Below are positions 1 through 64,000 of a stretch of 64,000 nucleotides of DNA, in pieces; the stretch's first letter is position 1; the number at the start of each line of letters is the position of its first letter. The DNA comes from Candidatus Cloacimonadota bacterium. Lineage in GTDB: Bacteria; Cloacimonadota; Cloacimonadia; Cloacimonadales; WRIO01. The DNA is taken from positions 1 to 64,000 of the forward strand of contig WRLO01000006.1 in NCBI GenBank assembly GCA_009777575.1, given 5' to 3'. The translations under genes were made by a program, and so were the position numbers. Under the pieces are notes generated by a model. It did no database searches. It saw only the letters and a program-made list of their open reading frames with translations, and was not told the origin of the DNA.

Positions 1-302
1 TGAATAACCATTGAAAAATCGAGGTATAAAATGAGATATTTTCCCATTTCCTCTGTTGGATGCTCATGAATCCAAGTCTCCTTGAATAAGGTGTTAAAAT
101 TATTTTTATTGGCTATGTCATAGTATAAAGCAAGCATCGATAAAAACATAGATTTCCCAAAGCGACGAGGTCGGATGAGGAAATTGAAAGGAGTTTTCTC
201 TATTTCGGGGATAAATATTGTCTTGTCTACATAATATGCATTTCTACCTGAAATATCGGCAAAACTCGAAATACCATATTGGATAGATTTTATTTTTTCC
301 AT
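1..302 (-). CDS. AAA-ATPase-like protein, N-terminal part (runs off window)
   Basis: This reading frame stays open from an ATG at 302 to the left edge, so only about 100 N-terminal residues are seen. The start reads MEKIKSIQYGISSFADI and is followed by a YYVDKT segment and FLIRPRRFGKSMFLSML, which contains a Walker A-like P-loop. This is the signature of the AAA-ATPase-like family (PF09820), whose members usually carry a PD-(D/E)XK nuclease-like domain at the C terminus. The cellular role of the family is unsettled; a link to mobile or defence-like DNA processing is only inference. An AGGT stretch lies shortly before the ATG. The gene diverges from the plus-strand gene at 596, with a 293-bp gap between them. 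Confidence 0.85.
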   Translation of the reverse strand, partial: MEKIKSIQYGISSFADISGRNAYYVDKTIFIPEIEKTPFNFLIRPRRFGKSMFLSMLALYYDIANKNNFNTLFKETWIHEHPTEEMGKYLILYLDFSMVI

Positions 303-314
303 TGTTACCTCTTA

Positions 315-349
315 ATAAATTATAAATTATAAATTATAAATTATAAATA
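315..349. repeat. Heptamer tandem repeat (ATAAATT)n
   Basis: Four perfect head-to-tail copies of the 7-bp unit ATAAATT cover 315-342, and a fifth imperfect copy follows. The repeat lies in the 293-bp gap between two divergent genes. A longer array of the same unit is at 41801-41885. The rest of the gap (350-560) is AT-rich and I see no gene in it. Confidence 0.85.
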
Positions 350-561
350 AATAGATTTGGAAACAAGTTTTTTTTATTTAGGTTTTATGTCAAGTTTTTT
401 CAAAGTTTTATTATTTTGTTACGAATTAGGGTAGAAATCTTAATGTGCTCTATCTTTTAAAATCAATGATTGGTTTTTTCAAAATTTAATTTTAAAATCG
501 TCTCAATCTTTTATATATAAAGAAAATAGGCTATGTAAAAAAAATGATTTCATAGTTTATC

Positions 562-589
562 TTGACAAATAGACCTCATGAAATATTTT
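562..589 (+). promoter_or_regulatory. Possible sigma-70-type promoter
   Basis: A perfect TTGACA (562-567) is followed after 16 bp by TATTTT (584-589), which matches TATAAT at four positions. The predicted transcription start would fall at or next to the ATG at 596. This would give a leaderless or nearly leaderless mRNA, in keeping with the absence of a Shine-Dalgarno sequence there. The -10 element is weak, so this is tentative. Confidence 0.35.
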
Positions 590-595
590 TGAAAT

Positions 596-2419
596 ATGAG
601 AGAAAAATTCAATAAAAATATAATATGGATAAAGGACAATGCCAATAAATGCCTTATAGAAAAGGATGGCAATGCTTATGATTTTTTCTATAACATATTG
701 CCTACCAATGAAACAGAATATCCATCCCTTGTCTTAAAAAAAAATCTGCCACAAAAAAAAACTGAAAATTTGCAAACTAACACCACTGCTGAAGAAAATA
801 TCACTATTCACAGCCAGCTTTACCCATCCAAAGAAGCTGAAAAGATTGCTCAAAATACTGATTTTCAAAACGATACAATAGTAATTGTTGGATTTGGATT
901 GGGTTATGTGAGTCTGAAAATCAGAGAAAAATATCCTGAAAAAAAATTAATCTTAATTGAACCTGATATCAAGATTTTTTATTTAGGTTTAAAACATGTA
1001 GATTTAAGTATTATTGATTTTCAAAAAATTTATGTAGGTTATGAAGATGCGAGTTTAGCAAGTTTTTGGGAAAATCCCTCCGAAAAAGAGAAAGATTTTG
1101 ATATATATATTCAAAAAAGTCAAGAAAGAGCTTATTCATCGTTATTTAACAGAATAGTTGTTTTTCTCAGAAAAAAATCTACATCATCTTCATTGTTAAA
1201 CAAAATAAATATAAATAAAACAGAACAAAAAACTTTTGAAAATAAATCTCTTAAATATAAAAAATTTATCTCCTCTCAATGTAAAATAATTTTTATAGAT
1301 TCAACCTTTATCCTGTCCAAAGAATGTCTATCTGCTATCAAAAACACGGGAAATTTGCTTCATTATATTCATATAGATGCTGAAAATTATGATTATGACA
1401 TTTTTATGAAAAAATTGCTGAACGATATAACCCATTTTAAACCTGATTTTATTTTGACAATCAATCATCTTGGTTTTGACAAAGAAGGTCGGATGGCTGA
1501 TTTTTTCAATGATTTAGAAATACCTTTTGTTTCGTGGTTTGTTGATAGCCCCAATGTGATATTATCATCTTTTGAGAAGAATGTATCTGATTTTTGTAAT
1601 ATTTTCGTTTGGGATGATGACTATATAATACAGGTCAAAGAAAAAGGGTATAAAAATTGTGATTTTTTGCCTTTAGCCACTGATACATCAATTTTTTATC
1701 CTCAAAAAAGTGTTTCTACCGATTATAAATACTCTGTTTCTTTCGTAGGTTCGAGCATGACCAACGCAGTGCATAAAACGATGAAATCATGGGTGCATAG
1801 AGATGATTTATTGTCAATTTTTGGTGTCATTGTGGAGAAATTTCTCACCTCAAAATCGAGACATGTTGAAAATGCTTTTTCTGATATGGATTTAAGATTT
1901 GATAGTATAACCCAGAGAGAAGATTTTATAGCTGCCATATTGTGGAAAGGAACACAGATTTATCGAAAAAGTGGACTTGATAAACTATCAAATTTTATGC
2001 CAATAGTATCTGGAGACCCAAATTGGAAAAATATTTTGCCTATTGAATTTGAAATACTCTCTGAAAGATGGTATTACGATGATTTATGCGATTTTTACAA
2101 TCAATCGAAAATAAATTTCAATATGACTTCGCTACAAATGACAAATGCTGTAAATCAAAGAGTTTTTGATGTTTCTGCCTCTCGGCAATTTTTATTAACT
2201 GACTATAGACCACAAATTTCTCATTTTTTTGCCACAAAAGAAAATATGGTTTGGTTTGACGATGTAGATGAAATACCTGATATTCTGGATTTCTATCTCA
2301 AAAATGATTTATCGAGAAAAAAGATTGCAGAAAATAGCTATCAAATTGTGATTAAAAAACACACTTATCAGCATAGAATTAACGAAATGATTGATATTTT
2401 AAGAAAAAGATATAAATAA
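596..2419 (+). CDS. CgeB/DUF3880-like glycosyltransferase family protein
   Basis: This 607-residue cytoplasmic protein has two recognisable parts. Residues ~75-130 include IVIVGFGLGYVSLKI and a following LIEPDI, resembling the nucleotide-binding region of motility-accessory-factor-type proteins. The C-terminal half has PLATDTSIFYP, then a segment on reversion to the family pattern NFNMTSLQMTNAVNQRVFD, ASRQFLLTDY and a terminal heptad-like helix, as in CgeB-like glycosyltransferases (PF13524). Such proteins are thought to transfer sugars to surface or flagellar proteins; the donor and acceptor cannot be read from the sequence. No Shine-Dalgarno sequence precedes the ATG. An upstream in-frame ATG at 578 is closed by a stop after four codons, so 596 is preferred. 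The next gene follows after 10 bp. Confidence 0.7.
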   Translation: MREKFNKNIIWIKDNANKCLIEKDGNAYDFFYNILPTNETEYPSLVLKKNLPQKKTENLQTNTTAEENITIHSQLYPSKEAEKIAQNTDFQNDTIVIVGFGLGYVSLKIREKYPEKKLILIEPDIKIFYLGLKHVDLSIIDFQKIYVGYEDASLASFWENPSEKEKDFDIYIQKSQERAYSSLFNRIVVFLRKKSTSSSLLNKININKTEQKTFENKSLKYKKFISSQCKIIFIDSTFILSKECLSAIKNTGNLLHYIHIDAENYDYDIFMKKLLNDITHFKPDFILTINHLGFDKEGRMADFFNDLEIPFVSWFVDSPNVILSSFEKNVSDFCNIFVWDDDYIIQVKEKGYKNCDFLPLATDTSIFYPQKSVSTDYKYSVSFVGSSMTNAVHKTMKSWVHRDDLLSIFGVIVEKFLTSKSRHVENAFSDMDLRFDSITQREDFIAAILWKGTQIYRKSGLDKLSNFMPIVSGDPNWKNILPIEFEILSERWYYDDLCDFYNQSKINFNMTSLQMTNAVNQRVFDVSASRQFLLTDYRPQISHFFATKENMVWFDDVDEIPDILDFYLKNDLSRKKIAENSYQIVIKKHTYQHRINEMIDILRKRYK

Positions 2420-2429
2420 GGAGATAACA

Positions 2430-3707
2430 ATGAAAAATAATTTAATTTTTCAAAAAAACTTACAGCTTTACTTAATTTTGCTGCTTATCCTATTTAGCAG
2501 CGTAGTTTGCTCACATAATGTAGCTCAAAAACATGAACCAGCTACTTTAGAGCTTATCAATATCTTGAACGAAAATCCAGACTTGGAGCAACTCTTGATT
2601 CGCTCTCTTGATATTGCAAGGGAAATTAATCCCGATAGGAACACAAACCCTGCTCAATCACTTGAAGATTATTTCCAATATCTCAATTGGAGTGTCAAAG
2701 CTATGCCTTGGAATGCTTTGCAAAGTGCTGAAGAAAATCCTTCGATTTTTGAGGCTATAGACCAAAGTTTAAACTATTTTTACTGGCTTATAGACCAGCC
2801 TTTAACAGAACTAGAAGGCAAAGGATTTTATTTCAATAGTGTCCAATATTACCCCGCATTACAGCCATGGATAGTCAGCTTTGTCAGATCATGGGGGGAT
2901 TTTTTATCTACTGAAGAGTCTTGGAATACCGAATATTATGAAAAAATGAGGTCTGAAGAACTTTTCAACCTTGACAATGACTGGTATGAAGACCCTACAA
3001 ACTGGAAAACTTGGAATGACTTTTTTTCCAGAGCATTAAGTTCGCCTGTAGTGAGACCTATTGTGGCACCTGATGATAATTCGATAGTTGTTTCACCTGC
3101 TGATTCTGAACCGCAAGGAGTGTGGCAGATTGATGTTGATTCTCAAATTAATGTAGGTATTCAAGTAAAATCAACTGAATTTCTGTCAGTACCGCTATTA
3201 TTGGGTGAAAACAGTAATTATGCTGAAACATTTGCCAATGGAACAATAACACATACTTTTTTAAATGTTCAGGATTATCACCGATTTCATTTTCCAGTAA
3301 ATGGCACTGTCAAAGAAGTGATAAACATTCCAGCTCAAGATGCACTGGGAGGAAATGCTGTATGGGATGCAGACTCAGAAAGATATTACTTGATAATAAC
3401 CGAACCGGGGTGGCAATCCATACAAACAAGAGGTTTAGTCGTCATAGATACTTATGAGCATGGTTATGTAGCAGTTTTACCCGTAGGCATGTCGCAAATC
3501 TCATCTGTTGTCTTTGAGGATACTGTAGTGGTAGGAGCAGAAATAAGAAAAGGTGACCCACTAGGTAGATTTTTATTTGGTGGCTCGGATATTATCATGA
3601 TATTTGAGGAAAAAGCAGGTTTTGAAATAACAGTCCCTGTATCTGGTAATGTCCATGAACATATTTTGATGGGGCAAGAATATGGGAGATTTAAAAAAAA
3701 TCCGTAG
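2430..3707 (+). CDS. Exported phosphatidylserine decarboxylase-like protein
   Basis: The 425-residue product begins with a hydrophobic signal-like segment (residues ~10-30). It then shows the order of a phosphatidylserine decarboxylase: a W..FFSRAL....RPI stretch, VSPADS (Asp225 in the place of the catalytic Asp), YHRFHFP (His287 in the place of the catalytic His), and FLFGGSD near the end, with Ser386 at the site where the proenzyme would cut itself to form the pyruvoyl group. All three catalytic residues of the family are thus present. Family enzymes make phosphatidylethanolamine from phosphatidylserine. The N-terminal ~200 residues resemble the extension of PSD-like proteins rather than the short housekeeping Psd. 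An export signal on such an enzyme is odd, so an acceptor other than phosphatidylserine is possible. GGAG precedes the ATG at a good distance. Confidence 0.75.
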   Translation: MKNNLIFQKNLQLYLILLLILFSSVVCSHNVAQKHEPATLELINILNENPDLEQLLIRSLDIAREINPDRNTNPAQSLEDYFQYLNWSVKAMPWNALQSAEENPSIFEAIDQSLNYFYWLIDQPLTELEGKGFYFNSVQYYPALQPWIVSFVRSWGDFLSTEESWNTEYYEKMRSEELFNLDNDWYEDPTNWKTWNDFFSRALSSPVVRPIVAPDDNSIVVSPADSEPQGVWQIDVDSQINVGIQVKSTEFLSVPLLLGENSNYAETFANGTITHTFLNVQDYHRFHFPVNGTVKEVINIPAQDALGGNAVWDADSERYYLIITEPGWQSIQTRGLVVIDTYEHGYVAVLPVGMSQISSVVFEDTVVVGAEIRKGDPLGRFLFGGSDIIMIFEEKAGFEITVPVSGNVHEHILMGQEYGRFKKNP

Positions 3708-4077
3708 AAAATTAGACATCTTAGAAAATAAAATTAATTGCATACGATAATGTCAATGGGAAATGCAATATTGTGGAGTTCAAAAAAGAACGATATGGAT
3801 TAGTTCTAAGGTGCTCGCCCATAACTTCAACTTTCCCCCCTACCCAATGCTAACAGCTTAGCGAGAATTTGCTCAGTAGTGCTACCACGAAGCGAAGCGG
3901 AGTAGCCTGTCATCTTCGATTGGCTTTTTATAGGATTTTATGGCAATCGGAGATTGCCCCAACGGGTTTTAAACAGTTAAAGTTGTTAGCATTGGTGGTA
4001 GGGGGGAAAGTTACCGCTTTTATGGTTGGACACTCGGGACGCGGAGGCTTACCTATCTGTTCTTGATGAAAAGTCAA
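3708..4077. other. Gene-free gap holding a palindromic element
   Basis: No supportable gene lies in this 370-bp gap between convergent genes. Reading frames here run through repeat DNA. The main content is the inverted repeat described at 3834-4006, followed by a tail (ACCGC...TCG..CGCGG) that also follows the related element at 51126-51262. Confidence 0.8.
3834..4006. repeat. Long imperfect palindrome, repeat family A copy 1
   Basis: An outer arm with CCCCCC-TACC-CAATGCTAACA (from 3834) pairs with TGTTAGCATTGG-GGTAGGGGGG (ending near 4006). Inside, a core hairpin pairs ATCTTCGATTGGC (3912-3924) with GGCAATCGGAGAT (3942-3954). Closely related cores are at 42345-42403 and 51163-51227. Size, symmetry and lack of coding suggest a non-autonomous repeat of the REP or MITE type. 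Confidence 0.75.
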
Positions 4078-6525
4078 TTACTTTTTCAAGAATTCATATT
4101 CATAGATTTTCTTTTCTATTTGTGCTGTTAAATACTTCATTTCCAGCTTTAAATCTGAAAGTAATTTGTTATATTTCGCATCATCACTTGTGGGTTTCAT
4201 CTTGCCTTTTTCATCGCGACTTTGAAAATATTCTCTGATGTCATAAAAAGAGGCATTGACATTGCAACCGGGTTGGCAATGATAATATTTCCATAAGGCT
4301 TTGCCGACTTTAAAGACTTCTTTGGCTCTGTCTGTGAAATGTAACTCGAACTGTCCAGTTCGAGAATGCTCGTCGGCTGGAAAACTGACGCTACTTTTAT
4401 TATCATCAAACAACAACGGCGTGTATTTCGTTGCTATTATTTTACCATTTATAAAATCTGTCATAAAACTACTTTCAAAGCTTGTGCGGGCATTCACCTC
4501 TTCTGCTGTAAAAGGTATCCAGTGATTTGTGCCATGTCTTGAGCTGATATTATTGCTGTTGTGAAATAAGGTGAAGGTCAAACAATCTGTCTGAAACTCA
4601 ATGTCTTCTTTCAAGCCGTCATTGGGAAATAAAAACTGGTCGCGGTCATTTAGCCAAGTAGCTGGGATGGCTTTGCGGACAGTGAAATAGACCGCAGCTG
4701 AAATTAAGTTGTTTTGATTAATATTTAAAACAACATCGTGGGCTATTATCTTTTTCTCTGTAGAACAAATCTGAATTTTAGTTGCATGTTGAAAATCATT
4801 ACCTACATAACAGAGATTTCCTATTGAAATATTTGATTTATCTCTAAAAATCTTTATCCAATCATTTATATATAAACATTCTGGACCATCCGTGTATTCT
4901 TTTTGACCTTGAAATGAACCATCGGCACTATAAATATCAAAGACGGCATTTTCAAAATGTTTCCCATCTTTTGTATCCCAAATCTTAAAACCTATTGGAA
5001 ATTTGCCCTTTACATTATCGAAAGAGTTTGCAGGGACCACAAATCCTTTTTTGAACTCTGCAAAAAAGAATTTTCTGAAATCTTTGAAATTTGGACCCAC
5101 AAGAGCTTTTTGTTTAGAAAATTCTCCTATTTTACAACCTTTTAATTCAAAATATATACGAGTCAAAAACTGTGCAAAAAGTTCGTTTCTTGCTTTACCC
5201 ATTTTGCTAAAGTATCTGTCATGTATTTTATTTCCTACAGACACACCTGTTTTATGGCTTCTTCGTACACCTGATGTCGCCTCCGCATACGGAGGATTGA
5301 TATAAATAATCAATTTTTCTGGTTCATTTTTAATGACATCTCGTAAGCTTTTTGGCAGGTCATCAAAGCTATCATTTAGAAAATCAAATTGAAAAACATG
5401 GTCTTCTAACAGGTTTGCTCCATCTTTTATCCGCTCATGCATGACATTTACATCAGCTTGGTCGATAGTGGAAGCGTAGATGCGATATTTATTCGTTAGT
5501 CCAACAAGTAAATTTCCTGTTCCTGCAGCACAATCCCATACATAATAGTTTTCCTGCCAGTCTTCGCCAAAGACATCGGCTATATATTTTTGGGAAAGCT
5601 CTACCCATATTTGTGGTGTGAAAAAAGAACCTTTTCGCTCTCTGATATCTTGTGGAACGAGGAGGTCGCGTCTGTCTATGATATAGTCCCAATATACTTC
5701 GAGAGGTGGTCTTTCGTATTTTGTCCAGAATTGTCGGTGAGCCTTTTGACCATCATTAAAATCAATGATATAAGATTTAAACAAACCAATCCTTGCTTTT
5801 TCAGGTTTTACTTCGTATTGTGTGTGTTTAAGAACTATATTTAGTTTTTCTTTTAAAGATAGATTATCTTGCGACAATAAATCAGCCAGATAAAAATCAA
5901 GATCAAATATACCATTTTGTTTTGCCAGATCCCAGTCTGTTACTCCAATAGTTGGTTTTACTTCTTTGTTCCATTTTGCATAGACCCAAGTAAAATTATT
6001 TTTGGTAATCTGGATTTTATTTGCTCCTGTTTTATCGGTAACGAAATTATTATTGATAAATATCTTTAATTCAATGCTTTCTTTTTCAAAATCGAAAATA
6101 TAAAGATTGTTATTTATAAGTTTTTCCAATTTTTCGTAGATATGCTTAAATTCGTCAGTTCCTGTATTTGATGGTGTAACATTCCAGTTAAAATCATTTA
6201 GGGTAAAAATATCCATGATTTCCGAAAATTCTACAAAAGCTATTTTATTGGGGTCGAAACAACCTAAAAAAGGTGGTGGTATTCGCTGGTCTGTAATTTT
6301 TGATTTACCGATGGTCAAAATTAACTGTGTGAGCATAGATAGTAAATCAGTAATACTTGCTTTAGCCTCAGCCCATAAAAAATACTTTTGAACCAATAAA
6401 GAATCCGATTTTTCTTTTACACTGAAATCAATATTTTTTATTATCTCTGTGCAATCAAATTTCTCAAAAAAATCTTGAGCAACCATGTTTTTCAAAGTTT
6501 CTTCATTTATATTTAAGTATTTCAT
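4078..6525 (-). CDS. N6-adenine-specific DNA methyltransferase, no visible nuclease partner
   Basis: The 815-residue protein carries the motifs of an N6-adenine DNA methyltransferase: FFTPQIW (~301-307, motif X-like), DCAAGTGN (~331-338, motif I, S-adenosylmethionine binding) and INPPY (~409-413, the catalytic NPPY of motif IV). About 300 residues precede the catalytic domain and 400 follow, the latter probably including target recognition. Such enzymes belong to restriction systems or act as solitary methylases or phage-defence components. No endonuclease, specificity subunit or helicase gene is nearby; a fused nuclease in the N-terminal part cannot be excluded. A GGTGG Shine-Dalgarno supports the ATG at 6525. 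It lies 41 bp downstream of the aldo/keto reductase gene. A 20-bp palindrome within the coding sequence (4345-4364) recurs at 42460-42479. Confidence 0.85.
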   Translation of the reverse strand: MKYLNINEETLKNMVAQDFFEKFDCTEIIKNIDFSVKEKSDSLLVQKYFLWAEAKASITDLLSMLTQLILTIGKSKITDQRIPPPFLGCFDPNKIAFVEFSEIMDIFTLNDFNWNVTPSNTGTDEFKHIYEKLEKLINNNLYIFDFEKESIELKIFINNNFVTDKTGANKIQITKNNFTWVYAKWNKEVKPTIGVTDWDLAKQNGIFDLDFYLADLLSQDNLSLKEKLNIVLKHTQYEVKPEKARIGLFKSYIIDFNDGQKAHRQFWTKYERPPLEVYWDYIIDRRDLLVPQDIRERKGSFFTPQIWVELSQKYIADVFGEDWQENYYVWDCAAGTGNLLVGLTNKYRIYASTIDQADVNVMHERIKDGANLLEDHVFQFDFLNDSFDDLPKSLRDVIKNEPEKLIIYINPPYAEATSGVRRSHKTGVSVGNKIHDRYFSKMGKARNELFAQFLTRIYFELKGCKIGEFSKQKALVGPNFKDFRKFFFAEFKKGFVVPANSFDNVKGKFPIGFKIWDTKDGKHFENAVFDIYSADGSFQGQKEYTDGPECLYINDWIKIFRDKSNISIGNLCYVGNDFQHATKIQICSTEKKIIAHDVVLNINQNNLISAAVYFTVRKAIPATWLNDRDQFLFPNDGLKEDIEFQTDCLTFTLFHNSNNISSRHGTNHWIPFTAEEVNARTSFESSFMTDFINGKIIATKYTPLLFDDNKSSVSFPADEHSRTGQFELHFTDRAKEVFKVGKALWKYYHCQPGCNVNASFYDIREYFQSRDEKGKMKPTSDDAKYNKLLSDLKLEMKYLTAQIEKKIYEYEFLKK
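4345..4364. repeat. Short palindrome inside the methyltransferase gene
   Basis: CTCGAACT-GTCC-AGTTCGAG forms a perfect 8-bp stem within the coding sequence, near residue 720. The same stem with loop TTCC occurs in non-coding DNA at 42460-42479. This suggests a mobile palindrome tolerated in frame. Confidence 0.7.
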
Positions 6526-6566
6526 CTATTTCCACCTTATACAAATTTTCATAAGTTTAGTTGTTC

Positions 6567-7706
6567 TTAACTGTAAATATCATTTGCTTTCTTCATATTG
6601 GCAACTATATCAATGCCAAAAGGACACCGTGGCATACACAAACCGCATTCAGTGCAAGCTGAGGCTTTCACTGTTAGTTTAGTATAATTTTTCTGCATTT
6701 CAGCATTCATGCCTCTTATAATTGCATCATCCAAAAGACGCGTAACTCTGCCAATATCAATTTGAGCTGTGCAAGGTAAGCAATGGTTGCAATATAGACA
6801 TTTTTTAGCTATCTCACCAGTAACGCTATTTAGGATACCTGAATAATCAAGTTCTGATGGGGTCGCTTGATAATATGATAAAGCATCTTCAAGCTGTTTT
6901 TCATTTTTCATGCCGATAAAAACACTGCCCACCGCAGGTCTGTTGAGAGCATAATGAATGCACTGTGGCACTGTCATTGTCTGATTAAATGGTGAACCAA
7001 GCGGGTCAACGAGACTTCCTGCGGCAAGGGCTTTCATTACTGAAATACCAACGCCTTTTTCTACGCAAAGCGAGTAAAATGCTGCTCTTTTGGGGTCAAT
7101 ATTCAAATCTCTTGGATAAGCGTCATCATCAGACATTGTAAAAAAGCGTTCCATATCGTTGAAAAGCAAGTCAAAAAGAGGACTAATGCTAAACATTACC
7201 ACATCAAAATTCCCAGACCTGACCATAGCTGAGGCAACATCGGCTTCATGTGAACTGAAACCAAGAGCTTTGAAAACACCTTTCTTTTTCTGCTCCAGCA
7301 TATAGTCTATCAATCCACTCTGCACAGCTGCATTATACTCATCAATCTGGTCAATGCAGTGCAACATGGCGATGTCGATATAATCTGTTTTTAGGCGAGA
7401 TAATAGGTCTTCCAGATGTGCTTTGGACTTATGTAAATCCTGTGTTCTCTCTTCTTGCCCATTTGCGATGCTTAGCCCCAAATGCCCTTGAATAATCATC
7501 TTATCTCTGCGACCTTCTAATATTCTGCCAACAACATCTCGGTCGTCAGGTCTTGATAGACAAACATCAAGAAAATTTATTCCTGCATCTATGCCAATAT
7601 CAAACATCCTACCAAGCACCTTTTCACCAGTCTCACAAAAATAGGTGCATCCAAAGCCAATCTCGCTGACCAATAAATCCGTTTTTCCAAGTTTTCTGAA
7701 TTTCAT
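6567..7706 (-). CDS. Aldo/keto reductase family protein with C-terminal [4Fe-4S] ferredoxin region
   Basis: The 379-residue product begins MKFRKLGKTDLLVSEIGFGC and has the (beta/alpha)8 landmarks GINFLDV, DIAMLHCID (the family His) and GFSSHEADV of the aldo/keto reductase superfamily. Residues ~290-375 hold two cysteine clusters, CLYCNHCLPC and CTECGLCMPRCPFGI, as in the ferredoxin-bearing members common in anaerobes. In the usual catalytic segment D-T-A-x-x-Y-G this protein reads LDVCLSRPD, and the usual Lys strand reads MIIQGHLG. The tetrad Tyr and Lys are therefore not evident, although Asp and His remain. The redox partner and substrate are unknown. The gene lies 41 bp upstream of the methyltransferase gene and could share its mRNA. 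Confidence 0.8.
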   Translation of the reverse strand: MKFRKLGKTDLLVSEIGFGCTYFCETGEKVLGRMFDIGIDAGINFLDVCLSRPDDRDVVGRILEGRRDKMIIQGHLGLSIANGQEERTQDLHKSKAHLEDLLSRLKTDYIDIAMLHCIDQIDEYNAAVQSGLIDYMLEQKKKGVFKALGFSSHEADVASAMVRSGNFDVVMFSISPLFDLLFNDMERFFTMSDDDAYPRDLNIDPKRAAFYSLCVEKGVGISVMKALAAGSLVDPLGSPFNQTMTVPQCIHYALNRPAVGSVFIGMKNEKQLEDALSYYQATPSELDYSGILNSVTGEIAKKCLYCNHCLPCTAQIDIGRVTRLLDDAIIRGMNAEMQKNYTKLTVKASACTECGLCMPRCPFGIDIVANMKKANDIYS

Positions 7707-8005
7707 AAAAAAAAAATCCCCTATTTAATTTGTTACATTAGCTTTTGATAATATCTTCAATAAATTGAATAAGCAATACGCCATTATGCAAATGACTTTT
7801 CGGACAGTTTTCTACCAAGCCATTATTCCTCTGGAATATTCAAAGAATAAGAACCAAAATGGAAATTTGACACTTATGCTTGTATCCTCCCCTATTCTCC
7901 CCCCACAAATGTTTGTGGGGGGAGACTTACGAACTGTAAAAAATATTGGGGAGCTTTCGGGTTTACTCGCAAGAACTATTCACAAATAAGTGAACAGAGA
8001 AGTAA
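7707..8005. other. Gap with hairpin and a half repeat
   Basis: I see no gene here. The segment 7771-7788 (AAGCAATACGCCATTATG) matches one arm of the 74-bp palindrome at 42233-42306. A strong G/C hairpin follows at 7896-7925. It lies just downstream of rpsG on the minus strand. Confidence 0.7.
7896..7925. repeat. Perfect 14-bp stem hairpin downstream of rpsG
   Basis: TCTCCCCCCACAAA (7896-7909) and TTTGTGGGGGGAGA (7912-7925) are exact reverse complements with a 2-base loop. It could end rpsG transcripts, but no T-run follows on the minus strand, so it is not a textbook intrinsic terminator. Related C/G-run hairpins are at ~18309-18360 and 37781-37832. Confidence 0.8.
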
Positions 8006-8476
8006 TTACCATCTAAGATGAGCAAATGCCTTGTTTGCTTCAGCCATTTTATGAGTATCTTCTCTCTTCTTGATAGTCGTACCTTCTTTTCTAAAAGCAG
8101 CTAGTAACTCAGCAGCGAGACATTCTTTCATACTCTTTTCAGAACGATTTCTCGATACGCTAATGAGCCAACGGAAAGCAATTGCTGTACCTGCTTTTTG
8201 GGTAACTTCAGTTGGGATTTGGTAGTTTGAACCACCAACTCTGCGTGAGACCACTTTAACAATAGGTCGAGCGTTGTCGATTGCTTCTTGAAAAACCTCA
8301 ATGGGTGGTTTTTTAGTTTTTTCACCCATAATTTCTAGTGCTCCATAGACAATTTTTTCAGCAATTGATTTTTTTCCTTTTTTCATGACACAATTGATGA
8401 ATTTACTGAGTAAAATGGATTTGTATTTCGGATCAGGTAAAATTTCTCTTTGAATAGCTTTTCTTTTTCTTGGCAT
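8006..8476 (-). CDS. rpsG: Ribosomal protein S7
   Basis: The 156-residue product begins MPRKRKAIQREILPDPKY and shows the S7 core (IDNARPIVKVVSRRVGG, GTAIAFRWL, the ending NKAFAHLRW). S7 binds the 3' major domain of 16S rRNA and starts assembly of the small-subunit head. The length is normal for bacteria. AGGAGG precedes the ATG. It follows rpsL by 12 bp, as in the str operon. The usual next gene, fusA, is absent: the operon stops here and a hairpin follows. Confidence 0.98.
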   Translation of the reverse strand: MPRKRKAIQREILPDPKYKSILLSKFINCVMKKGKKSIAEKIVYGALEIMGEKTKKPPIEVFQEAIDNARPIVKVVSRRVGGSNYQIPTEVTQKAGTAIAFRWLISVSRNRSEKSMKECLAAELLAAFRKEGTTIKKREDTHKMAEANKAFAHLRW

Positions 8477-8488
8477 AACTATACCTCC

Positions 8489-8866
8489 TTATTTACTCTT
8501 TGGTCTTTTGGAGCCGTATTTTGAGCGACTTCTTTTTCTTTTGTCGACACCAGAGCAGTCTAAAGCTCCGCGTACAATGTGATATCGAACACCCGGTAAA
8601 TCTTTTACTCTTCCACCTCTAACAAGAACAATTGAGTGTTCTTGTAAATTGTGTCCTTCGCCTGGTATGTAGGCAGTTACTTCGATACCATTGGTTAAAC
8701 GAACTCTGGCAATTTTACGCAATGCTGAGTTCGGCTTTTTCGGTGACGAAGTATAAACTCTCGTGCAAACACCTCTTCGTTGCGGACAACCTTGAAGAGC
8801 TCTGTTTGTCTTCTTCTCTGCGAGAGTCTTGCGACCCTTGCGGACTAATTGATTGATTGTTGGCAT
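8489..8866 (-). CDS. rpsL: Ribosomal protein S12
   Basis: The 125-residue product starts [12 protein letters not shown] and contains the decoding-site segments [12 protein letters not shown] and [25 protein letters not shown]. These hold the Lys residues where streptomycin resistance arises, and both are wild-type. S12 controls decoding fidelity in the 30S A site. An AGGAGG sequence precedes the ATG. It lies 14 bp after the rpoC stop and 12 bp before rpsG. Confidence 0.98.
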
Positions 8867-8880
8867 GTAATACCTCCTAA

Positions 8881-11800
8881 CTAATAATCCATCATCGCTT
8901 CGAGATCCTCTTTTTCGGCAACCTCACTCTTTGAATGAGCAAACATTTCAATGATTTCTTTCATTGTTTTGCCTTGTTCGATCTCCTTCTCGACCATATC
9001 AATATAATATCGGGTCCCTGTACCCACTGGAATTCTATGGCCTAAGATGATGCTTTCTTTCAAGCCTTCGAGATAATCAATTTTACCCTCGATAGCGGCT
9101 TCTGTCAACACTTTTGTTGTCTCTTGGAAGGAAGCGGCGGAGAGCCAGCTTTCAGTCATCAAAGATGATTTTGTGATGCCGAGTAGCATTTGCTCATAAG
9201 TTGCTCCTTCGCCTTTAATTATATTACCTTCACGGTCTTTTAATTCTTCTATTTCAACCCTTTTGTTTTCATTGAGGACATGATCTTTTTCAACGATTTC
9301 ACCTTCAAGGAATTTCGTGTGTCCGGGGTTGATTATTCTAACTTTTTTAAACATCTGTCTGATGATAACAGAGATATGTTTATCATCAATTTTTATACCT
9401 TGTTTTCTGTAAACTTCTTGAATTTCGTTCAAAATCAAGAGTTGAGCAGCTTTAATACCTTTTGCAGAAAGAATATCGTGTGGATCAAGCGACCCATCAG
9501 ACAATGCGTCTCCAGATTCGATGATGTCGTTTTGATGGACAATAATTCTCTTTCCTGGAGGAATGGTATATTTTTCCTCTTCGCCTGTTTCTGATTTTAC
9601 ATAAATCAATCTACCAGATTTAGTCAATTCTCCAATAGTTATTTTTCCAGATATAAAGCTAACTACAGCCTTGTCTTTAGGAGTTCTGGCTTCAAATAAA
9701 TCTTGAACTCTGGGTAGTCCACCTGTGATATCGCCTTGTTTTGCAGTAGCTCTTGAAGACTTACCGAGAATGTCTCCCGGATATACATAAGTTCCATCTT
9801 CAACTTCAACAGTCATACCTGCTTGGAGAGGAACTCTTTCTTCTTTTTTAGTTTTAGGGTTGACGATGATAAATTGAGGTTGTTTGGTTCTATCTTTTGG
9901 GTCAATGATAGTAATTTCTCTTCTACCAGTGATGTCGCTATATTCCTCTTTGTAGTTGATGTCTTTGACAAAATTATCAAAATTCAATTTCCCTTCACTG
10001 ACAGCAATGGTCGGGTTATTGTAGCTATCCCAGGCAAATAATTTAGTACCTTTGTCAATCTTACCATCCTCACGGACATAAATAGTGGCTGCATATTCGA
10101 CTTTGTAATCACCAAGAACAACCGAATGGTCTTCTTCATCGACAATATGTATTCTACCTATGTGAGAAACTGAGAAAAACTCGTTTTTTTGGTTCACAAC
10201 ATAGTTTATCTTCACAAATTTTACAATTCCATCATAGTCTGAGATTACTTCTGCTTTTTCTACATCAGTGCTGGCAACACCACCTATATGGAAAGTTCTG
10301 AGAGTGAGCTGGGTGCCGGGTTCCCCGATACTTTGAGCAGCTATAATACCTACAGGGTCTCCAAAAGTAACAAGTTTGTTGTTACCAAGATTTTTTCCAT
10401 AACATTTTTGGCAGATACCTTTCTTAGATTCACAAGTCAAGACAGAACGAATTTTCACAGCATGGATGCCATGATCTTGGATTAGTTTAGCATTTTCTTC
10501 ATTTATATAATCATTTGCATGGACAATGACATTTTCAGTGATTGGGTCAAATATATCATCAGCAGCAAAACGTCCGTTTAATCTATCTTTCAATGTTTGA
10601 ATTGTTTCAATACCCTCTTTGAGAGCTGAAACTTCCATACTTTCGATAGTTCCACAGTCTAATTCTGAAACAATGCAGTTTTGAGCCACATCGACGAGCC
10701 TTCTGGTCAAATATCCAGCTTCAGCAGTTTTAAGAGCAGTATCTGCAAGTCCTTTTCTAGCACCGTGGGTAGAGATGAAATATTCAAGGACAGTCAAACC
10801 TTCCCTAAAATTTGATTTTATAGGAGTTTCGATGACTTCAGCCTCACCAGAACCAGTGCTTTTAGCCGGTTTTGCCATAAGACCACGCATTCCACCGAGC
10901 TGTTTTATCTGGTCTTTACCACCACGAGCTCCAGAGAGATACATCATATAAATAGAATTGAAACCTTTTCTATCTTGTGATAGCTCTTCCATCAAAGCAT
11001 CAGAAACTGTTTCAGTGGCAGATTTCCATTTATCGATGATTTTACTCGACCTTTCTTTTGCTGTTATACCGCCATTATAATAAGTGTGGAATATTTCTTT
11101 GACTTCATCCTCTGTTTTGGAAACAATGTCTTTTTTATTTGCAGGAACAACAATATCAGAAAAGCTGAAGGTTACTCCAGCGCGTGTAGCATATTTAAAG
11201 CCCAATTCTTTCATTTCATCAAGAAAAATAGCTGTTCTTGATTGTCCGACAGTATTATATGATAGCATAGCAATATCGTTCAATTTTCCTTTATCAAAGG
11301 TATAATTTTGAAAAGGAATAGGCTCTGGGATGATAGAATTGAAAATAACTCTGCCCACAGTGGTAATGGTATATTTTCCACTATCTTTTAAAACTATCCA
11401 AGTATGTAAATTCAACCTATCGTTTTGAATCTCGCGACCTTTTTGTAATCGGAGGTTTTCTTCATATTCATAAGCCATGATTGCTTCATTGAAACTACTA
11501 AACCTGCGTAAAGTTTTTTCATCAGGCGGATTTATGCTCTCTGAAGTTGTCAGATAATAGCTTCCAAGAACAATATCCTGCGAAGCAGCCATAGCAAGCT
11601 TGCCATTTGCAGGCAATAGAAGATTTCGAGCTGCGAGCATGAGTGTCCTTGCTTCGAGCTGAGATTCTTGAGATAAAGGCACATATACAGCCATTTGATC
11701 ACCATCAAAGTCTGCATTGAAAGGAGTACACACCATAGGGTGCAATTCTATTGCTTTGCCTTCAGTCAATATAGGCATAAAGCCTTGAATACCTAATTTA

Positions 11801-13086
11801 TGCAAGGTAGGCGCTCTGTTCAATAAAACTGGATAATCATTGATAACTTCTTCAAGAACCTTCCAGATTTGAGGTTGTTTTTTTTCTACCAGTTTTTTTG
11901 CTGATCTTGCTTTATCTGTTTCGCCCAACTTTTCAAGTCTCTCTATGATAAAGGGTTTGAATAGTTCAAGAGCCATTTCTTTAGGAAGACCGCATTGATG
12001 TATTTTAAGATGAGGACCTACAACAATCACAGAACGACCTGAATAGTCAACTCGCTTACCGAGCAAGTTTTGACGAAAACGACCTTGTTTACCCTTAAGC
12101 TGATCAGTAAGAGCTTTCAAAGCTCTATTGCCGCGTCCTTTTACAGGTCTTGATTTACGAGAATTGTCAATCAAAGCATCCACTGCTTCTTGCATCATCC
12201 TCTTTTCATTTCGTAAAATTACTTCTGGAGCATTAATTTCAAGTAATTGTCTCAATCTGTTGTTACGGGTAACAACCCTTCTGTATAAATCATTGAAATC
12301 TGCGGTAGCAAACCTTCCACCTTCAAGGGCAACAAGTGGTCGCAGAGTGGGTGGTAATATAGGCAAAACTTCTAATATCATCCATTCTGGTCTGTTTCCT
12401 GATCTTAAAAAAGCGTCAGCTATTTTTAATTTTTTGATAAATTTTTGCTTTTTCATTGCTGATGGTTCTGAAATGATACTTGTTTTCAGATCATTGACCA
12501 TTTCTTCAAGATTGATCTCTTCAAGAAGAGTTCTTATCGCTTCTGATCCCATTTTTGCTATGAAATTTGGTCCAAAGGTATCACGTTTTTCATAATATTC
12601 ATCAGTGTCTATCAGATCAAATTTCTTGTAGGGACTATTTATTTCACCCGGATCTATGACTATATAGGACTCGTAATACAATACTCGCTCCAGTTTTGAA
12701 ATAGTCAAATCAAGTAAAACTCCTATCTTGGAGGGTCCACTTTTCACAAACCATATATGTGCTATCGGAACGGCAAGCTCTATATGCCCAAGTCTACTGC
12801 GACGCACGCGAGAGGTAGTAACCTCGACACCGCATCTGTCGCAGACTATATGCTGAGCAGATCTCTTTTTATACTTGCCACAACTACATTCGTAGTCTTT
12901 TTCAGGACCGAATATTTTTTCACAGAACAAACCATCCTTCTCTGGTTTCAATGTCCTGTAATTCAGGGTCTCTGGCTTTGTTACCTCACCATTTGACCAA
13001 GTCCTGATTTTGTCAGGAGATGCGACTCGTATAGCGACCGCATCGTAATCTTGACTCGTCTTTTCTTTTTTCTGTAAATAATTCAC
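8881..13086 (-). CDS. rpoC: RNA polymerase beta' subunit
   Basis: This is a complete 1401-residue beta' subunit. The N-terminal zinc site (C.C....H.VCDRCG, residues ~70-90), the catalytic [12 protein letters not shown] (Mg-binding Asp triad) and the second zinc cluster [13 protein letters not shown] are intact. It starts with GTG at 13086, set by an AGGAGG six bases upstream. In most bacteria rpoC follows rpoB directly. Here rpoB ends at 18414, and a toxin-antitoxin pair, two secreted proteins and an ATPase lie between. Only 40 bp separate rpoC from the toxin gene and no convincing promoter is visible there, so rpoC is probably read through from genes upstream. Confidence 0.98.
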
Positions 13087-13126
13087 TTTACCTCCTGGGG
13101 TAAATAGTTGATTTTTTTTATTATCA

Positions 13127-13522
13127 TTATATCCAGTTTTCGATATTAAGGGACTCTATTTTCTCGAAATGCTTTGTGTTGTTTGTAATGAGAGTGCCTT
13201 TATTTCTGATGACAATTGCTGCGATAAGAATATCCGCATCGCCTATTGTTGATCCTATTATTCTTAATCTTCCATAAATTGTTGAAGCGATTTCTATTAC
13301 CTCATCGTCGATTGAAAATACTTTTACAATCTTTAATAAATCCTCAAGTCTTTCAGCTTTAGTCCTATTATTTCTCCATCTTAAACCTTTTAATATTTCA
13401 TAAACATTGATTACAGTAGTCCCTATATTTACATAATTTTTTGTATGATCAACTAGGTGCTTATAAACAACTAAATTTGAAGATAAATGATAAGAAATAA
13501 TGTCGGTATCAAGAAAAATCAT
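13127..13522 (-). CDS. PIN-domain toxin (VapC-like)
   Basis: From the ATG at 13522 the product is about 131 residues. It starts MIFLDTDIISYHL, with the first PIN acidic residue in LDTD. ILKG and the acidic GDADILIAA segment follow, then ITNNTKHFEKI, where PIN nucleases have ..TrN.kdF..i. PIN toxins cut RNA, often tRNA or mRNA. The reading frame runs further upstream, but AGGAAGAG at 13526-13533 favours 13522 (or 13525). The gene overlaps the end of the antitoxin gene by about 14 bases, the coupling typical of toxin-antitoxin pairs. The pair sits between a secreted-protein gene and rpoC. Confidence 0.85.
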   Translation of the reverse strand: MIFLDTDIISYHLSSNLVVYKHLVDHTKNYVNIGTTVINVYEILKGLRWRNNRTKAERLEDLLKIVKVFSIDDEVIEIASTIYGRLRIIGSTIGDADILIAAIVIRNKGTLITNNTKHFEKIESLNIENWI

Positions 13523-13748
13523 CATCTCTTCCTTTAAAAAAATTAGCCCTATCCTTGATAATTTCTTCAATTTCTTTTGCATCTTCCTCATCCCATGTTC
13601 CGAATGTTCTTGAAAGTATTTTTAGTTTTTCTTCGATTGTATCAACAGGGTCTGGAAAAATTATAGTTACTTCACATTCACCCTTAAATGGAATCGGTTC
13701 AATCGGTTTAAACTCATTTCCATCATAAATCGCTTTAATAGATTGCAT
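13509..13748 (-). CDS. AF2212-like antitoxin
   Basis: This 79-residue protein starts MQSIKAIYDGNEFKPIEPI, followed by ECEVTIIF. This is the N-terminal fold of AF2212-type antitoxins (PF01954), which are partners of PIN toxins. The acidic C-terminal half would wrap the toxin. It lies directly upstream of the PIN gene and overlaps it, and begins 11 bp after the preceding secreted-protein gene ends. AAGGAG lies before the ATG. As in other such pairs, antitoxin and toxin may repress their own promoter, but no operator can be pointed to here. Confidence 0.8.
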   Translation of the reverse strand: MQSIKAIYDGNEFKPIEPIPFKGECEVTIIFPDPVDTIEEKLKILSRTFGTWDEEDAKEIEEIIKDRANFFKGRDDDFS

Positions 13749-13759
13749 GTAGAACTCCT

Positions 13760-15973
13760 TTATTTTATTAGCACCATTCTTCTTACTTCAGAGTGTTCAC
13801 CAGCTCGCATCTGATAAAAATAAACTCCGCTAGAAACCGCTCTATTATTGTCATCAAGACCATTCCATTCAATACTATGTCTACCAGCTTGGAAATGCTC
13901 ATTCACGAGAGAGCGAACTCTTTGACCTCTGATATTAAAGATGTCGATACTGACATTGCCATCTACAGCATTCTCAAAGGCTATCATAGTCGTAGGATTA
14001 AAGGGATTGGGGAAATTTGGCATCAATTGTGTCTGCATTATCGGAGCTAACTCATCATCTTCGGACACTGTGTATTCAAAATCATAAACATTGATGCCTG
14101 ATGAAGAAACAATCACAATTTTCTCTGCATCTAAAAATGTATGGACATTGTTTATCGAATAAGGAAAATTTAAATTTCCTAAATGATGCGTTGAATGACC
14201 ACGAATATCATGAAGTCTGACTTCTGATAGATGATTGTTAAACAAAGCCGAAACACCACCAAACTGATAAGCACCTTGCTGTGGATTAGTAGGGGTATTT
14301 AACATATATAGATAGGACATGCTAGCAAGGTCTTCACCTACAGAATAAAAATTCTGATTGAAAATCGGACCACCTGAACGAACAATTCCATCAGCTAAAA
14401 ATGCCATCATCTGCCTATTAAATGATTTAGGAATAGTTGAGATAATATTTAAGGGATTGTATCTATCGCGAAACTCGATATCTCGGTCTGTTTCGATCAT
14501 AAAATATTCGGGATGGTTATATCCTTGGTTGTGTCCCATATAACCACTAAATTTTCCAAGCTCAATGAGATTTTCATTTTCTATAATAAAAACATAATTT
14601 GTATATCCCATTGGTGTCCAAAAAATATCAATGTTATGGGTAACAATTACAAAATTTTCAATGATTTCAATATCATTAGCCCTAAAATCAATTGGAAATC
14701 TACCAATCATGGTTTGCGCCTCGAGATCATAGATTTCTATAAAGGTTTCATTAATTGAGATATCATTAGCAACAGCATAAAGGATATTTTTGTCTATCGT
14801 AAAATTCTGAAAGCGTGCTGGTGTGTTTGTCTCAATTGTTTTGAGATAGCTTGCATCCAGCATAGAATAAATGTTTATGTATTGTCTATCTGGAGATCTT
14901 TCGATAAAATATTCATCTTTTCGAGAAAAATCATTACGAGAATTTCCAAATCTTCCCAACGGATAAAAATTGTCTGATATATTATAAACGAATACCCCTG
15001 AACTACCGTTGACATACAATTTGTCATTGAAGACATCCATAGAATGAAATGCTGGACCCAAACTTTCACCAGTAAAGATATTTCGTCTATTTTCAAGGTC
15101 AGGTAAACTATATAAAAATACCCCGCCACTGTCTGTGTCGGGAAAATAAACGAGTAGTTTGTCATCAAAAAGCAAAACATCAAATACTGATGCACCTGAA
15201 GATGTTGGGTTAAAAGCTATGGTTATTATATTATAAAAATCATTTATATCATAAACTCCAAACTCATTCCCAATACCCATGACAAACAAAACACCGTTTT
15301 CTACTTTCATATAAATAGGGTGAAAAAAATCACCATTTAAATAGAAATCACCAACTATTTCACCATAAGGGTTGCCAGTCGAAGCAGTATCAAAATCGTA
15401 AACTCTGATAAATGTCCCGATATCGTCTTGCCAAAGCGAAATAAAATAGGAATCCATTGTCGTATAAATACCAAATACTGCAGGCAATCTTGCTACCCAG
15501 GTCATAGAAATTGTATCAAATTGATGTATACGGTAATCCAAATCCCAAACCATCAAATAGTGTTGCATTATCATTGGCCGAAGAATAGTAGAGGTAAATT
15601 GTCCAGAGGATGGCATTGGTTCTGAATAAATCTGGGTCATAGGTTGAGTAGATAAATCAAATATTATCATCTGAGCGTTGACATCTGAGCGATGAAAAAC
15701 ATACAATCTTTCATTGAATATCCTTGAAATAGCTAGTATCAGGCTCATCTGATGGACAAATATTCTTTCGAGGCTACCATCTGGCAAAATTTCGTATTCT
15801 TCTATAGAGGATTGAGTAGTGACAAAAAGCCTATTTTCAAATCTATTTAATGGTCTAGTATATGATCCATAATTTATGGAGTGGCTAAAGGTAACATCGG
15901 TTATTTTATCAATATTTTTAGCCAAAAGTGATATTGATCCTAATAACAAAACAAAAGTTAAAAATTTTTTCAT
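13760..15973 (-). CDS. Secreted propeller-like protein with FlgD-type sorting domain
   Basis: The 737-residue protein starts with a signal peptide (MKKFLTFVLLLGSISLLAK). Residues ~25-640 hold repeated four-strand units with recurring YDF/YDL, VYNI and VYDFE strands, typical of a beta-propeller or LVIVD-like repeat protein. No enzymatic motif is visible. The last ~85 residues (FPNPFNPTT..., IFNIRGQRVRSL, WNGLDDNNRAVSSGVYFY) form a FlgD/Ig-like C-terminal domain that acts as a secretion or sorting signal in FCB-group bacteria. It is probably exported and attached to the outer surface. A good AAGGAG supports the start. It stands upstream of the toxin-antitoxin pair and rpoC. Confidence 0.75.
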   Translation of the reverse strand: MKKFLTFVLLLGSISLLAKNIDKITDVTFSHSINYGSYTRPLNRFENRLFVTTQSSIEEYEILPDGSLERIFVHQMSLILAISRIFNERLYVFHRSDVNAQMIIFDLSTQPMTQIYSEPMPSSGQFTSTILRPMIMQHYLMVWDLDYRIHQFDTISMTWVARLPAVFGIYTTMDSYFISLWQDDIGTFIRVYDFDTASTGNPYGEIVGDFYLNGDFFHPIYMKVENGVLFVMGIGNEFGVYDINDFYNIITIAFNPTSSGASVFDVLLFDDKLLVYFPDTDSGGVFLYSLPDLENRRNIFTGESLGPAFHSMDVFNDKLYVNGSSGVFVYNISDNFYPLGRFGNSRNDFSRKDEYFIERSPDRQYINIYSMLDASYLKTIETNTPARFQNFTIDKNILYAVANDISINETFIEIYDLEAQTMIGRFPIDFRANDIEIIENFVIVTHNIDIFWTPMGYTNYVFIIENENLIELGKFSGYMGHNQGYNHPEYFMIETDRDIEFRDRYNPLNIISTIPKSFNRQMMAFLADGIVRSGGPIFNQNFYSVGEDLASMSYLYMLNTPTNPQQGAYQFGGVSALFNNHLSEVRLHDIRGHSTHHLGNLNFPYSINNVHTFLDAEKIVIVSSSGINVYDFEYTVSEDDELAPIMQTQLMPNFPNPFNPTTMIAFENAVDGNVSIDIFNIRGQRVRSLVNEHFQAGRHSIEWNGLDDNNRAVSSGVYFYQMRAGEHSEVRRMVLIK

Positions 15974-16041
15974 TTAAATCTCCTTCGGGTAAAATTCCCA
16001 GAAGAGCAGTCAGTATTTCTACTGATGCTCAAGATGGCTGA

Positions 16042-16446
16042 TTAATAATCTTGCCCTGGCGTCAATGGGACAATAAAGTCAACCCGATGATTTCCAACAA
16101 ATGGGAATACTGTTTTAGTTTGTGACCTAAATTCGATAACAAGCCCAATGATAGTTCCAATATTTGTTAGGTCAGGATGATTATAGTGCAAAATATAATA
16201 CCCTTGAGGAACTATGTTGGGTAATGGTGATGGTCCAATAGGGACATTAATTGGAACAGTACCTCCAGTACCATAGACCGTAACATCAACATATTGATCA
16301 GGTGGAAACCAAGGTCTTGGGACACCACCACCAACTGGGACAGGGGAATCTACTCTATCGAAAGCCACCTCCACCACAAAATTCGTGCTATGAAGCATAG
16401 CAAGCGATATCATAGCTATCAGTATTAGAAAAATGATTTTTTTCAT
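16042..16446 (-). CDS. Small secreted protein of unknown function
   Basis: The product has 134 residues: a signal peptide (residues 1-~22, MKKIIFLILIAMISLAMLHS) and a beta-rich, Pro/Gly/Val-rich mature part with no Cys. I do not recognise a family. The start is supported by AAGGAG. The gene lies 68 bp upstream of the propeller-like protein, so the two may be partners on one mRNA. It lacks the sorting domain of its neighbour. Confidence 0.6.
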   Translation of the reverse strand: MKKIIFLILIAMISLAMLHSTNFVVEVAFDRVDSPVPVGGGVPRPWFPPDQYVDVTVYGTGGTVPINVPIGPSPLPNIVPQGYYILHYNHPDLTNIGTIIGLVIEFRSQTKTVFPFVGNHRVDFIVPLTPGQDY

Positions 16447-16538
16447 TTTCTACTCCTTGTTGTTTTTTAATTTTCCATAAAATGGAATTTTTCTCATTAA
16501 TTTCAGTAATGGTAAGGATTCATCCGTCCTGTTTTTCC

Positions 16539-16558
16539 GGGACGCAAAATTGCGTCCC
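16539..16558. repeat. Short perfect palindrome in intergenic DNA
   Basis: GGGACGCAA-AA-TTGCGTCCC forms a perfect 9-bp stem downstream of the ATPase gene (minus strand). No T-run follows on that strand, so a terminator role is uncertain. It may belong to the same class of small palindromes seen elsewhere in the window. Confidence 0.7.
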
Positions 16559-16605
16559 CTACAGATTTTCAGCTCTAATAATAATTTATTTTCAAAACAC
16601 ATATT

Positions 16606-18216
16606 TTACCTAAATTTCCAGATTTCTATTTTTACACCATCATAGTCTACTATCTCGTTAGCTTCAAGGGCTTTCCATTTTTTACTTTTATCTTTATCAA
16701 ATATTAATAGATGCGCTTCTTTTTCACCGCAGATTTTTGCGTATTCGGATGTTTGCTCTAAACCCTCATTTTTGACTGTTTTATAATTTTGTTTTTTGTT
16801 AATAGTTTTTATTTCGAGGATGATGTTTTGCCAGTTTACATCTTCGGTAGTAGGAGAGTTATATTTCCATTTAATCATTATATCTGTTCTTTTTCTACCT
16901 ATAGCATATTCTCTATTTATGTAACCACCGCCATTGACTATTCTTTGTAGGAAAGCTTGGAGGATTAGCTGGGGTAGTGCTTCATGGTAACCGACCCATT
17001 TTTCTGTAACAATCATGCTGTTTTCATTCCAATATGCTCTGAATAAGTTTAACATTGTTCTTATCGATAAACTACCGTCTTTTTCAATCCAATCAAATTT
17101 TTTAAAGATATGTAAAAAATTTATTTGTGCAGCATCAGTCAGCTCTCTTGGAATAATTTCTCTATAAATACCATTTGAGATTTCGAGTCCTTGAGATGTT
17201 TTTTTTATCAAACCAAGATCAAGGCAGTATTGTATATCATCTTTGTTTGGTTCGCTCTCAATACCAAGTATCATGGGACTGATGATGTTTCTCACTCTTT
17301 CTTCTTGTAGTTTATCTACAAGCTGATCAAGGTGGGTTTGTCGCTCTAATATCAGTCTTTCCTTTGCCATTTCAAGTTTTTCTGGTGTGATAGTAATGCT
17401 TCTATCTCTATTTTCTTTCATTTTATAAGTAACTTCACGAGCAAGTGCATTTACAAGCCAAGGTTGTCCATCTGTGTATTCCATTATCAAGTCATAACAA
17501 TCATTTGTAAAAATTTGCCCAGTCTCATTAGTGTGCTGATTGTAAAGTTCTATCATCTCATCTTTTGAGAAGTTCCCAAGCTTAAGAGATTCTGTCTTTA
17601 TATTAAATGCACTACCACCTGTGATAATTTCATTATTGCTGGTGTGGATTCGATAGTCTTTGATGTCTCTGACACCACAAAGGATAATAGAAGATGGAAA
17701 TATGTTTGGTCTTTTGTCATACCCACTCCGAAGCTGCCTAAGAACAGAAAGAAGAGTATCTCCGATCAAAGCATCTATTTCATCGATAAACATAACTACA
17801 GGTTTATTTACATTTTCACAGACAAATCTAAGGATAGTGCTAATAGCTGAATGTTCTGCAAAATGCGGTGTATAATCTTTGATAAATTGATTCATATCAA
17901 GCGTTTTTTTTAGTAAGTCATCAACTCTACTTGCAATTTCATGAACAATCGCCTTTATACCTGCATTAGCATTGTTACGCGCAGCTTGAGCCAATTCAAA
18001 ATTTGCATAAAACGCAAAAGATGTTCCCTCTTTATTCAAATAATCTCTCAAAGCGAGTAAGCAGCTTGTTTTCCCTGTTTGACGCGGAGCATGTAAGATA
18101 AAGTATTTTCGTTCATTTATCAGATTCAAAATTTCTTCTGTGTCCCAGCGAGTAAGAGGGTCTATCTTGTAGGCATCTGGTTGGTTAACAGGTCCAGCTG
18201 TGTTGAAATGACGCAT
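16606..18216 (-). CDS. AAA ATPase with C-terminal PD-(D/E)XK-like region
   Basis: The 536-residue protein has a P-loop APRQTGKTS (43-51) and a Walker B VMFIDEID (141-148), as in the AAA-like ATP-binding family (PF14516 type). A winged-helix-like middle follows (~300-360). Near the C terminus, RTDIMIKW...ILEIK, with a following ...Q...Y, fits the core of a PD-(D/E)XK nuclease fold. Such ATPase-nuclease proteins are common in FCB genomes, but their role is unknown. It is distantly like the truncated gene at 1-302. AGGAG stands before the ATG. It is one of the genes inserted between rpoB and rpoC. Confidence 0.75.
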   Translation of the reverse strand: MRHFNTAGPVNQPDAYKIDPLTRWDTEEILNLINERKYFILHAPRQTGKTSCLLALRDYLNKEGTSFAFYANFELAQAARNNANAGIKAIVHEIASRVDDLLKKTLDMNQFIKDYTPHFAEHSAISTILRFVCENVNKPVVMFIDEIDALIGDTLLSVLRQLRSGYDKRPNIFPSSIILCGVRDIKDYRIHTSNNEIITGGSAFNIKTESLKLGNFSKDEMIELYNQHTNETGQIFTNDCYDLIMEYTDGQPWLVNALAREVTYKMKENRDRSITITPEKLEMAKERLILERQTHLDQLVDKLQEERVRNIISPMILGIESEPNKDDIQYCLDLGLIKKTSQGLEISNGIYREIIPRELTDAAQINFLHIFKKFDWIEKDGSLSIRTMLNLFRAYWNENSMIVTEKWVGYHEALPQLILQAFLQRIVNGGGYINREYAIGRKRTDIMIKWKYNSPTTEDVNWQNIILEIKTINKKQNYKTVKNEGLEQTSEYAKICGEKEAHLLIFDKDKSKKWKALEANEIVDYDGVKIEIWKFR

Positions 18217-18308
18217 TATGTCTCCTTTGATAATTAATATATATTTTCCTTAATGCCAGTAAGATCTACTATATTTTACTACTTGCAAACCATCCCACCA
18301 AAGACATC

Positions 18309-18360
18309 TCCCCCCCCCATAAAAACGGGCAAGAAAATCTTCTATATAAAGGGGGGGGAA
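18309..18360. repeat. C-run/G-run inverted repeat
   Basis: A run of C residues preceded by ACAT-CT pairs with a run of G residues followed by AAGTT, about 30 bases later. It lies in the 197-bp gap downstream of rpoB. Exact ends are approximate. It is similar in kind to 7896-7925 and 37781-37832. Confidence 0.6.
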
Positions 18361-18413
18361 GTTATCTATATTAAAAATCAATACTTAGTTCCGTGAGTTT
18401 CGATGATAAAAGA

Positions 18414-21400
18414 TCAATTCTCAGCAGACATCTGCCTAATATCTTTTTCAGTCAGAAAATCTATGTCAAAACAGAGTGATTTCAGCTCGCTAATAAGAAC
18501 ATTGAAAGATTCTGGTGTTCCTGGTTTTGGAACATTTTGTCCTGTCGTGATAGCTTTATAGGCGTTTGTTCTTCCGTCTACATCATCAGATTTGATAGTG
18601 AGCATTTCTTCGAGTAGTCCAGCTGCACCGTATGCTTCCAGAGCCCAGACTTCCATTTCTCCGAGTCTTTGACCACCGTGTTGAGCTTTACCACCGAGGG
18701 GTTGTTGAGTAATCAAAGAATATGGACCGGTAGAGCGGGCGTGCATTTTATCAGCGACAAGGTGGTTAAGTTTCAACATATAAATCACGCCAACAGTAAC
18801 TCTTTCTCTAAAAGGTTCACCAGTTTTACCATCATAAAGCAATTGTTTACCATCTTCAGGTAATCCAGCTTTTTTGAGTTCAGCAGCAATTTCATGAGGT
18901 TCAGCACCGTCAAAAACGGGAGTTTCTACAATGTATCCGAGAGTTTTAGCGGCCATCCCGAGATGAGTTTCCATAATTTGCCCAATATTCATACGAGAAG
19001 GGACACCAAGCGGGTTCAAAATGATATCAACAGGAGTACCATCACTCATAAAAGGCATATCTTCGATGGGACAAATTTTAGAAATGACCCCTTTGTTTCC
19101 ATGTCTTCCAGCCATTTTGTCACCAACCTGAACTTTTCTTTTTTTGGCAATATAAACTTTAACCATTTTGAGAACACCGTATTGCAATTCATCGCCGTGT
19201 TTGAGTCTTTCTCTTTTCTTTTTATGGATATTTTCGGTTTCGTCGATGGCAGCTTTTACTTTTTGGACAATTTCATAATAAATTATCTTATTTTTTTCAG
19301 AGCTTTCGACCATTTCAACTTCAAGATTTAATTTCTTAAAATTGATTTTCTTTAAATCGTCAGAAGTGATTTTCTTACCGGGGGAAATATAATGATTTCC
19401 TTTTTCATCAAGAATGTTTTGAGCAGTTTCACCTTGCAGAGCAATTGTTAATCTTTTCTTGAGAAAATCATCAATTCTACGGGTATTATCATCTTTTTCT
19501 CTTTTAATCCTTGCAATATCTTCTTTTCTTTCTTCCTCATAATCGACATTGTCTTCAAAACGAGAAAACACTTTCACATCAATTACAACGCCTTCCATGC
19601 CGGGTTTTGCTTTTAAGGAAGTATTTTGAAAATCTCCTGCTCTATCGCCAAATAAAGCGCGCATGAGGGTTTCTTCTGGGGAAGGATCTATATCGACAGA
19701 TTTTGGAGTTATTTTCCCAACGATAATATCGCCGGGTCTAATAGCAGAACCGACCCTAATAATACCAGTTTTGTCGAGGTTTCTGGCAGATTGCACTGGG
19801 ACATTAGGAATATCGTAAGCTAATTCTTCTTTACCAGTTTTAGTATTTCTGACCATTACTTCTTGGACTTCAATATAAATGGAAGTCAAAATATCCTCAC
19901 GAGCGACATTTTCATTCAAAATGATAGCATCTTCATAATTGTAACCGAACCAAGGCATAAAAGCGACAATCAAATTTCTACCAAGGGCAAGCCTATCGTT
20001 TTCAATACAAGGACCGTCACTGATTTGCTGTCCTGCTATTACTTCTTGGCCAATTTCCACAATAGGTTTCTGATTTACACAAGTATCTTGATTTGAACGG
20101 AGAAATTTCTTTAAATAAATGCGGTTGCTTGAATTTAGGTCGATTTCAAGTTCTGACACACTCTTTGGGACAATATCAATATAAGCCGAAGTAACATTGC
20201 TGATAATTCCGTCATAAGGAGCAACTGCACAAGTTCCTGAATCTCTAGCGACAATTTTTTCGAGACCGGTCCCAATGATAGGCGCTTCTGGATAAAGCAG
20301 TGGAACAGATTGACGCTGCATGTTTGAACCCATCAAAGCTCTGTTAGCGTCATCATGTTCTAAAAAGGGAATCAAAGCTGCAGAAACAGAAACAATTTGT
20401 TGAGGAGCAACATCCATATATTGCACATCAATAGGTCTAGCTTGCACATAATCTTCTTTTTCTCTAGCAAAGATAAGTTCGTCAGATAAAAACCTTTTCT
20501 CATCAATATTAGCATTAGCTTGAGCGATGATATATTCATCCTCTTCAAGTGGGTCAAGATAAACGACTTCGCTTGTTACCTTACCATCTTCAATTTTGAT
20601 ATAAGGAGTTTCTAAAAATCCGTATCTATTGAGCTTGGAAAATAATGCTGGAGAAACTATCAGTCCAATATTAGGTCCTTCAGGGGTCTCAATGGGACAA
20701 ATTCTTCCATAATGGGAATAGTGAACATCTCGCACTTCAAAACCGGCTCTGTCTCTAGCGAGACCTCCTGGTCCGAGTGCTGATAAGGCTCTTTTGTGTT
20801 TTATAGCAGCGAGCGGATTTGTTTGCTCCATAAACTGGGATAATTGACCTGTTAAAAAGAAAGAATTAACGACGCTAGTAAGAGCGTTTGGATTGATGAT
20901 TTCATGAACGGTGACTTCATCAGAATTAGCAATACTAAGTCTTTCAGTGGCGGTTCTGGCAACTCTAGACAGCCCTATTTGATATTGTTCTTCCATCAAT
21001 TCGCCGATAGTTCTAATTCTTCTATTAGCCAGATGGTCGATGTCATCAATTTCGGAGTCACCTTTATAAACCTCAATCAGCTTTGAGACAATAGCAATAA
21101 TGTCAGTATTGGTCAAAGTGAGTTGATTATCAGGAATATCAATTTTTAGTCTTTTATTGACCTTGTATCTACCGACCTCACCTAGTGAGTATCTTTTATC
21201 ATCAAAAAAGATTCTATCTAAAAAGGCAAGAGCAACTTCGTCAACAACATCTTCGTTTGGTTTTATTTGATTGTAAATCTTAATAGCCGCTTCACCTTGG
21301 GTTCTGGAATTATCTTTTGCGAGAGAATTTTCCAACAATTTACGATTATGTTCACAATCCGAAGCAACTACCTTAATTTTTGTAATTTTCTCGTTGAGTA

Positions 21401-22226
21401 ATAAAGACCTTAAGTCATCAGTTATCAGAGTATTAGCATCAGCAATCATAGATTTGCTTTTCTTTAGGTCATAAACAGCTTCAGATAAATATCTATCCTT
21501 TGATTCTTCGACTAAAATTTCTTCTGATTTGTAAAATAATTTTCTGATATCTGCGTCAGAAGAAATACCGATATATCTTAAAAATGTAGTAACGGGTAAT
21601 TTTCGTCTATTATCAATGTAAACATACATAACATCATGAGTATCAATGACAAATTCAATCCATGAACCTTTTTGTGGGATAACCTTAGCTGAATAAGTAG
21701 GTTTTCCACCAGTCGTAGATTCTTCTTCAGTCAAGAAAACACCGGGTGAGCGGTGAACCTGACTGATGATGACTCTTTCAGCTCCGTTAATAATAAATGT
21801 TCCTTGACTGGTGATAAGTGGTATATCACCAAGATAGACATCTTGTTCCACGATAGATTTAACTCTTTCTTCTTTAGCAGTTTTTAGAGCCTCTTCATCA
21901 TGTATAACAAGCCTCATTTTAGCACGGATAGGAGCATTATAAGTCAAGTTTCTTTCTACACATTCTTCAGTATCATATTTCTCTTTCAGGATAACATATT
22001 CAATAAACTCAAGTCTATAAAATCCTTTAGTATCTCGAACAGGAAATATAGTATTGAAAACATACTGTAAACCTCTGTCTTGACGCTCAGCGGGGTGTAT
22101 TTCCCTTTGTAAAAAAGTATTGTAAGAATTGATTTGAGCCTGTATGAGATTTGGGACTTCCATTTTCGGAATCCCTAGTTCTTCAAATTTCTTTGTTATT
22201 TTGGAAAAACTTTTGACATTTTTCAA
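18414..22226 (-). CDS. rpoB: RNA polymerase beta subunit
   Basis: This is a complete 1270-residue beta subunit. The rifampicin region is present (GQLSQFMEQTNPLAAI, then HKRALSALGPGG), and so is the nucleotide-binding segment near KMAGRHGNKG. The residues at the common resistance positions look wild-type. The start codon is TTG at 22226, with AGGAG seven bases upstream; no in-frame ATG fits better. It lies 265 bp after rplL, where an attenuator-like hairpin sits. It is parted from rpoC by a 5.2-kb insert. Confidence 0.98.
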   Translation of the reverse strand: MKNVKSFSKITKKFEELGIPKMEVPNLIQAQINSYNTFLQREIHPAERQDRGLQYVFNTIFPVRDTKGFYRLEFIEYVILKEKYDTEECVERNLTYNAPIRAKMRLVIHDEEALKTAKEERVKSIVEQDVYLGDIPLITSQGTFIINGAERVIISQVHRSPGVFLTEEESTTGGKPTYSAKVIPQKGSWIEFVIDTHDVMYVYIDNRRKLPVTTFLRYIGISSDADIRKLFYKSEEILVEESKDRYLSEAVYDLKKSKSMIADANTLITDDLRSLLLNEKITKIKVVASDCEHNRKLLENSLAKDNSRTQGEAAIKIYNQIKPNEDVVDEVALAFLDRIFFDDKRYSLGEVGRYKVNKRLKIDIPDNQLTLTNTDIIAIVSKLIEVYKGDSEIDDIDHLANRRIRTIGELMEEQYQIGLSRVARTATERLSIANSDEVTVHEIINPNALTSVVNSFFLTGQLSQFMEQTNPLAAIKHKRALSALGPGGLARDRAGFEVRDVHYSHYGRICPIETPEGPNIGLIVSPALFSKLNRYGFLETPYIKIEDGKVTSEVVYLDPLEEDEYIIAQANANIDEKRFLSDELIFAREKEDYVQARPIDVQYMDVAPQQIVSVSAALIPFLEHDDANRALMGSNMQRQSVPLLYPEAPIIGTGLEKIVARDSGTCAVAPYDGIISNVTSAYIDIVPKSVSELEIDLNSSNRIYLKKFLRSNQDTCVNQKPIVEIGQEVIAGQQISDGPCIENDRLALGRNLIVAFMPWFGYNYEDAIILNENVAREDILTSIYIEVQEVMVRNTKTGKEELAYDIPNVPVQSARNLDKTGIIRVGSAIRPGDIIVGKITPKSVDIDPSPEETLMRALFGDRAGDFQNTSLKAKPGMEGVVIDVKVFSRFEDNVDYEEERKEDIARIKREKDDNTRRIDDFLKKRLTIALQGETAQNILDEKGNHYISPGKKITSDDLKKINFKKLNLEVEMVESSEKNKIIYYEIVQKVKAAIDETENIHKKKRERLKHGDELQYGVLKMVKVYIAKKRKVQVGDKMAGRHGNKGVISKICPIEDMPFMSDGTPVDIILNPLGVPSRMNIGQIMETHLGMAAKTLGYIVETPVFDGAEPHEIAAELKKAGLPEDGKQLLYDGKTGEPFRERVTVGVIYMLKLNHLVADKMHARSTGPYSLITQQPLGGKAQHGGQRLGEMEVWALEAYGAAGLLEEMLTIKSDDVDGRTNAYKAITTGQNVPKPGTPESFNVLISELKSLCFDIDFLTEKDIRQMSAEN

Positions 22227-22491
22227 AAATCAACTCCTTTATTATGCTTAACCTGATATATAAATTTCAGGTATAAAAAGGTTAATTAAGGACACGCATC
22301 CCGTCTTTGTGTAAGGGATACGAGTGAATTATAACATAGCGTCATATTTAGAAATGACGATAATTTCTCGAAATAATTTATATCGAGTTTTCTTGGCATT
22401 ATAGCGGACAAATGACGGGTAATCAAAAAGATTACCCGTCGATTCTTTAATTTTTTGGAATACAAAAAATAAATTCTCTGGAATCCAATAT
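22227..22491 (-). other. rplL-rpoB intergenic leader
   Basis: These 265 bp hold no gene but at least two hairpins: the perfect one at 22414-22440, and an imperfect one near 22292-22325 (CATCCC...GGGAT). In E. coli the same interval carries an attenuator and an RNase III site that set the ratio of ribosomal protein to polymerase; a like role here is inferred from position only. Confidence 0.5.
22414..22440 (-). promoter_or_regulatory. Perfect hairpin between rplL and rpoB (possible attenuator or processing site)
   Basis: GACGGGTAATC and GATTACCCGTC form a perfect 11-bp stem around a 5-base loop, about 50 bp after the rplL stop. On the operon strand it is not followed by a T-run, which speaks against complete termination and for partial attenuation or RNA processing. 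Confidence 0.6.
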
Positions 22492-22875
22492 TTACTTGAT
22501 TTCTACAGAAGCTCCAACTTCTTCAAGTTTCGCTTTTGCTGCTTCAGCTACTGCTTTTTCTACATTTTCGAGAACGACTTTTGGAGCGCCGTCTACAAGC
22601 TCTTTAGCTTCTTTCAATCCGAGAACACCGTTTGTTAATTCTCTGACAACCTTGATAACATTGATTTTTTTGTCGCCAGCAGATGCTAAGACAACATTAA
22701 ACTCAGTTTTTTCTTCTACATCAGCAGCTGCTGCTGCAACTGGACCGGCTGCGACAGCCACTGGAGCTGCTGCTGACACACCGAATATCTCTTCTAGATC
22801 TTTAACGAGTTCTGAAAGTTCAAGAACTGTCATCCCTTTTAATATTTCAATAATTTGTTGTTTTTTTTCGGACAT
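22492..22875 (-). CDS. rplL: Ribosomal protein L7/L12
   Basis: The 127-residue product has the N-terminal dimerisation part ([18 protein letters not shown]), an Ala/Val hinge and the C-terminal factor-binding domain ([40 protein letters not shown]). L7/L12 forms the 50S stalk that recruits translation GTPases. GGAGG precedes the ATG. It follows rplJ by 20 bp. Confidence 0.98.
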
Positions 22876-22895
22876 TTTTCCTCCAAATAAATGGT

Positions 22896-23438
22896 TTAAT
22901 TTTCTTTAGCTTTTTGTTTAGCAATTGCATCAACGGCAAGGGCAAACTTGCGTATGATACCACCAAGAACACCAACAAAGCTAGCAATTGGTGCATTGAA
23001 TCCATAAAGAACCTTTGAAATAAGCTCTTCTTTGCTTGGCAATTCAGCCAATTGAGCTAATTGTTTTGGATTGAACAAATCTTTACCAATAAGCCCTATT
23101 TTGAAACTGCAAATCTCCTTTTTTTCGAGTTCAGTTTCTACAAATTTCTTCAAGACTCTAGCAGGTGCAACTTCGTCCTTTTTTGAGACAGCTACAGCCG
23201 TAGTTCCTTTCAGATAATCATCTAAATCATTGATACCCAATTGATTTAGAGCAATTTTTATCCAAGTATTCTTGGATATGAAGTAATCAACTTTTTCAGC
23301 TCTGAAATTATTTCTGAGCTTGTTGACCTCTTCCACTGTTATTCCTTTGTAATCCACAAGTACAATCGCGCGTGCTCCATCAAGTCTATCCTTGATGTTT
23401 TCAACATTGTTAATTTTATACTCTTTAATGCTTGCCAT
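22896..23438 (-). CDS. rplJ: Ribosomal protein L10
   Basis: The 180-residue product shows the L10 pattern ([33 protein letters not shown], and the C-terminal helix that holds L7/L12 dimers). L10 is the base of the ribosomal stalk and in many bacteria represses its own rplJL mRNA. It lies 9 bp after rplA, with a GAGGTGA ribosome site. Confidence 0.98.
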
Positions 23439-23447
23439 ATATCACCT

Positions 23448-24152
23448 CTATTTCTTTGACTCTAATGTGACTGAATTCACATTGAGTTTAACGCTGGGAT
23501 TCATAGTAGTAGTAAGAGTTATGGACCTCATATAGTTACCTTTAGCAGTCGCAGGACGATCTTTCAGGATAGCCGAAACGACAGTTAAAATATTTTCTTT
23601 CAACTTGTCATTTTCAAAGCTCAGTTTGCCAGTAGGTATGTGTAGATTTCCAAATTTATCTACACGATAAGCAACCTTTCCTGATTTTACTTCGCCAACA
23701 GCTTTCCCAACATCCATAGTGACAGTGCCAACTTTAGGGTTAGGCATAAGGTTACGAGGACCTAGGATTCTTCCTAGTTTACCAATTTTTCCCATTAAAT
23801 TAGGTGTAGCAATGACAACATCGAAATCGAACCAACCTCCAGAGATTTTCTCTACAAGTTCGTCGACACCGACAAAATCTGCACCCGCATTTGTTGCTTC
23901 ATCGGCTTTATCGCCTTCAGCAAACACTAAAACACGAACATCTTTACCTGTTCCGTTTGGTAAGACCACCGAATTGCGAATCTGTTGATCTGCTTTTCTC
24001 GGATCAACGCCTAAATTGAAATGCAATTCTACGGTCTCGTTAAACTTTGCAGGTGGCATCTTTTTCAGCAAATTTAGAGCTTCTTCAAGCTCATAGTGCT
24101 GTAATCGATTTACCAACTGCAAAGATTGTTTGTACCGTTTACTTCTCTTCAT
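23448..24152 (-). CDS. rplA: Ribosomal protein L1
   Basis: The 234-residue product has family landmarks in order: ETVELHFNLGVDPRKADQQIR, a KADEA segment, GRILGPRNLMPNPK and GTVTMDVGKAV. L1 binds 23S rRNA at the mobile stalk beside the E site and in many bacteria represses its own rplK-rplA mRNA. The start is set by AAGGAG. A 133-bp gap with heptamer repeats parts it from rplK, which is unusually wide. Confidence 0.98.
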   Translation of the reverse strand: MKRSKRYKQSLQLVNRLQHYELEEALNLLKKMPPAKFNETVELHFNLGVDPRKADQQIRNSVVLPNGTGKDVRVLVFAEGDKADEATNAGADFVGVDELVEKISGGWFDFDVVIATPNLMGKIGKLGRILGPRNLMPNPKVGTVTMDVGKAVGEVKSGKVAYRVDKFGNLHIPTGKLSFENDKLKENILTVVSAILKDRPATAKGNYMRSITLTTTMNPSVKLNVNSVTLESKK

Positions 24153-24199
24153 CTAGTCTCCTTTTAAGGCTTGATACTTTATAGTAACTCGCTACCTGC

Positions 24200-24230
24200 C
24201 ACTTGAAACTTGTAACTTGTAACTTGTAAC
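24200..24230. repeat. Heptamer tandem repeat (AACTTGT)n
   Basis: Three perfect copies of AACTTGT (24207-24227), plus an imperfect one in front, lie in the rplK-rplA gap. The unit length equals that of the ATAAATT arrays at 315 and 41801, though the sequence differs. Confidence 0.8.
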
Positions 24231-24285
24231 TAACGAGCTATCAGCCTTGAATATAATCTCCTGCATCCTGGCATGTGGAATCTCG

Positions 24286-24717
24286 TTACTGGACAGTAAC
24301 ACCCATGCTTCTTGCAGTTCCTGCGATCATACTCATAGCGGATTCCAAAGAATAACAATTCATATCTTGCATTTTTAATAATGCAATTTTTTTTAACTGT
24401 TCTTTATTTATACTACCCACAGCAGGCTGCTTGTTAGGCGTGCTAGCACCTTTAGCTAAAGCAGCTTCTTTTTTTATCAAAATAGCCGCTGGAGGAGTTT
24501 TAATCTCAAAAGTAAAAGTCTTTTTTCTTGTCACATAAATTACTACAGGATATACCATACCGGGTTGGTCAGCAGTCTTTTCATTAAACTGGCGACAAAA
24601 GTCTGGTATATTAACCCCAGCTTGACCAAGAGCAGGTCCAACCGGAGGCGCAGGGGTAGCTTTACCTGCGGGTAATTGTAGTTTTATGATTTGAGCTACA
24701 TCTTTTGGTTTTACCAT
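24286..24717 (-). CDS. rplK: Ribosomal protein L11
   Basis: The 143-residue product shows L11 signatures ([32 protein letters not shown], a final [10 protein letters not shown]). L11 binds the GTPase-associated centre of 23S rRNA and is needed for RelA activation. Normally rplK follows nusG directly; here array 1 separates them and ends 72 bp upstream. A GAGG ribosome site precedes the ATG. Confidence 0.98.
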
Positions 24718-24789
24718 AATTTATTACCTCTTTTTTAATTATTTTTTTTTCTTTAACACAGGGTAGATCATCCAGTCGCGGAATCTCAC

Positions 24790-27700
24790 CTATCTCAACA
24801 ACACCATTCTTCTGGTGACACTTTCTCCTCCAGCCTGAAGACGATAGAAATATACTCCACTTGCTACTTCATTGCCATGTTCATTTCTCCCATTCCAGAG
24901 TATTTCATGGCTTCCGGCTGGCATTAATTCATCTATTAATACCCGAATCTTTTGACCTCTGATATTGAAAATCTCAAGGTTAACCTTTCCAGAGACAGCA
25001 AGATTGAAATTTATCATAGTCTCAGGATTGAAAGGATTCGGATAATTACCCATTTCAATATCCATAAAGGGTGCCATATTTTCAATACCCTCTTTTTTGT
25101 CAAGATTTTTTATTTTTTCGAATATATCCTCTTGCAATATTATAAATTCTTCAAGGCTATTAGGTCGGTGTTTACCTACTGTCGGAAAAGACCTACTACC
25201 TTGCTCCTGCAACCTAAAATAACAATATCCTTGATTCAATTCCGCAAGTAGAGTGCTGATAATATCGTAATCCTGCTCAATGATGTCTTCATAGATATAA
25301 ATCGCATCAAAATAATCAGAATTGAACATACGAGCCATACCTTTGGTCTCAAGAACTATATTTTCCAGATTGTCATGCTCTATACTTTCCAAAAAATCCC
25401 ATAGTTCTTCAAAATCTCCTTCATGCAAATAGTTCGCTTGAAACAATAAAGGAACAGCTAAAATAGCGTATTCATCATCAGGATAATCCTCTATCAAACC
25501 CATAAATATCTCCATTGCTTGCTCATAATCTCCTTCAGCAAAAGATTCTATACCATCATCATAAAGCAGTCTTGGAGTTATTGGCGGATCTGGGGCAGGT
25601 GGCACAAATTGAAAACAATTTATACAAGGAAAAAACTTAGTGGGGTCAGCTCTTGAAATCAACACATCGATAACATGAAGTCGTGGTGTGATAGGTGAAT
25701 TACTCGCATTCGCTCTCAATAAATAACCTGTATTAGGGATATGGGGGTCATCATATTTTATTCTCGGAGGGCGAAATGCGTTGGATTGCGGAAAGATAGG
25801 AAAGGCTGAAAGCTGAGCATTAATTTGATTCAGCCTATTGTTACTGATCATCAAATTTTGTCCGATGATGCTTTTTATATTTCCATAAAAAAAGATTCCA
25901 TGCTGTGTATTATTTTCTAGTCTGCCTTCTTTTATCTCTGCAAAGCTATTATATATTAGGATACCAAATCCAACATTATCATATATCTCTGTAGAAAATA
26001 TTTTATTGTGACCGGGAGAGTTGTTTATAGCTATGCCATTAACATTGTTTTCATATACCTTTGAGTCATACATCTCTATTAAACTTTGATTGAACACATA
26101 CAGATGACGCAAATTTTGACGATAATGAATATTGTCAAAGATGCCCTTAGAATTGTTCTGGATAGTAAAACGGTGCAATTTCTCAATTATAGAATCGCTG
26201 ATTTCTGCTTCACTATTGTTTTGAATAAAAACTTGCGAACCTATCGAATCACCGCGAATTATCGAATTATTCTTTACATCAAGCACGCTTCCATTGTCAA
26301 TAATCAACCTACTCGAAGCATCTAAATTTAAAAAGCTTTGGGTGAGTTCGAAAGACCCATTGTTTACATTTATCTGACCCTGACGAACTGCATATAGATC
26401 ACTATTGTTTAAGGTTAGTTTTCCACCTGAATTGATAGATATTTGACTATTATCGCCACGGTGAGATAATATACTGCTACCAAATAGGGACAATCTACCA
26501 TTGTTTTCTATCTCAAGAAAACCAGAGCTTCTCAATATGAGATTGCTTTGAGATACCATAACTATATTTGAAGATGTATCTATTATGTAAAGTGCCTCAA
26601 ATCCAATTTCTACTGAACCACGAACAAAAGACACAACACTATCATCTTTTATCCATAACATTGTATCTGGTGAATAAACTTTGATGGCTGTATTTCCCAT
26701 ATTCAATCTTGAGTTTTCTATGACAAACTGAGCAGAATTACGAATATCTATCTCACCAACACTTATTGATTTTATATTGTTATTCCGAATGATGATAGCG
26801 CTATCAGGTCCACCTACTCTGATGAAAGGAGCAGAAACGGAAGTATTTTCAATTATTAATGTTCCGTGACGGACAGTAATCCCAAAAAATTGGTTTAAAG
26901 GGTCTTGATGACTGGAAGAATAGACCATACTATCAGAAATAGTCAATACCGCTCCATTGTCAATTACCCAGTTTTTCGATAATGCTATGTTGCTGGTAAT
27001 GAGGGAGTCTGCTGTTATTATATGCTGGAGACCCATGACTCGCATTACTGGATTAAACGCGTTCAGACGACCACCTGTTGATGTTTTACCGATTAATGAT
27101 GAATTTCTATCAACTCCATCAAGCAAATACTCTTTCATCATTATAGCAACATCACCAGGCTGTAAAAGAGATTGTTCTATGATATCACTATTCGATGCTG
27201 AATACATCAAACCTATTACCCCAGCGGTCAAAGGGGCTGCCAATGATGTTCCAAGACCGTATCTGTATGTGAAAGGATTATTTTGTGTTGGATCGAAATC
27301 AGCAGTGTAAACTCTAACAGCAGGTGAACCTAAATGAATTTTTTGCTCTCCAAAGGCAAAATTATAATGTAAAATATCTTGATTGTTTGTACCAGTGACC
27401 CTTATCAGATAATCAGAACTTACACAAGCCCATGGACTATTATTTATTTCATCATAATTTTTTGGTTCATTTTCGGACCCATATATACTAAGGATCCCTA
27501 CTTCGCCTAAACTATTGACAATGGCATTATAATTAGCCATATAAGCATCAAAGTCAGCTGGATTCCACCCATAAGAACCATAAGACCGATTAACAGCAAC
27601 GATATATTTTCCTAATGAACCTCCTGAGATGTTGTACAAATTTCTTTGCTGCCTTAAATTTTCTAAAGCAGAAAAAATGTCAACAATTCCATTTTCTGAA

Positions 27701-28464
27701 GGTACTATTGGCATTGAAAAAACATTGTTATATCTACTAATTCCACTTATACCACCTTCTAAATTTGTTTTTCCTCCAAACATACCACTGACTCTTAACC
27801 CGTGATGATTAAAAAATGAGCTACAATCATCAATATCCATATTTACACCATCTATGTAATTTAGGTCTGGATGTTCCATGTAGTGGAAATCACCATCAAT
27901 AACGGCTATGTTTATTTGTAGAGTTGTGTCTGGATTTGCTTTTGATATTAGATCCCAACTTTTTAATAAGCCAATATCTGCTCCTGGAATTCCATGTATG
28001 GAAAGAAAATCAATCATCGTTATTTGTCCTGTATTGTGGTAATGCCATTGCCTGTAGAAATAATTATCATGTATGGGATAAATATCATCTTGATAAATGA
28101 TATTATCGAAATCGTTAACCGCAATAGATACATTAGTTTCAACATTGCTTTCTTGAGGATGAACAATATAATTAAAATGAGCATTATAAACATCAGAATC
28201 TATGCTAATAAGATTTAAGAAAGTTCTTTCATTGATACGATTTTCGTTGAATGAAAAATGGTGCATATTCAGGGATAAAAATGTAATTGCCTCATATTTA
28301 AATTCGTATTGTGAATATCTAGCGACAAAATCTCGTATTTCATTTTGTGTGATATTTTGATGAAATCTTACAATAATTTCACCAGGTATCCTACCATTTC
28401 CATACATAGAATAAAATCCTATAAAAATAAAAATGATTAACATAATTACTTGTCTATTCTTCAT
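24790..28464 (-). CDS. Secreted subtilisin-like protease with beta-helix, TPR and FlgD-type domains (array 1)
   Basis: This 1224-residue protein is the last gene of array 1. In order it shows a signal peptide (1-~22); one propeptide-like module (~27-104: PGEIIVRF, RYSQY, FSFN, SDVYNAHFN); an S8 catalytic domain with Asp190 (IAVIDGDF), His221 (NHHGLRVSG), oxyanion Asn332 and Ser407 (GTSLAAP); a right-handed beta-helix of INSGGKLTLNNS-like repeats (~480-900); a TPR-like pair (~990-1090); and a FlgD-type sorting domain (last ~85). It is probably an active surface protease, made as a zymogen whose module folds and blocks the catalytic domain. From the GGRLNAFNPVMRVMG segment onward it is nearly identical to the protease at 51315, but upstream of that the two differ greatly. 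Confidence 0.85.
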   Translation of the reverse strand: MKNRQVIMLIIFIFIGFYSMYGNGRIPGEIIVRFHQNITQNEIRDFVARYSQYEFKYEAITFLSLNMHHFSFNENRINERTFLNLISIDSDVYNAHFNYIVHPQESNVETNVSIAVNDFDNIIYQDDIYPIHDNYFYRQWHYHNTGQITMIDFLSIHGIPGADIGLLKSWDLISKANPDTTLQINIAVIDGDFHYMEHPDLNYIDGVNMDIDDCSSFFNHHGLRVSGMFGGKTNLEGGISGISRYNNVFSMPIVPSENGIVDIFSALENLRQQRNLYNISGGSLGKYIVAVNRSYGSYGWNPADFDAYMANYNAIVNSLGEVGILSIYGSENEPKNYDEINNSPWACVSSDYLIRVTGTNNQDILHYNFAFGEQKIHLGSPAVRVYTADFDPTQNNPFTYRYGLGTSLAAPLTAGVIGLMYSASNSDIIEQSLLQPGDVAIMMKEYLLDGVDRNSSLIGKTSTGGRLNAFNPVMRVMGLQHIITADSLITSNIALSKNWVIDNGAVLTISDSMVYSSSHQDPLNQFFGITVRHGTLIIENTSVSAPFIRVGGPDSAIIIRNNNIKSISVGEIDIRNSAQFVIENSRLNMGNTAIKVYSPDTMLWIKDDSVVSFVRGSVEIGFEALYIIDTSSNIVMVSQSNLILRSSGFLEIENNGRLSLFGSSILSHRGDNSQISINSGGKLTLNNSDLYAVRQGQINVNNGSFELTQSFLNLDASSRLIIDNGSVLDVKNNSIIRGDSIGSQVFIQNNSEAEISDSIIEKLHRFTIQNNSKGIFDNIHYRQNLRHLYVFNQSLIEMYDSKVYENNVNGIAINNSPGHNKIFSTEIYDNVGFGILIYNSFAEIKEGRLENNTQHGIFFYGNIKSIIGQNLMISNNRLNQINAQLSAFPIFPQSNAFRPPRIKYDDPHIPNTGYLLRANASNSPITPRLHVIDVLISRADPTKFFPCINCFQFVPPAPDPPITPRLLYDDGIESFAEGDYEQAMEIFMGLIEDYPDDEYAILAVPLLFQANYLHEGDFEELWDFLESIEHDNLENIVLETKGMARMFNSDYFDAIYIYEDIIEQDYDIISTLLAELNQGYCYFRLQEQGSRSFPTVGKHRPNSLEEFIILQEDIFEKIKNLDKKEGIENMAPFMDIEMGNYPNPFNPETMINFNLAVSGKVNLEIFNIRGQKIRVLIDELMPAGSHEILWNGRNEHGNEVASGVYFYRLQAGGESVTRRMVLLR

Positions 28465-28475
28465 TTATCTCTCCT

Positions 28476-29645
28476 TTAATTAATAACAATAAATTTATTT
28501 ATTATTTCTGATGTTATTTTGTTGTCTTTTGAAAAGAGATTTGAAAAGGATATTCTATAAAAATATAGTCCACTAGCAACATAATTGCCTTTATCATCTC
28601 TTCTATCCCAGACAAAAATATTGTTACCTTCTTTTGTTTGTGATACACTTGATGCTCTTATCAGCTGTCCACGCACATTATAGATTCTTATTTCTGCTCT
28701 TGTATTTTGCATACTGGCTCCAGCGAATTCAAATTCGTTATCAATTCTCCAAACAATTGTAACCTCATTTAATCTCACTGGATTTGGAAAAACATAGCTT
28801 GAAGCTTGAGCAAGGAATAAAATGTCATCAATTTCATTAGAGGGCGGATCGTAGGATTTCTCGTAAAAAATAAAATCGACCTTTTTTACCCTATCATCAC
28901 TATAAAGAATTTTTTGAATATCGCGTCCATGGATCAAATTGAAATTAAATGAAACATGAATAAATTCACCTTCAAGCCAAGTATACTGAAGAAATCTTAG
29001 ATCATAATGAATATAATCTGATATAAATTCTGCTATACCTGGACTATTTTGTAAGCTGATTAACAGCAATTCAGGCACCCATTCAAGAGGGAATCCAGCT
29101 GCATATACAATCTCATGATTATTGACTAAATCTAAAAAAACAAACATATCTACCGAACTGCTATCAAAAGCAACGCAGTATTCATCAAAAAAATAATTTT
29201 CATTTTGCCATATTTCAACAATATATTGGGAAAATTCTAAAAAAAACAAATCTTTTTTATCTTCGTTTGTTCCCTTTTGAAATCGTATAAGTAGTCTATT
29301 TTTTTGCCATATGTCGTTAAATTGTGCCATTTTTACTCTTTCATCATTTCTTATTATTTGCAACATATCGTAAATCTCAATCAGACTTTGATCGAAGGTA
29401 AACAGTAAAATTTTTGCTTCATACCAACCTATTAAGCGATCATCTAGTTTAGGTAAATGATATATTCTAAGATTATAATGGGAATAATCGGAAATAAATA
29501 TTTCGAGATCATCATCGTCTATGTGATTTTCAAATCTGATGATGATTTCTCCCGGAACGGGAATCTTTTCTTCAGCCACAAGGCTTTTGTATCCTACTAT
29601 TCCAAAATATAATAGGGTGAACATCAATAAAGTTTTGTGTTTCAT
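28476..29645 (-). CDS. Secreted three-module propeptide-like protein, mosaic C terminus (array 1)
   Basis: The 389 residues comprise a signal peptide (MKHKTLLMFTLLYFGIVGYKS type), three copies of the ~75-residue module (first from PGEIIIRFENHIDDDD to the NDERVKMAQF strand), and a FlgD-type domain (EIRIYNVRGQLIRAS, FVWDRRDDKGNYVASGLYFYR). The N-terminal part belongs to the group at 29660 and 56103-59706, while the sorting domain matches the GLUG protein at 34678, so the gene looks recombined. It lies 11 bp upstream of the protease gene, with a clear AGGAG, so the two are surely co-translated from one mRNA. No catalytic motif is visible; a role as protease inhibitor, chaperone or adhesin is inference. 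Confidence 0.7.
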   Translation of the reverse strand: MKHKTLLMFTLLYFGIVGYKSLVAEEKIPVPGEIIIRFENHIDDDDLEIFISDYSHYNLRIYHLPKLDDRLIGWYEAKILLFTFDQSLIEIYDMLQIIRNDERVKMAQFNDIWQKNRLLIRFQKGTNEDKKDLFFLEFSQYIVEIWQNENYFFDEYCVAFDSSSVDMFVFLDLVNNHEIVYAAGFPLEWVPELLLISLQNSPGIAEFISDYIHYDLRFLQYTWLEGEFIHVSFNFNLIHGRDIQKILYSDDRVKKVDFIFYEKSYDPPSNEIDDILFLAQASSYVFPNPVRLNEVTIVWRIDNEFEFAGASMQNTRAEIRIYNVRGQLIRASSVSQTKEGNNIFVWDRRDDKGNYVASGLYFYRISFSNLFSKDNKITSEIINKFIVIN

Positions 29646-29659
29646 ATTTTACTCCTTTT

Positions 29660-30856
29660 TTATTTATTTGGGTTTAAGATGATGAATCTACCAGTTAGTG
29701 TTTCTTTCATTTCATTGTAGTTTGCTGGTGTTGAGCTTGAAGAACTGGTGATTCTATAGAAATAAATACCAGGTGATACCCTTTGTCTGCTTGCATCTCT
29801 CATATTCCATGAAAATATATTTTCATCAGTTTTAGTCTGTATATCAGAAATTCTTTGCACAAGCTGCCCTCTGATGTTGTAGATTCGTAGCTCTACTCCA
29901 TAGCCCCCTTTTGCAAGGGAGGTGGGTGAGGAATGTAAATTAAATCTTATCATCACCTCATCCCCTCTCACAGGATTAGGATAAGCAAAACTCGATTGTG
30001 ATACTACCGGGATTATTTGATCAAAGCCACTAGATGGAGGGTCTGGAGGATTAAGCACTTCTATAAATTCCTCTTCTTGAACCCTAACTACTCTTTCATC
30101 ATTTTCAAGGATTTTAATTAAGTCATATACTTCTATCAGACTGAAATTAAATACAAAAATCCTATGCGTAGATGGAGTTGGAATATCGAAACTATACACA
30201 TGTTGAATGTCATAATGTGAATAATCAGATACTATCTCATCTATTAGCTCATCAGATGAATTTTGTAATTTCATCCCCACTGCCCCAGGCACATATTCTG
30301 AAGGTAGTCCTGCCAGTTTTACTCTTTTGTCAGCTCTGACAAGTTTAAGAAGCTCTAATGGTTCTATGGTGTTAGATCTGTATTCATAATATACATATAA
30401 TGCTGAAGGAACACAGTCTGGACACCACCACCAGTTCATCATAAAAAGATAGTATTGAGAATAATCTCGAATAAAATCCCAATAGTCTCTTACATCATTT
30501 AACAGAATTATGATTCTTTCAAACCGAATATCAAAGTTGTGATTGGCAGTATAAACCCTTTCATCTGCTTGAATCATCCTCAAAAACTCATTTTCTTCAA
30601 CTAAATTGTAGTTGTAATAAAAATGAATTAATTTAAAATCAGTTTGTGGAATCCATCCCGACCAATCATCAATAATAGCGAGGTCGTAATACACATAATC
30701 AGTAATATACTCTTCAAGTTTATCATCATCTATGTGATTTTCAAATCTGATGATGATTTCTCCCGGAACGGGAATCTTTTCTTCAGCCACAAGGCTTTTG
30801 TGTCCTATTATTCCAAAATATAGTAGGATGAACACCAATAAAGTTTTGTGTTTCAT
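29660..30856 (-). CDS. Secreted three-module propeptide-like protein (array 1)
   Basis: The 398 residues comprise a signal peptide, three modules (~29-107, ~108-190, ~191-270) and a FlgD-type domain. Module 1 shows the pattern best: PGEIIIRF strand, DDKLEEYITDY helix, LIHFYYNYN strand, NEFLRMIQADERV helix and TANHNF strand. Module 2 has a WWWCPDC pair. It is highly similar to the proteins at 56103, 57314 and 58510 in array 2, also at DNA level. The sorting domain carries an in-frame C/G-rich insert (29903-29933) of variable length among paralogues. AGGAG lies in the 13-bp spacer before the start. Confidence 0.7.
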   Translation of the reverse strand: MKHKTLLVFILLYFGIIGHKSLVAEEKIPVPGEIIIRFENHIDDDKLEEYITDYVYYDLAIIDDWSGWIPQTDFKLIHFYYNYNLVEENEFLRMIQADERVYTANHNFDIRFERIIILLNDVRDYWDFIRDYSQYYLFMMNWWWCPDCVPSALYVYYEYRSNTIEPLELLKLVRADKRVKLAGLPSEYVPGAVGMKLQNSSDELIDEIVSDYSHYDIQHVYSFDIPTPSTHRIFVFNFSLIEVYDLIKILENDERVVRVQEEEFIEVLNPPDPPSSGFDQIIPVVSQSSFAYPNPVRGDEVMIRFNLHSSPTSLAKGGYGVELRIYNIRGQLVQRISDIQTKTDENIFSWNMRDASRQRVSPGIYFYRITSSSSSTPANYNEMKETLTGRFIILNPNK

Positions 30857-30869
30857 ATTTTACTCCTTT

Positions 30870-31988
30870 TTACTTTAGTATCGTTAATCTACCCGTATGT
30901 ATGTTTTCTTTAGATTTTATTCTAAAGAAATATGTTCCCGACGCTGCTCTTTGATTGTGTTGATCTTTCAAATCCCAAATAAAAGCAATTTCTCCGGCAT
31001 TTTCTTGAAAATTTTCAGATGTCTTTATTAACTGTCCTCTTATGTTGTATATAGATATCACATACTCAGACAAGGTTTCTGTGGACTTTTCTGTCAGTTT
31101 ATCATCTTCTGTTTTCATCTTTATAATTACTTCCTCAAACCTTGCAGGATTCGGATAAACTGTTATATGTTCTATCTTTGACAGGGTTTCATCATTTGAA
31201 GAAGTTACTGGACCAGAGCATATATGAAGTAATCTTTCATAATAAATAAACTCTGTATTATTTACCCTATAATCTTGTCTTATTTCCTTAAAAACTGTAA
31301 ATTCGTTATAAAGTAAATGATCGAAAGTTAATAACCATGTATTTGAATACATAGATAGTGGACCTTTTACATAAATCTCAAAATGAGAAAAATCATCTAA
31401 AAACTCATCAAAAGATTCGTTTACAACCCAGCTGTCTAATCTTACACTTATTTCACCAGGTTTCCAACCTTTACTAAACATAGTATCGATAACCCTCTCA
31501 TCATTTCTCATCATATCGTATACCTCACCGGGATAAAACTGATTGTCATCAAAAATAAAGCTAGAATAGTTATAGGGGGTTCCCCAACCAGAAACACTTC
31601 CGTTTAAACCAATGTGTGAATAACTGTTTATAAAATCTGCTTCGCAAACATCATCTGATAGATTAATAGCAAGAGTTCTAACCCTCCAGTCATCAAGAAA
31701 AGATGATAAATATACCCTTGAATCATTTTGTATCATACTAAGAAAATTATTTACATCAATGGTGGTTTTATCAAAAAAATAAAACCCCAATAAACATCCT
31801 CCACACACCATATCTAATAGTCTTAACTGGTATTGGCTATAATCATTTAAAAATCTTTGATAAGCTTGCCCAGTTACATGACTGTATAGCATTATCTCCA
31901 TAGCTTGAGCAAGACTTTCATTAGCGAAAAAATTGCTATTGCTCCATATACACAATACGATTAATAAAAAAATTATTCTTTTTTTCAA
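30870..31988 (-). CDS. Secreted three-module propeptide-like protein, second subgroup (array 1)
   Basis: The 372 residues start with a signal peptide (MKKRIIFLLIVLCIWSNSNFF) and hold three modules with the same helix-strand pattern (FLNDYSQYQL, NDSRVYLSSF; SYSHIGL, NDERV; GEISVRL, DDFSHFEI). The FlgD-type domain follows (YPNPARFEEV, IYNIRGQLIKTS, AASGTYFFRI). Module 1 has a VCGGC pair at the spot where the other subgroup has its CxxC in module 2. It is nearly identical to the protein at 54970 in array 2. Spacers of 13-14 bp with GGAG join it to its neighbours. Confidence 0.7.
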   Translation of the reverse strand: MKKRIIFLLIVLCIWSNSNFFANESLAQAMEIMLYSHVTGQAYQRFLNDYSQYQLRLLDMVCGGCLLGFYFFDKTTIDVNNFLSMIQNDSRVYLSSFLDDWRVRTLAINLSDDVCEADFINSYSHIGLNGSVSGWGTPYNYSSFIFDDNQFYPGEVYDMMRNDERVIDTMFSKGWKPGEISVRLDSWVVNESFDEFLDDFSHFEIYVKGPLSMYSNTWLLTFDHLLYNEFTVFKEIRQDYRVNNTEFIYYERLLHICSGPVTSSNDETLSKIEHITVYPNPARFEEVIIKMKTEDDKLTEKSTETLSEYVISIYNIRGQLIKTSENFQENAGEIAFIWDLKDQHNQRAASGTYFFRIKSKENIHTGRLTILK

Positions 31989-32002
31989 AACATACTCCTT
32001 TT

Positions 32003-33523
32003 TTATTTATCTGGGTTTAAGATGATGAATCTACCAGTTAGTGTTTCTTTCATTTCATTGTAGTTTGCTGGTGTTGAGCTTGAAGAACTGATGATTCTAT
32101 AGAAATAAATACCCGGTGATACCCTTTGTCCGCTTGTATTTCTCATATTCCATGAAAACATATTTCCATCAGTTTTAGTCTGTATATCAGAAATTCTTTG
32201 CACAAGCTGCCCTCTGATGTTGTAGATTCGTAGCTCTACATTATTGCCCCCTTTTGTAATGGGGAGGGCGGAGGGATATAAATTAAATCGTATCATTACC
32301 TCATCCCCTCTCACTGGATTGGGATAGGCAATGCTACTAAACAACGATATTGTATTTTCAATGTTATCAAAAGTGCTTACAGTGTGATCTAAAGGAATCA
32401 TTCCAGTTAAATATGGATATCCTCCATTGATTTTTGGATCCATTGACCAGACACTCTCAAAATCCCATCCATTGTTTATATAAGTTGATGTTTGTTGTAA
32501 TTCCGTTGTTGTTAATCCATAATTGTTTTGTTCAATATAAAAAATCGGTCTAACTCCAGTAGATTCTGTATCCCAAAAGCTATTTTTCGTGTTTCCACCA
32601 AATCCACCAGAATCAACAGGAAAATGCGAAGTACTAGCAACTATGACATAAGAAATATCTGGAAAATGAAATGTTGTAAATCCAGTAGTTATTCCCCCTA
32701 TTCTTTGAGTTCCTTCTAAAAAATTACCAAAAAAGAACGAATTATTTATACTACCTTGACTCATTGTTCCTGCTATTCCTGCAGTTTGACCATTATACTT
32801 TACATTTGAATGAATATGGACCTTTGCATAGCAATATTTTATTTCAGTAATGCCAGCATAACCTATCAACCCACCAGTGTATGTTCCAGTTAATAAAACC
32901 GGGGGATTTTCTGGATCCCAGATAAAATCAAAATCTCTACCATTTACAAAACCTGTAGCAGAGCATCGTAAAATACTCCCTCCAATAATAGTTCCCACTA
33001 TAGACCCAACATTAGCACTTCCCGTGATATCTACATTCATCAATCTGATATTTAATAAATTTGCACTACGAACCATACCAAAAAGTCCTGCATTTCTAGC
33101 TATAAAACTATCTATTGCAGTGTTCATAAAAAGGTTTGAAATAATAAACCCATTCCCATCATAATCTCCGTAAAATGCTTTGTAGATTTCCATCCCCATT
33201 AAAATACTATGATCAGCATAATAAAAACCAATGGGGCTAAATCCTGCTCCATTATTCCAATGTATAGTTTCTGTAGCATCTATGTCAGCTATTTGATGAA
33301 AATAAAACTTTTCTAAAACAGAGCCATCGAGGGATTCGTTACCCCAAACTGTTTCTGTTTCAGACAACCACCTGAGATTATTTAGATTCGCTATTAAAAA
33401 CGGGTTCTCTTCAGATCCAGCGTTATGTTCATAAAAATTTGAGGGTGGTTCTGCAAATGTTTCACTTAATACAGGCAGCACTATCATAAACCAAGCTATC
33501 AATAATAATAAAGTTTTTCTCAC
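32003..33523 (-). CDS. Secreted GLUG-motif protein with FlgD-type sorting domain (array 1)
   Basis: The 506-residue protein has a signal peptide and a start segment found in GLUG proteins (GSEENPFLIANLNNLRWLS). Repeats of the GLUG type follow (NAGLFGMV, NVGSIVGTI, TGGLIGYAG, GQTAGIAGTM), then NGGYPYLTGM before a FlgD-type domain. GLUG repeats form beta-solenoids and occur in bacterial adhesins and surface proteins. The sorting domain is almost the same at DNA level as that of the gene at 58510, unlike its GLUG region. The start codon is GTG at 33523, with a purine-rich GGGGAAT upstream. It contains no propeptide-like module. Confidence 0.75.
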   Translation of the reverse strand: MRKTLLLLIAWFMIVLPVLSETFAEPPSNFYEHNAGSEENPFLIANLNNLRWLSETETVWGNESLDGSVLEKFYFHQIADIDATETIHWNNGAGFSPIGFYYADHSILMGMEIYKAFYGDYDGNGFIISNLFMNTAIDSFIARNAGLFGMVRSANLLNIRLMNVDITGSANVGSIVGTIIGGSILRCSATGFVNGRDFDFIWDPENPPVLLTGTYTGGLIGYAGITEIKYCYAKVHIHSNVKYNGQTAGIAGTMSQGSINNSFFFGNFLEGTQRIGGITTGFTTFHFPDISYVIVASTSHFPVDSGGFGGNTKNSFWDTESTGVRPIFYIEQNNYGLTTTELQQTSTYINNGWDFESVWSMDPKINGGYPYLTGMIPLDHTVSTFDNIENTISLFSSIAYPNPVRGDEVMIRFNLYPSALPITKGGNNVELRIYNIRGQLVQRISDIQTKTDGNMFSWNMRNTSGQRVSPGIYFYRIISSSSSTPANYNEMKETLTGRFIILNPDK

Positions 33524-33537
33524 TTTTATTCCCCTTT

Positions 33538-34668
33538 TTATTTTAGAATTAATATCTTACCAGTGTATATCATTTCATTAGAATGAATAATTCTATATAA
33601 ATAAAAACCAGATGAAACTGTTTGTCCATAAATGTTTTTTCTATCCCATATAAATGTCATTTTATCATTTTCATGGATAAAGTCCTTTGACTTCATTATT
33701 TTTTGCCCCCTAACATTGTAGATGACAATCTCTGAATTACCGATATCTCTTTTATCTAAATTTCCAGAGGGTGAAGAAATTGCAAAAGTCACATTATCGT
33801 TCAATGCAGGATTGGGAGTGACAGAAACACTATTAAGAGATACCCAGGTTTCATCATAATTTGAAGCAACTGGTCCAAAGCAAATTAATTGTGTATCTAA
33901 AAAATCAAAAGTAGCATAACTAACTCTTTCGTCATTTAAAAGCTCTTTTAATAAATAAAACTCATCATGCAATATAGGGTCGATTGAGATTACCCAATCA
34001 TATCCATAAATAGACGGAGTCTGAGATATTATTGACATATCATAATGAGAATAATCTTTTAAAAAAATTTCCATTATTTCATCAATAACCCAGTCTTTTG
34101 TTCTAAAAGCAATGTATCCGAAGCGCCAACCATATACAATATCAGCAGCTGATACTTTAATATCATATTTTAAAAGATCCAAAAAACAACCTGAATAAAT
34201 TGATGTATCGTCAAAAGTAAATTCTTTTCTATCGTCACCATGATTTGGAATAGATCCTCTGAGTTTATATTCTGAATATTTGTTGATCAAGTCAGCTTCT
34301 TCACTGTCATTTGCAAGTTTTAATGATATGGTTCTAGGTCTCCAATTTGGCTCTGATAAACCGTTATTAAACCTAGCACTACTTACTCTAGAATCATTTC
34401 TAATCAATCCTAAAAAATCGTTTTCTTCAATAATTTTTCTATTGAATATGAACCATTTTTCGTTGCAAAAATCGTCATTACAAGAATTAATAATAAATTT
34501 CAATTGATATTGACTATAATCATTTAAAAAGCTCAGATATTCTTGTCCAATAACATGGCTGTACAAATGGATGTAGATTGGTTTTGCGAGTGCTTCATTT
34601 GCTTTAAGATTATTAAAAAATACTAACGAACATAAGATGAACATTATAGCAATAAGTCTTTTTTCCAT
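33538..34668 (-). CDS. Secreted three-module propeptide-like protein (array 1)
   Basis: The 376 residues hold a signal peptide, three modules (FLNDYSQYQLKF, NDSRVSSARF; KYSEYKL; FLKDYSHYDM, NDERVSYATF) and a FlgD-type domain (IYNVRGQKIMKS, SSGFYLYRI). It is a diverged member of the 30870/54970 subgroup, retaining its TGQxY- and YSHV-like first module. The Cys pair in module 1 is wider here (NSCNDDFC). The gene stands between the two GLUG genes with 9-14-bp spacers, and GGAG lies before the ATG. Confidence 0.7.
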   Translation of the reverse strand: MEKRLIAIMFILCSLVFFNNLKANEALAKPIYIHLYSHVIGQEYLSFLNDYSQYQLKFIINSCNDDFCNEKWFIFNRKIIEENDFLGLIRNDSRVSSARFNNGLSEPNWRPRTISLKLANDSEEADLINKYSEYKLRGSIPNHGDDRKEFTFDDTSIYSGCFLDLLKYDIKVSAADIVYGWRFGYIAFRTKDWVIDEIMEIFLKDYSHYDMSIISQTPSIYGYDWVISIDPILHDEFYLLKELLNDERVSYATFDFLDTQLICFGPVASNYDETWVSLNSVSVTPNPALNDNVTFAISSPSGNLDKRDIGNSEIVIYNVRGQKIMKSKDFIHENDKMTFIWDRKNIYGQTVSSGFYLYRIIHSNEMIYTGKILILK

Positions 34669-34677
34669 TTTTTCTCC

Positions 34678-36237
34678 TTATTTGATTATGACAAATCTAC
34701 CCATGATATCAGATTGATTTTCATTCTGTGCCGAGGATATTCTATAAAAATATAGTCCACTGGGAACTTCTAAATTGCTTATATCTCTTCTATCCCAGAC
34801 AAAAATATTGTTACCGTTTTTTGTTTGTGATACATTTGATGCTCTTATCAGCTGTCCACGCACATTATAGATTCTTATAGCTGTCTCACAAACAACATAA
34901 GCGGTTTTTGGTAGCTTGGAATTTATTTGCCATCGAATTTCTACTTCCCCTCCTCTCACAGGGTTCGGAGAAACAAAACTCTGTATCAAAGGATAAATCG
35001 TATCATCAATAGTGCTTGTTATAGGTTCAAGAATATTTCTTAAAAAGGGATATCCATCATTCACTTCAGAATCCATTTTCCAGACATTTTCAAAATCCCA
35101 ACCATTATTTTCAAAAGTTGAAATTATCTTCAATAAATCGGTCGACATACCATAATTATTTATCAATAAATTCTCTCCAATCAAAGGATAGCCAAATGGT
35201 ATGTGGATTCCAGTTGCATCTGTATCCCAAAAGCAATTTCTTATTTCAGAAGAAACTATAAAGTTCACTAATCCACTTGAATGATTGGCAAATCTATTTC
35301 TACTAGTCACATATACATTTCTAATTTCAGTTTGAATTGCTTCACTCGATATCCCTGCACATGTTGAGGCATTATAAAAATTGTCAATATCACCATAAAA
35401 AAAAGAATTTTTTAAACTACCCTTGATTTTTATTGCAACAAGACCACCTACCATACTGATAACATGGGCAATATATAAATTATCATGTTTAGCTTTAATA
35501 TTTGTTTGAACATAACAAAATTCGATCTCTGAACTATATGATAGTCCTATCAAACCCCCAATATTTAGGTTTGGTATTACTATGGGCATTATATCATCAT
35601 TGTCTTCTGGAGGATATATATCGTAATTCACCCCTGTTACATAACCATTTGATGAACAATACCGAATTATACTATGATATGCCTGAGCTACAATAGAGCC
35701 TATTGATGAATTACCAGTGATATCGGCATGGTCAAGTCTTATATTCAGAATATTGCTTTGAACAATAAATCCAAAAAATCCAGCATTATTTGAAATATAT
35801 TTATCTGTAGCTGAATTGATGTATAATCCTTTTATAGAGTGATAATTTCCGTTATAATATCCGAAAAAAGGTTTCTTTTTAATGATTACATTGGGGAAAG
35901 AATAATAATTTATTTCTAGTAAACCTATAGGTCTAAATCCTTTTCCGTCATTCCAGTGTATTGTTTCTGTGGCATCAATATCTGCAATTTGAATGAAATG
36001 ATATTTCTTTTCTACAATCCAATTCTTCTCATCTACATCTGTAGTGTAACCATGTCCCCATATATTCTCTGTCTCACTTAACCATCTCAGATTCCTCAGA
36101 TTCGCTATTAAAAACGGGTTCTCTTCAGATCCAGCGTTATGTTCATAAAAATTTGAAGGTGGTACTGCTAATGTTTCACTTAATACAGGCACCACAGCCA
36201 TAAAACAAGCTATTAATAATAATAAGGGTTTTCTCAC
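34678..36237 (-). CDS. Secreted GLUG-motif protein with FlgD-type sorting domain (array 1)
   Basis: The 519-residue paralogue of the GLUG protein at 32003 has the same signal peptide type and leader (GSEENPFLIANLRNLRWLS), GLUG-like repeats (NAGFFGFIV, SSIGSIVAQA, NIGGLIGLS, VGGLVAI) and a GYPFLRNI ending. Its FlgD-type domain is of another kind (IYNVRGQLIRAS, FVWDRRD) and matches that at 28476. A probable surface adhesin or scaffold. GTG start at 36237 after AGGAG. A 45-bp spacer lies before it. Confidence 0.75.
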   Translation of the reverse strand: MRKPLLLLIACFMAVVPVLSETLAVPPSNFYEHNAGSEENPFLIANLRNLRWLSETENIWGHGYTTDVDEKNWIVEKKYHFIQIADIDATETIHWNDGKGFRPIGLLEINYYSFPNVIIKKKPFFGYYNGNYHSIKGLYINSATDKYISNNAGFFGFIVQSNILNIRLDHADITGNSSIGSIVAQAYHSIIRYCSSNGYVTGVNYDIYPPEDNDDIMPIVIPNLNIGGLIGLSYSSEIEFCYVQTNIKAKHDNLYIAHVISMVGGLVAIKIKGSLKNSFFYGDIDNFYNASTCAGISSEAIQTEIRNVYVTSRNRFANHSSGLVNFIVSSEIRNCFWDTDATGIHIPFGYPLIGENLLINNYGMSTDLLKIISTFENNGWDFENVWKMDSEVNDGYPFLRNILEPITSTIDDTIYPLIQSFVSPNPVRGGEVEIRWQINSKLPKTAYVVCETAIRIYNVRGQLIRASNVSQTKNGNNIFVWDRRDISNLEVPSGLYFYRISSAQNENQSDIMGRFVIIK

Positions 36238-36282
36238 TTTATGTCTCCTTTTTTATGTTTTATTGACAAAAATCATACATAT

Positions 36283-37608
36283 TTAATTCCACAAATCGAC
36301 AAAGGGTATGAAGGCTACCCATAATATTCGTGGATCGTTGTTTAAAATATCTAACATTTCATATTCATTTATTATCTCGATATTGAACGATAAAGTAGCA
36401 GTGTTTGTCCAATAGTTTTTGGATAATACGATTAATTCATATTCATTATAGGATTCTATAAAATCATCAAGTTCTTCCCAAAAAACATGATATTCTAATA
36501 ATGCACTGAATTGTCCCATTTTCCAATGCCTTTGCACTCTATTGAAATCTGCATTCAAAACCCACGGATGATTGTTTACCATTTCGAGTAATTCCAATTC
36601 ATTTATCAAATAATGATTAAATGTTACCCAAAGATTTTTAGATTGAATGTTATGCCCCATAAGAGTCATTTGGTATTTCATAAAAATATCAGGAAATCCA
36701 TCCAATATTTCATTGGAGAGTTCATCTTCCATTTTTATTATCAACTCACCTATCACCCAATCTCTTGGGTATTCATTGAAATCAGCTCTCATTATCAGAG
36801 GGTCATTCCGGAGCATTTCAAGAAACTCGAATTCATCGATTAAATCGTAATTAAAGGAAAAATGAACGCTTTCTACCATCTTATTAAACGATAAGATGGA
36901 TGTCTCAAAATCTGAATATGAATATTTGATTTCTTCAGCCCAGCCAAACCCTCTTGCATTTATACGAGCCACTATCTCTCCCTTTACCCAAGTTTCATTC
37001 TCATTGTCTAGATGAACTATAGGAATATCTGCAAATTTTACCCTAAAGTCATCTCTGATAAGTAGCAACATTTCAAAATCATCTATTAATTTGTTATTAA
37101 AAGAAAATTCGAATGCTCCCCTCTCAACGCGAGTAGGAATGTTAGACACAAGCTCATATTTTGAATATAGACTGAGCATTTGTTTTATAAATATGAGTAT
37201 TTCTGTGGTAGAGGAATTAATGTGTAACGAACCACTAATGAGTCCACTTATCCATGTAAGATTATCTTCATTTTTGCTTATTCTTTGGATTCTTTTATCA
37301 TTTTCAAGTAATTCAAGCAACAGTTTCTCATCTTGTGTTTTTGTCATGAAAGTTAAGCGCATGTAATTATCTGGCAATAAATGTGCTGTTATCTCCAAAT
37401 TCCATTCTGCATAATCCTGCAAAAAATTATTGAGGAGATTGCCTACTACATCTTGATGCAAAATTGCTTTTAAATCGCCTTTTGTCCATTCTTCAGCCTC
37501 ATGTTGATTAGTTGGATGGTTCGTGCAACTAATAGCTACTACGAGAATAATAATCACAATTATTATCATTGAGATTTTTAAATTTTTGTGCAATTTTGTG
37601 TATTCCAT
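36283..37608 (-). CDS. Lipoprotein of five propeptide-like modules, no sorting domain (array 1, first gene)
   Basis: From the ATG at 37608 the product has 441 residues. The frame continues to a TTG at 37629, but AAGGA lies just in front of 37608. A strongly hydrophobic stretch ends in VAISC-TN, a fair lipobox, so the protein is probably lipid-anchored after cleavage before Cys. Five modules follow, each opening with W.(K/I/V)G(E/D/Q/L)... and closing with (D/N)(D/H)...(A/V).FN-like strands (e.g. KGEIVARI, FSFNYDLIDEFEFLEMLRNDP, MRADFN). Unlike all other array members it lacks the FlgD-type domain, so it would stay in a membrane while its relatives are sorted outward. It is the first gene of the array and may be a membrane partner of the system. 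Confidence 0.7.
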   Translation of the reverse strand: MEYTKLHKNLKISMIIIVIIILVVAISCTNHPTNQHEAEEWTKGDLKAILHQDVVGNLLNNFLQDYAEWNLEITAHLLPDNYMRLTFMTKTQDEKLLLELLENDKRIQRISKNEDNLTWISGLISGSLHINSSTTEILIFIKQMLSLYSKYELVSNIPTRVERGAFEFSFNNKLIDDFEMLLLIRDDFRVKFADIPIVHLDNENETWVKGEIVARINARGFGWAEEIKYSYSDFETSILSFNKMVESVHFSFNYDLIDEFEFLEMLRNDPLIMRADFNEYPRDWVIGELIIKMEDELSNEILDGFPDIFMKYQMTLMGHNIQSKNLWVTFNHYLINELELLEMVNNHPWVLNADFNRVQRHWKMGQFSALLEYHVFWEELDDFIESYNEYELIVLSKNYWTNTATLSFNIEIINEYEMLDILNNDPRILWVAFIPFVDLWN

Positions 37609-37970
37609 AAATTCCTTGAATTGTTCCAAAATATAGTAGGATGAACATCAATAAAGTTTTGTGTATCATTGTTTTTTTTTACCTATAACTTCTTTTTTCA
37701 CACGGAGATTGCTTCGTAAGGCAATTCAAGTAAGCAACCTCGCAAAGACGGGATAGGGAACCTCGTCTAAAACTTCACACTTCCCCCCCAATAAATGTGG
37801 GGGGGAAAAATCCCCCCTCGTAAAGGGGGGGGTAAACATCTCAAAGACGGATATAGCACCGCTAAGGGAAAAAAATCGAAAAAAGTTTTATAAGGTATTC
37901 GGATTGCGTTCATTGCAATCTCGTCACTCTGGGTATTTTGTCTTAAATCTTGATTCCTATTTCTAAAACC
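37609..37970. other. Gap between nusG and array 1: fossil signal-peptide sequence and hairpins
   Basis: On the minus strand, 37669 down to about 37626 reads M-I-H-K-T-L-L-M-F-I-L-L-Y-F-G, the signal peptide of the 57314-type paralogues. It is out of frame with the lipoprotein gene by one base, so it is a remnant. Two C/G-run hairpins follow (37781-37832). No complete gene and no convincing promoter are visible. Confidence 0.75.
37781..37832. repeat. Two adjacent C-run/G-run hairpins
   Basis: TTCCCCCCCA (37781-37790) pairs exactly with TGGGGGGGAA (37798-37807). Directly beyond it, TCCCCCC (from 37811) pairs with a G-run ending near 37832. They lie just downstream of nusG and may block read-through into array 1, but no T-run is associated. 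Confidence 0.7.
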
Positions 37971-38492
37971 TCACACCAATTCCACTTGATCCATGTTGAC
38001 TTCGACAGGTGTAACTCTACCAAAAACGGTAACATTGACAATAAGTTTTTCATTTTCAACGGCAATTTTATCAACAATACCTTCAAAATCAGCAAATGGA
38101 CCATTAATAATCCTTATTTTATCTTTCGGGAAAAATTCGTAAGAAGAACTGACTTTATCTTTACCGCGTTCGTCTATGCCCAGCAGTCTATCAACTTCAT
38201 GTTGTGGAAGTTTGGAAGGGCTTTTCCCACCAAGGAAAGTAGTCACCCCTGGCAGATTAACAACATAAGAATAAAGCTTAGGTAAAAGTTCACATTGAAT
38301 AATGATATAACTATTGAATATTTTTTTTTCTCTTTCAATTTTTTTCCCATCACGAATAATGTAAGTTTTTTGTTTTGGCACCAAAATTTCGCCTACCAAA
38401 CCTTCCATTTCGGTATCTCTGATACCTTTGAGAATCATCTCCTTAACATTGTCTTCCTGAGCCGTATAAGTGTGCAGAACATACCAATTCAT
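37971..38492 (-). CDS. nusG: Transcription elongation/antitermination factor NusG
   Basis: The 173-residue protein has the NusG N-terminal domain (WYVLHTYTAQEDNVKEMI, NSYIIIQCEL, VTTFLGG) and a KOW domain (DKIRIINGPFADFEGIV). NusG binds the polymerase clamp and couples it to ribosomes or Rho. It follows secE by 24 bp. In most bacteria rplK follows directly; here a hairpin-rich gap and array 1 intervene. Confidence 0.97.
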   Translation of the reverse strand: MNWYVLHTYTAQEDNVKEMILKGIRDTEMEGLVGEILVPKQKTYIIRDGKKIEREKKIFNSYIIIQCELLPKLYSYVVNLPGVTTFLGGKSPSKLPQHEVDRLLGIDERGKDKVSSSYEFFPKDKIRIINGPFADFEGIVDKIAVENEKLIVNVTVFGRVTPVEVNMDQVELV

Positions 38493-38516
38493 TTCTGTAA
38501 TCCCATTCAGTTCGAA

Positions 38517-38699
38517 TTAATATAACAAACTGGTAAAAAAAGTAAAAATTTGGTCAACTGAAGCCAAAAAAATACCGACAATAGCGGACATAATGACCAC
38601 AACTGTAGTGCCTTCTTTGATGTCATGTTTATTTGGCCATGTCACCAATTTCATCTCTTTAATCATATCTTTGAAAAATTTTCTAATTTTTTCTATCAT
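38517..38699 (-). CDS. secE: Preprotein translocase subunit SecE
   Basis: The 60-residue product has the short amphipathic helix and single transmembrane segment of the minimal SecE (KEMKLVTWPNKHDIKEGTTVVVIMS split by the conserved TWP). It clamps SecY in the inner membrane. AAGGAGG is a strong ribosome site. It lies between tRNA-Trp and nusG, its usual place. Confidence 0.95.
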   Translation of the reverse strand: MIEKIRKFFKDMIKEMKLVTWPNKHDIKEGTTVVVIMSAIVGIFLASVDQIFTFFTSLLY

Positions 38700-38829
38700 G
38701 AATAAATTCCTCCTTAAAATCTACTGCTTTGCGTTCTGACATTAATTCAAAATATCAAAAAAGCTACATTTAGCAGTTATTAGCATAAAAACACAAAAAA
38801 CAGCAAATAGAATTAACTACTGCTGAAAA

Positions 38830-38905
38830 TGGCAGGACAGGCAGGTCTCGAACCCGCAACTTTCGGTTTTGGAGACCGATGCTCTACCGATTGAACTACT
38901 GTCCT
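38830..38905 (-). tRNA. tRNA-Trp (CCA)
   Basis: A 76-nt cloverleaf can be folded: acceptor AGGACAG/CTGTCCT, anticodon loop CTCCAAA with anticodon CCA, T-loop GTTCGAG, discriminator G and an encoded CCA tail. It lies between rpmG and secE, the common position for this tRNA. Confidence 0.97.
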
Positions 38906-38972
38906 GCACGATTTCTATATTTTTTCTAAGCGTGATTGTCATTACAAGGTAATAACAAATCGCATAGATTAA

Positions 38973-39122
38973 TTATCGCGTTTGCTTGTGAGCTGTATGT
39001 TTCCTACAAAAAGGACAGAATTTTTTAAATTCAAGCCTATTAGGATGTTTTCTTTTGTTCTTAGTTGTAGTATAGTTACGATTTTTACAATCTTCACATG
39101 CAAGTATGACTAAATCTCTCAT
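38973..39122 (-). CDS. rpmG: Ribosomal protein L33
   Basis: This small gene codes for 49 residues: [22 protein letters not shown], a [12 protein letters not shown] ending. It is L33 with both CxxC zinc pairs intact (CEDC and CPFC). L33 sits near the ribosomal E site. It is short but full length, and lies 67 bp before tRNA-Trp, its normal setting. Confidence 0.95.
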
Positions 39123-39167
39123 ATTTTAATCCTTTGGTTTCAGTAATGAAAAACATTGCTGAAAATT

Positions 39168-39767
39168 TCAAATCTCATTACTTAGTTCTAAGTCTTCAAA
39201 AACCTCAAACATATCAATGACACATCCTTCCAACACACTAACAGGGACTTTGTCTTTGTCACTGAATGCACTGCGAATGTATCTTTTTTCAGTTAATCCG
39301 GAAAAAGCATTTTCCATGTTCTCAACAACGAACACCTCAATAACTTTTCCAACGGGATCAATTATCCAATATTCAGGAACTCCTGTTTCCAAATATTTAT
39401 TGTATTTTAAAATACGGTCTCTTTGGGTTGTGTTTTGTGACTCTATCTCAATCACCAAATCAGGAGGACCGTTTGTAAATTGACCATCAAGTTTAGATTT
39501 ATCGCAAACTACAAATAAATCAGGTTGAACGATAGTTTTTTCGTCAAGTTTAACATCAGAAGGGGCAATAAATAAATAACAAGACTTACCACTTAAAAAA
39601 TTTTCAAAACTGATTGCTAATTTTAATAACAATCTTTGATGAATTTGTCTTGGTGAGGACAAAGCATAAGCAGCACCATTTATCAATTCATAACTGACAT
39701 CGGTGTCCCAAGATGCATAATCTTCCCAAGTGTATTGGGTATCCTTTTGTAAAAGAGGAGAACTCAT
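39168..39767 (-). CDS. Uma2-family PD-(D/E)XK protein
   Basis: The 199-residue protein matches the Uma2 (DUF820) family: YTWEDYASW near the start, YELINGAAY, PSDVKLDEKTIVQPDLFVV, PPDLVIEIES and YLETGVPEYWIIDP. The Asp of PDL and the acidic EIE strand form the putative nuclease site; the family Lys is less clear. Function is unknown; the family is abundant in cyanobacteria and some FCB bacteria. No Shine-Dalgarno is seen before the ATG. It intrudes between tuf and rpmG. Confidence 0.85.
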   Translation of the reverse strand: MSSPLLQKDTQYTWEDYASWDTDVSYELINGAAYALSSPRQIHQRLLLKLAISFENFLSGKSCYLFIAPSDVKLDEKTIVQPDLFVVCDKSKLDGQFTNGPPDLVIEIESQNTTQRDRILKYNKYLETGVPEYWIIDPVGKVIEVFVVENMENAFSGLTEKRYIRSAFSDKDKVPVSVLEGCVIDMFEVFEDLELSNEI

Positions 39768-39810
39768 TTTATATAGTCATTATTCTGAGAACTAATCCTT
39801 AATTCCCAAT

Positions 39811-40995
39811 TTACTTAACTACTTCACCCACAACGCCAGCGCCGATGGTTTTTCCACCTTCACGGATAGCAAAACGAAGTCCTTGTTCCATTGCGATAGG
39901 CTGAATAAGCTCTACAGAAACTGTGATATTATCTCCCGGCATAACCATTTCTACACCTTCTGGTAAGTTCAATGAACCTGTCACATCAGTAGTTCTGAAA
40001 TAAAACTGAGGTCTATAGCCAGTAAAGAAAGGTTTATGACGACCTCCTTCGTTTTGAGTCAAAACATAAGTTTCGCCTTTAAAGATAGTATGAGGTGTGA
40101 TGGATTTTGGTTTTGCCAAAACCATACCTCTTTCAACATCAGTTTTACCGAGACCGCGCAATAAAAGACCTACATTGTCTCCAGCTTCGCAGACATCCAT
40201 CAGTTTACGGAACATTTCGATACCTGTTACTGTTGTTTCGACAGTTTCACGGATACCAACTCTTTCAGCTTTATCATTTAGTTTGATAGTTCCTCTTTCG
40301 AGTCTTCCGGTGGCGACTGTTCCACGACCGGGGATAGAAAAAACGTCTTCTACAGGCATCAGGAAGGGTTTATCTTTTTCTCTTTCAGGAGTTGGGATGT
40401 AATTGTCCACAGCTTCCATCAATTCTTGAAGTTTTGCTTCACCTTCAGGTTCTTCATTTAAACCTTTGAGAGCAGAACCACGAATAAAAGGAATATCATC
40501 ACCGGGAAATTTATATTTATTCAATAAATCTCTAACTTCAAGTTCCACAAGGTCGAGCAATTCTTCATCATCAACCATATCGCATTTATTCAAAAAAACA
40601 ACCATAGCAGGCACACCAACTTGGCGAGCCAGCAAGATATGTTCGCGAGTTTGCGGCATTGGACCATCAAAGGCACTTACAACAAGGATAGCTCCGTCCA
40701 TTTGAGCAGCACCCGTTATCATATTTTTAACATAGTCTGCGTGACCGGGGCAGTCTACATGTGCATAGTGTCGGGCTTCCGTTTGGTACTCGACGTGTGA
40801 AGTAGCGATGGTGATACCACGTTCTTTTTCTTCAGGGGCATTATCAATAGAGTCAAATGACCTCGCTTGTCCACCACCTCTTTTTGATAAATAGCTTGTG
40901 ATAGCAGCAGTCAGGGTAGTTTTCCCATGATCAACATGCCCAATGGTTCCCACATTAACATGTGGCTTATTTCTTACAAATTTTTCTTTTGCCAT
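39811..40995 (-). CDS. tuf: Elongation factor Tu
   Basis: The 394-residue product has all G motifs: GHVDHGKTT, the switch [23 protein letters not shown] and the G5 SALKG. Domains II and III follow with typical spacing. EF-Tu delivers aminoacyl-tRNA to the ribosome. Strong GGAGG before the ATG. It follows tRNA-Thr(GGT), as tufB does in E. coli. Confidence 0.98.
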
Positions 40996-41105
40996 TATTA
41001 CCTCCGAGGCATTATGCTTTATTTAATTTTATATAAAAACACCTTCAGTTAAAGAAACTTTCAAAAAGTATCCTAAAATAAATGTGAGGGTGTTTCGTAA
41101 AATAA

Positions 41106-41181
<76 letters not shown>

Positions 41182-41282
41182 ATAGTATTCAGTAAAGAAA
41201 ATCAAATAATTTTAATGATAATCCAATGCTTGAAAAAAGCAAAAATTAACAAATTAAATAAAGAGTTCTCTACAAAAAAAAA

Positions 41283-41359
41283 TGGAGCGGGAAACCGGGT
41301 TCGAACCGGCGACCCTCAGCTTGGAAGGCTGATGCTCTAGCCAACTGAGCTACTCCCGC
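41283..41359 (-). tRNA. tRNA-Gly (TCC)
   Basis: This 77-nt cloverleaf has acceptor GCGGGAG/TTCCCGC, anticodon loop CTTCCAA (TCC), T-loop GTTCGAA and an encoded CCA. It occupies the glyT position of the cluster. The G-T pair in the acceptor is tolerated. Confidence 0.97.
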
Positions 41360-41381
41360 ATCACATTTAATAAAAAGTCAA

Positions 41382-41466
41382 TGGTGGTGAGGGGAGGATT
41401 CGAACCTCCGAAGTCTTCGACGAGAGATTTACAGTCTCTTCCCTTTGGCCGCTCGGGAACCTCACC
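41382..41466 (-). tRNA. tRNA-Tyr (GTA)
   Basis: This 85-nt tRNA has acceptor GGTGAGG/CCTCACC, anticodon loop CTGTAAA (GTA), a long variable arm as expected for bacterial tRNA-Tyr, discriminator A and an encoded CCA. Confidence 0.97.
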
Positions 41467-41473
41467 AAAAAAA

Positions 41474-41548
41474 TGGAGCCGATGAAGGGAATCGAACCCC
41501 CAACCTAGTGATTACAAATCACTTGCTCTACCATTGAGCTACATCGGC
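41474..41548 (-). tRNA. tRNA-Thr (TGT)
   Basis: This 75-nt cloverleaf has acceptor GCCGATG/CATCGGC, anticodon loop TTTGTAA (TGT), T-loop GTTCGAT and an encoded CCA. It is the first gene of the tRNA-tuf cluster. A TTGACT hexamer at 41585-41590 may be part of its promoter, but no good -10 is evident. Confidence 0.97.
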
Positions 41549-41800
41549 AATCAGAAAAGCCAAAAAATTCGAGGTCAGTAAAAAAGTCAAGAACTTTTTG
41601 AATTTTCGGATTTTTCTCACACTCTATGTAATATTTAACCATAAAAAACAAGGTTTATTACAAAAAAAAAAAAAAGAGTTATTTTGTCAACAATTTTTTT
41701 AAAATTTAGGTGTCTTTTTTTTATTTATTTTTTAACACCTTATTTTATAATTAATTAAAATTTATATTTTTTTTCAATATTTTTTAATATTGTTTTTAGG

Positions 41801-41885
41801 AAATTATAAATTATAAATTACAAATTACAAATTATAAATTATAAATTATAAATTATAAATTACAAATTATAAATTGTAAATTATG
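41801..41885. repeat. Heptamer tandem array, about 12 copies of (A/C)AAATTAT-like unit
   Basis: The 7-bp unit AAATTAT/AAATTAC runs through about 85 bp with single-base variants. It is the same unit as at 315-349, 41 kb away, next to the start of the tRNA-tuf cluster. Confidence 0.85.
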
Positions 41886-42232
41886 AAGATTTTCGCTGAT
41901 TTTTATGAGTTTATTGGAAATTAATGGCATCTTAGGATCTTTCACTTCGTTCAAGGCGACAGGTGTGGAGATTATATTTCAGGTGTGTGTGCATTCTGTT
42001 ATTATTATAAATCTACATTCCTGAATCTCCATCTATAAATAGTTATAATATGAATGTTAATCGGAACTTTTGAATGTGATGATCCCCATATGAAAAGTCA
42101 TCTTAAAGAGACATGACGCTTAATCAATCCATGTCGGGGTTTTCTCATAAGTATCAACTTATCGCAATTTATGAGTGCAGTCCGAGAACCCCAATTTTGT
42201 CGTTTTTATTTATTTTTATGAAATCATATTTG

Positions 42233-42306
42233 TAGTGGCGTATTGCTTACGCCTTCTAAAACGCTTGTATTCGCACCGAATATAAGGCGTAAGCAATACG
42301 CCACTA
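42233..42306. repeat. 74-bp palindrome with perfect 23-bp arms
   Basis: TAGTGGCGTATTGCTTACG-CCTT (42233-42255) and its exact reverse complement (42284-42306) flank a 28-base centre that has its own small hairpin. Outside it, CAGTCCGAGAACCCC (from ~42176) and GGGTTCTTGGACTAC (from 42314) form an outer imperfect inverted repeat. One arm recurs at 7771-7788. This looks like a non-autonomous mobile palindrome. Confidence 0.85.
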
Positions 42307-42344
42307 TAAAAATGGGTTCTTGGACTACGATCAATTTATGCTCT

Positions 42345-42403
42345 TAGTGCCAATCTCCGATTGGCTTTTTACGATGGATTATGGCAATCGGAGATTGCCG
42401 CTA
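42345..42403. repeat. Repeat family A, copy 2 (core only)
   Basis: TAGTGCCAATCTCCGATTGG (42345-42364) pairs with GCAATCGGAGATTGCCGCTA (42384-42403) around a 19-base centre. The core closely matches copy 3 at 51163-51227, but the outer arms of copies 1 and 3 are missing. Confidence 0.8.
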
Positions 42404-42459
42404 CGAACAAAAGTTGACACTTGTGGGGTTTCCGTCACCAGTCATGCATGAAAATTTAA

Positions 42460-42479
42460 CTCGAACTTTCCAGTTCGAG
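42460..42479. repeat. Short palindrome shared with the methyltransferase gene
   Basis: CTCGAACT-TTCC-AGTTCGAG, the non-coding counterpart of the stem at 4345-4364. It lies about 85 bp downstream of the CoA-transferase operon on the minus strand. Confidence 0.7.
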
Positions 42480-42564
42480 TATATATATATCAATCGTCAG
42501 ATAGAAATCTGAAGTTACATTTTTTGTGTGCGATTTAATTGAGCAATAGTGGACAAATAGGAGT

Positions 42565-43239
42565 TTAATTCACCCCAAAATTCTTTATTTCTCCTTCAAT
42601 TATCAAATCGGCTTCGGTTGCTTTTTGAATATCGTCTATAGTATAACCTTCAGCTATTTCCAGCAGTCTGAATTTATCTTTTTCTATTTTCATCACAGCC
42701 ATATCTGTAACTATTAAATTTACCTTCCCCACAGCTGTTAGAGGAAGAGTGCATTCTTGCAAAATCTTTGAATTTCCATTTTTATCGCAGTGTTCCATTG
42801 CCACCACTACTTTTTTTGCTCCTGACACAAGATCCATAGCCCCACCCATACCTGGCACAAATTTTCCCGGTATCCACCAATTTGCGAGATTTCCTTTTTG
42901 GTCTACCTGCAATGCTCCAAGAACGGTCATATCAAGATGACCACCTCTAATGATGGCAAAACTCATTGCTGAATCAATGAATGCACTGCCAGATATCGCA
43001 GTAATGAAACCGCCGCCTGCATTTATCATTTCGGGGTCTTCGTCACCTGAATTTGGAGCTGGACCTACTCCCATTATTCCATTTTCTGATTGAAAATAAA
43101 CATTTATTCCTTTCGGTATATGATTTGCTACTTCAGTTGGAAGCCCGATACCGAGATTGACAAAGTCGCCGTCTGAGAGTTCTTTGGCTATTCGTTTTCC
43201 TATTAAAATTTTTTTATAATCTTTATCATTTTTATCCAT
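42565..43239 (-). CDS. 3-oxoacid CoA-transferase, subunit B
   Basis: The 224-residue beta subunit of a family I CoA-transferase has VNLGIGLPTEVANHI, the catalytic Glu in QSENGIMGVGP, and GGHLDMTVLGALQVD, all typical of AtoA/ScoB/CtfB. With the A subunit it moves CoA between short-chain acids, for example acetate, butyrate, acetoacetate or succinate, via a glutamyl-CoA intermediate. Which acid pair is used cannot be told. In an amino-acid-fermenting anaerobe a role in acetoacetate or butyrate turnover is plausible. It follows subunit A by 17 bp. Confidence 0.93.
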   Translation of the reverse strand: MDKNDKDYKKILIGKRIAKELSDGDFVNLGIGLPTEVANHIPKGINVYFQSENGIMGVGPAPNSGDEDPEMINAGGGFITAISGSAFIDSAMSFAIIRGGHLDMTVLGALQVDQKGNLANWWIPGKFVPGMGGAMDLVSGAKKVVVAMEHCDKNGNSKILQECTLPLTAVGKVNLIVTDMAVMKIEKDKFRLLEIAEGYTIDDIQKATEADLIIEGEIKNFGVN

Positions 43240-43256
43240 AGATGAAATCCTTTTTT

Positions 43257-43916
43257 TTATTTAGGCAAACCACTTAACACTATATAGTCTACAAAAATTC
43301 CCGGTGTTATGATTTCTTCTGGAGAAAGTTCTCCTATTTCAACAATTTCGTCAACTTCCACGATAGTAATGTCAGCACTCATAGCCATAATGGGATTGCT
43401 ATTTCTTGCTGTTTTACTATAAACGAGATTGCCATGTTTATCCGCTTTTTTTGCTTTGATGATTGCAAAATCTGCACTAATAGCTTTTTCTAATATAAAG
43501 ACTTTACCATCTACAATAAACTTTTCTTTTCCTTCCTCAATGACAGTTCCCACACCTGTTGGTGTCAAAATGCCGCCTAATCCAGCACCTTTTGCTCTGA
43601 TCCTTTCCATCAGAGTTCCTTGAGGCACGATTTCGACTTCTATTTGTCCAGAATTCATCTGTGCTTGGGTTGACTTATTTGTTCCGAGATGAGATAATTG
43701 AGCACTCTTTATTTGATTATTTACAACTAATCTCCCGACTCCTTTGTGTTCATAATCAGAAGCTATTGCTATTAAATGTAAATCTTTTGTTCCAGTTTTT
43801 ACCAGTTCATCTATGATATTTTCAGCACAGCCTACAGTGAGAAAACCACCAAATAGTATTCTATTATGTGGCTTTATCAGAGCGGCTGCTTCTTTACTTG
43901 ATATTATTTTTGGCAT
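43257..43916 (-). CDS. 3-oxoacid CoA-transferase, subunit A
   Basis: The 219-residue alpha subunit has the family I pattern: ILFGGFLTVGCAENIIDEL, LIAIASDYEHKGVGRL, and the glycine-rich GAGLGGILTPTGVGTVIEEG. It is the AtoD/ScoA/CtfA partner of the next gene and binds CoA. The start lies 9 bp after the SPOR lipoprotein gene, so the CoA-transferase is likely transcribed from the long operon behind cheB. Confidence 0.93.
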   Translation of the reverse strand: MPKIISSKEAAALIKPHNRILFGGFLTVGCAENIIDELVKTGTKDLHLIAIASDYEHKGVGRLVVNNQIKSAQLSHLGTNKSTQAQMNSGQIEVEIVPQGTLMERIRAKGAGLGGILTPTGVGTVIEEGKEKFIVDGKVFILEKAISADFAIIKAKKADKHGNLVYSKTARNSNPIMAMSADITIVEVDEIVEIGELSPEEIITPGIFVDYIVLSGLPK

Positions 43917-43925
43917 AAATAATCT

Positions 43926-44558
43926 TCATCTCCTTGTTACCCAATAGTCATTTATCGCTCTAAATTCTCCTTGAATTCTTTGACCTATATATTCTGCATA
44001 ATCTCTTGAAAACGAACCTGTTAGTCTCAATCTGTACCAAACTGCTCCATTGACTTCTGCTTCTTGTATTTCTGTTTGATAACCTGCGGCATTTATAGTG
44101 TTTCTGATTTCTACAACTCTTGCTCTTTCTCTTGATGATATCAATTGAACTGTAAATTCTCCCGGTTCGGGATCTCGCAGTGGTGAATTGGGAACAACGC
44201 GTGGTGAAGTTGTATTTGTAGTTTGAGTAGTGTTATTTGTCGGTGGATTTTGTGTGATATTTGCAGTTGGAGGTGTAGGTGTAGTCACTTGGGGTGTTGT
44301 ATCGACTGGCGGTTGTGTAACCACTGGTGGAGGGGTTACTGGCTGCTCAACGATTGGCTCATATGATTGCCATTCTCCCGGTGGTGGATTTTCTGTATCT
44401 ATGATGAACTCGTCCCAGCGACTTGAATCTCTCTGGAAGTTCATTTGATTTGAGACATCTTGCATATTCGTTGCCTGAATAGGTGGCGATGAATCATTAT
44501 TGTTGCAAGATACCACAAATAAAACAACAATAAAAATCAATAATATTTTTTTTAACAT
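43926..44558 (-). CDS. SPOR-domain lipoprotein
   Basis: The 210 residues start with a lipoprotein signal (FVVSC-NNN). A long Pro/Thr/Gln/Asn-rich linker (~55-120) follows, then a SPOR domain (EFTVQLISSRERARVVEIRN, WYRLRLTGSFSRDYAEYIG). SPOR domains bind denuded peptidoglycan at division sites or pores. It probably tethers envelope to the cell wall. AAGGAG before the ATG. It stands between the peptidase and CoA-transferase genes. Confidence 0.88.
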   Translation of the reverse strand: MLKKILLIFIVVLFVVSCNNNDSSPPIQATNMQDVSNQMNFQRDSSRWDEFIIDTENPPPGEWQSYEPIVEQPVTPPPVVTQPPVDTTPQVTTPTPPTANITQNPPTNNTTQTTNTTSPRVVPNSPLRDPEPGEFTVQLISSRERARVVEIRNTINAAGYQTEIQEAEVNGAVWYRLRLTGSFSRDYAEYIGQRIQGEFRAINDYWVTRR

Positions 44559-44632
44559 AAGTACTCCTTTACTTTTGAAAAAACTTGCTTCATATTCCCC
44601 CTAACCTAAAGGTTAAGATAGCTATAATCTGA

Positions 44633-45946
44633 TTATTTATCATACTTTTTCTTCCAATCAAGTTTGGGTTCTTGTTTCGTGGACATGAAAATATATTCCT
44701 CGATTTTGTCTTTCAATGACTGGTCGATAGCTGGTTTCACAGGGTATATTTTGGCATTGAGCAGTCGTTCACATAAAATTTTTGTAGCATTGAAAGTAGT
44801 TTCCAGTCCTCTTTGCGTAATTTTTTCTACTGTATCGTTGCAGGTATGGATGTGAAATGAAGATGAGCCTCCCCATCTTTGCAGATTTATTGAAGGTATT
44901 TCGATAGCTGAAAATGGGATTCCATCACTCGAGTAAATATCTATTTTCTTCTTAAAGACTAAGCCTTCTTCCTTGAAAACGCCATCGACATATCCGAGAA
45001 TCTCGTTTGAACCGATAGTATCAAAGCTATCTACACCGAGATCATCACCTGAAACATCCACATTGATGAGCAAACCTACTCTTTTCTTTAGCTCTTCTTT
45101 AAAATCATTCGTATAAGCCCAACTGCCGAGTAAACCCATTTCTTCTCCGCTAAAGAATATTATCCTCAAATCACGCAAAGGTGGATTTTTTGAAAAATAT
45201 TCAGCTATTTTCAAGATTATTACTGAGCCTGCACCATTGTCGCATGTTCCAGCTGAGGTTGCTACAGAGTCATAATGGGCGCAGATACAGGTCAAGGTCT
45301 TGTCAAGTCCTGTTCCGGGTATATCTACTATCAGATTAGTGCCTTTTTTCTTTTTCACTTTTTGGTCGATTTTTATAGTTATTTCTTCTCCGCAAAGTTT
45401 TGAAATCTCTCTCGCATCTTCATATGATACATAAACAGCAGGAACAGCACCTTCTTCATAACTTTTTTGTCTGAGATTCGTCGCCATCAGTTCTTTATAA
45501 GGTTGGCTTATATAAACAATTCCAGCTACCTCTTCTTCTTTCAGTCTATCTGCTAATTTCGGCGAGCGAGTATTGGTCAATATAATCTTCCCTTTGAACA
45601 TACCTTTTTGACAGAAAATTTGTTCACAATTTTCCATAAAAAATAATTCACCTTTTACTTCTGATGTTTTGACTAAACCTAACGGTAAGGCTTTGAAAGC
45701 TGTAAATGGATTAGTTTTCTCCGGTAAGGATGCTTTAAATACTTCGCTTTTCAAAAGCAATGATGCTGTTGAAACTATCACTTCTGAGCTGCCTGTTTCA
45801 AAGGTATGTAAATCAAATTCATGCTCGGTAAAGCTCAAACCCCATGAAGACAGATAACCCTTGAAGACTGTTCTTGCTTTCTTTTCTCCAGCACTACCTG
45901 TAAGTCTTTCATAATCAATCTGTTTTAATATTTTGTATAAATCCAT
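44633..45946 (-). CDS. M28-family zinc aminopeptidase with PA domain
   Basis: The 437-residue protein has M28 metal ligands in order: His224 (CAHYDS), Asp236 (TCDNGAGS), Glu268 with Glu269 (SGEE, general base and ligand), Asp297 (NVDVSGDD) and His367 (FHIHTCNDT). Residues ~95-190 form a PA-like insert. No signal peptide is seen, so it should be cytoplasmic, trimming peptides for the fermentation of amino acids. It follows cheB by 25 bp, with AGGAG. Confidence 0.9.
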   Translation of the reverse strand: MDLYKILKQIDYERLTGSAGEKKARTVFKGYLSSWGLSFTEHEFDLHTFETGSSEVIVSTASLLLKSEVFKASLPEKTNPFTAFKALPLGLVKTSEVKGELFFMENCEQIFCQKGMFKGKIILTNTRSPKLADRLKEEEVAGIVYISQPYKELMATNLRQKSYEEGAVPAVYVSYEDAREISKLCGEEITIKIDQKVKKKKGTNLIVDIPGTGLDKTLTCICAHYDSVATSAGTCDNGAGSVIILKIAEYFSKNPPLRDLRIIFFSGEEMGLLGSWAYTNDFKEELKKRVGLLINVDVSGDDLGVDSFDTIGSNEILGYVDGVFKEEGLVFKKKIDIYSSDGIPFSAIEIPSINLQRWGGSSSFHIHTCNDTVEKITQRGLETTFNATKILCERLLNAKIYPVKPAIDQSLKDKIEEYIFMSTKQEPKLDWKKKYDK

Positions 45947-45971
45947 GATTTCTCCTTTAATTTTTCGTAAA

Positions 45972-47039
45972 TCATCTCATTTTTTTATGGATGACTTCCA
46001 TTATCTTGTGAGCTATATTACCCAGAGGTTCGACATAATCAATTGCACCTGTTTCAAAGGCGGCTTTCGGCATTCCATAAACTACTGATGTTTTTTCATC
46101 TTGCGCTATATTTATACTGCCTGCGTCTTTCATTAATCTCACGCCTTGAGCACCATCTTTGCCCATGCCTGTCAAGATACAACCTACTGCGTTACTGCCG
46201 GCAAATTCAGCTACTGATTTGAATAAAACATCAACTGCTGGTCTTTGATACCAAACCTGTGGACCTTTTTTGATACGAACAAGATACCTTGCCCCATCTC
46301 GGCGTAGCACCATATGAAAATCTCCCGGTGCTATCAAACACAATCCCGGTGTCACGGCATCACCATCTCTCGCTTCTCGAACCTCGATTTGTGCATGGTC
46401 ATTCAATCTATTAGCAAATGCCTGCGTAAAACCGGCTGGCATATGTTGAACTACAACTATACCCGGAGTATTAGGGGGAAATTTGTAAATAACATCTTTC
46501 AATGCCTCAGTGCCACCTGTGGATGAGCCAATAGCTATGATTTTATTCGTCGTGGTGATACTGGTGATTACATTTTTTACTGGGGCAGGCGCTTCAGAAT
46601 GATGGGGTTCTGCTTTGGGAACCGGCGAAGTATTCACTCTTACCATTGCTGCTGCTCTTATTGCTTGTAAGAGCTGCGGTTCTATTGATTCTATGGAATA
46701 TGCTTCTGAAGGCTTAGGAACAACGCCTACAGCCCCGATTTCAAGTGCTTTCATGGATGTATCGCAGCCTTGTCTTGTTACTGAGCTGACAATAATTGTA
46801 GGAATTGGAAAATGTGCCATCACCTTTTTTAAAAAAGTCAACCCATCCATTCTTGGCATCTCAATATCGAGCGTCATGACATCAGGTTTAAGACTGACCA
46901 GTTTATCTCTTGCTGAATAAGGATCTGGTGCGGTTCCTACTACTTCCATATCGTGTTCTGCATCTATGAGTGATGTCAAAACTTTCCTGACTACTGCACT
47001 GTCATCTACAATTAAGACTTTGATTTTCCTGATAAGCAT
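45972..47039 (-). CDS. cheB: Chemotaxis protein-glutamate methylesterase CheB
   Basis: The 355-residue protein has a receiver domain with phospho-acceptor Asp58 (VMTLDIEMP) and a methylesterase domain with the catalytic triad Ser173 (GSSTGGTEA), His199 (VVQHMP) and Asp295 (GMGKDGA). It removes methyl groups from chemoreceptors and deamidates Gln. It follows the cheX gene by 4 bp. Confidence 0.97.
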   Translation of the reverse strand: MLIRKIKVLIVDDSAVVRKVLTSLIDAEHDMEVVGTAPDPYSARDKLVSLKPDVMTLDIEMPRMDGLTFLKKVMAHFPIPTIIVSSVTRQGCDTSMKALEIGAVGVVPKPSEAYSIESIEPQLLQAIRAAAMVRVNTSPVPKAEPHHSEAPAPVKNVITSITTTNKIIAIGSSTGGTEALKDVIYKFPPNTPGIVVVQHMPAGFTQAFANRLNDHAQIEVREARDGDAVTPGLCLIAPGDFHMVLRRDGARYLVRIKKGPQVWYQRPAVDVLFKSVAEFAGSNAVGCILTGMGKDGAQGVRLMKDAGSINIAQDEKTSVVYGMPKAAFETGAIDYVEPLGNIAHKIMEVIHKKMR

Positions 47040-47043
47040 TTTT

Positions 47044-47451
47044 CTACCCCACTTTTAATAAAATGCTGAGAGGCTCTTCTTTGTAAAAAAGCATTGCAGT
47101 TTGGTAGCTTTCTGTTTTGATTGAGGATATATTATCTATCATAAAAGGGATATTTATTTTTGCGTTTTGGTCGTTCATCGATATTCTTATAAAATTGCCT
47201 GTTATGATATTGATAGCTTCTTTCAATGTGTCTACTATATCAGCATCGGTTATATCATCTGTGCCAAGAAAATTTTCTGTCATTGTGACTGCTGTTCTTC
47301 CTGAAAACATCAGAATCATGTCTAATTTTTCATCTTTTATACAAACGGCATACTTAAAGTTTTGCTCTTTTTGTATAGGCTCTGTTTCCTCTGTCAGATA
47401 AAACATTGTTTCTAAGATATTAGAAGTCAAGTCCTTCAGATTCTGAATCAT
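47044..47451 (-). CDS. CheX-like CheY phosphatase
   Basis: This is a short CheC/CheX-family protein with one E-x-x-N phosphatase motif (KEAINIITGNF), as in CheX, which dephosphorylates CheY-P. An ATG at 47457 is possible, but GGAGG sits so close to it that the ATG at 47451 (MIQNLKDL) is the better start, giving 135 residues. Either start overlaps the end of cheY by about 30 bp, implying translational coupling. Confidence 0.8.
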   Translation of the reverse strand: MIQNLKDLTSNILETMFYLTEETEPIQKEQNFKYAVCIKDEKLDMILMFSGRTAVTMTENFLGTDDITDADIVDTLKEAINIITGNFIRISMNDQNAKINIPFMIDNISSIKTESYQTAMLFYKEEPLSILLKVG

Positions 47452-47845
47452 CGTCATCCTCCATTATTTCTAATCCGAGTAAATCTATCAATAAATCTCT
47501 GATACCCTCAGGACGAAATGGCTTATAGATTATATGTTTGATATTATTACGTTTTGCCGTTTCTGCATTTTCTGCACTTACATCTGAAGTTACCACTATT
47601 ATAGGAGTATTTTTGGTTAGATCGTTTTCATGGAGTTTATTGACTAACTCAAATCCATCCATGACTGGCATATTGATGTCTGTAAATACCAAATCTATCC
47701 ACTCACCTTTTAATACATTTAAAGCCTCTTGGCCATTTTCTGCTTCAAAGAAAGTTATGCTACCGATATTACACATCTGGATAGACTTTCTTAATACTTT
47801 TCGCATTGATGCAGAATCGTCAACTACTAAAATATTTATTGGCAT
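47420..47845 (-). CDS. CheY-like response regulator
   Basis: The 141 residues form one receiver domain: acidic pocket VDDSA, phospho-acceptor Asp56 (LVFTDINMP), a Thr in VVTSD, and Lys in YKPF. No output domain. A short acidic tail (MEDDDDSESEGLDF) is added. It probably carries the CheA signal to a motor or type IV pili. GAGG precedes the ATG. Confidence 0.93.
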   Translation of the reverse strand: MPINILVVDDSASMRKVLRKSIQMCNIGSITFFEAENGQEALNVLKGEWIDLVFTDINMPVMDGFELVNKLHENDLTKNTPIIVVTSDVSAENAETAKRNNIKHIIYKPFRPEGIRDLLIDLLGLEIMEDDDDSESEGLDF

Positions 47846-47852
47846 GTTTACC

Positions 47853-48698
47853 TCAACTTATTGCTGTAAAATCGTCAAGAACTGACTGTATTATGTTGAT
47901 GCTATTACTAAAGATATTCTCTAGATCTTTGGTCTGGATTTTGTAGTGGTCCATTAGATCTTCATAACCTTTGTAAAGCATGTTATCTTGCTGTGACATA
48001 AATCCCATGGAAATTGCAAAATAATCTGATAGTCGTATGATTCGCACCACTGGATTTGGATGTATTTTTGAATCGTGATGGTTTCTTGCTGCGAGTATAA
48101 CATCGTCAGGGAACAACCATCGCTGTAATATTGCACCACCTACTAGGGCATGCGTGTATCCGAGAACACGTTTTTCCGCTTCAACAAAGTCTAAGCCTTG
48201 ATTTTCTATTAAATATAGAATATCGGTCCATAAATCACTGACCCATAAACTCAGAATTGTTTTCCCTATATCATGGAGGATACCTGCTGTAAACAAGGTG
48301 CTTTTATTCACTTTAGGTTCTAAAAATGATAGGTGTTCGGCTATTATGCCTGTGCTGATTGAGTGTTTCCACAATTCACCCTGTATCATTTCATAGCCTT
48401 TAGATAGCTTTTTAAAGTATTGAGAGGCTGTTGATAAAGTCAATATTTGATACATTTTATCGCGACCTAAGTAATTTACTGCACCTTTAAGGTCTTTGAT
48501 TTCTACTGCATGGGCAAAATATGCCGAATTTGCCAACTTTAATACATTGGCAGTCAATCCAGGATCATATTTTATCACTTCTGCTATCTCTTTATTGTGA
48601 TCTACATCTTCCACAAGCAGCTGAAGGGCTCTTTGCGCTGTCCTATTGAAGACGGGGATATACTCGATTTGCTTCAAAATGTCATTCATTGAAATCAT
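47853..48698 (-). CDS. HDOD-domain signalling protein
   Basis: The 281-residue protein is one HDOD domain (IPVFNRTAQRALQLL, YDPGLTANVLKLANSAYF, TAGILHDIGKTIL). HDOD proteins are HD-phosphohydrolase relatives, mostly without a full metal site, that act as signalling scaffolds and are often next to chemotaxis genes. Its ATG overlaps the cheD stop (4 bp), so the two are coupled. Confidence 0.9.
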   Translation of the reverse strand: MISMNDILKQIEYIPVFNRTAQRALQLLVEDVDHNKEIAEVIKYDPGLTANVLKLANSAYFAHAVEIKDLKGAVNYLGRDKMYQILTLSTASQYFKKLSKGYEMIQGELWKHSISTGIIAEHLSFLEPKVNKSTLFTAGILHDIGKTILSLWVSDLWTDILYLIENQGLDFVEAEKRVLGYTHALVGGAILQRWLFPDDVILAARNHHDSKIHPNPVVRIIRLSDYFAISMGFMSQQDNMLYKGYEDLMDHYKIQTKDLENIFSNSINIIQSVLDDFTAIS

Positions 48699-49177
48699 AA
48701 TTCATACTCCTCATAACTATTGGACACCAAGACCTTACCTGTTGATGTGTAAAGACGCACTGTGCGACTTTTTGATCCCCCAACATCTTCCTTGTGAATA
48801 ATCATATTATTTCTCCAGAGCATTTTTCTGACGGCTGTAAAATTTCTCTCACCTATATTAAAATATTTGTTTTTATCCATCACATTACTGCCACCAATTA
48901 TTTTTGTGATTACATGATTTCGCTTTGCACCTAACTTAAATAGCTCCTTGTATAAAGCTGGAACTCCGAGATCTACAAATTTATAAGGATTTATATTGAT
49001 AGGATTTTTTTCTATTGTAGAATCCGGTAGCATGATATGAATCAAGCCAGCAGCTTGGATATAAGGGTCAAATATAGCTAATGCCACACAGGAACCCAAC
49101 GAGTATGTAACGAGAAACTCATCCGGCTTCGTGCTTATTTTCATATCAGCAATATTTACTACTAATTGTTTCAACAT
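48695..49177 (-). CDS. cheD: Chemoreceptor glutamine deamidase CheD
   Basis: The 160-residue protein has the CheD core YSLGSCVALAIFD...GLIHIMLP. Cys30 and His47 are spaced by 17, and Thr24 stands six residues before Cys, as in the known deamidase site. It converts receptor Gln to Glu and in other bacteria also binds CheC/CheY. Compare the degenerate copy directly upstream. Confidence 0.93.
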   Translation of the reverse strand: MLKQLVVNIADMKISTKPDEFLVTYSLGSCVALAIFDPYIQAAGLIHIMLPDSTIEKNPININPYKFVDLGVPALYKELFKLGAKRNHVITKIIGGSNVMDKNKYFNIGERNFTAVRKMLWRNNMIIHKEDVGGSKSRTVRLYTSTGKVLVSNSYEEYEL

Positions 49178-49238
49178 AACTTCATTTCCTCTTTCAACGG
49201 CTCCTTCCTCAACGACTTTATCTGCCGTCGGTACAATC

Positions 49239-49742
49239 CTAACCCGTTTTTCTTTTTTCGTAAGGATACCAATCAGATTTTCTGATTTTTTCTGTTTTGA
49301 AAGTCAGGCTATGCCCGCTTTCTGTGTCATAAATAAATTTCCTACCGATTTTTCCACCTGTATCTGATGATAATATCTCGATAGTAAAATAATTTAATAT
49401 TGTCTCTGCGATATTTATATTTTTTTGCCCATAATCATTACTCGTTTCACTGTCGCTACCACCTATCAAATGAGCCTTGAGATCTTCTACGCTTGAGCCT
49501 TTGTTTTTCATTTTTTTTATCAGGTGTTTTATCGCTATTGAACCATATTTTGTCGACAGCACTTTCGTATTGGGAGGACTCGGATATAAATACGAGCAAC
49601 ATCCAGAATATTTATTCTTTTCATCAAACAATCCTATAAATACGCCTGAACCTGTCACGCCATAGATGCTCGTGGCATTTTCAGTGATATACATATAGCC
49701 CGGTTGAATTAAATACTTATATTCCGATACGCTAAAAGACAT
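49239..49742 (-). CDS. CheD-like protein without catalytic residues
   Basis: The 167-residue protein aligns with CheD over its length (YGVTGSGVFIGLFD, HLIGGSDSE). The three active-site positions read Tyr27, Gly33 and Ser50 instead of Thr, Cys and His. It cannot be a deamidase of the known kind and may instead hold a binding or regulatory role next to the intact CheD. The start overlaps the cheR stop by one base. It lies 61 bp before cheD. Confidence 0.85.
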   Translation of the reverse strand: MSFSVSEYKYLIQPGYMYITENATSIYGVTGSGVFIGLFDEKNKYSGCCSYLYPSPPNTKVLSTKYGSIAIKHLIKKMKNKGSSVEDLKAHLIGGSDSETSNDYGQKNINIAETILNYFTIEILSSDTGGKIGRKFIYDTESGHSLTFKTEKIRKSDWYPYEKRKTG

Positions 49743-50554
49743 TATACTTTCCTGTATGTTGCGGGTTGAACATATTGAAATGGGTGTTTTATGCCATTTA
49801 AACTTTCGGAATGTCCTATCATCAGATAAGAGTTTTTGTTCATAAAGTCATAAAACTTGTTTACTATACTTTCTTTTGTTTGTAAATCAAAATATATCAT
49901 GACATTGCGACAAAAGATTATATCATAATTGTGAGGTAGTCTAAACGGTTCTATCAGGTTTAATCGGCTAAATTTGACATGACGAGTGATATTGCTTTTT
50001 ATTTTAACCATACCTGCTGAATTGTTTTTACCTTCTTGGAAATATTTTTTCAAAATAGATTTATCCATTTTTTCCACTGAAGCTATAGGATAAACTCCGC
50101 GTTGAGCCATATTCAAAACTTTTGAAGATATATCGGTTGCAAATATTTCAAAGGGATATTTATCTCCTAACAATTCTTTCATCGTTATAGCTATTGAATA
50201 GGGCTCCTCACCTGAAGAACAGGCAGCACTCCATATCTTTACGGAATCGCTAAATTTGAAATCAAAATTGCCATGCCATACACTTTTGATAAATTCAAAA
50301 TGTTTTTCTTCTCTGAAAAAATGAGTCACATTCGTCGATATCAAATTGATAAATTCTACCAATTCATCTCCGCTATCGTCATTTTTGATGATGTCGTAAT
50401 ATGCTCGATAGCTACCGATTTCGCGTTTTCGCAATACCTTATTTACACGAGATTGAAGCAATTGCTTTTTGTCACGCGTTAGGTGGATGCCCACTTTGTC
50501 ATAAACTAATTTTGCAAACGCATCAAAATCCTTGTCAGATATTATATAGTCCAT
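49742..50554 (-). CDS. cheR: Chemoreceptor methyltransferase CheR
   Basis: The 270 residues contain an N-terminal helical domain and the S-adenosylmethionine domain (SAACSSGEEPYSIA, FATDIS, DIIFCRNVMIYFD). CheR methylates receptor Glu residues. AAGGAG precedes the ATG. This is the first gene of the cheR-to-cheB run; cheA is 9.6 kb further upstream behind array 2. Confidence 0.97.
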   Translation of the reverse strand: MDYIISDKDFDAFAKLVYDKVGIHLTRDKKQLLQSRVNKVLRKREIGSYRAYYDIIKNDDSGDELVEFINLISTNVTHFFREEKHFEFIKSVWHGNFDFKFSDSVKIWSAACSSGEEPYSIAITMKELLGDKYPFEIFATDISSKVLNMAQRGVYPIASVEKMDKSILKKYFQEGKNNSAGMVKIKSNITRHVKFSRLNLIEPFRLPHNYDIIFCRNVMIYFDLQTKESIVNKFYDFMNKNSYLMIGHSESLNGIKHPFQYVQPATYRKV

Positions 50555-50635
50555 ACTTCTCCTTGATTTTATCGTCTGTTGTCACTGCCTGCGTCAGCAA
50601 AAAAATTAATCTCACAACAAACATCTATACCTCCC

Positions 50636-51092
50636 CTATTTTATTAACATCATTCGTCTAATAAATGTTTCATTTTCTGTCTGTAATCTATAAAAATAAA
50701 CGCCACTTGCTACTTCTAAACCATACTCATTTCTCCCATTCCAGAGTATTTCGTGGCTACCGGCTGGCATTAATTCATCCATCAATACCCGAACCTTCTG
50801 ATCTCTGATATTGAAAATCTCAAGATTAACCTCTCCAGAGACTGCAAGATTGAAATTTATCATAGTCTCTGGATTGAAAGGATTCGGATAATTTCCCATT
50901 TCAATATCCATAACAGATACTAAATTTTTTATATCCTCTTTTTTGTCAAGATTTTTTATTCTATCGAATATATACTCTTGCAATATTATAAACTCTTCAA
51001 GCTTACTAGGTCGGTGTTTACCTACTGTCGAAAAAGACCTACTACCTTGCTCCTGCAACCTAAAATAACAATATCCTTGATTCAATTCCGCA
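50636..51092 (-). pseudogene. Truncated third copy of the array protease (C-terminal end only)
   Basis: About 152 codons match the final part of the proteases at 24790 and 51315: the AELNQGYCYF end of the TPR region and the complete FlgD-type domain (NYPNPFNPETMINF, WNGRNEYGLEVASGVYFYR). Homology stops at 51092; beyond it the frame runs only into a palindromic element. Signal peptide, propeptide and catalytic domain are all missing, so it is a remnant rather than a gene product. Confidence 0.85.
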
Positions 51093-51125
51093 TTTTGGAG
51101 AAAATCCCCCCACATTTATGGGGCG

Positions 51126-51262
51126 GGCAGGGGCAATGTTAACAACTTAAGAAAAATCTGCTCCGTAGTGCCAATCTCCGATTGGCTTTTTATGCGGGTT
51201 TATGGCAATCGGAGATTGCCGCTACGGATTTTAAGCAGCTTAAGTTGTTAGCATTGGGGGCA
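51126..51262. repeat. Long imperfect palindrome, repeat family A copy 3
   Basis: Arms of about 60 bp pair with each other: GGCAATGTTAAC-AACTTAAG through to CCGTAGTGCCAATCTCCG (to ~51185), against its complement (51205-51262). It closely resembles copy 1, including the trailing ACCGC...TCG. The element begins ~20 bp past the break of the truncated protease copy and ends just past the stop of the intact protease at 51315. Confidence 0.85.
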
Positions 51263-51314
51263 GGGGGGGGAAGTACCGCTCCGACGGCTCGACCCCTCAG
51301 TCGCGAAATCTCAC

Positions 51315-54300
51315 CTATTTCAACAACACCATTCTTCTGGTGACACTCTCACCTCCAGCCTGAAGACGATAGAAATATACTCCACTTGCTACTTCGCTAT
51401 CATACTCATTTCTCCCATTCCAGAGTATTTCGTGGCTTCCGGCTGGCATTAATTCATCTATTAATACCCTGATCTTTTGACCTCTGATATTGAAAATCTC
51501 AAGGTTAACCTTTCCAGAGACTGTAAGATTGAAATTTATCATAGTCTCAGGATTGAAAGGATTCGGATAATTACCCATTTCAATATCCATAACAGATATC
51601 ATATTTTCAATATCCTCTTTTTTGCCAAGGTTTTCTATTCTCTCGAATATATCCTCTTGCAATATTATAAACTCTTCAAGGTTATTAGGTCGGTGTTTAC
51701 CTACTGTCGGAAAAGACCTACTACCTTGCTCCTGCAACATCAAATAACAATATCCTTGATTCAATTCCGCAAGTAGAGTGCTGATAATATCGTAATCCTG
51801 CTCAATGATGTCTTCATAGATATAAATCGCATCAAAATAATCAGAATTGAACATGCGAGCCATACCTTTGGTCTCAAGAACTATATTTTCCAGATTGTCA
51901 TGCTCTATACTTTCCAAAAAATCCCATAGTTCTTCAAAATCTCCTTCATGCAAATAGTTCGCTTGAAACAATAAAGGAACAGCTAAAATAGCGTATTCAT
52001 CATCAGGATAATCCTCTATCAAACCCATAAATATCTCCATTGCTTGCTCATAATCTCCTTCAGCAAAAGATTCTATACCATCATCATAAAGCAGTCTTGG
52101 AGTTATTGGCGGATCTGGGGCAGGTGGCACAAATTGAAAACAATTTATACAAGGAAAAAACTTTGAGGGGTCAGCTCTTGAAATCAACACATCGATAACA
52201 TGAAGTCGCGGTGTGATAGGAGAATTACTTGTATTCGCTCTCAATAAATAACCTGTATTAGGGATATGGGGGTCATCATATTTTATTCTCGGAGAGCGAA
52301 ATGCGTTGGATTGTGGAAAGATAGGAAAGGCTGAAGGCAGAGCCTCAATTTGATTCAGCCTATTGTTACTGATCATCAAATTTTGTCCGATGATGCTTTT
52401 TATATTTCCATGAAAATAGATTCCATGCTCTAAATTTTCTTCTATTCTGCCTTCTTTTATTTCAGCAAAACTCCCATTTATCAGAATACCAAATCTGGCA
52501 TTATCATAAATTTCTGTAAAATATATTTTATTCAGACCCGGTGAATGGTTAATAGCTATGCCATGAAAATTGTTTTCATATACCTTTGAGTCATACATCT
52601 CTATTAAACTTTGATTGAACACATACAGATGACGCAAATTTTGACGATAATGAATATTGTTAAAAATGCCCTTAGAATTGTTTTGGATAGTAAAACGGTG
52701 CAATTTCTCTATTGTAGAATCGCTGATTTCTGCTTCACTATAATTCTGAATAAAAACTTGCGAACCTTCAGAATCACCGCGAATTATCGAATCATTCTTT
52801 GCTTCAAGCACGCTTCCATTGGCAATAATCAACCTACTCGAAGCATCTAAACTTAAAAGGCTTTGGGTGAGTTCGAAAGACCCATTGTTCACAGTTATCT
52901 GACCCTGACGAACTGCATATAGATAACTATTGTTTAAGGTTAGTTTTCCACCTGAATTGATAGATATTTGACTATTTTCGCCACGGTGAGATAATATACT
53001 GCTACCCAATAGGGACAATCTGCCATTGTTTTCTATCTCAAGAAAACCAGCATTTCTCAATACGAGATTGCTTTGAGATCCCATAACTATATTTGAAGAT
53101 GTATCTATTCTGTAAAGTGCCTCAAATCCAATTTCTACTGAGCCACTAACAAAAGACACAACACTACCATCTTTTATCCATAACATTGTATCTGGTGAAT
53201 AAACTTTGATGGCTGTATTTCCCATATTCAATCTTGAATTTTCTATGACAAACTGAGCAGAATTACGAATATCTATCTCACCAACACTTATTGTTTTTAT
53301 ATTGCTATTCCGAATGATGATAGCGCTATCAGGTCCACCAACTCTGATGAAAGGAACATAAACGGAAGTATTTTCAATTATTAATGTTCCGTGACGGACA
53401 GTAATCCCAAAAAATTGGTTTAAAGGGTCTTGATGATTGGCAGAATAGACGATACTATCAGAAATAGTCAATACTGCTCCATTGTCAATTACCCAGTTTT
53501 TCGATAGTGCTATGTTGCTGGTAATGAGGGAGTCTGCTGTTATTATATGCTGGAGACCCATGACTCGCATTACTGGATTAAATGCGTTCAGACGACCACC
53601 GGTGATGGTTGTTTCTTGTAAATCAGGAACCCTGTCCACACCTTGCAATAGATATTCTTTAAACTGTAATGCGACTTCTTTCGGATGTGTCCGTGACCTT
53701 TCAATTAAATCATCGCTTGCTGCATGATACATCAGTCCTATTACACCGGCTACATAAGGGGCTGAAAAGCTGGTTCCCCATGTTGTTGTATAATCGTTTA
53801 AAAGGGTTCTGTGTCCTGTAGTAACTATATTGTGTCCAGGGGCACCTAAATTAACAGTATATTTCCCATAACCTCCACCACCGCTTATTGGACCAACATA
53901 TCGAACCTCTCTATTAGTAGTAGCTGTTACTACTATCAAGTTTTCTGGTATTTCGCTTATTAATTGAGGCGAAACAGTAATGTGTAAATTTGTATTACCA
54001 GATGACCAGATGAATAGTATGCCAGCATCACCCATTTCTTTGATTTTATTGGCAGCAGGAGATGTAGGATTATTAAAAATACTTTGAACTCCTTCATATG
54101 GATGATAAACCGCAACAATATTTAACCCACCATTATTATTGTTATAGTTTTCTCTCTGTGCAATAAAATAATCCATTTCTGAAAGATAACCATTAATAAG
54201 AGTTCGCCTATCTAAAATTATGGTTTTAATATCTAAAAGATCCCCACCTATTCCAGATATTCCTAAATAATTGTTCGAAGTTGCAGAAATTAATCCTGCT

Positions 54301-54956
54301 GTCATTGTGGCATGTGAGTTGAATTCTGAGCTTGGGTTAAGAGGTGGATAAATATATCCGGGTGGATGCCACATATTTTCTTGAAGATCGTCGTGAGTGG
54401 TTTCAAGGTAAATATCTCTTGCTGCTACGAAAATTGGTCTAGAGTTGATATTAGGTATTGTAGACAACAAATTCCAAGTATTAAGAGCATCTATATCTGC
54501 TCCAATTATTCCTATATGCCCATGAATTATTTGCCCGGTATTGTTCAATGCCCATTGTGAAGAAAAATAATAATCATTGAGTGTGTTTTGAAAATTAAAT
54601 TCTGACGCATCTACCTCAACCATGTCCAAAATTCCAATTTTTTCTCTTTCGAGATAATAATTCAGCATAGCAGAAACGACATACCTATCATCTAGTAATA
54701 CATTCAATAGATTTTCTTCTGAAATTGTGTTTGTATTGAAAGTGAAAAGATATGTGTTTGATCGTTCAGATATCATCTCTGTTTTTTGTAATCTATACTG
54801 TGAATATGAGGTTAAAAATAGATAAACATCATTTCCCCGTATATTTGATTCTAAAGAGACAATAATTTCTCCAGACTTAAAATTGGGTCCATAAGCATTT
54901 AAACTTATATTCCATATCATTAAAAATAAGAAACAAATTAAAATCTGTCTGTTCAT
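51315..54956 (-). CDS. Secreted subtilisin-like protease with beta-helix, TPR and FlgD-type domains (array 2)
   Basis: The 1213-residue protein has the same build as that at 24790: signal peptide, one propeptide-like module (SGEIIVSLES..., TSYSQYRL, FTFNTN, DDRYVVSAMLN), S8 domain with Asp181, His215 (NSHATMTAG), Asn321 (SSGNT) and Ser396 (WGTSFSAP), beta-helix, TPR-like part and sorting domain. The His motif has A in place of the usual G. The catalytic part differs strongly from that of the array-1 protease, while everything from GGRLNAFNPVMRVMG to the C terminus is nearly identical. Last intact gene of array 2. Confidence 0.85.
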   Translation of the reverse strand: MNRQILICFLFLMIWNISLNAYGPNFKSGEIIVSLESNIRGNDVYLFLTSYSQYRLQKTEMISERSNTYLFTFNTNTISEENLLNVLLDDRYVVSAMLNYYLEREKIGILDMVEVDASEFNFQNTLNDYYFSSQWALNNTGQIIHGHIGIIGADIDALNTWNLLSTIPNINSRPIFVAARDIYLETTHDDLQENMWHPPGYIYPPLNPSSEFNSHATMTAGLISATSNNYLGISGIGGDLLDIKTIILDRRTLINGYLSEMDYFIAQRENYNNNNGGLNIVAVYHPYEGVQSIFNNPTSPAANKIKEMGDAGILFIWSSGNTNLHITVSPQLISEIPENLIVVTATTNREVRYVGPISGGGGYGKYTVNLGAPGHNIVTTGHRTLLNDYTTTWGTSFSAPYVAGVIGLMYHAASDDLIERSRTHPKEVALQFKEYLLQGVDRVPDLQETTITGGRLNAFNPVMRVMGLQHIITADSLITSNIALSKNWVIDNGAVLTISDSIVYSANHQDPLNQFFGITVRHGTLIIENTSVYVPFIRVGGPDSAIIIRNSNIKTISVGEIDIRNSAQFVIENSRLNMGNTAIKVYSPDTMLWIKDGSVVSFVSGSVEIGFEALYRIDTSSNIVMGSQSNLVLRNAGFLEIENNGRLSLLGSSILSHRGENSQISINSGGKLTLNNSYLYAVRQGQITVNNGSFELTQSLLSLDASSRLIIANGSVLEAKNDSIIRGDSEGSQVFIQNYSEAEISDSTIEKLHRFTIQNNSKGIFNNIHYRQNLRHLYVFNQSLIEMYDSKVYENNFHGIAINHSPGLNKIYFTEIYDNARFGILINGSFAEIKEGRIEENLEHGIYFHGNIKSIIGQNLMISNNRLNQIEALPSAFPIFPQSNAFRSPRIKYDDPHIPNTGYLLRANTSNSPITPRLHVIDVLISRADPSKFFPCINCFQFVPPAPDPPITPRLLYDDGIESFAEGDYEQAMEIFMGLIEDYPDDEYAILAVPLLFQANYLHEGDFEELWDFLESIEHDNLENIVLETKGMARMFNSDYFDAIYIYEDIIEQDYDIISTLLAELNQGYCYLMLQEQGSRSFPTVGKHRPNNLEEFIILQEDIFERIENLGKKEDIENMISVMDIEMGNYPNPFNPETMINFNLTVSGKVNLEIFNIRGQKIRVLIDELMPAGSHEILWNGRNEYDSEVASGVYFYRLQAGGESVTRRMVLLK

Positions 54957-54969
54957 TTTTTACTCCTTA

Positions 54970-56088
54970 TTACTTTAGTATCGTTAATCTGCCTGTATGT
55001 ATGTTTTCTTTAGTTTTTATTCTAAAGAAATATGTTCCCGATGCTGCTCTTTGATTGTATTGATCTTTCAAATCCCAAATAAAAGAAATTTCCCCAGCAT
55101 CATTTTGAAAATTTTTAGATGTCTTTATTAACTGTCCTCTTATATTGTATATAGATATCACATAATCAGACAAGGTTTCTGGGGACTTTTCTGTCAGTTT
55201 ATCATCATCTGTTTTCATCTTTATAATTACTTCCTCAAACCTTGCAGGATTCGGATAAACTGTTATATGTTCTATCTTTGATAGGGTTTCATCATTTGAA
55301 GAAGATATTGGACCAGAGCATGGATGTAAAATTCTCATATAATAATTAAACATAATACCTCTTACTCTATAATCCTGTCTTAATTCCTCATATAATAAAA
55401 ATTCATTATCCAGTAAATAACTGAAAGATAATAACCATGTATTTGAGTTTACCGATATTTGGCTTATTTCAATAAACTCAATATGAGAAAAGTCATCCAA
55501 AAATTCATCAAAAGCTTCGTTTACAACCCAGTTGTCTAAGTTTACTATTATGTCACCAGGTTTCCAACCTTTACTAAACATAGTATCGATAACCCTTTCA
55601 TCATTTCTCATCATATCGTATACCTCACCGGGATAAAATTGGTTGTCATCAAAAGTAAAGCAAAAATAATCTGAAGGTGTATCCATACCATAAACACTTC
55701 CGTTTAAACCAATGTGTGAATAACTGTTTATAAAATCTGCTTCGCAAACATCATCTGAAAGCTTAATGGCAAGTGTTCTAACCCTCCAGTCATCAAGAAA
55801 AGATGATAAATATACCCTTGAATCATTTTGTATCATACTAAGAAAATCATTTACATCAATGGTGGTTTTATCAAAAAAATAATACCTCAATAAACATTCA
55901 TCACACACTATATCTAATATTCTTAACTGGTATTGACTATAATCATTCAAAAATCTTTGATAAGCTTGCCCAGTTACATGGCTGTATAGTGTTATATACA
56001 TCGCTTGAGCAAGACTTTCATTTGCGAAAAAATTGCTATTGCTCCATATACACAATACGATTAACAAAAAAATTATTCTTTTTTTCAT
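54970..56088 (-). CDS. Secreted three-module propeptide-like protein, second subgroup (array 2)
   Basis: The 372-residue near-twin of the protein at 30870 has the same signal peptide, three modules (FLNDYSQYQLRI; SYSHIGL; GDIIVNL, DDFSHIEF) and FlgD-type domain. Module 1 has VCDEC where its twin has VCGGC. Differences cluster in module 3, consistent with diversification of one face. It stands 13 bp before the protease gene with GGAG in the spacer. Confidence 0.7.
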   Translation of the reverse strand: MKKRIIFLLIVLCIWSNSNFFANESLAQAMYITLYSHVTGQAYQRFLNDYSQYQLRILDIVCDECLLRYYFFDKTTIDVNDFLSMIQNDSRVYLSSFLDDWRVRTLAIKLSDDVCEADFINSYSHIGLNGSVYGMDTPSDYFCFTFDDNQFYPGEVYDMMRNDERVIDTMFSKGWKPGDIIVNLDNWVVNEAFDEFLDDFSHIEFIEISQISVNSNTWLLSFSYLLDNEFLLYEELRQDYRVRGIMFNYYMRILHPCSGPISSSNDETLSKIEHITVYPNPARFEEVIIKMKTDDDKLTEKSPETLSDYVISIYNIRGQLIKTSKNFQNDAGEISFIWDLKDQYNQRAASGTYFFRIKTKENIHTGRLTILK

Positions 56089-56102
56089 AACACACTCCTT
56101 TT

Positions 56103-57299
56103 TTATTTATTTGGGTTTAAGATGATGAATCTACCAGTAAGTGTTTCTACTTTTTCATTATTGTTCACTAATGTTGAGCTTGAAGAGCTGGTGATTCTAT
56201 AGAAATAAATACCCGGTGATACCCTTTGTCCGCTTGCATCTCTCATATTCCATGAAAACATATTTTCATCAGTTTTAGTCTGTATATCAGAAATTTTTTG
56301 CACAAGCTGCCCTCTGATGTTGTAGATTCGTATCTCTACTCCATAACCCCCTTTTGCAATGGAGGGGGAGGAGGGATATAAATTAAATCTTATCATCACC
56401 TCATCACCTCTCACTGGATTAGGATAAGCAAAACTCGATTGTGATACTACCGTGATTATTTGATCAAAGCCGCTAGATGGAGGGTCCGGAGGATTAAGCA
56501 CTTCACCTGGTATATCTTCATCGGCTAATACTACTCTTTCATCATTATTAAGGATTTTTAGCAAATCATGCATCCATATTAAACCAAAATTGAATACAAA
56601 AATCCTAATCGTAGATGGAGTTGGAGTATCTAAACTATATACATGTTGAATTTCATAATGTGAATAATCAGATACTATCTCATCAATTAGCTCATCAGTT
56701 GAATTTTGTAATCTCATCCACACTATCCCAGGCACATATTCTGAACGTAGTCCTGCCAGTTTTACTCTTTTGTCCGCTCTGACAAGTTTAAGAAGCTCTA
56801 ATGGTTCTATGGTATTAGATTTGTATTCATAATACACGGTGACCATCAAAGGACCACAGTATGGACACCACCACCAAGTCTTCATCTGAAGATGATATTG
56901 AGAATAATCTCTAATAAAATCCCAATAGTCTCTTACATCATTTAGTCGAATTATAATTCTTTCAAACCGAGGGTCAAAGTTGTGATTGGCAGTATAAACC
57001 CTTTCATCTGCTTGAATCATCCTCAAAAACTCATTTTCTTCAACTAAATTGTAGTTGTAATAAAAATGAATTAACCTAAAACCAGCATACTTAATTGCTT
57101 CTGACCAATCATCAATAATAGCGAGGTCATAGTATACATAATCAGCAATAAACTCTTCGAGTTTATCATCATCAATATGGTTTTCAAATCTGATGATGAT
57201 TTCTCCTGGAACTGGAACCTTTTCTTCAGCCACAAGGCTTTTGTATCCTACTATTCCAAAATATAGTAGGATGAACATCAATAAAGTTTTGTGTTTCAT
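56103..57299 (-). CDS. Secreted three-module propeptide-like protein (array 2)
   Basis: The 398-residue protein of the MKHKTLLMF subgroup has signal peptide, three modules and FlgD-type domain. Module 1 reads PGEIIIRF, KLEEFIADY, LIHFYYNYN, QADERV, TANHNF; module 2 has WWWCPYC. The sorting domain has a SPSIAKGGYG in-frame insert coded by C/G-rich DNA (56347-56376). Spacers of 14 bp with AAGGAG before and after. Confidence 0.7.
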   Translation of the reverse strand: MKHKTLLMFILLYFGIVGYKSLVAEEKVPVPGEIIIRFENHIDDDKLEEFIADYVYYDLAIIDDWSEAIKYAGFRLIHFYYNYNLVEENEFLRMIQADERVYTANHNFDPRFERIIIRLNDVRDYWDFIRDYSQYHLQMKTWWWCPYCGPLMVTVYYEYKSNTIEPLELLKLVRADKRVKLAGLRSEYVPGIVWMRLQNSTDELIDEIVSDYSHYEIQHVYSLDTPTPSTIRIFVFNFGLIWMHDLLKILNNDERVVLADEDIPGEVLNPPDPPSSGFDQIITVVSQSSFAYPNPVRGDEVMIRFNLYPSSPSIAKGGYGVEIRIYNIRGQLVQKISDIQTKTDENMFSWNMRDASGQRVSPGIYFYRITSSSSSTLVNNNEKVETLTGRFIILNPNK

Positions 57300-57313
57300 T
57301 TTTTACTCCTTTT

Positions 57314-58495
57314 TTATTTATCTGGGTTTAAGATGATGAATCTACCAGTTAGTGTTTCTTTCATTTCATTGTAGTTTACTGGTGTTGAGCTTGAAGAGCT
57401 GGTGATTCTATAGAAATAAATACCCGGTGATACCCTTTGTCCGCTTGCATCTCTCATATTCCATGAAAATCTATTTTCATCAGTTTTAGTCTGTATATCA
57501 GAAATTCTTTGTACAAGCTGCCCTCTGATGTTGTAGATTCGTAGCTCTACTCCATAACCCCCTTTTGTAATGGTGGGTGAGGAATGTAAATTAAATCGTA
57601 TCATCACCTCATCCCCTCTCACTGGATTGGGATAGGCAAAACTCGATTGTGATACTACCGGAATTATTTGATCAAAGTCACTAGATGGAGGGTCTGGAGG
57701 ATCAAGCGTTTCTCCATACCCTACTATTCCAGTAGCTACTACTCGTTCATCATTTTCAAGGATTTTGATCAAATCATGAACTCCTATCAAACCAAAATTG
57801 AATGTATAAATTCCATCTGAAAAATCGAATCTATAAATGAGTTGAAGGTCATAATGTGAATAGTCAGATATTATCTCTTCTATCAGATCATCAGATGAAT
57901 TTTTTAATACTAACCACAAACACCCAGGCGTATATTCTGAAGGTAGTCCTGCCAGTTTTACTCTTTTGTCAGCTCTGACAAGATTAAGAAGCTCTAATGG
58001 TTCTATGGTGTTAGATCTGTATTCATAATACACATACAATGCTGAAGGAACACAGTCTGGACACCACCACCAATTCTTCATAAAAAGATAGTATTGAGAA
58101 TAATCTCGAATAAAATCCCAATAGTCTCCTACATCATTTAACAGAATTATGATTCTGTCAAACCGAGGATCAAAGTTGTGATTGGCAGTATAAACTCTTT
58201 CATCTGCTTGTATCATCCTCAAAAACTCATTTTCATCAACTAAATTGTAGTTGTAATAAAAATGAATTAATTTAATACCAGTTACTGATATATGTTCCGA
58301 CCAATCATCAATAATAGCGAGGCCATAGTATACATAATCAGCAATAAACTCTTCAAGTTTATCATCATCAATATGATTTTCAAATCTGATGATGATTTCT
58401 CCCGGAACGGGAATCTTTTCTTCAGCCACAAGGCTTTTGTATCCTACTATTCCAAAATATAGTAGGATGAATATTAATAAAGTTTTGTGTTTCAT
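57314..58495 (-). CDS. Secreted three-module propeptide-like protein (array 2)
   Basis: The 393-residue paralogue of its neighbours has the MKHKTLLIF signal peptide, three modules, WWWCPDC in module 2 and a FlgD-type domain with the shortest form of the in-frame insert (SSPTITKGG, 57557-57584). Module 3 differs most from the neighbours, with a short DFSDGIYTFNF hairpin. Confidence 0.7.
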   Translation of the reverse strand: MKHKTLLIFILLYFGIVGYKSLVAEEKIPVPGEIIIRFENHIDDDKLEEFIADYVYYGLAIIDDWSEHISVTGIKLIHFYYNYNLVDENEFLRMIQADERVYTANHNFDPRFDRIIILLNDVGDYWDFIRDYSQYYLFMKNWWWCPDCVPSALYVYYEYRSNTIEPLELLNLVRADKRVKLAGLPSEYTPGCLWLVLKNSSDDLIEEIISDYSHYDLQLIYRFDFSDGIYTFNFGLIGVHDLIKILENDERVVATGIVGYGETLDPPDPPSSDFDQIIPVVSQSSFAYPNPVRGDEVMIRFNLHSSPTITKGGYGVELRIYNIRGQLVQRISDIQTKTDENRFSWNMRDASGQRVSPGIYFYRITSSSSSTPVNYNEMKETLTGRFIILNPDK

Positions 58496-58509
58496 TTTTT
58501 ACTCCTTTT

Positions 58510-59706
58510 TTATTTATCTGGGTTTAAGATGATAAATCTACCCGTTAGTGTTTCTTTCATTTCATTGTAGTTTACTGGTGTTGAGCTTGAAGAACTGGTG
58601 ATTCTATAGAAATAAATACCAGGCGATACCCTTTGTCCGCTTGTATCTCTCATATTCCATGAAAATATATTTTCATCAGTTTTAGTCTGTATATCAGAAA
58701 TTCTTTGCACAAGCTGCCCTCTGATGTTGTAGATTCGTAGCTCTACTCCATAACCACCTTTTGTAATGGGGAGGGCGGAGGGATATAAATTAAATCTTAT
58801 CATCACCTCATCACCTCTCACTGGATTAGGATAAGCAAAACTCGATTGTGATGCTAACGGGATTATCTGATCAAAGTCACTAGATGGAGGGTCCGGAGGA
58901 TTAAGCACTTCCATAAATAAATGTTCTTGCGCCCAAACTACTCTTTCATCATTTTCAAGGATTTTAATTAAGTCATATACTTCGATCAGACTGAAATTAA
59001 ATGCAAAAATCCTATGCGTAGATGGAGTTGGAATATCGAAACTATACACATGCTGAATATCATAATGTGAATAGTCAGAGACTATCTCATCTATTAACAC
59101 ATCAGATGAATTTTGTAATCTTATAATCACTGACCCATGCACATATTTTGAAGGTAGTCCAGCCAATTTTACTCTTTTGTCAGCTCTGACAAGTTTAAGA
59201 AGCTCTAATGGTTCTATGGTATTAGAACTATATTCATAATACACATACAATGCTGAAGGAACACAGTCTGGACACCACCACCAGTTCATCATAAAAAGAT
59301 AGTATTGAGAATAATCTCGAATAAAATCCCAATAGTCTCCTACATCATTTAACAGAATTATGATTCTTTCAAACCGAGGGTCAAAGTTGTGATTGGCAGT
59401 ATAAACCCTTTCATCTGCTTGAATCATCCTCAAAAACTCATTTTCTTCAACTAAATTGTAGTTGTAATAAAAATGAATTAATTTAAAACCAGCATACTTA
59501 ATTAATTCTGACCAATCATCAATAATAGCGAGGTCATAGTATACATAATCAGCAATAAACTCTTCAAGTTTATCATCATCAATATGGTTTTCAAATCTGA
59601 TGATGATTTCTCCCGGAACGGGAATCTTTTCTTCAGCCACAAGGCTTTTGTATCCTACTATTCCAAAATATAATAGGATGAACATCAATAAAGTTTTTGT
59701 TCTCAT
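58510..59706 (-). CDS. Secreted three-module propeptide-like protein (array 2, first gene)
   Basis: The frame opens at 59724, but alignment with the paralogues (MRTKTLLMF against MKHKTLLMF) and a GAAGAG in the usual Shine-Dalgarno position point to the ATG at 59706, giving 398 residues. It has signal peptide, three modules (WWWCPDC in module 2) and FlgD-type domain with SALPITKGG insert (58753-58783). It is the promoter-proximal gene of array 2; its ribosome site has lost one G relative to the others. Confidence 0.7.
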   Translation of the reverse strand: MRTKTLLMFILLYFGIVGYKSLVAEEKIPVPGEIIIRFENHIDDDKLEEFIADYVYYDLAIIDDWSELIKYAGFKLIHFYYNYNLVEENEFLRMIQADERVYTANHNFDPRFERIIILLNDVGDYWDFIRDYSQYYLFMMNWWWCPDCVPSALYVYYEYSSNTIEPLELLKLVRADKRVKLAGLPSKYVHGSVIIRLQNSSDVLIDEIVSDYSHYDIQHVYSFDIPTPSTHRIFAFNFSLIEVYDLIKILENDERVVWAQEHLFMEVLNPPDPPSSDFDQIIPLASQSSFAYPNPVRGDEVMIRFNLYPSALPITKGGYGVELRIYNIRGQLVQRISDIQTKTDENIFSWNMRDTSGQRVSPGIYFYRITSSSSSTPVNYNEMKETLTGRFIILNPDK

Positions 59707-60115
59707 TTTTTTACTCTTCATCATTTTCTATTAAGCGTCACAACTCTTCGAGATGTGTAAGGAATATTAAAAATTAATTAAAAATCGACTTTTCGGAATG
59801 GACTCCGTTCGGAATGACAAGGTTTGCGTTCATAGTGACAAAGGTCTCCTTATAATCAATCCATACCTGTTTTAAACTCCAGCTAATTATGAAAATAATG
59901 TAGAGGTGGAGCTTGCCTCCATCCTAATATCAAGACAGAGGTTATTGCTTCGTTCCTCGCAACTGCTACTACAATATGGGGTTATTTCCTTAGTATGACA
60001 ATGTTTCAGGATCATGACAAAGAGTGTCGCTTGGATGATTCGAGCCTTATGCTGCGATGATTCTCAGCGTAAAAAAAACATTTCTACTCAACCCTACTCT
60101 ATTGATGCCGCGTAA
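59707..60115. other. Gene-free gap upstream of array 2
   Basis: I see no gene in these 409 bp between cheA and array 2. It holds a CTCCGTTCGGAATGAC segment (~59810) that recurs in a similar form near 62745. A promoter for array 2 should be here if the array is not read through from cheA, but no convincing -35/-10 pair was found. Confidence 0.6.
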
Positions 60116-62512
60116 TTATCTTTCCACATCGAGCTTGCTGACATCCAAAATCAATCCTACTTTGCCATCACCCATGATTGTCGCTCCAGATATACCATCA
60201 AGATCTTTGAATTTTTCACCAAGAGATTTAACTACTACATTTTTGATACCTATCAATTCATCAACAGCAATAGCATATTGTTTTTCAGTTGTTTCCAGTA
60301 TTATCAGGCGACTATCCTCTAAATTTTCACTTTTGGGTGTGAAATTAAATTTTCTATTCAATCTCACTATAGGTATCAAATTGTTTTCGACTTTAACCGT
60401 TTCGGCTTTATTCATGACACTATTCAAAATTTCTGGACTAGGTTTCAATGAACGTCTAATATTTGCGATAGGTATGATATACAACTCTCCTGAAACTTCC
60501 ACAAGCATGCCTGCTATGATAGCGAGAGTTAATGGCAATGAAATCCTAAAAATTGAACCCTTGTCTTGTTCTGAAATAATTTCTACATTTCCACCTAATT
60601 GAGTGATTGCTTGCATGACCACATCCATACCTACACCGCGACCAGACACATTTGAGACCACTTCCATTGTGGAAAAACCGGGTAAAAATACCAGTTTGAA
60701 GATTTCAGAATCTGTCAATTGAGCATGTTCTGGAACAAGTTTCTTTTCTATAGCTTTTTTCAAAATTTTGTCTTTATCAAGTCCTTTGCCATCATCTTTG
60801 ACTTCTATGATGATTGAATTTCCTTTGTGATAGGCACTCAGAGTTATTGTCCCTCTGATAGGTTTTCCTTTTTGTTGTCGAACATCGGCGTTTTCTATAC
60901 CATGGTCGCAAGAATTTCTGATCATATGCACGAGAGGTTCATTCAAAGAATCGACCATATTTCTATCTATCTCTGTTTCTTCTCCCAACAAAACTAAATC
61001 TATAGCCTTTTTATGCTGTGTAGAATAATCACGGATCACCCTCTTCATTTTTGTAAAGGTTTGACCTATAGGTATCATTCTTAGTGCCATTGAAGCTTTT
61101 TGTAAGTCTGAAATGACCCTATGTAATTGACTTTTCTTTTTCAAAAACTCATGGTCAAAAATATTTAATATATTTTTGTCCTGATCGAATAGATTGTATG
61201 AAATCACCAATTCGCCCACCATTTCTATCAAAAAGTCAAGCTTTTCAGTTTTAACTCTCACGCTTTCTTCGACTGTTTTGGCTTTAGCAGGGTCTAGATT
61301 TATGGCATCTTGAACTGCTGGTGGCTCATGATCAACTACATCAAGGGCGGTAGGGAAACTACGGGTGGGTGGGGTTTCCTTTTCAGCTACTGCTTCTGTG
61401 GGTTCACTTATATTTGATTTTTCCTCAACAGACTCAGACATAACCTCTTTTTCAACTTGTTTTGGTGTTTCTTGCTCCTTATTTTCTTGAGATGCTGGTG
61501 TTAATGCCTGAACATCTGGAATATCCTGTCCAGATGCGGCTGCCTGTAGAAGAGATACAATATTTGTCAATTCGGCATCAGAAATATTTTCTACTCTATT
61601 GGAAACATTTAGTTCTGATATTATCTTTTTTATCAAATCTATAGTTTTGAAAATTAATGAACAAATATTCGGTGTGATATCAAGTTTGCTGTTTCTTGCT
61701 TTATCCAGTATATTTTCAGCTTCATGAGAAATATGATTTATTTTTCCTAAACCCATGAATCCACTTACGCCTTTGAGAGTATGGAATGGTCTAAAAATCT
61801 CATTTATCAAATTTAAATTGCCCGGCTGCTCCTCAAGTTCAAGCATGTTGTTTTCTAGTGAATAGACATATTCTTTTGCTTCATTGATAAAATCCATAAA
61901 CAGTTCGTCATCTGCATGATCTGTCTCAAAAACATCTGGTGAGGGTGGCAAAATTACAGGCTCTTGTTTGGGTTGTGGCGGAGGTTCTTTTTTGCTCTCT
62001 ACAACTGGTGTTGAAGTGTCAGTCTCTATTTTGTTCTCAGTTGAAACTGATGTTGAAGCAATTTTTTCTTCTGCTGTCTCTTCCAATATTTCTTCTTCCA
62101 CTTCTATATCATCCAATTCGGGAATTGTTTCTATTGAGCTACTTGTTATACTCTCAGCTTCAGTCTGTCCATCTTCTGATACTGTAGATGTAGTGTCAAC
62201 CATGGAAGGTTTGGGTTTATTGGTCAAAAGAACGAGCTTTTTGAAACTTTCAAAATTTACATGGATAGAATCATGCACTGCATCTATGTCTGCAATAGGA
62301 TCAATGTCTCTTAATATAAGTTTTTCTATTGACTCACACATCGCATTTATCGGTTCTATCATTGCTGTGTCTTCGGTCGTGTTTTTTATTTCTTCTCTTA
62401 CTTTCTCAAACACTGAAAGTAAGCCTGCTAACTCAGTATAATCCTTTTCATCAAGGTCAATCAAACTGACTGACAAGGACTCTACTTTTTCATAAAATTC
62501 TTCGCTATACAT
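60116..62512 (-). CDS. cheA: Chemotaxis histidine kinase CheA
   Basis: The 798-residue protein has, in order: an N-terminal helical HPt-like region (1-~100) in which I see no LHTLKG-type phospho-acceptor His; an acidic/Pro-rich linker; a true HPt domain with His244 (PFHTLKG); the dimerisation domain (~415-480); a GHKL ATPase (HMIRNSCDHGIE as N box, VKDDGKGLD, GRGVGMDVV); and a CheW-like regulatory domain. It phosphorylates CheY and CheB. No cheW or receptor gene is in the window. AAGAAGG precedes the ATG. Confidence 0.96.
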   Translation of the reverse strand: MYSEEFYEKVESLSVSLIDLDEKDYTELAGLLSVFEKVREEIKNTTEDTAMIEPINAMCESIEKLILRDIDPIADIDAVHDSIHVNFESFKKLVLLTNKPKPSMVDTTSTVSEDGQTEAESITSSSIETIPELDDIEVEEEILEETAEEKIASTSVSTENKIETDTSTPVVESKKEPPPQPKQEPVILPPSPDVFETDHADDELFMDFINEAKEYVYSLENNMLELEEQPGNLNLINEIFRPFHTLKGVSGFMGLGKINHISHEAENILDKARNSKLDITPNICSLIFKTIDLIKKIISELNVSNRVENISDAELTNIVSLLQAAASGQDIPDVQALTPASQENKEQETPKQVEKEVMSESVEEKSNISEPTEAVAEKETPPTRSFPTALDVVDHEPPAVQDAINLDPAKAKTVEESVRVKTEKLDFLIEMVGELVISYNLFDQDKNILNIFDHEFLKKKSQLHRVISDLQKASMALRMIPIGQTFTKMKRVIRDYSTQHKKAIDLVLLGEETEIDRNMVDSLNEPLVHMIRNSCDHGIENADVRQQKGKPIRGTITLSAYHKGNSIIIEVKDDGKGLDKDKILKKAIEKKLVPEHAQLTDSEIFKLVFLPGFSTMEVVSNVSGRGVGMDVVMQAITQLGGNVEIISEQDKGSIFRISLPLTLAIIAGMLVEVSGELYIIPIANIRRSLKPSPEILNSVMNKAETVKVENNLIPIVRLNRKFNFTPKSENLEDSRLIILETTEKQYAIAVDELIGIKNVVVKSLGEKFKDLDGISGATIMGDGKVGLILDVSKLDVER

Positions 62513-62545
62513 CAGAAACCTTCTTAAAAAATATTATTTGGGTAG

Positions 62546-62573
62546 ATTATAATTTTTTGCTACTTTTTGTCAA
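62546..62573 (-). promoter_or_regulatory. Consensus sigma-70-type promoter of cheA
   Basis: On the minus strand TTGACA (62573-62568) and TATAAT (62551-62546) are both perfect and 16 bp apart. Transcription would start near 62538, leaving a leader of about 25 bases to the ATG at 62512. It is the best promoter seen in the window and may drive cheA and genes beyond. Confidence 0.8.
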
Positions 62574-62780
62574 TTAAAAGTTAAAAATCACTATTTATTT
62601 TTTGTTTATATAGATTTAGTAAAGGTTTTCGGTATATATTTTTTTTTTCATAAAATTATCTTTTTTTTAAAATTAATAACGCAGTTTGCTGGTTTTACAA
62701 ACGATGAAGTTGAGACATTATTTCTTTATTTTGAGATTCTACACTCCGTTCAGAATGACAGGAACTTTATTTGAAGATAT

Positions 62781-63485
62781 TTAAGAAGTCAACATCAAAT
62801 AAATCTGTGAGTTTCCATACCAATGCTTGTGTGCCAACGGTCCATATCCTATAATTTTTAAAGTCCATTGTTTCTGTTGTATGAAATATATCAAATCTCT
62901 AAAATCAAAACCTTTATGTTCCATAAAAGTATCATCTGGATTAACACGCTTTGCTTTCTTGCCAAAACACACAGTTTTTATTAATTCTGAGAATTCGTAG
63001 TTCCATTTTTTTGTTCTTTTGTATCTATGGATTTCCTTAAATATAACCGCAGGTCCCAATTCAATAGGAACGCTTATAAAAACAGCCCCATCTGGCAATA
63101 AAACATTTCTGCAACGGTTTAAAATATCATTTATTTCATTCCATTGTAGGTGTTCTAAAACTTCAAAAAGAGTTATTATCTTGAAAGGAGCATGGATTTT
63201 TACATCATTGAAATTCTTGTAAATTGCTAAGTTTTCTTGATATGTTGCAGATATTATTGGTTCGAAACCTATAGCTATATCCGGGAACAGTTCATTAATC
63301 TGTGAGATAAAATAACCAGTTCCGCAACCATAATCGAGGATTTTATATCCTATCTGGGATTTATTAGATAAAAAACCCAGGACATATTTTAAACTTTTTT
63401 TCATTCTATTTCTGTGAGAATATCTAACTATAATATTTGAGGAATTTATAGTTTGTTCGTCGTATTTATATATTGTTGTTGGCAT
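62781..63485 (-). CDS. Class I SAM-dependent methyltransferase
   Basis: The 234-residue protein has motif I LDYGCGTGYFISQI, an acidic motif II-like GFEP, and ITLFEVLEHL (post-motif), as in methyltransferase family 23 proteins. It resembles methylases in surface-polysaccharide clusters; the flanking membrane protein supports this. The substrate is unknown. A weak TAGGTAA lies before the ATG. Confidence 0.8.
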   Translation of the reverse strand: MPTTIYKYDEQTINSSNIIVRYSHRNRMKKSLKYVLGFLSNKSQIGYKILDYGCGTGYFISQINELFPDIAIGFEPIISATYQENLAIYKNFNDVKIHAPFKIITLFEVLEHLQWNEINDILNRCRNVLLPDGAVFISVPIELGPAVIFKEIHRYKRTKKWNYEFSELIKTVCFGKKAKRVNPDDTFMEHKGFDFRDLIYFIQQKQWTLKIIGYGPLAHKHWYGNSQIYLMLTS

Positions 63486-63517
63486 TATACTTACCTATAT
63501 GTATAGAGATTTATATA

Positions 63518-64000
63518 TCATTTCTTCATTCTTTGCAAAAATTTCAAAAAAAACATTTTTTCAAAAAGAAAAAACATTGAAAGTGAGTATAAAATACCTA
63601 CAAATATGCACCCTATAATTACCCAATTGTTCAGGTTAGCAATATTCTTATTACTAAAAAAAATTTTTTTGGGCAGAAACAGTATAAATATCATTGGCAA
63701 TGTATAACCTACGCCTTTTCCAATAGATACAAAAAATTTCCATAAGTAACTATCGACCATTTTTAAGATCATAACAATAAATATTACCAAATTAATTATA
63801 TTTACAACAGCATAACAGTAAAACATATTCAAAAAACTCGCTTCTTTCATTAAATATACCATAATACAAATAGTAGATATTGACCCTATAGACCAATATA
63901 ATTCGTATTGAGGTTTTTTTAAGACAGTCGGTATTGACGATAAGGGGATAAGTATAAGCGTAATTAAAGATTTTATTATCAAAACATTGATGATTGATAC
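63518..64000 (-). CDS. Polysaccharide flippase-like membrane protein, C-terminal part (runs off window)
   Basis: The frame stays open to the right edge, so the 5' end is outside the window; the TTG at 63982 is probably internal. About 160 residues with four or five hydrophobic segments (e.g. ISTICIMVYLM, IINLVIFIVMIL, YTLPMIFILFLP, WVIIGCIFVGILYSLSMFF) and a basic end (RMKK) resemble the C-terminal helices of Wzx/MATE-type O-unit flippases. It is 32 bp upstream of the methyltransferase gene. Confidence 0.55.
   Translation of the reverse strand, partial: VSIINVLIIKSLITLILIPLSSIPTVLKKPQYELYWSIGSISTICIMVYLMKEASFLNMFYCYAVVNIINLVIFIVMILKMVDSYLWKFFVSIGKGVGYTLPMIFILFLPKKIFFSNKNIANLNNWVIIGCIFVGILYSLSMFFLFEKMFFLKFLQRMKK

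Follow-up and report, generated by a model that had tools for sequence, protein, structure and literature searches.

Stand-alone tandem proteins built from S8 prodomain-like modules are encoded beside subtilase genes in a Candidatus Cloacimonadota genome

The 64,000-nt window, by which we mean the whole stretch of DNA analysed here, contains 31 copies of a module that, as judged by profile comparison, is homologous to S8 prodomains of the PF22148 (fervidolysin) kind, and most of these copies lie in separate multi-module proteins whose genes stand upstream of a subtilase gene. On balance, we favour the reading that the multi-module proteins are trans-acting propeptides, which would restrain, and perhaps help to fold, the co-produced exported subtilases; their binding, their inhibitory or folding action and their cellular location are inferred.

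Array 1 (24790-37629) consists of eight genes on the minus strand with spacers of 9-45 bp. The gene for a five-module lipoprotein comes first, those for four three-module proteins and two module-less GLUG-type proteins follow, and an S8 subtilase gene is the last. The modules do belong to a protease operon, as the first-pass annotation had claimed. The genes lie where that annotation had placed them (24790-37608), but 37608 is an internal ATG and the lipoprotein gene reaches 37629. Its count of a module of ~76 residues (~75 in the annotation) common to six genes (five copies in the lipoprotein, three in each of four proteins and one in the protease) was matched exactly by profile. The features are as follows.

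24790..28464, minus strand: S8 subtilase of array 1, 1224 aa (Pfam S8 E 1.1e-6; TIGR04183 E 8.8e-9; catalytic columns; AlphaFold2 model)
28168..28389, minus strand: prodomain module of the array-1 subtilase (profile match; AlphaFold2)
28476..29645, minus strand: three-module T9SS-sorted protein B, 11 bp upstream of the protease gene; modules 29313-29558, 29088-29309, 28863-29081 (module profile, TIGR04183, AlphaFold2 of three modules)
29660..30856, minus strand: three-module T9SS-sorted protein C; modules 30533-30769, 30302-30526, 30068-30295 (module profile, TIGR04183)
30870..31988, minus strand: three-module T9SS-sorted protein D; modules 31692-31904, 31473-31688, 31239-31466 (module profile, TIGR04183)
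32003..33523, minus strand: GLUG-like protein, no module found by profile (T9SS-tail motif read from sequence; similar to 34678-36237)
33538..34668, minus strand: three-module T9SS-sorted protein F; modules 34363-34578, 34132-34344, 33901-34128 (module profile, TIGR04183)
34678..36237, minus strand: GLUG protein with T9SS tail, module-less (Pfam Glug E 3.9e-5; Por_Secre_tail E 4.9e-7)
36283..37629, minus strand: lipoprotein (AISC lipobox) with five modules, 37267-37488, 37021-37254, 36769-36990, 36538-36759, 36304-36525 (sequence and module profile)

The array-1 subtilase is composed of a signal peptide, one module (the prodomain), a catalytic domain, a beta-helix, a TPR-like stretch and a T9SS sorting domain, and its catalytic residues are intact (D190, H221, the oxyanion N332 and S407). 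Its module occupies residues ~26-100 by profile, between the signal peptide and the S8 domain, as first described. The T9SS C-terminal domain was found above the TIGR04183 cut-off in all four three-module proteins of array 1 and in the protease (27-40 bits against a cut-off of 23 at the C-termini of the scanned three-module proteins and proteases), and the five-module lipoprotein, with a short and free C-terminus, has no TIGR04183 match.

The design is not confined to one operon as first presented; it is present in array 1, but its actual extent is far greater. Array 2 (51315-59724) is built like array 1, and its four three-module proteins and subtilase carry 13 modules. The protease keeps the Asp, His, Asn and Ser catalytic set, as in array 1.

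51315..54956, minus strand: S8 subtilase of array 2, 1213 aa, with one prodomain module at 54654-54878 (Pfam S8 E 2.2e-16; module profile)
54970..56088, minus strand: three-module T9SS-sorted protein, 13 bp upstream of the protease gene (TIGR04183, module profile)
56103..57299, minus strand: three-module protein (module profile)
57314..58495, minus strand: three-module protein (module profile)
58510..59724, minus strand: three-module T9SS-sorted protein (TIGR04183, module profile)

Both arrays lie inside host operons, a placement that is provisional because the sequence is a metagenome assembly. Array 1 splits nusG and rplK (window 24717-37971), a pair separated by 19-414 bp in every one of the 11 relatives inspected, and array 2 splits cheA and cheR (window 50554-60116), which are 18-80 bp apart in four informative relatives. 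Since both arrays are co-oriented with the operons that they interrupt, they may be co-transcribed with them.

The recurrence of the module is not due to chance. The remaining window proteins hold 26 modules, and with a profile made from the five lipoprotein modules alone, 25 of them outscored all of 2800 shuffled proteins (best 8.0 bits), the exception being the middle module of 30870-31988; a profile made only from the two protease prodomains recovered most of the stand-alone modules. Moreover, in Bacteroidota and in other Cloacimonadota the profile of the window modules matches residues ~24-105 of S8 proteases, right behind the signal peptide, and records of Ca. Cloacimonadota and Ca. Tenebribacter are among the proteases closely related to those of the window. 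The module is N-terminal to the S8 domain in both window proteases and in these relatives, which is by definition not the case in the stand-alone proteins. HMM-HMM comparison bears out the homology: modules from stand-alone proteins only, aligned with S8 prodomains from outside the genome by HHalign, gave P 97.9 (E 4e-13), and P 87.3 with ten more distant AEPNY-type prodomains, against at most 0.5 for 50 column-shuffles and at most 1.1 for catalytic-domain blocks. The proposal of an S8 prodomain homologue stood with respect to the fervidolysin kind, but not with respect to the I9 model PF05922, which matched none of the window proteins, relatives or aligned proteases. PF22148 matches 19 of the 57 S8 proteases in the alignment, reaches E 0.25 at best against the prodomain of a relative, and matches no window protein above the Pfam cut-off. 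In a Pfam scan, the modules matched no known adhesin repeat family. No relatives came up when GTDB contigs and viral contigs were scanned for patterns of the three-module alignment. Matches to Avr proteins (E 0.03) in a PDB sequence search with the protease and the module profile were taken as chance, and that search was otherwise uninformative.

Structure prediction agreed with the beta-alpha-beta-beta-alpha-beta fold that had been expected, both in the proenzyme and in a stand-alone protein. In the AlphaFold2 model of the array-1 proenzyme (pLDDT 87.5), the module is arranged as E25-34 H40-49 E56-62 E67-71 H79-87 E92-100 with pLDDT 95-98, and in that of three-module protein B (pLDDT 77, nine sequences) the same fold is seen three times over. 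The PDB matches of the proenzyme model include the pro-forms of Plasmodium SUB1, pro-subtilisin E, Tk-subtilisin and fervidolysin (1r6v), whereas for the three-module model Foldseek gave only ferredoxin-like folds of a generic kind, the best at E 2.7e-3. Hence the fold alone is insufficient to identify the modules, and we dropped the Foldseek result as support for the I9 family. The pattern of hydrophobic core positions in the prodomains is retained in the stand-alone modules (r = 0.89 over columns), which diverge most from the prodomains at positions on the beta2-beta3 hairpin. Of five beta2/beta3 positions, picked post hoc and without coordinates, a mean of 4.3 are hydrophobic in prodomains versus 2.5 in stand-alone modules. 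This hairpin is a possible docking patch, which would often be lost in the stand-alone modules.

In the genome (3.76 Mb, 198 contigs, 91% complete), the profile search gave ~99 module matches over about 20 contigs. Its S8 genes number 32, whereas 58 relatives have a median of 4 and at most 15, these gene counts being approximate. Module matches were found in 10 of 125 genomes of the phylum, and those examined outside the source genome are single prodomain copies of S8 proteases, except in one genome of the same family, which encodes a two-module protein of 216 aa and a one-module PKD/T9SS fragment. A sample of 396 Bacteroidota-type genomes, centred on one from the Saprospiraceae, gave module matches in six, none of them tandem. 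In addition, DUF6438 lipoproteins of some Bacteroidota carry one C-terminal copy of the module and end a few residues later (L179:4570-5310, L180:99-860, L181:4653-5453), so single stand-alone copies are not unique to the source lineage.

At nine loci, an S8 gene is immediately preceded by a gene of the same orientation that encodes a stand-alone propeptide. The two gaps in the window measure 11 and 13 bp, and those at the other loci -4, -4, -4, -19, 0, -4 and -4 bp, that is, seven of the nine upstream genes overlap or abut the S8 gene, and three further stand-alone clusters precede truncated fragments of S8 prodomains. By chance, ~0.1 S8 neighbour would be expected among 13 clusters (32 S8 genes, very roughly 3000 genes assumed), approximate odds which are only a guide because the clusters are related by descent. 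On contig C49, an intact multi-module cluster has no S8 gene next to it, and more than 20 S8 genes have no stand-alone partner. Furthermore, the genome contains two more S8 prodomain families: type B (~120 aa), whose homology to the family of the window (type A) is undetectable by profile comparison (P 8), and type C (DFCDRTxLVxLEP...), at L147:1845-4607, L021:1482-2345 and L131-L145. Type B, too, is found in stand-alone lipoproteins, with two copies each (E 4e-23 and 1e-13 with the type-B prodomain profile), and the gene of one of them overlaps a type-B S8 gene by 4 bp, the type-B pair being on contig C156; for the coupling, this second family is the most telling case. Stand-alone genes of type A are also found upstream of S8 genes with type-B or type-C prodomains. 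Specificity between cognate module and protease was not supported by sequence similarity, since the module is closest to the prodomain of its own operon in 9 of 43 cases versus 3.9 expected, mostly at one locus. Between paralogous three-module proteins dN/dS is 0.3-0.45, which indicates that they are constrained by purifying selection. Positive selection on the tail behind the modules (dN/dS 0.7-0.9 versus 0.3-0.45 overall) was considered and rejected, as it involves few sites and relaxed constraint is as likely.

We propose that S8 prodomains were freed from the protease and then multiplied into multi-module proteins, which would probably be exported together with the subtilase encoded directly downstream and would bind its catalytic domain in the fashion of a propeptide. 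The bound subtilase would be kept inactive, and perhaps aided in folding, while it crosses the envelope and at the cell surface, where T9SS-tailed versions might travel with the enzyme, and lipid-anchored versions might hold it at a membrane. This trans-acting reading draws on the homology to S8 prodomains, the predicted fold, the signal and sorting elements, the coupling to S8 genes, purifying selection, the expansion alongside S8 genes and the precedent of SUB1-ProM described below. Against it we count the less hydrophobic candidate docking positions in stand-alone modules, the type-A genes before type-B and type-C proteases together with the weak cognate similarity, the T9SS-tailed proteins, which do not have the free C-terminus of classical I9 inhibitors, the generic ferredoxin-like matches of the stand-alone model, and both the C49 cluster and the partnerless S8 genes. 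A wider proposal, possible but somewhat short of probable, is that a network spanning the genome controls the subtilases. Two prodomain families unrelated to each other would independently have been made into tandem regulators that act in trans and are targeted to a membrane or the surface; their genes would be coupled in translation to those of the proteases and would have spread into operons of the host, nusG-rplK and cheA-cheR among them.

The same proteins might instead be surface scaffolds or ligands, in which the prodomain fold is reused as a stackable secreted domain and the protease is only its evolutionary source. The T9SS tails, the GLUG companion proteins in the array, a Big-like domain read from sequence in three module lipoproteins, and the retention of core positions with change at the candidate docking positions would all fit such a role, which we nevertheless consider rather unlikely, since tight upstream coupling to S8 genes recurs in two unrelated prodomain families and the modules have expanded alongside the S8 genes. 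It is less probable still that they arose merely as a side effect when protease genes were duplicated, as shortened prodomain genes that recombination has spread and that do little by themselves. Broken S8 genes and genes truncated to one module do exist on contigs C20, C24, C134, C138, C187 and C188, and the arrays contain homogenised segments, but most multi-module genes are open, have signal peptides and T9SS tails, overlap S8 genes by 4 bp and evolve at dN/dS 0.3-0.45. Finally, the short inter-module linkers and the co-produced protease would suit processed precursors or decoy substrates, which the subtilase cuts between modules to free active units (signals, toxins or nutrients); this is very improbable, as the modules are predicted to be folded domains and the linkers have no conserved cleavage motif on inspection.

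Compared with known systems, the trans-acting propeptides proposed here have partial counterparts. In fungi, Pbi2 and POIA1 are single stand-alone propeptide-like inhibitors of subtilases. In Plasmodium, SUB1-ProM is a stand-alone propeptide-like protein encoded beside SUB genes and a potent inhibitor of SUB1 (PMC6993865). The likeness is a separate propeptide-like protein with its gene beside subtilase genes (here at nine loci); the known ones are single-domain and eukaryotic with inhibition shown, whereas those described here are tandem, bacterial, encoded by dozens of genes and putative in function. A looser analogy is the dentilisin operon prcB-prcA-prtP of Treponema denticola, where a lipoprotein gene likewise lies upstream of a subtilisin-family protease gene and the lipoprotein PrcB interacts with PrtP and is required for it; PrcB is reported to lack homologues beyond the oral treponemes, and its description mentions no likeness to a propeptide (PMC8167434), and no PrcB family model matched in Pfam or NCBIfam scans of the window proteins. 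The fervidolysin-type prodomain (PF22148) shares profile homology, the place between signal peptide and S8 domain in proteases, the fold and the 1r6v match, while the modules here are mostly stand-alone, in one to five tandem copies with lipid or T9SS targeting, and do not reach the Pfam cut-off; with I9 (PF05922 / MEROPS I9) the fold is common but the model is unmatched. The DUF6438 lipoproteins (PF20033) are alike as stand-alone lipoproteins with one C-terminal module, and differ in the single copy, the DUF6438 fusion and the absence of an S8 gene in the neighbourhoods examined. The first-pass annotation knew of no described system with this design. The open-access papers searched likewise contain no account of tandem copies, bacterial lipoprotein or T9SS targeting, genome-wide scale or parallel conversion of two families, but single stand-alone propeptide inhibitors beside subtilases are already known, and outside fungi too.

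Propeptides are normally used once and then discarded. Here they have apparently been turned into a separate, multiplied class of proteins tied to the parent enzymes, and the repetition in two prodomain families makes the question testable inside one genome. If they inhibit in trans, they would be a bacterial counterpart of the eukaryotic stand-alone propeptide inhibitors, a route by which a cell that exports 32 proteases could protect itself, and a natural source of multivalent inhibitors of subtilases for study.

For the history of the arrays, the C-terminal ~725 residues of the two window proteases are nearly identical (dS 0.02-0.27), while their prodomain and catalytic heads have diverged (dS ~2), a pattern which points to recombination between the arrays, by which heads would have been swapped or tails homogenised. 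Directly downstream of array 2, a 159-aa ORF (window 50636-51115) duplicates the C-terminal end of the protease and looks like a recombination remnant. An out-of-frame remnant (MIHKTLLMFILLYFG) at window ~37590-37670, which precedes and overlaps the start of the lipoprotein gene, resembles the signal peptide of T9SS-type paralogues. At window 37700-37870 there is a GC-rich interspersed repeat (CGTCTTTGCGAGG...GAAGCAATCTC), which recurs as spurious ORFs near several other module loci.

Follow-up and report, generated by a model that had tools for sequence, protein, structure and literature searches.

In this Candidatus Cloacimonadota genome, a module that recurs in secreted proteins is, by homology and position, the N-terminal prodomain of a T9SS-exported subtilase, and genes that encode only this module repeatedly lie just upstream of subtilase genes. 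The best-supported mechanism, which we regard as likely by analogy with known protease inhibitors, is that the stand-alone prodomains inhibit the co-encoded T9SS subtilases in trans. The original prediction had been that the pairing of module proteins with a protease is functional and not due to chance. That view is supported by linkage at nine places in the genome, by the presence of a second prodomain type in stand-alone form, by the prodomain identity of the module and by a set of pairs found in Bacteroidota.

Two arrays of module genes

The window, i.e. the whole stretch of 64,000 nucleotides that was analyzed, contains two arrays of module genes (Table 1). ORF and profile analysis of array 2 confirmed the arrangement that had been described, namely four three-module genes and then a subtilase, all on the minus strand from 59724 to 51315, with spacers of 14, 14, 14 and 13 bp in which AAGGAG is present (AAAAGGAGTAAAAA, found twice, AAAAGGAGTGTGTT and TAAGGAGTAAAAA). 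The four module proteins are 372-404 aa long, each with three modules of roughly 75 residues. The longest ORF for A2a begins at 59724, and a later in-frame ATG at 59706 is a possible alternative start. The subtilase, S2, matches PF00082 (E 2e-16) and is indeed the last intact gene of the array; further downstream, a third subtilase copy survives only as a C-terminal piece (82% identity to S1 and S2).

Table 1. Genes and gene remnants of the two arrays, with positions in the window
Feature	Position	Strand	Description
A2a	58510..59724	minus	array 2; secreted; modules 58927-59142, 59155-59376, 59383-59619; T9SS sorting domain
A2b	57314..58495	minus	array 2; modules 57722-57931, 57944-58165, 58172-58408; T9SS sorting domain
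A2c	56103..57299	minus	array 2; modules 56514-56735, 56745-56969, 56976-57212; T9SS sorting domain
A2d	54970..56088	minus	array 2; modules 55339-55566, 55570-55788, 55795-56007; T9SS sorting domain
S2	51315..54956	minus	array 2; S8 subtilase, 1213 aa; signal peptide; prodomain formed by a module (54654-54878); catalytic and further domains; T9SS sorting domain
Subtilase remnant	50636..51115	minus	last ~150 aa (C-terminal) only of a third subtilase copy
A1L	36283..37629	minus	first gene of array 1; five-module lipoprotein
Second GLUG-motif T9SS protein	34678..36237	minus	inside array 1
A1a2	33538..34668	minus	array 1; three-module protein
GLUG-motif T9SS protein	32003..33523	minus	inside array 1; without module; C-terminal region common to module proteins
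A1c	30870..31988	minus	array 1; three modules; 84% identical to A2d
A1d	29660..30856	minus	array 1; three modules; 84-89% identical to A2a/b/c
A1e	28476..29645	minus	array 1; three modules and T9SS domain; directly upstream of S1
S1	24790..28464	minus	array 1; S8 subtilase; prodomain formed by a module (28168-28386)

Array 1 follows the same plan, with the addition of two GLUG proteins and a five-module lipoprotein. DNA identity is 88-93% between the module genes of the two arrays and 94.7% between the C-terminal halves of their subtilases. This level of identity, 88-95% overall, means that the spacers and much of the gene order were copied, and so the argument from recurrence at two places 14 kb apart is weak: the arrays are largely duplicates of each other, which rules them out as independent recurrences, the main evidence offered at the outset.

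Between S1 and S2, dS is about 2 in the halves that encode the prodomain and catalytic domain, versus 0.13 in the rest of the gene. These halves diverged anciently, so the arrays are no plain copy of one locus, and two anciently diverged catalytic domains are accompanied by near-identical module proteins. Both subtilase genes are mosaic, with a diverged front and remaining two thirds that are nearly identical, a pattern that suggests gene conversion or domain replacement. Between the array duplicates dN/dS is 0.3-0.5, with the third module usually the most divergent, and by this measure the module-gene copies are kept under purifying selection.

In this lineage, each array has probably been inserted into an operon that is otherwise conserved, as judged from the regions 24286-38492 (array 1) and 49742-62512 (array 2) of the window. 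The genes nusG and rplK are adjacent in 11/11 relatives checked and are separated here by array 1; likewise, cheA and cheR are adjacent in four relatives (G001, G003, G005 and G006) and are separated here by array 2. Upstream of array 1 lies a module-gene remnant, a 51-bp stretch at 37624-37674 of the window that matches the starts of the array-2 module genes at 88-96%. Proteins that begin like the GLUG-motif T9SS proteins also occur elsewhere in the genome: at C25 (L054:2464-6093) they precede a module gene and a subtilase, and at C2 they directly precede a type-A subtilase (see below for types).

Identity of the module

The link between module and prodomain is visible within the window. Residues 1-99 of S1 match residues 1-108 of A2c in a BLAST comparison that includes the signal peptide (E 6e-15). 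Both S1 and S2 carry one module directly after the signal peptide, followed by the typical junction (...QWALNNTGQ) that leads into the catalytic domain; the catalytic Asp, His and Ser are all present in the two enzymes, and the subtilase fold is supported for S2. A window-derived profile detects approximately 100 modules genome-wide; in ten cases the module occupies the prodomain position of a subtilase ORF (S1, S2 and eight others).

The phylum survey gave a similar picture, with matches to the module in 14 of 124 genomes besides this one. In 13 of these 14 relatives, the single copy detected forms the N-terminal prodomain of a canonical subtilase; the remaining one, G001, encodes a stand-alone two-module protein with no subtilase within ~1.5 kb on each side. 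The module is therefore not mostly unlinked to subtilases in relatives, being almost always fused to one; the exceptions are G001 and, in the genome of the window itself, contigs C24, C49, C138 and C187. A sample of 80 loci (from Cloacimonadota, Calditrichota, Zixibacteria, Ignavibacteria, Bacteroidota and others) contained 83 subtilase ORFs, 68 of which match a module profile built from this genome's modules only. The closest named subtilase relatives are from Candidatus Cloacimonadota, and a contig scan with the full-length S1 protein found no relatives.

Structural comparison is consistent with the assignment. The AF2 model has a pLDDT of 96, and the first-ranked Foldseek match in the PDB is the furin-PC1/3 prodomain complex (E 5e-3), a match that is supportive only, given a fold this common. 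Aspergillus alkaline protease entries align over 72 residues with Z about 8, again in a common fold, and ACT-domain and ribosomal S6 folds predominate among the VIA-align matches of the module. Because the ferredoxin-like fold is so widespread, a fold match alone is weak and not decisive. PF05922 and PF22148 are absent from the listed matches of 69 modules at E values up to 1, and no Pfam family exceeds its cut-off; two subtilases from relatives have weak PF22148 matches over the module stretch (E 0.07 and 0.25, below cut-off). Filing the module under PF05922 or PF22148 was rejected on these below-cut-off scores. Searches of PDB sequences with the module profile and with a profile of the lone prodomain described below gave chance-level matches only, and no potempin.

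Linkage of module genes to subtilases

Every contig stretch with modules or subtilases was annotated in the draft assembly (198 contigs, 91% complete), in which the neighbourhoods of some module groups are cut by contig ends. A same-strand subtilase lies directly downstream of module-only genes at nine places: C6 (two arrays), C144, C115, C8, C25, C58, C178 and C20. The ORFs overlap by 4 bp at C144, C115, C8 and C178, as in translational coupling. Among informative module-only groups, 9 of 16 are followed by a same-strand subtilase, versus about 0.9% expected per group; with gene number estimated and groups made by hand, the binomial probability is 3e-15, or 3e-12 when recent duplicates are merged.

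The other neighbourhoods are varied. A broken subtilase adjoins module genes at C109, C134 and C177, another broken subtilase is located at C188, and contig C51 ends inside a module gene. No recognisable subtilase was found beside the module proteins at C24, C49, C138 and C187. At C20 and C144, a stand-alone module has its nearest relative in the prodomain of the subtilase next to it, and two ORFs at C20, of 170 and 208 aa, begin like the adjacent subtilase and stop soon past the prodomain.

C49, C138 and C187 (L058, L065 and L066) hold three related groups, each with a short module protein and large secreted proteins; the latter have a C-terminal region in common with the C144 subtilase and are without a recognisable protease domain. 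The genome as a whole (G000) has 31 PF00082 matches in a 3.76-Mb draft, with three prodomain types, and thus a large expansion of secreted subtilases.

Prodomain types, altered proteases and export

By sequence, the prodomains of the genome's subtilases fall into three types, A (the module itself), B and C. With a type-B profile, stand-alone proteins of two modules were detected at C156 (E 7e-16) and C109 (E 4e-24), and a partial one at C144; the C156 gene immediately precedes a type-B subtilase gene and overlaps it by 4 bp. The existence of stand-alone type-B proteins argues that the copying-out of prodomains was not confined to one type, and it evidently happened with more than one. In all, about 80-90 stand-alone prodomain copies, from at least two prodomain types, are present in the genome.

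At C8, C58, C178 and C115, the subtilase that follows type-A modules is of type B or C, which rules out a strict match between module type and the prodomain type of the neighbouring protease. In the subtilase-like proteins at C58 (L060:5962-7710) and C178 (L061:1-1749), both directly downstream of three-module lipoproteins, the catalytic His is replaced by Gln and the Ser by Ala, and these proteins are probable pseudoproteases. The C144 subtilase has Glu in place of the catalytic Asp.

The genome encodes a T9SS (SprA). Of the 32 module proteins that reach 170 aa or more, 16 have a simple lipobox pattern, the five-module A1L among them; the window's eight proteins with three modules have T9SS domains and no lipobox.

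A lone-prodomain pair in Bacteroidota

At two of the 80 sampled loci, both labelled Bacteroidota (one of them Flavobacteriales), the ORF for a small single-prodomain lipoprotein runs into the beginning of a T9SS subtilase gene whose product has retained a prodomain too. The cleanest case is the pair at L171:5631-5996 (lipoprotein) and 5971-7662 (subtilase). In the Bacteroidota order to which one of these genomes belongs, a lone-prodomain lipoprotein of 112-139 aa is encoded directly upstream of a subtilase in 6 of 7 genomes. The subtilases of these six pairs have their own prodomain as well, partly masked in one genome. In the alignment, the lipoprotein and the protease's own prodomain end at corresponding positions, with a conserved QLNH...R tail. 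This pair is the clearest evidence that the pairing is maintained. A search of a plasmid collection with the Bacteroidota lipoprotein found nothing.

Mechanism and alternatives

Ordinarily, a subtilase prodomain folds its enzyme and afterwards remains bound in the manner of a product, which keeps the enzyme inhibited until the prodomain is degraded (PMC6993865). The simplest way to model the present arrangement is that a prodomain was copied out of a protease gene and tandemly repeated, to give three copies per protein in these arrays. We infer that the module genes, situated just upstream of the protease gene, are probably co-transcribed with it, and that the secreted or lipid-anchored products, at a surface or periplasmic location, would bind the catalytic domain of subtilases, the co-encoded ones and perhaps others as well. 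Such inhibition in trans would shield secreted proteins and the cell envelope from premature cleavage.

Several observations run against this model in its strictest form. Inhibition would be pointless at C58 and C178, which have lost His and Ser, and at C144, with its Glu for Asp. The type of module differs from that of the partner prodomain at C8, C58, C178 and C115; module proteins at C24, C49, C138, C187 and in G001 lack a recognisable subtilase neighbour; near-identical module proteins accompany the two diverged catalytic domains of S1 and S2; and the commonness of the ferredoxin-like fold weakens the structural match. The type mismatches, altered catalytic residues and unlinked copies are better accommodated by a wider subtilase-binding network than by one-to-one inhibition. 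More speculatively, and tentatively, prodomains may have been amplified into polyvalent, surface-displayed or lipid-anchored "prodomain strings" that buffer or tether the large secreted-subtilase family, with the inactive subtilases as further partners.

The inactive partners at C58 and C178, along with the unlinked copies at C24, C49 and G001, would also be understandable if surface proteins had taken up the prodomain as a repeat for general binding or structural purposes (in an adhesin, matrix or scaffold) with no control of proteolysis. The tandem repeats, the T9SS sorting domains and the C-terminal region common with the GLUG proteins are in keeping with such a role. We consider it unlikely, however, because a generic repeat would not be expected to lie repeatedly directly upstream of subtilases, nor to form the conserved single-domain lipoprotein-subtilase pair of Bacteroidota. 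Gene order has a ready explanation if the stand-alone prodomains are instead foldases, i.e. separate chaperones that act in trans and mainly assist the folding of the catalytic domain after export: prodomains are folding templates in ordinary subtilases (PMC6993865), and the arrangement would supply them together with the protease. Yet nearly all of the paired subtilases retain a prodomain of their own, so that a second template is unneeded and tandem copies even less so, and foldase action as the main function seems quite improbable.

The truncated C20 ORFs and the broken subtilases at C134, C177 and C188 invite the thought that module-only genes are decaying or truncated subtilase duplicates without function. 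The dN/dS of 0.3-0.5 between duplicates argues against decay, as do the intact ORFs, the signal peptides and sorting domains, the three to five repeats per protein and the conservation across a Bacteroidota order, and we regard this explanation as very improbable. Inhibition in trans is thus the reading that we retain as likely.

Relation to known inhibitors and significance

The potempins of Tannerella forsythia are small secreted lipoproteins whose genes lie directly upstream of those for the T9SS-secreted KLIKK proteases, and each is reported as a specific inhibitor of the protease encoded next to it (PMC7296668, PMC4404884); the six lipoprotein ORFs that precede KLIKK proteases have no significant mutual similarity (PMC4404884). 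The system described here is alike in that a candidate inhibitor gene is directly upstream of a T9SS protease gene on the same strand, and in the T9SS sorting domains of the window subtilases. A simple lipobox pattern is seen in many longer module proteins outside the window. Unlike potempins, the module proteins are homologous to the protease's own prodomain and tandemly repeated, those of the window have T9SS sorting domains instead of lipid anchors, and several module genes precede one protease in the Cloacimonadota arrays.

Propeptide-like inhibitors encoded outside a protease gene have precedents. The gene for SUB1-ProM of Plasmodium adjoins subtilase genes, and the protein inhibits one of the encoded enzymes; the stand-alone propeptide-like inhibitors treated in the same paper are eukaryotic (PMC6993865). 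The module proteins, as subtilase-prodomain homologues encoded by their own genes apart from any enzyme precursor, resemble the MEROPS I9 stand-alone inhibitors (POIA1, the yeast peptidase B inhibitor and Arabidopsis SPI-1; also TgMIC5 and SUB1-ProM) in having a predicted propeptide-like fold outside the enzyme precursor. They differ in being bacterial, in carrying up to five repeats, in being T9SS-exported or lipid-anchored, and in the clear sequence homology of the module to the prodomain of the neighbouring protease. Compared with bacterial subtilase prodomains (Fervidolysin_NPro-like, PF22148, and Inhibitor_I9, PF05922), the module is similar in position, length and secondary structure, but most of its copies here are outside any protease.

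These results provide a testable function for a large unannotated family of secreted proteins in an uncultured phylum, in which an inhibitor would have originated by the copying out of part of its own target enzyme. The simple conserved pair of Bacteroidota, a lone-prodomain lipoprotein with a subtilase, offers a direct test case for this idea.
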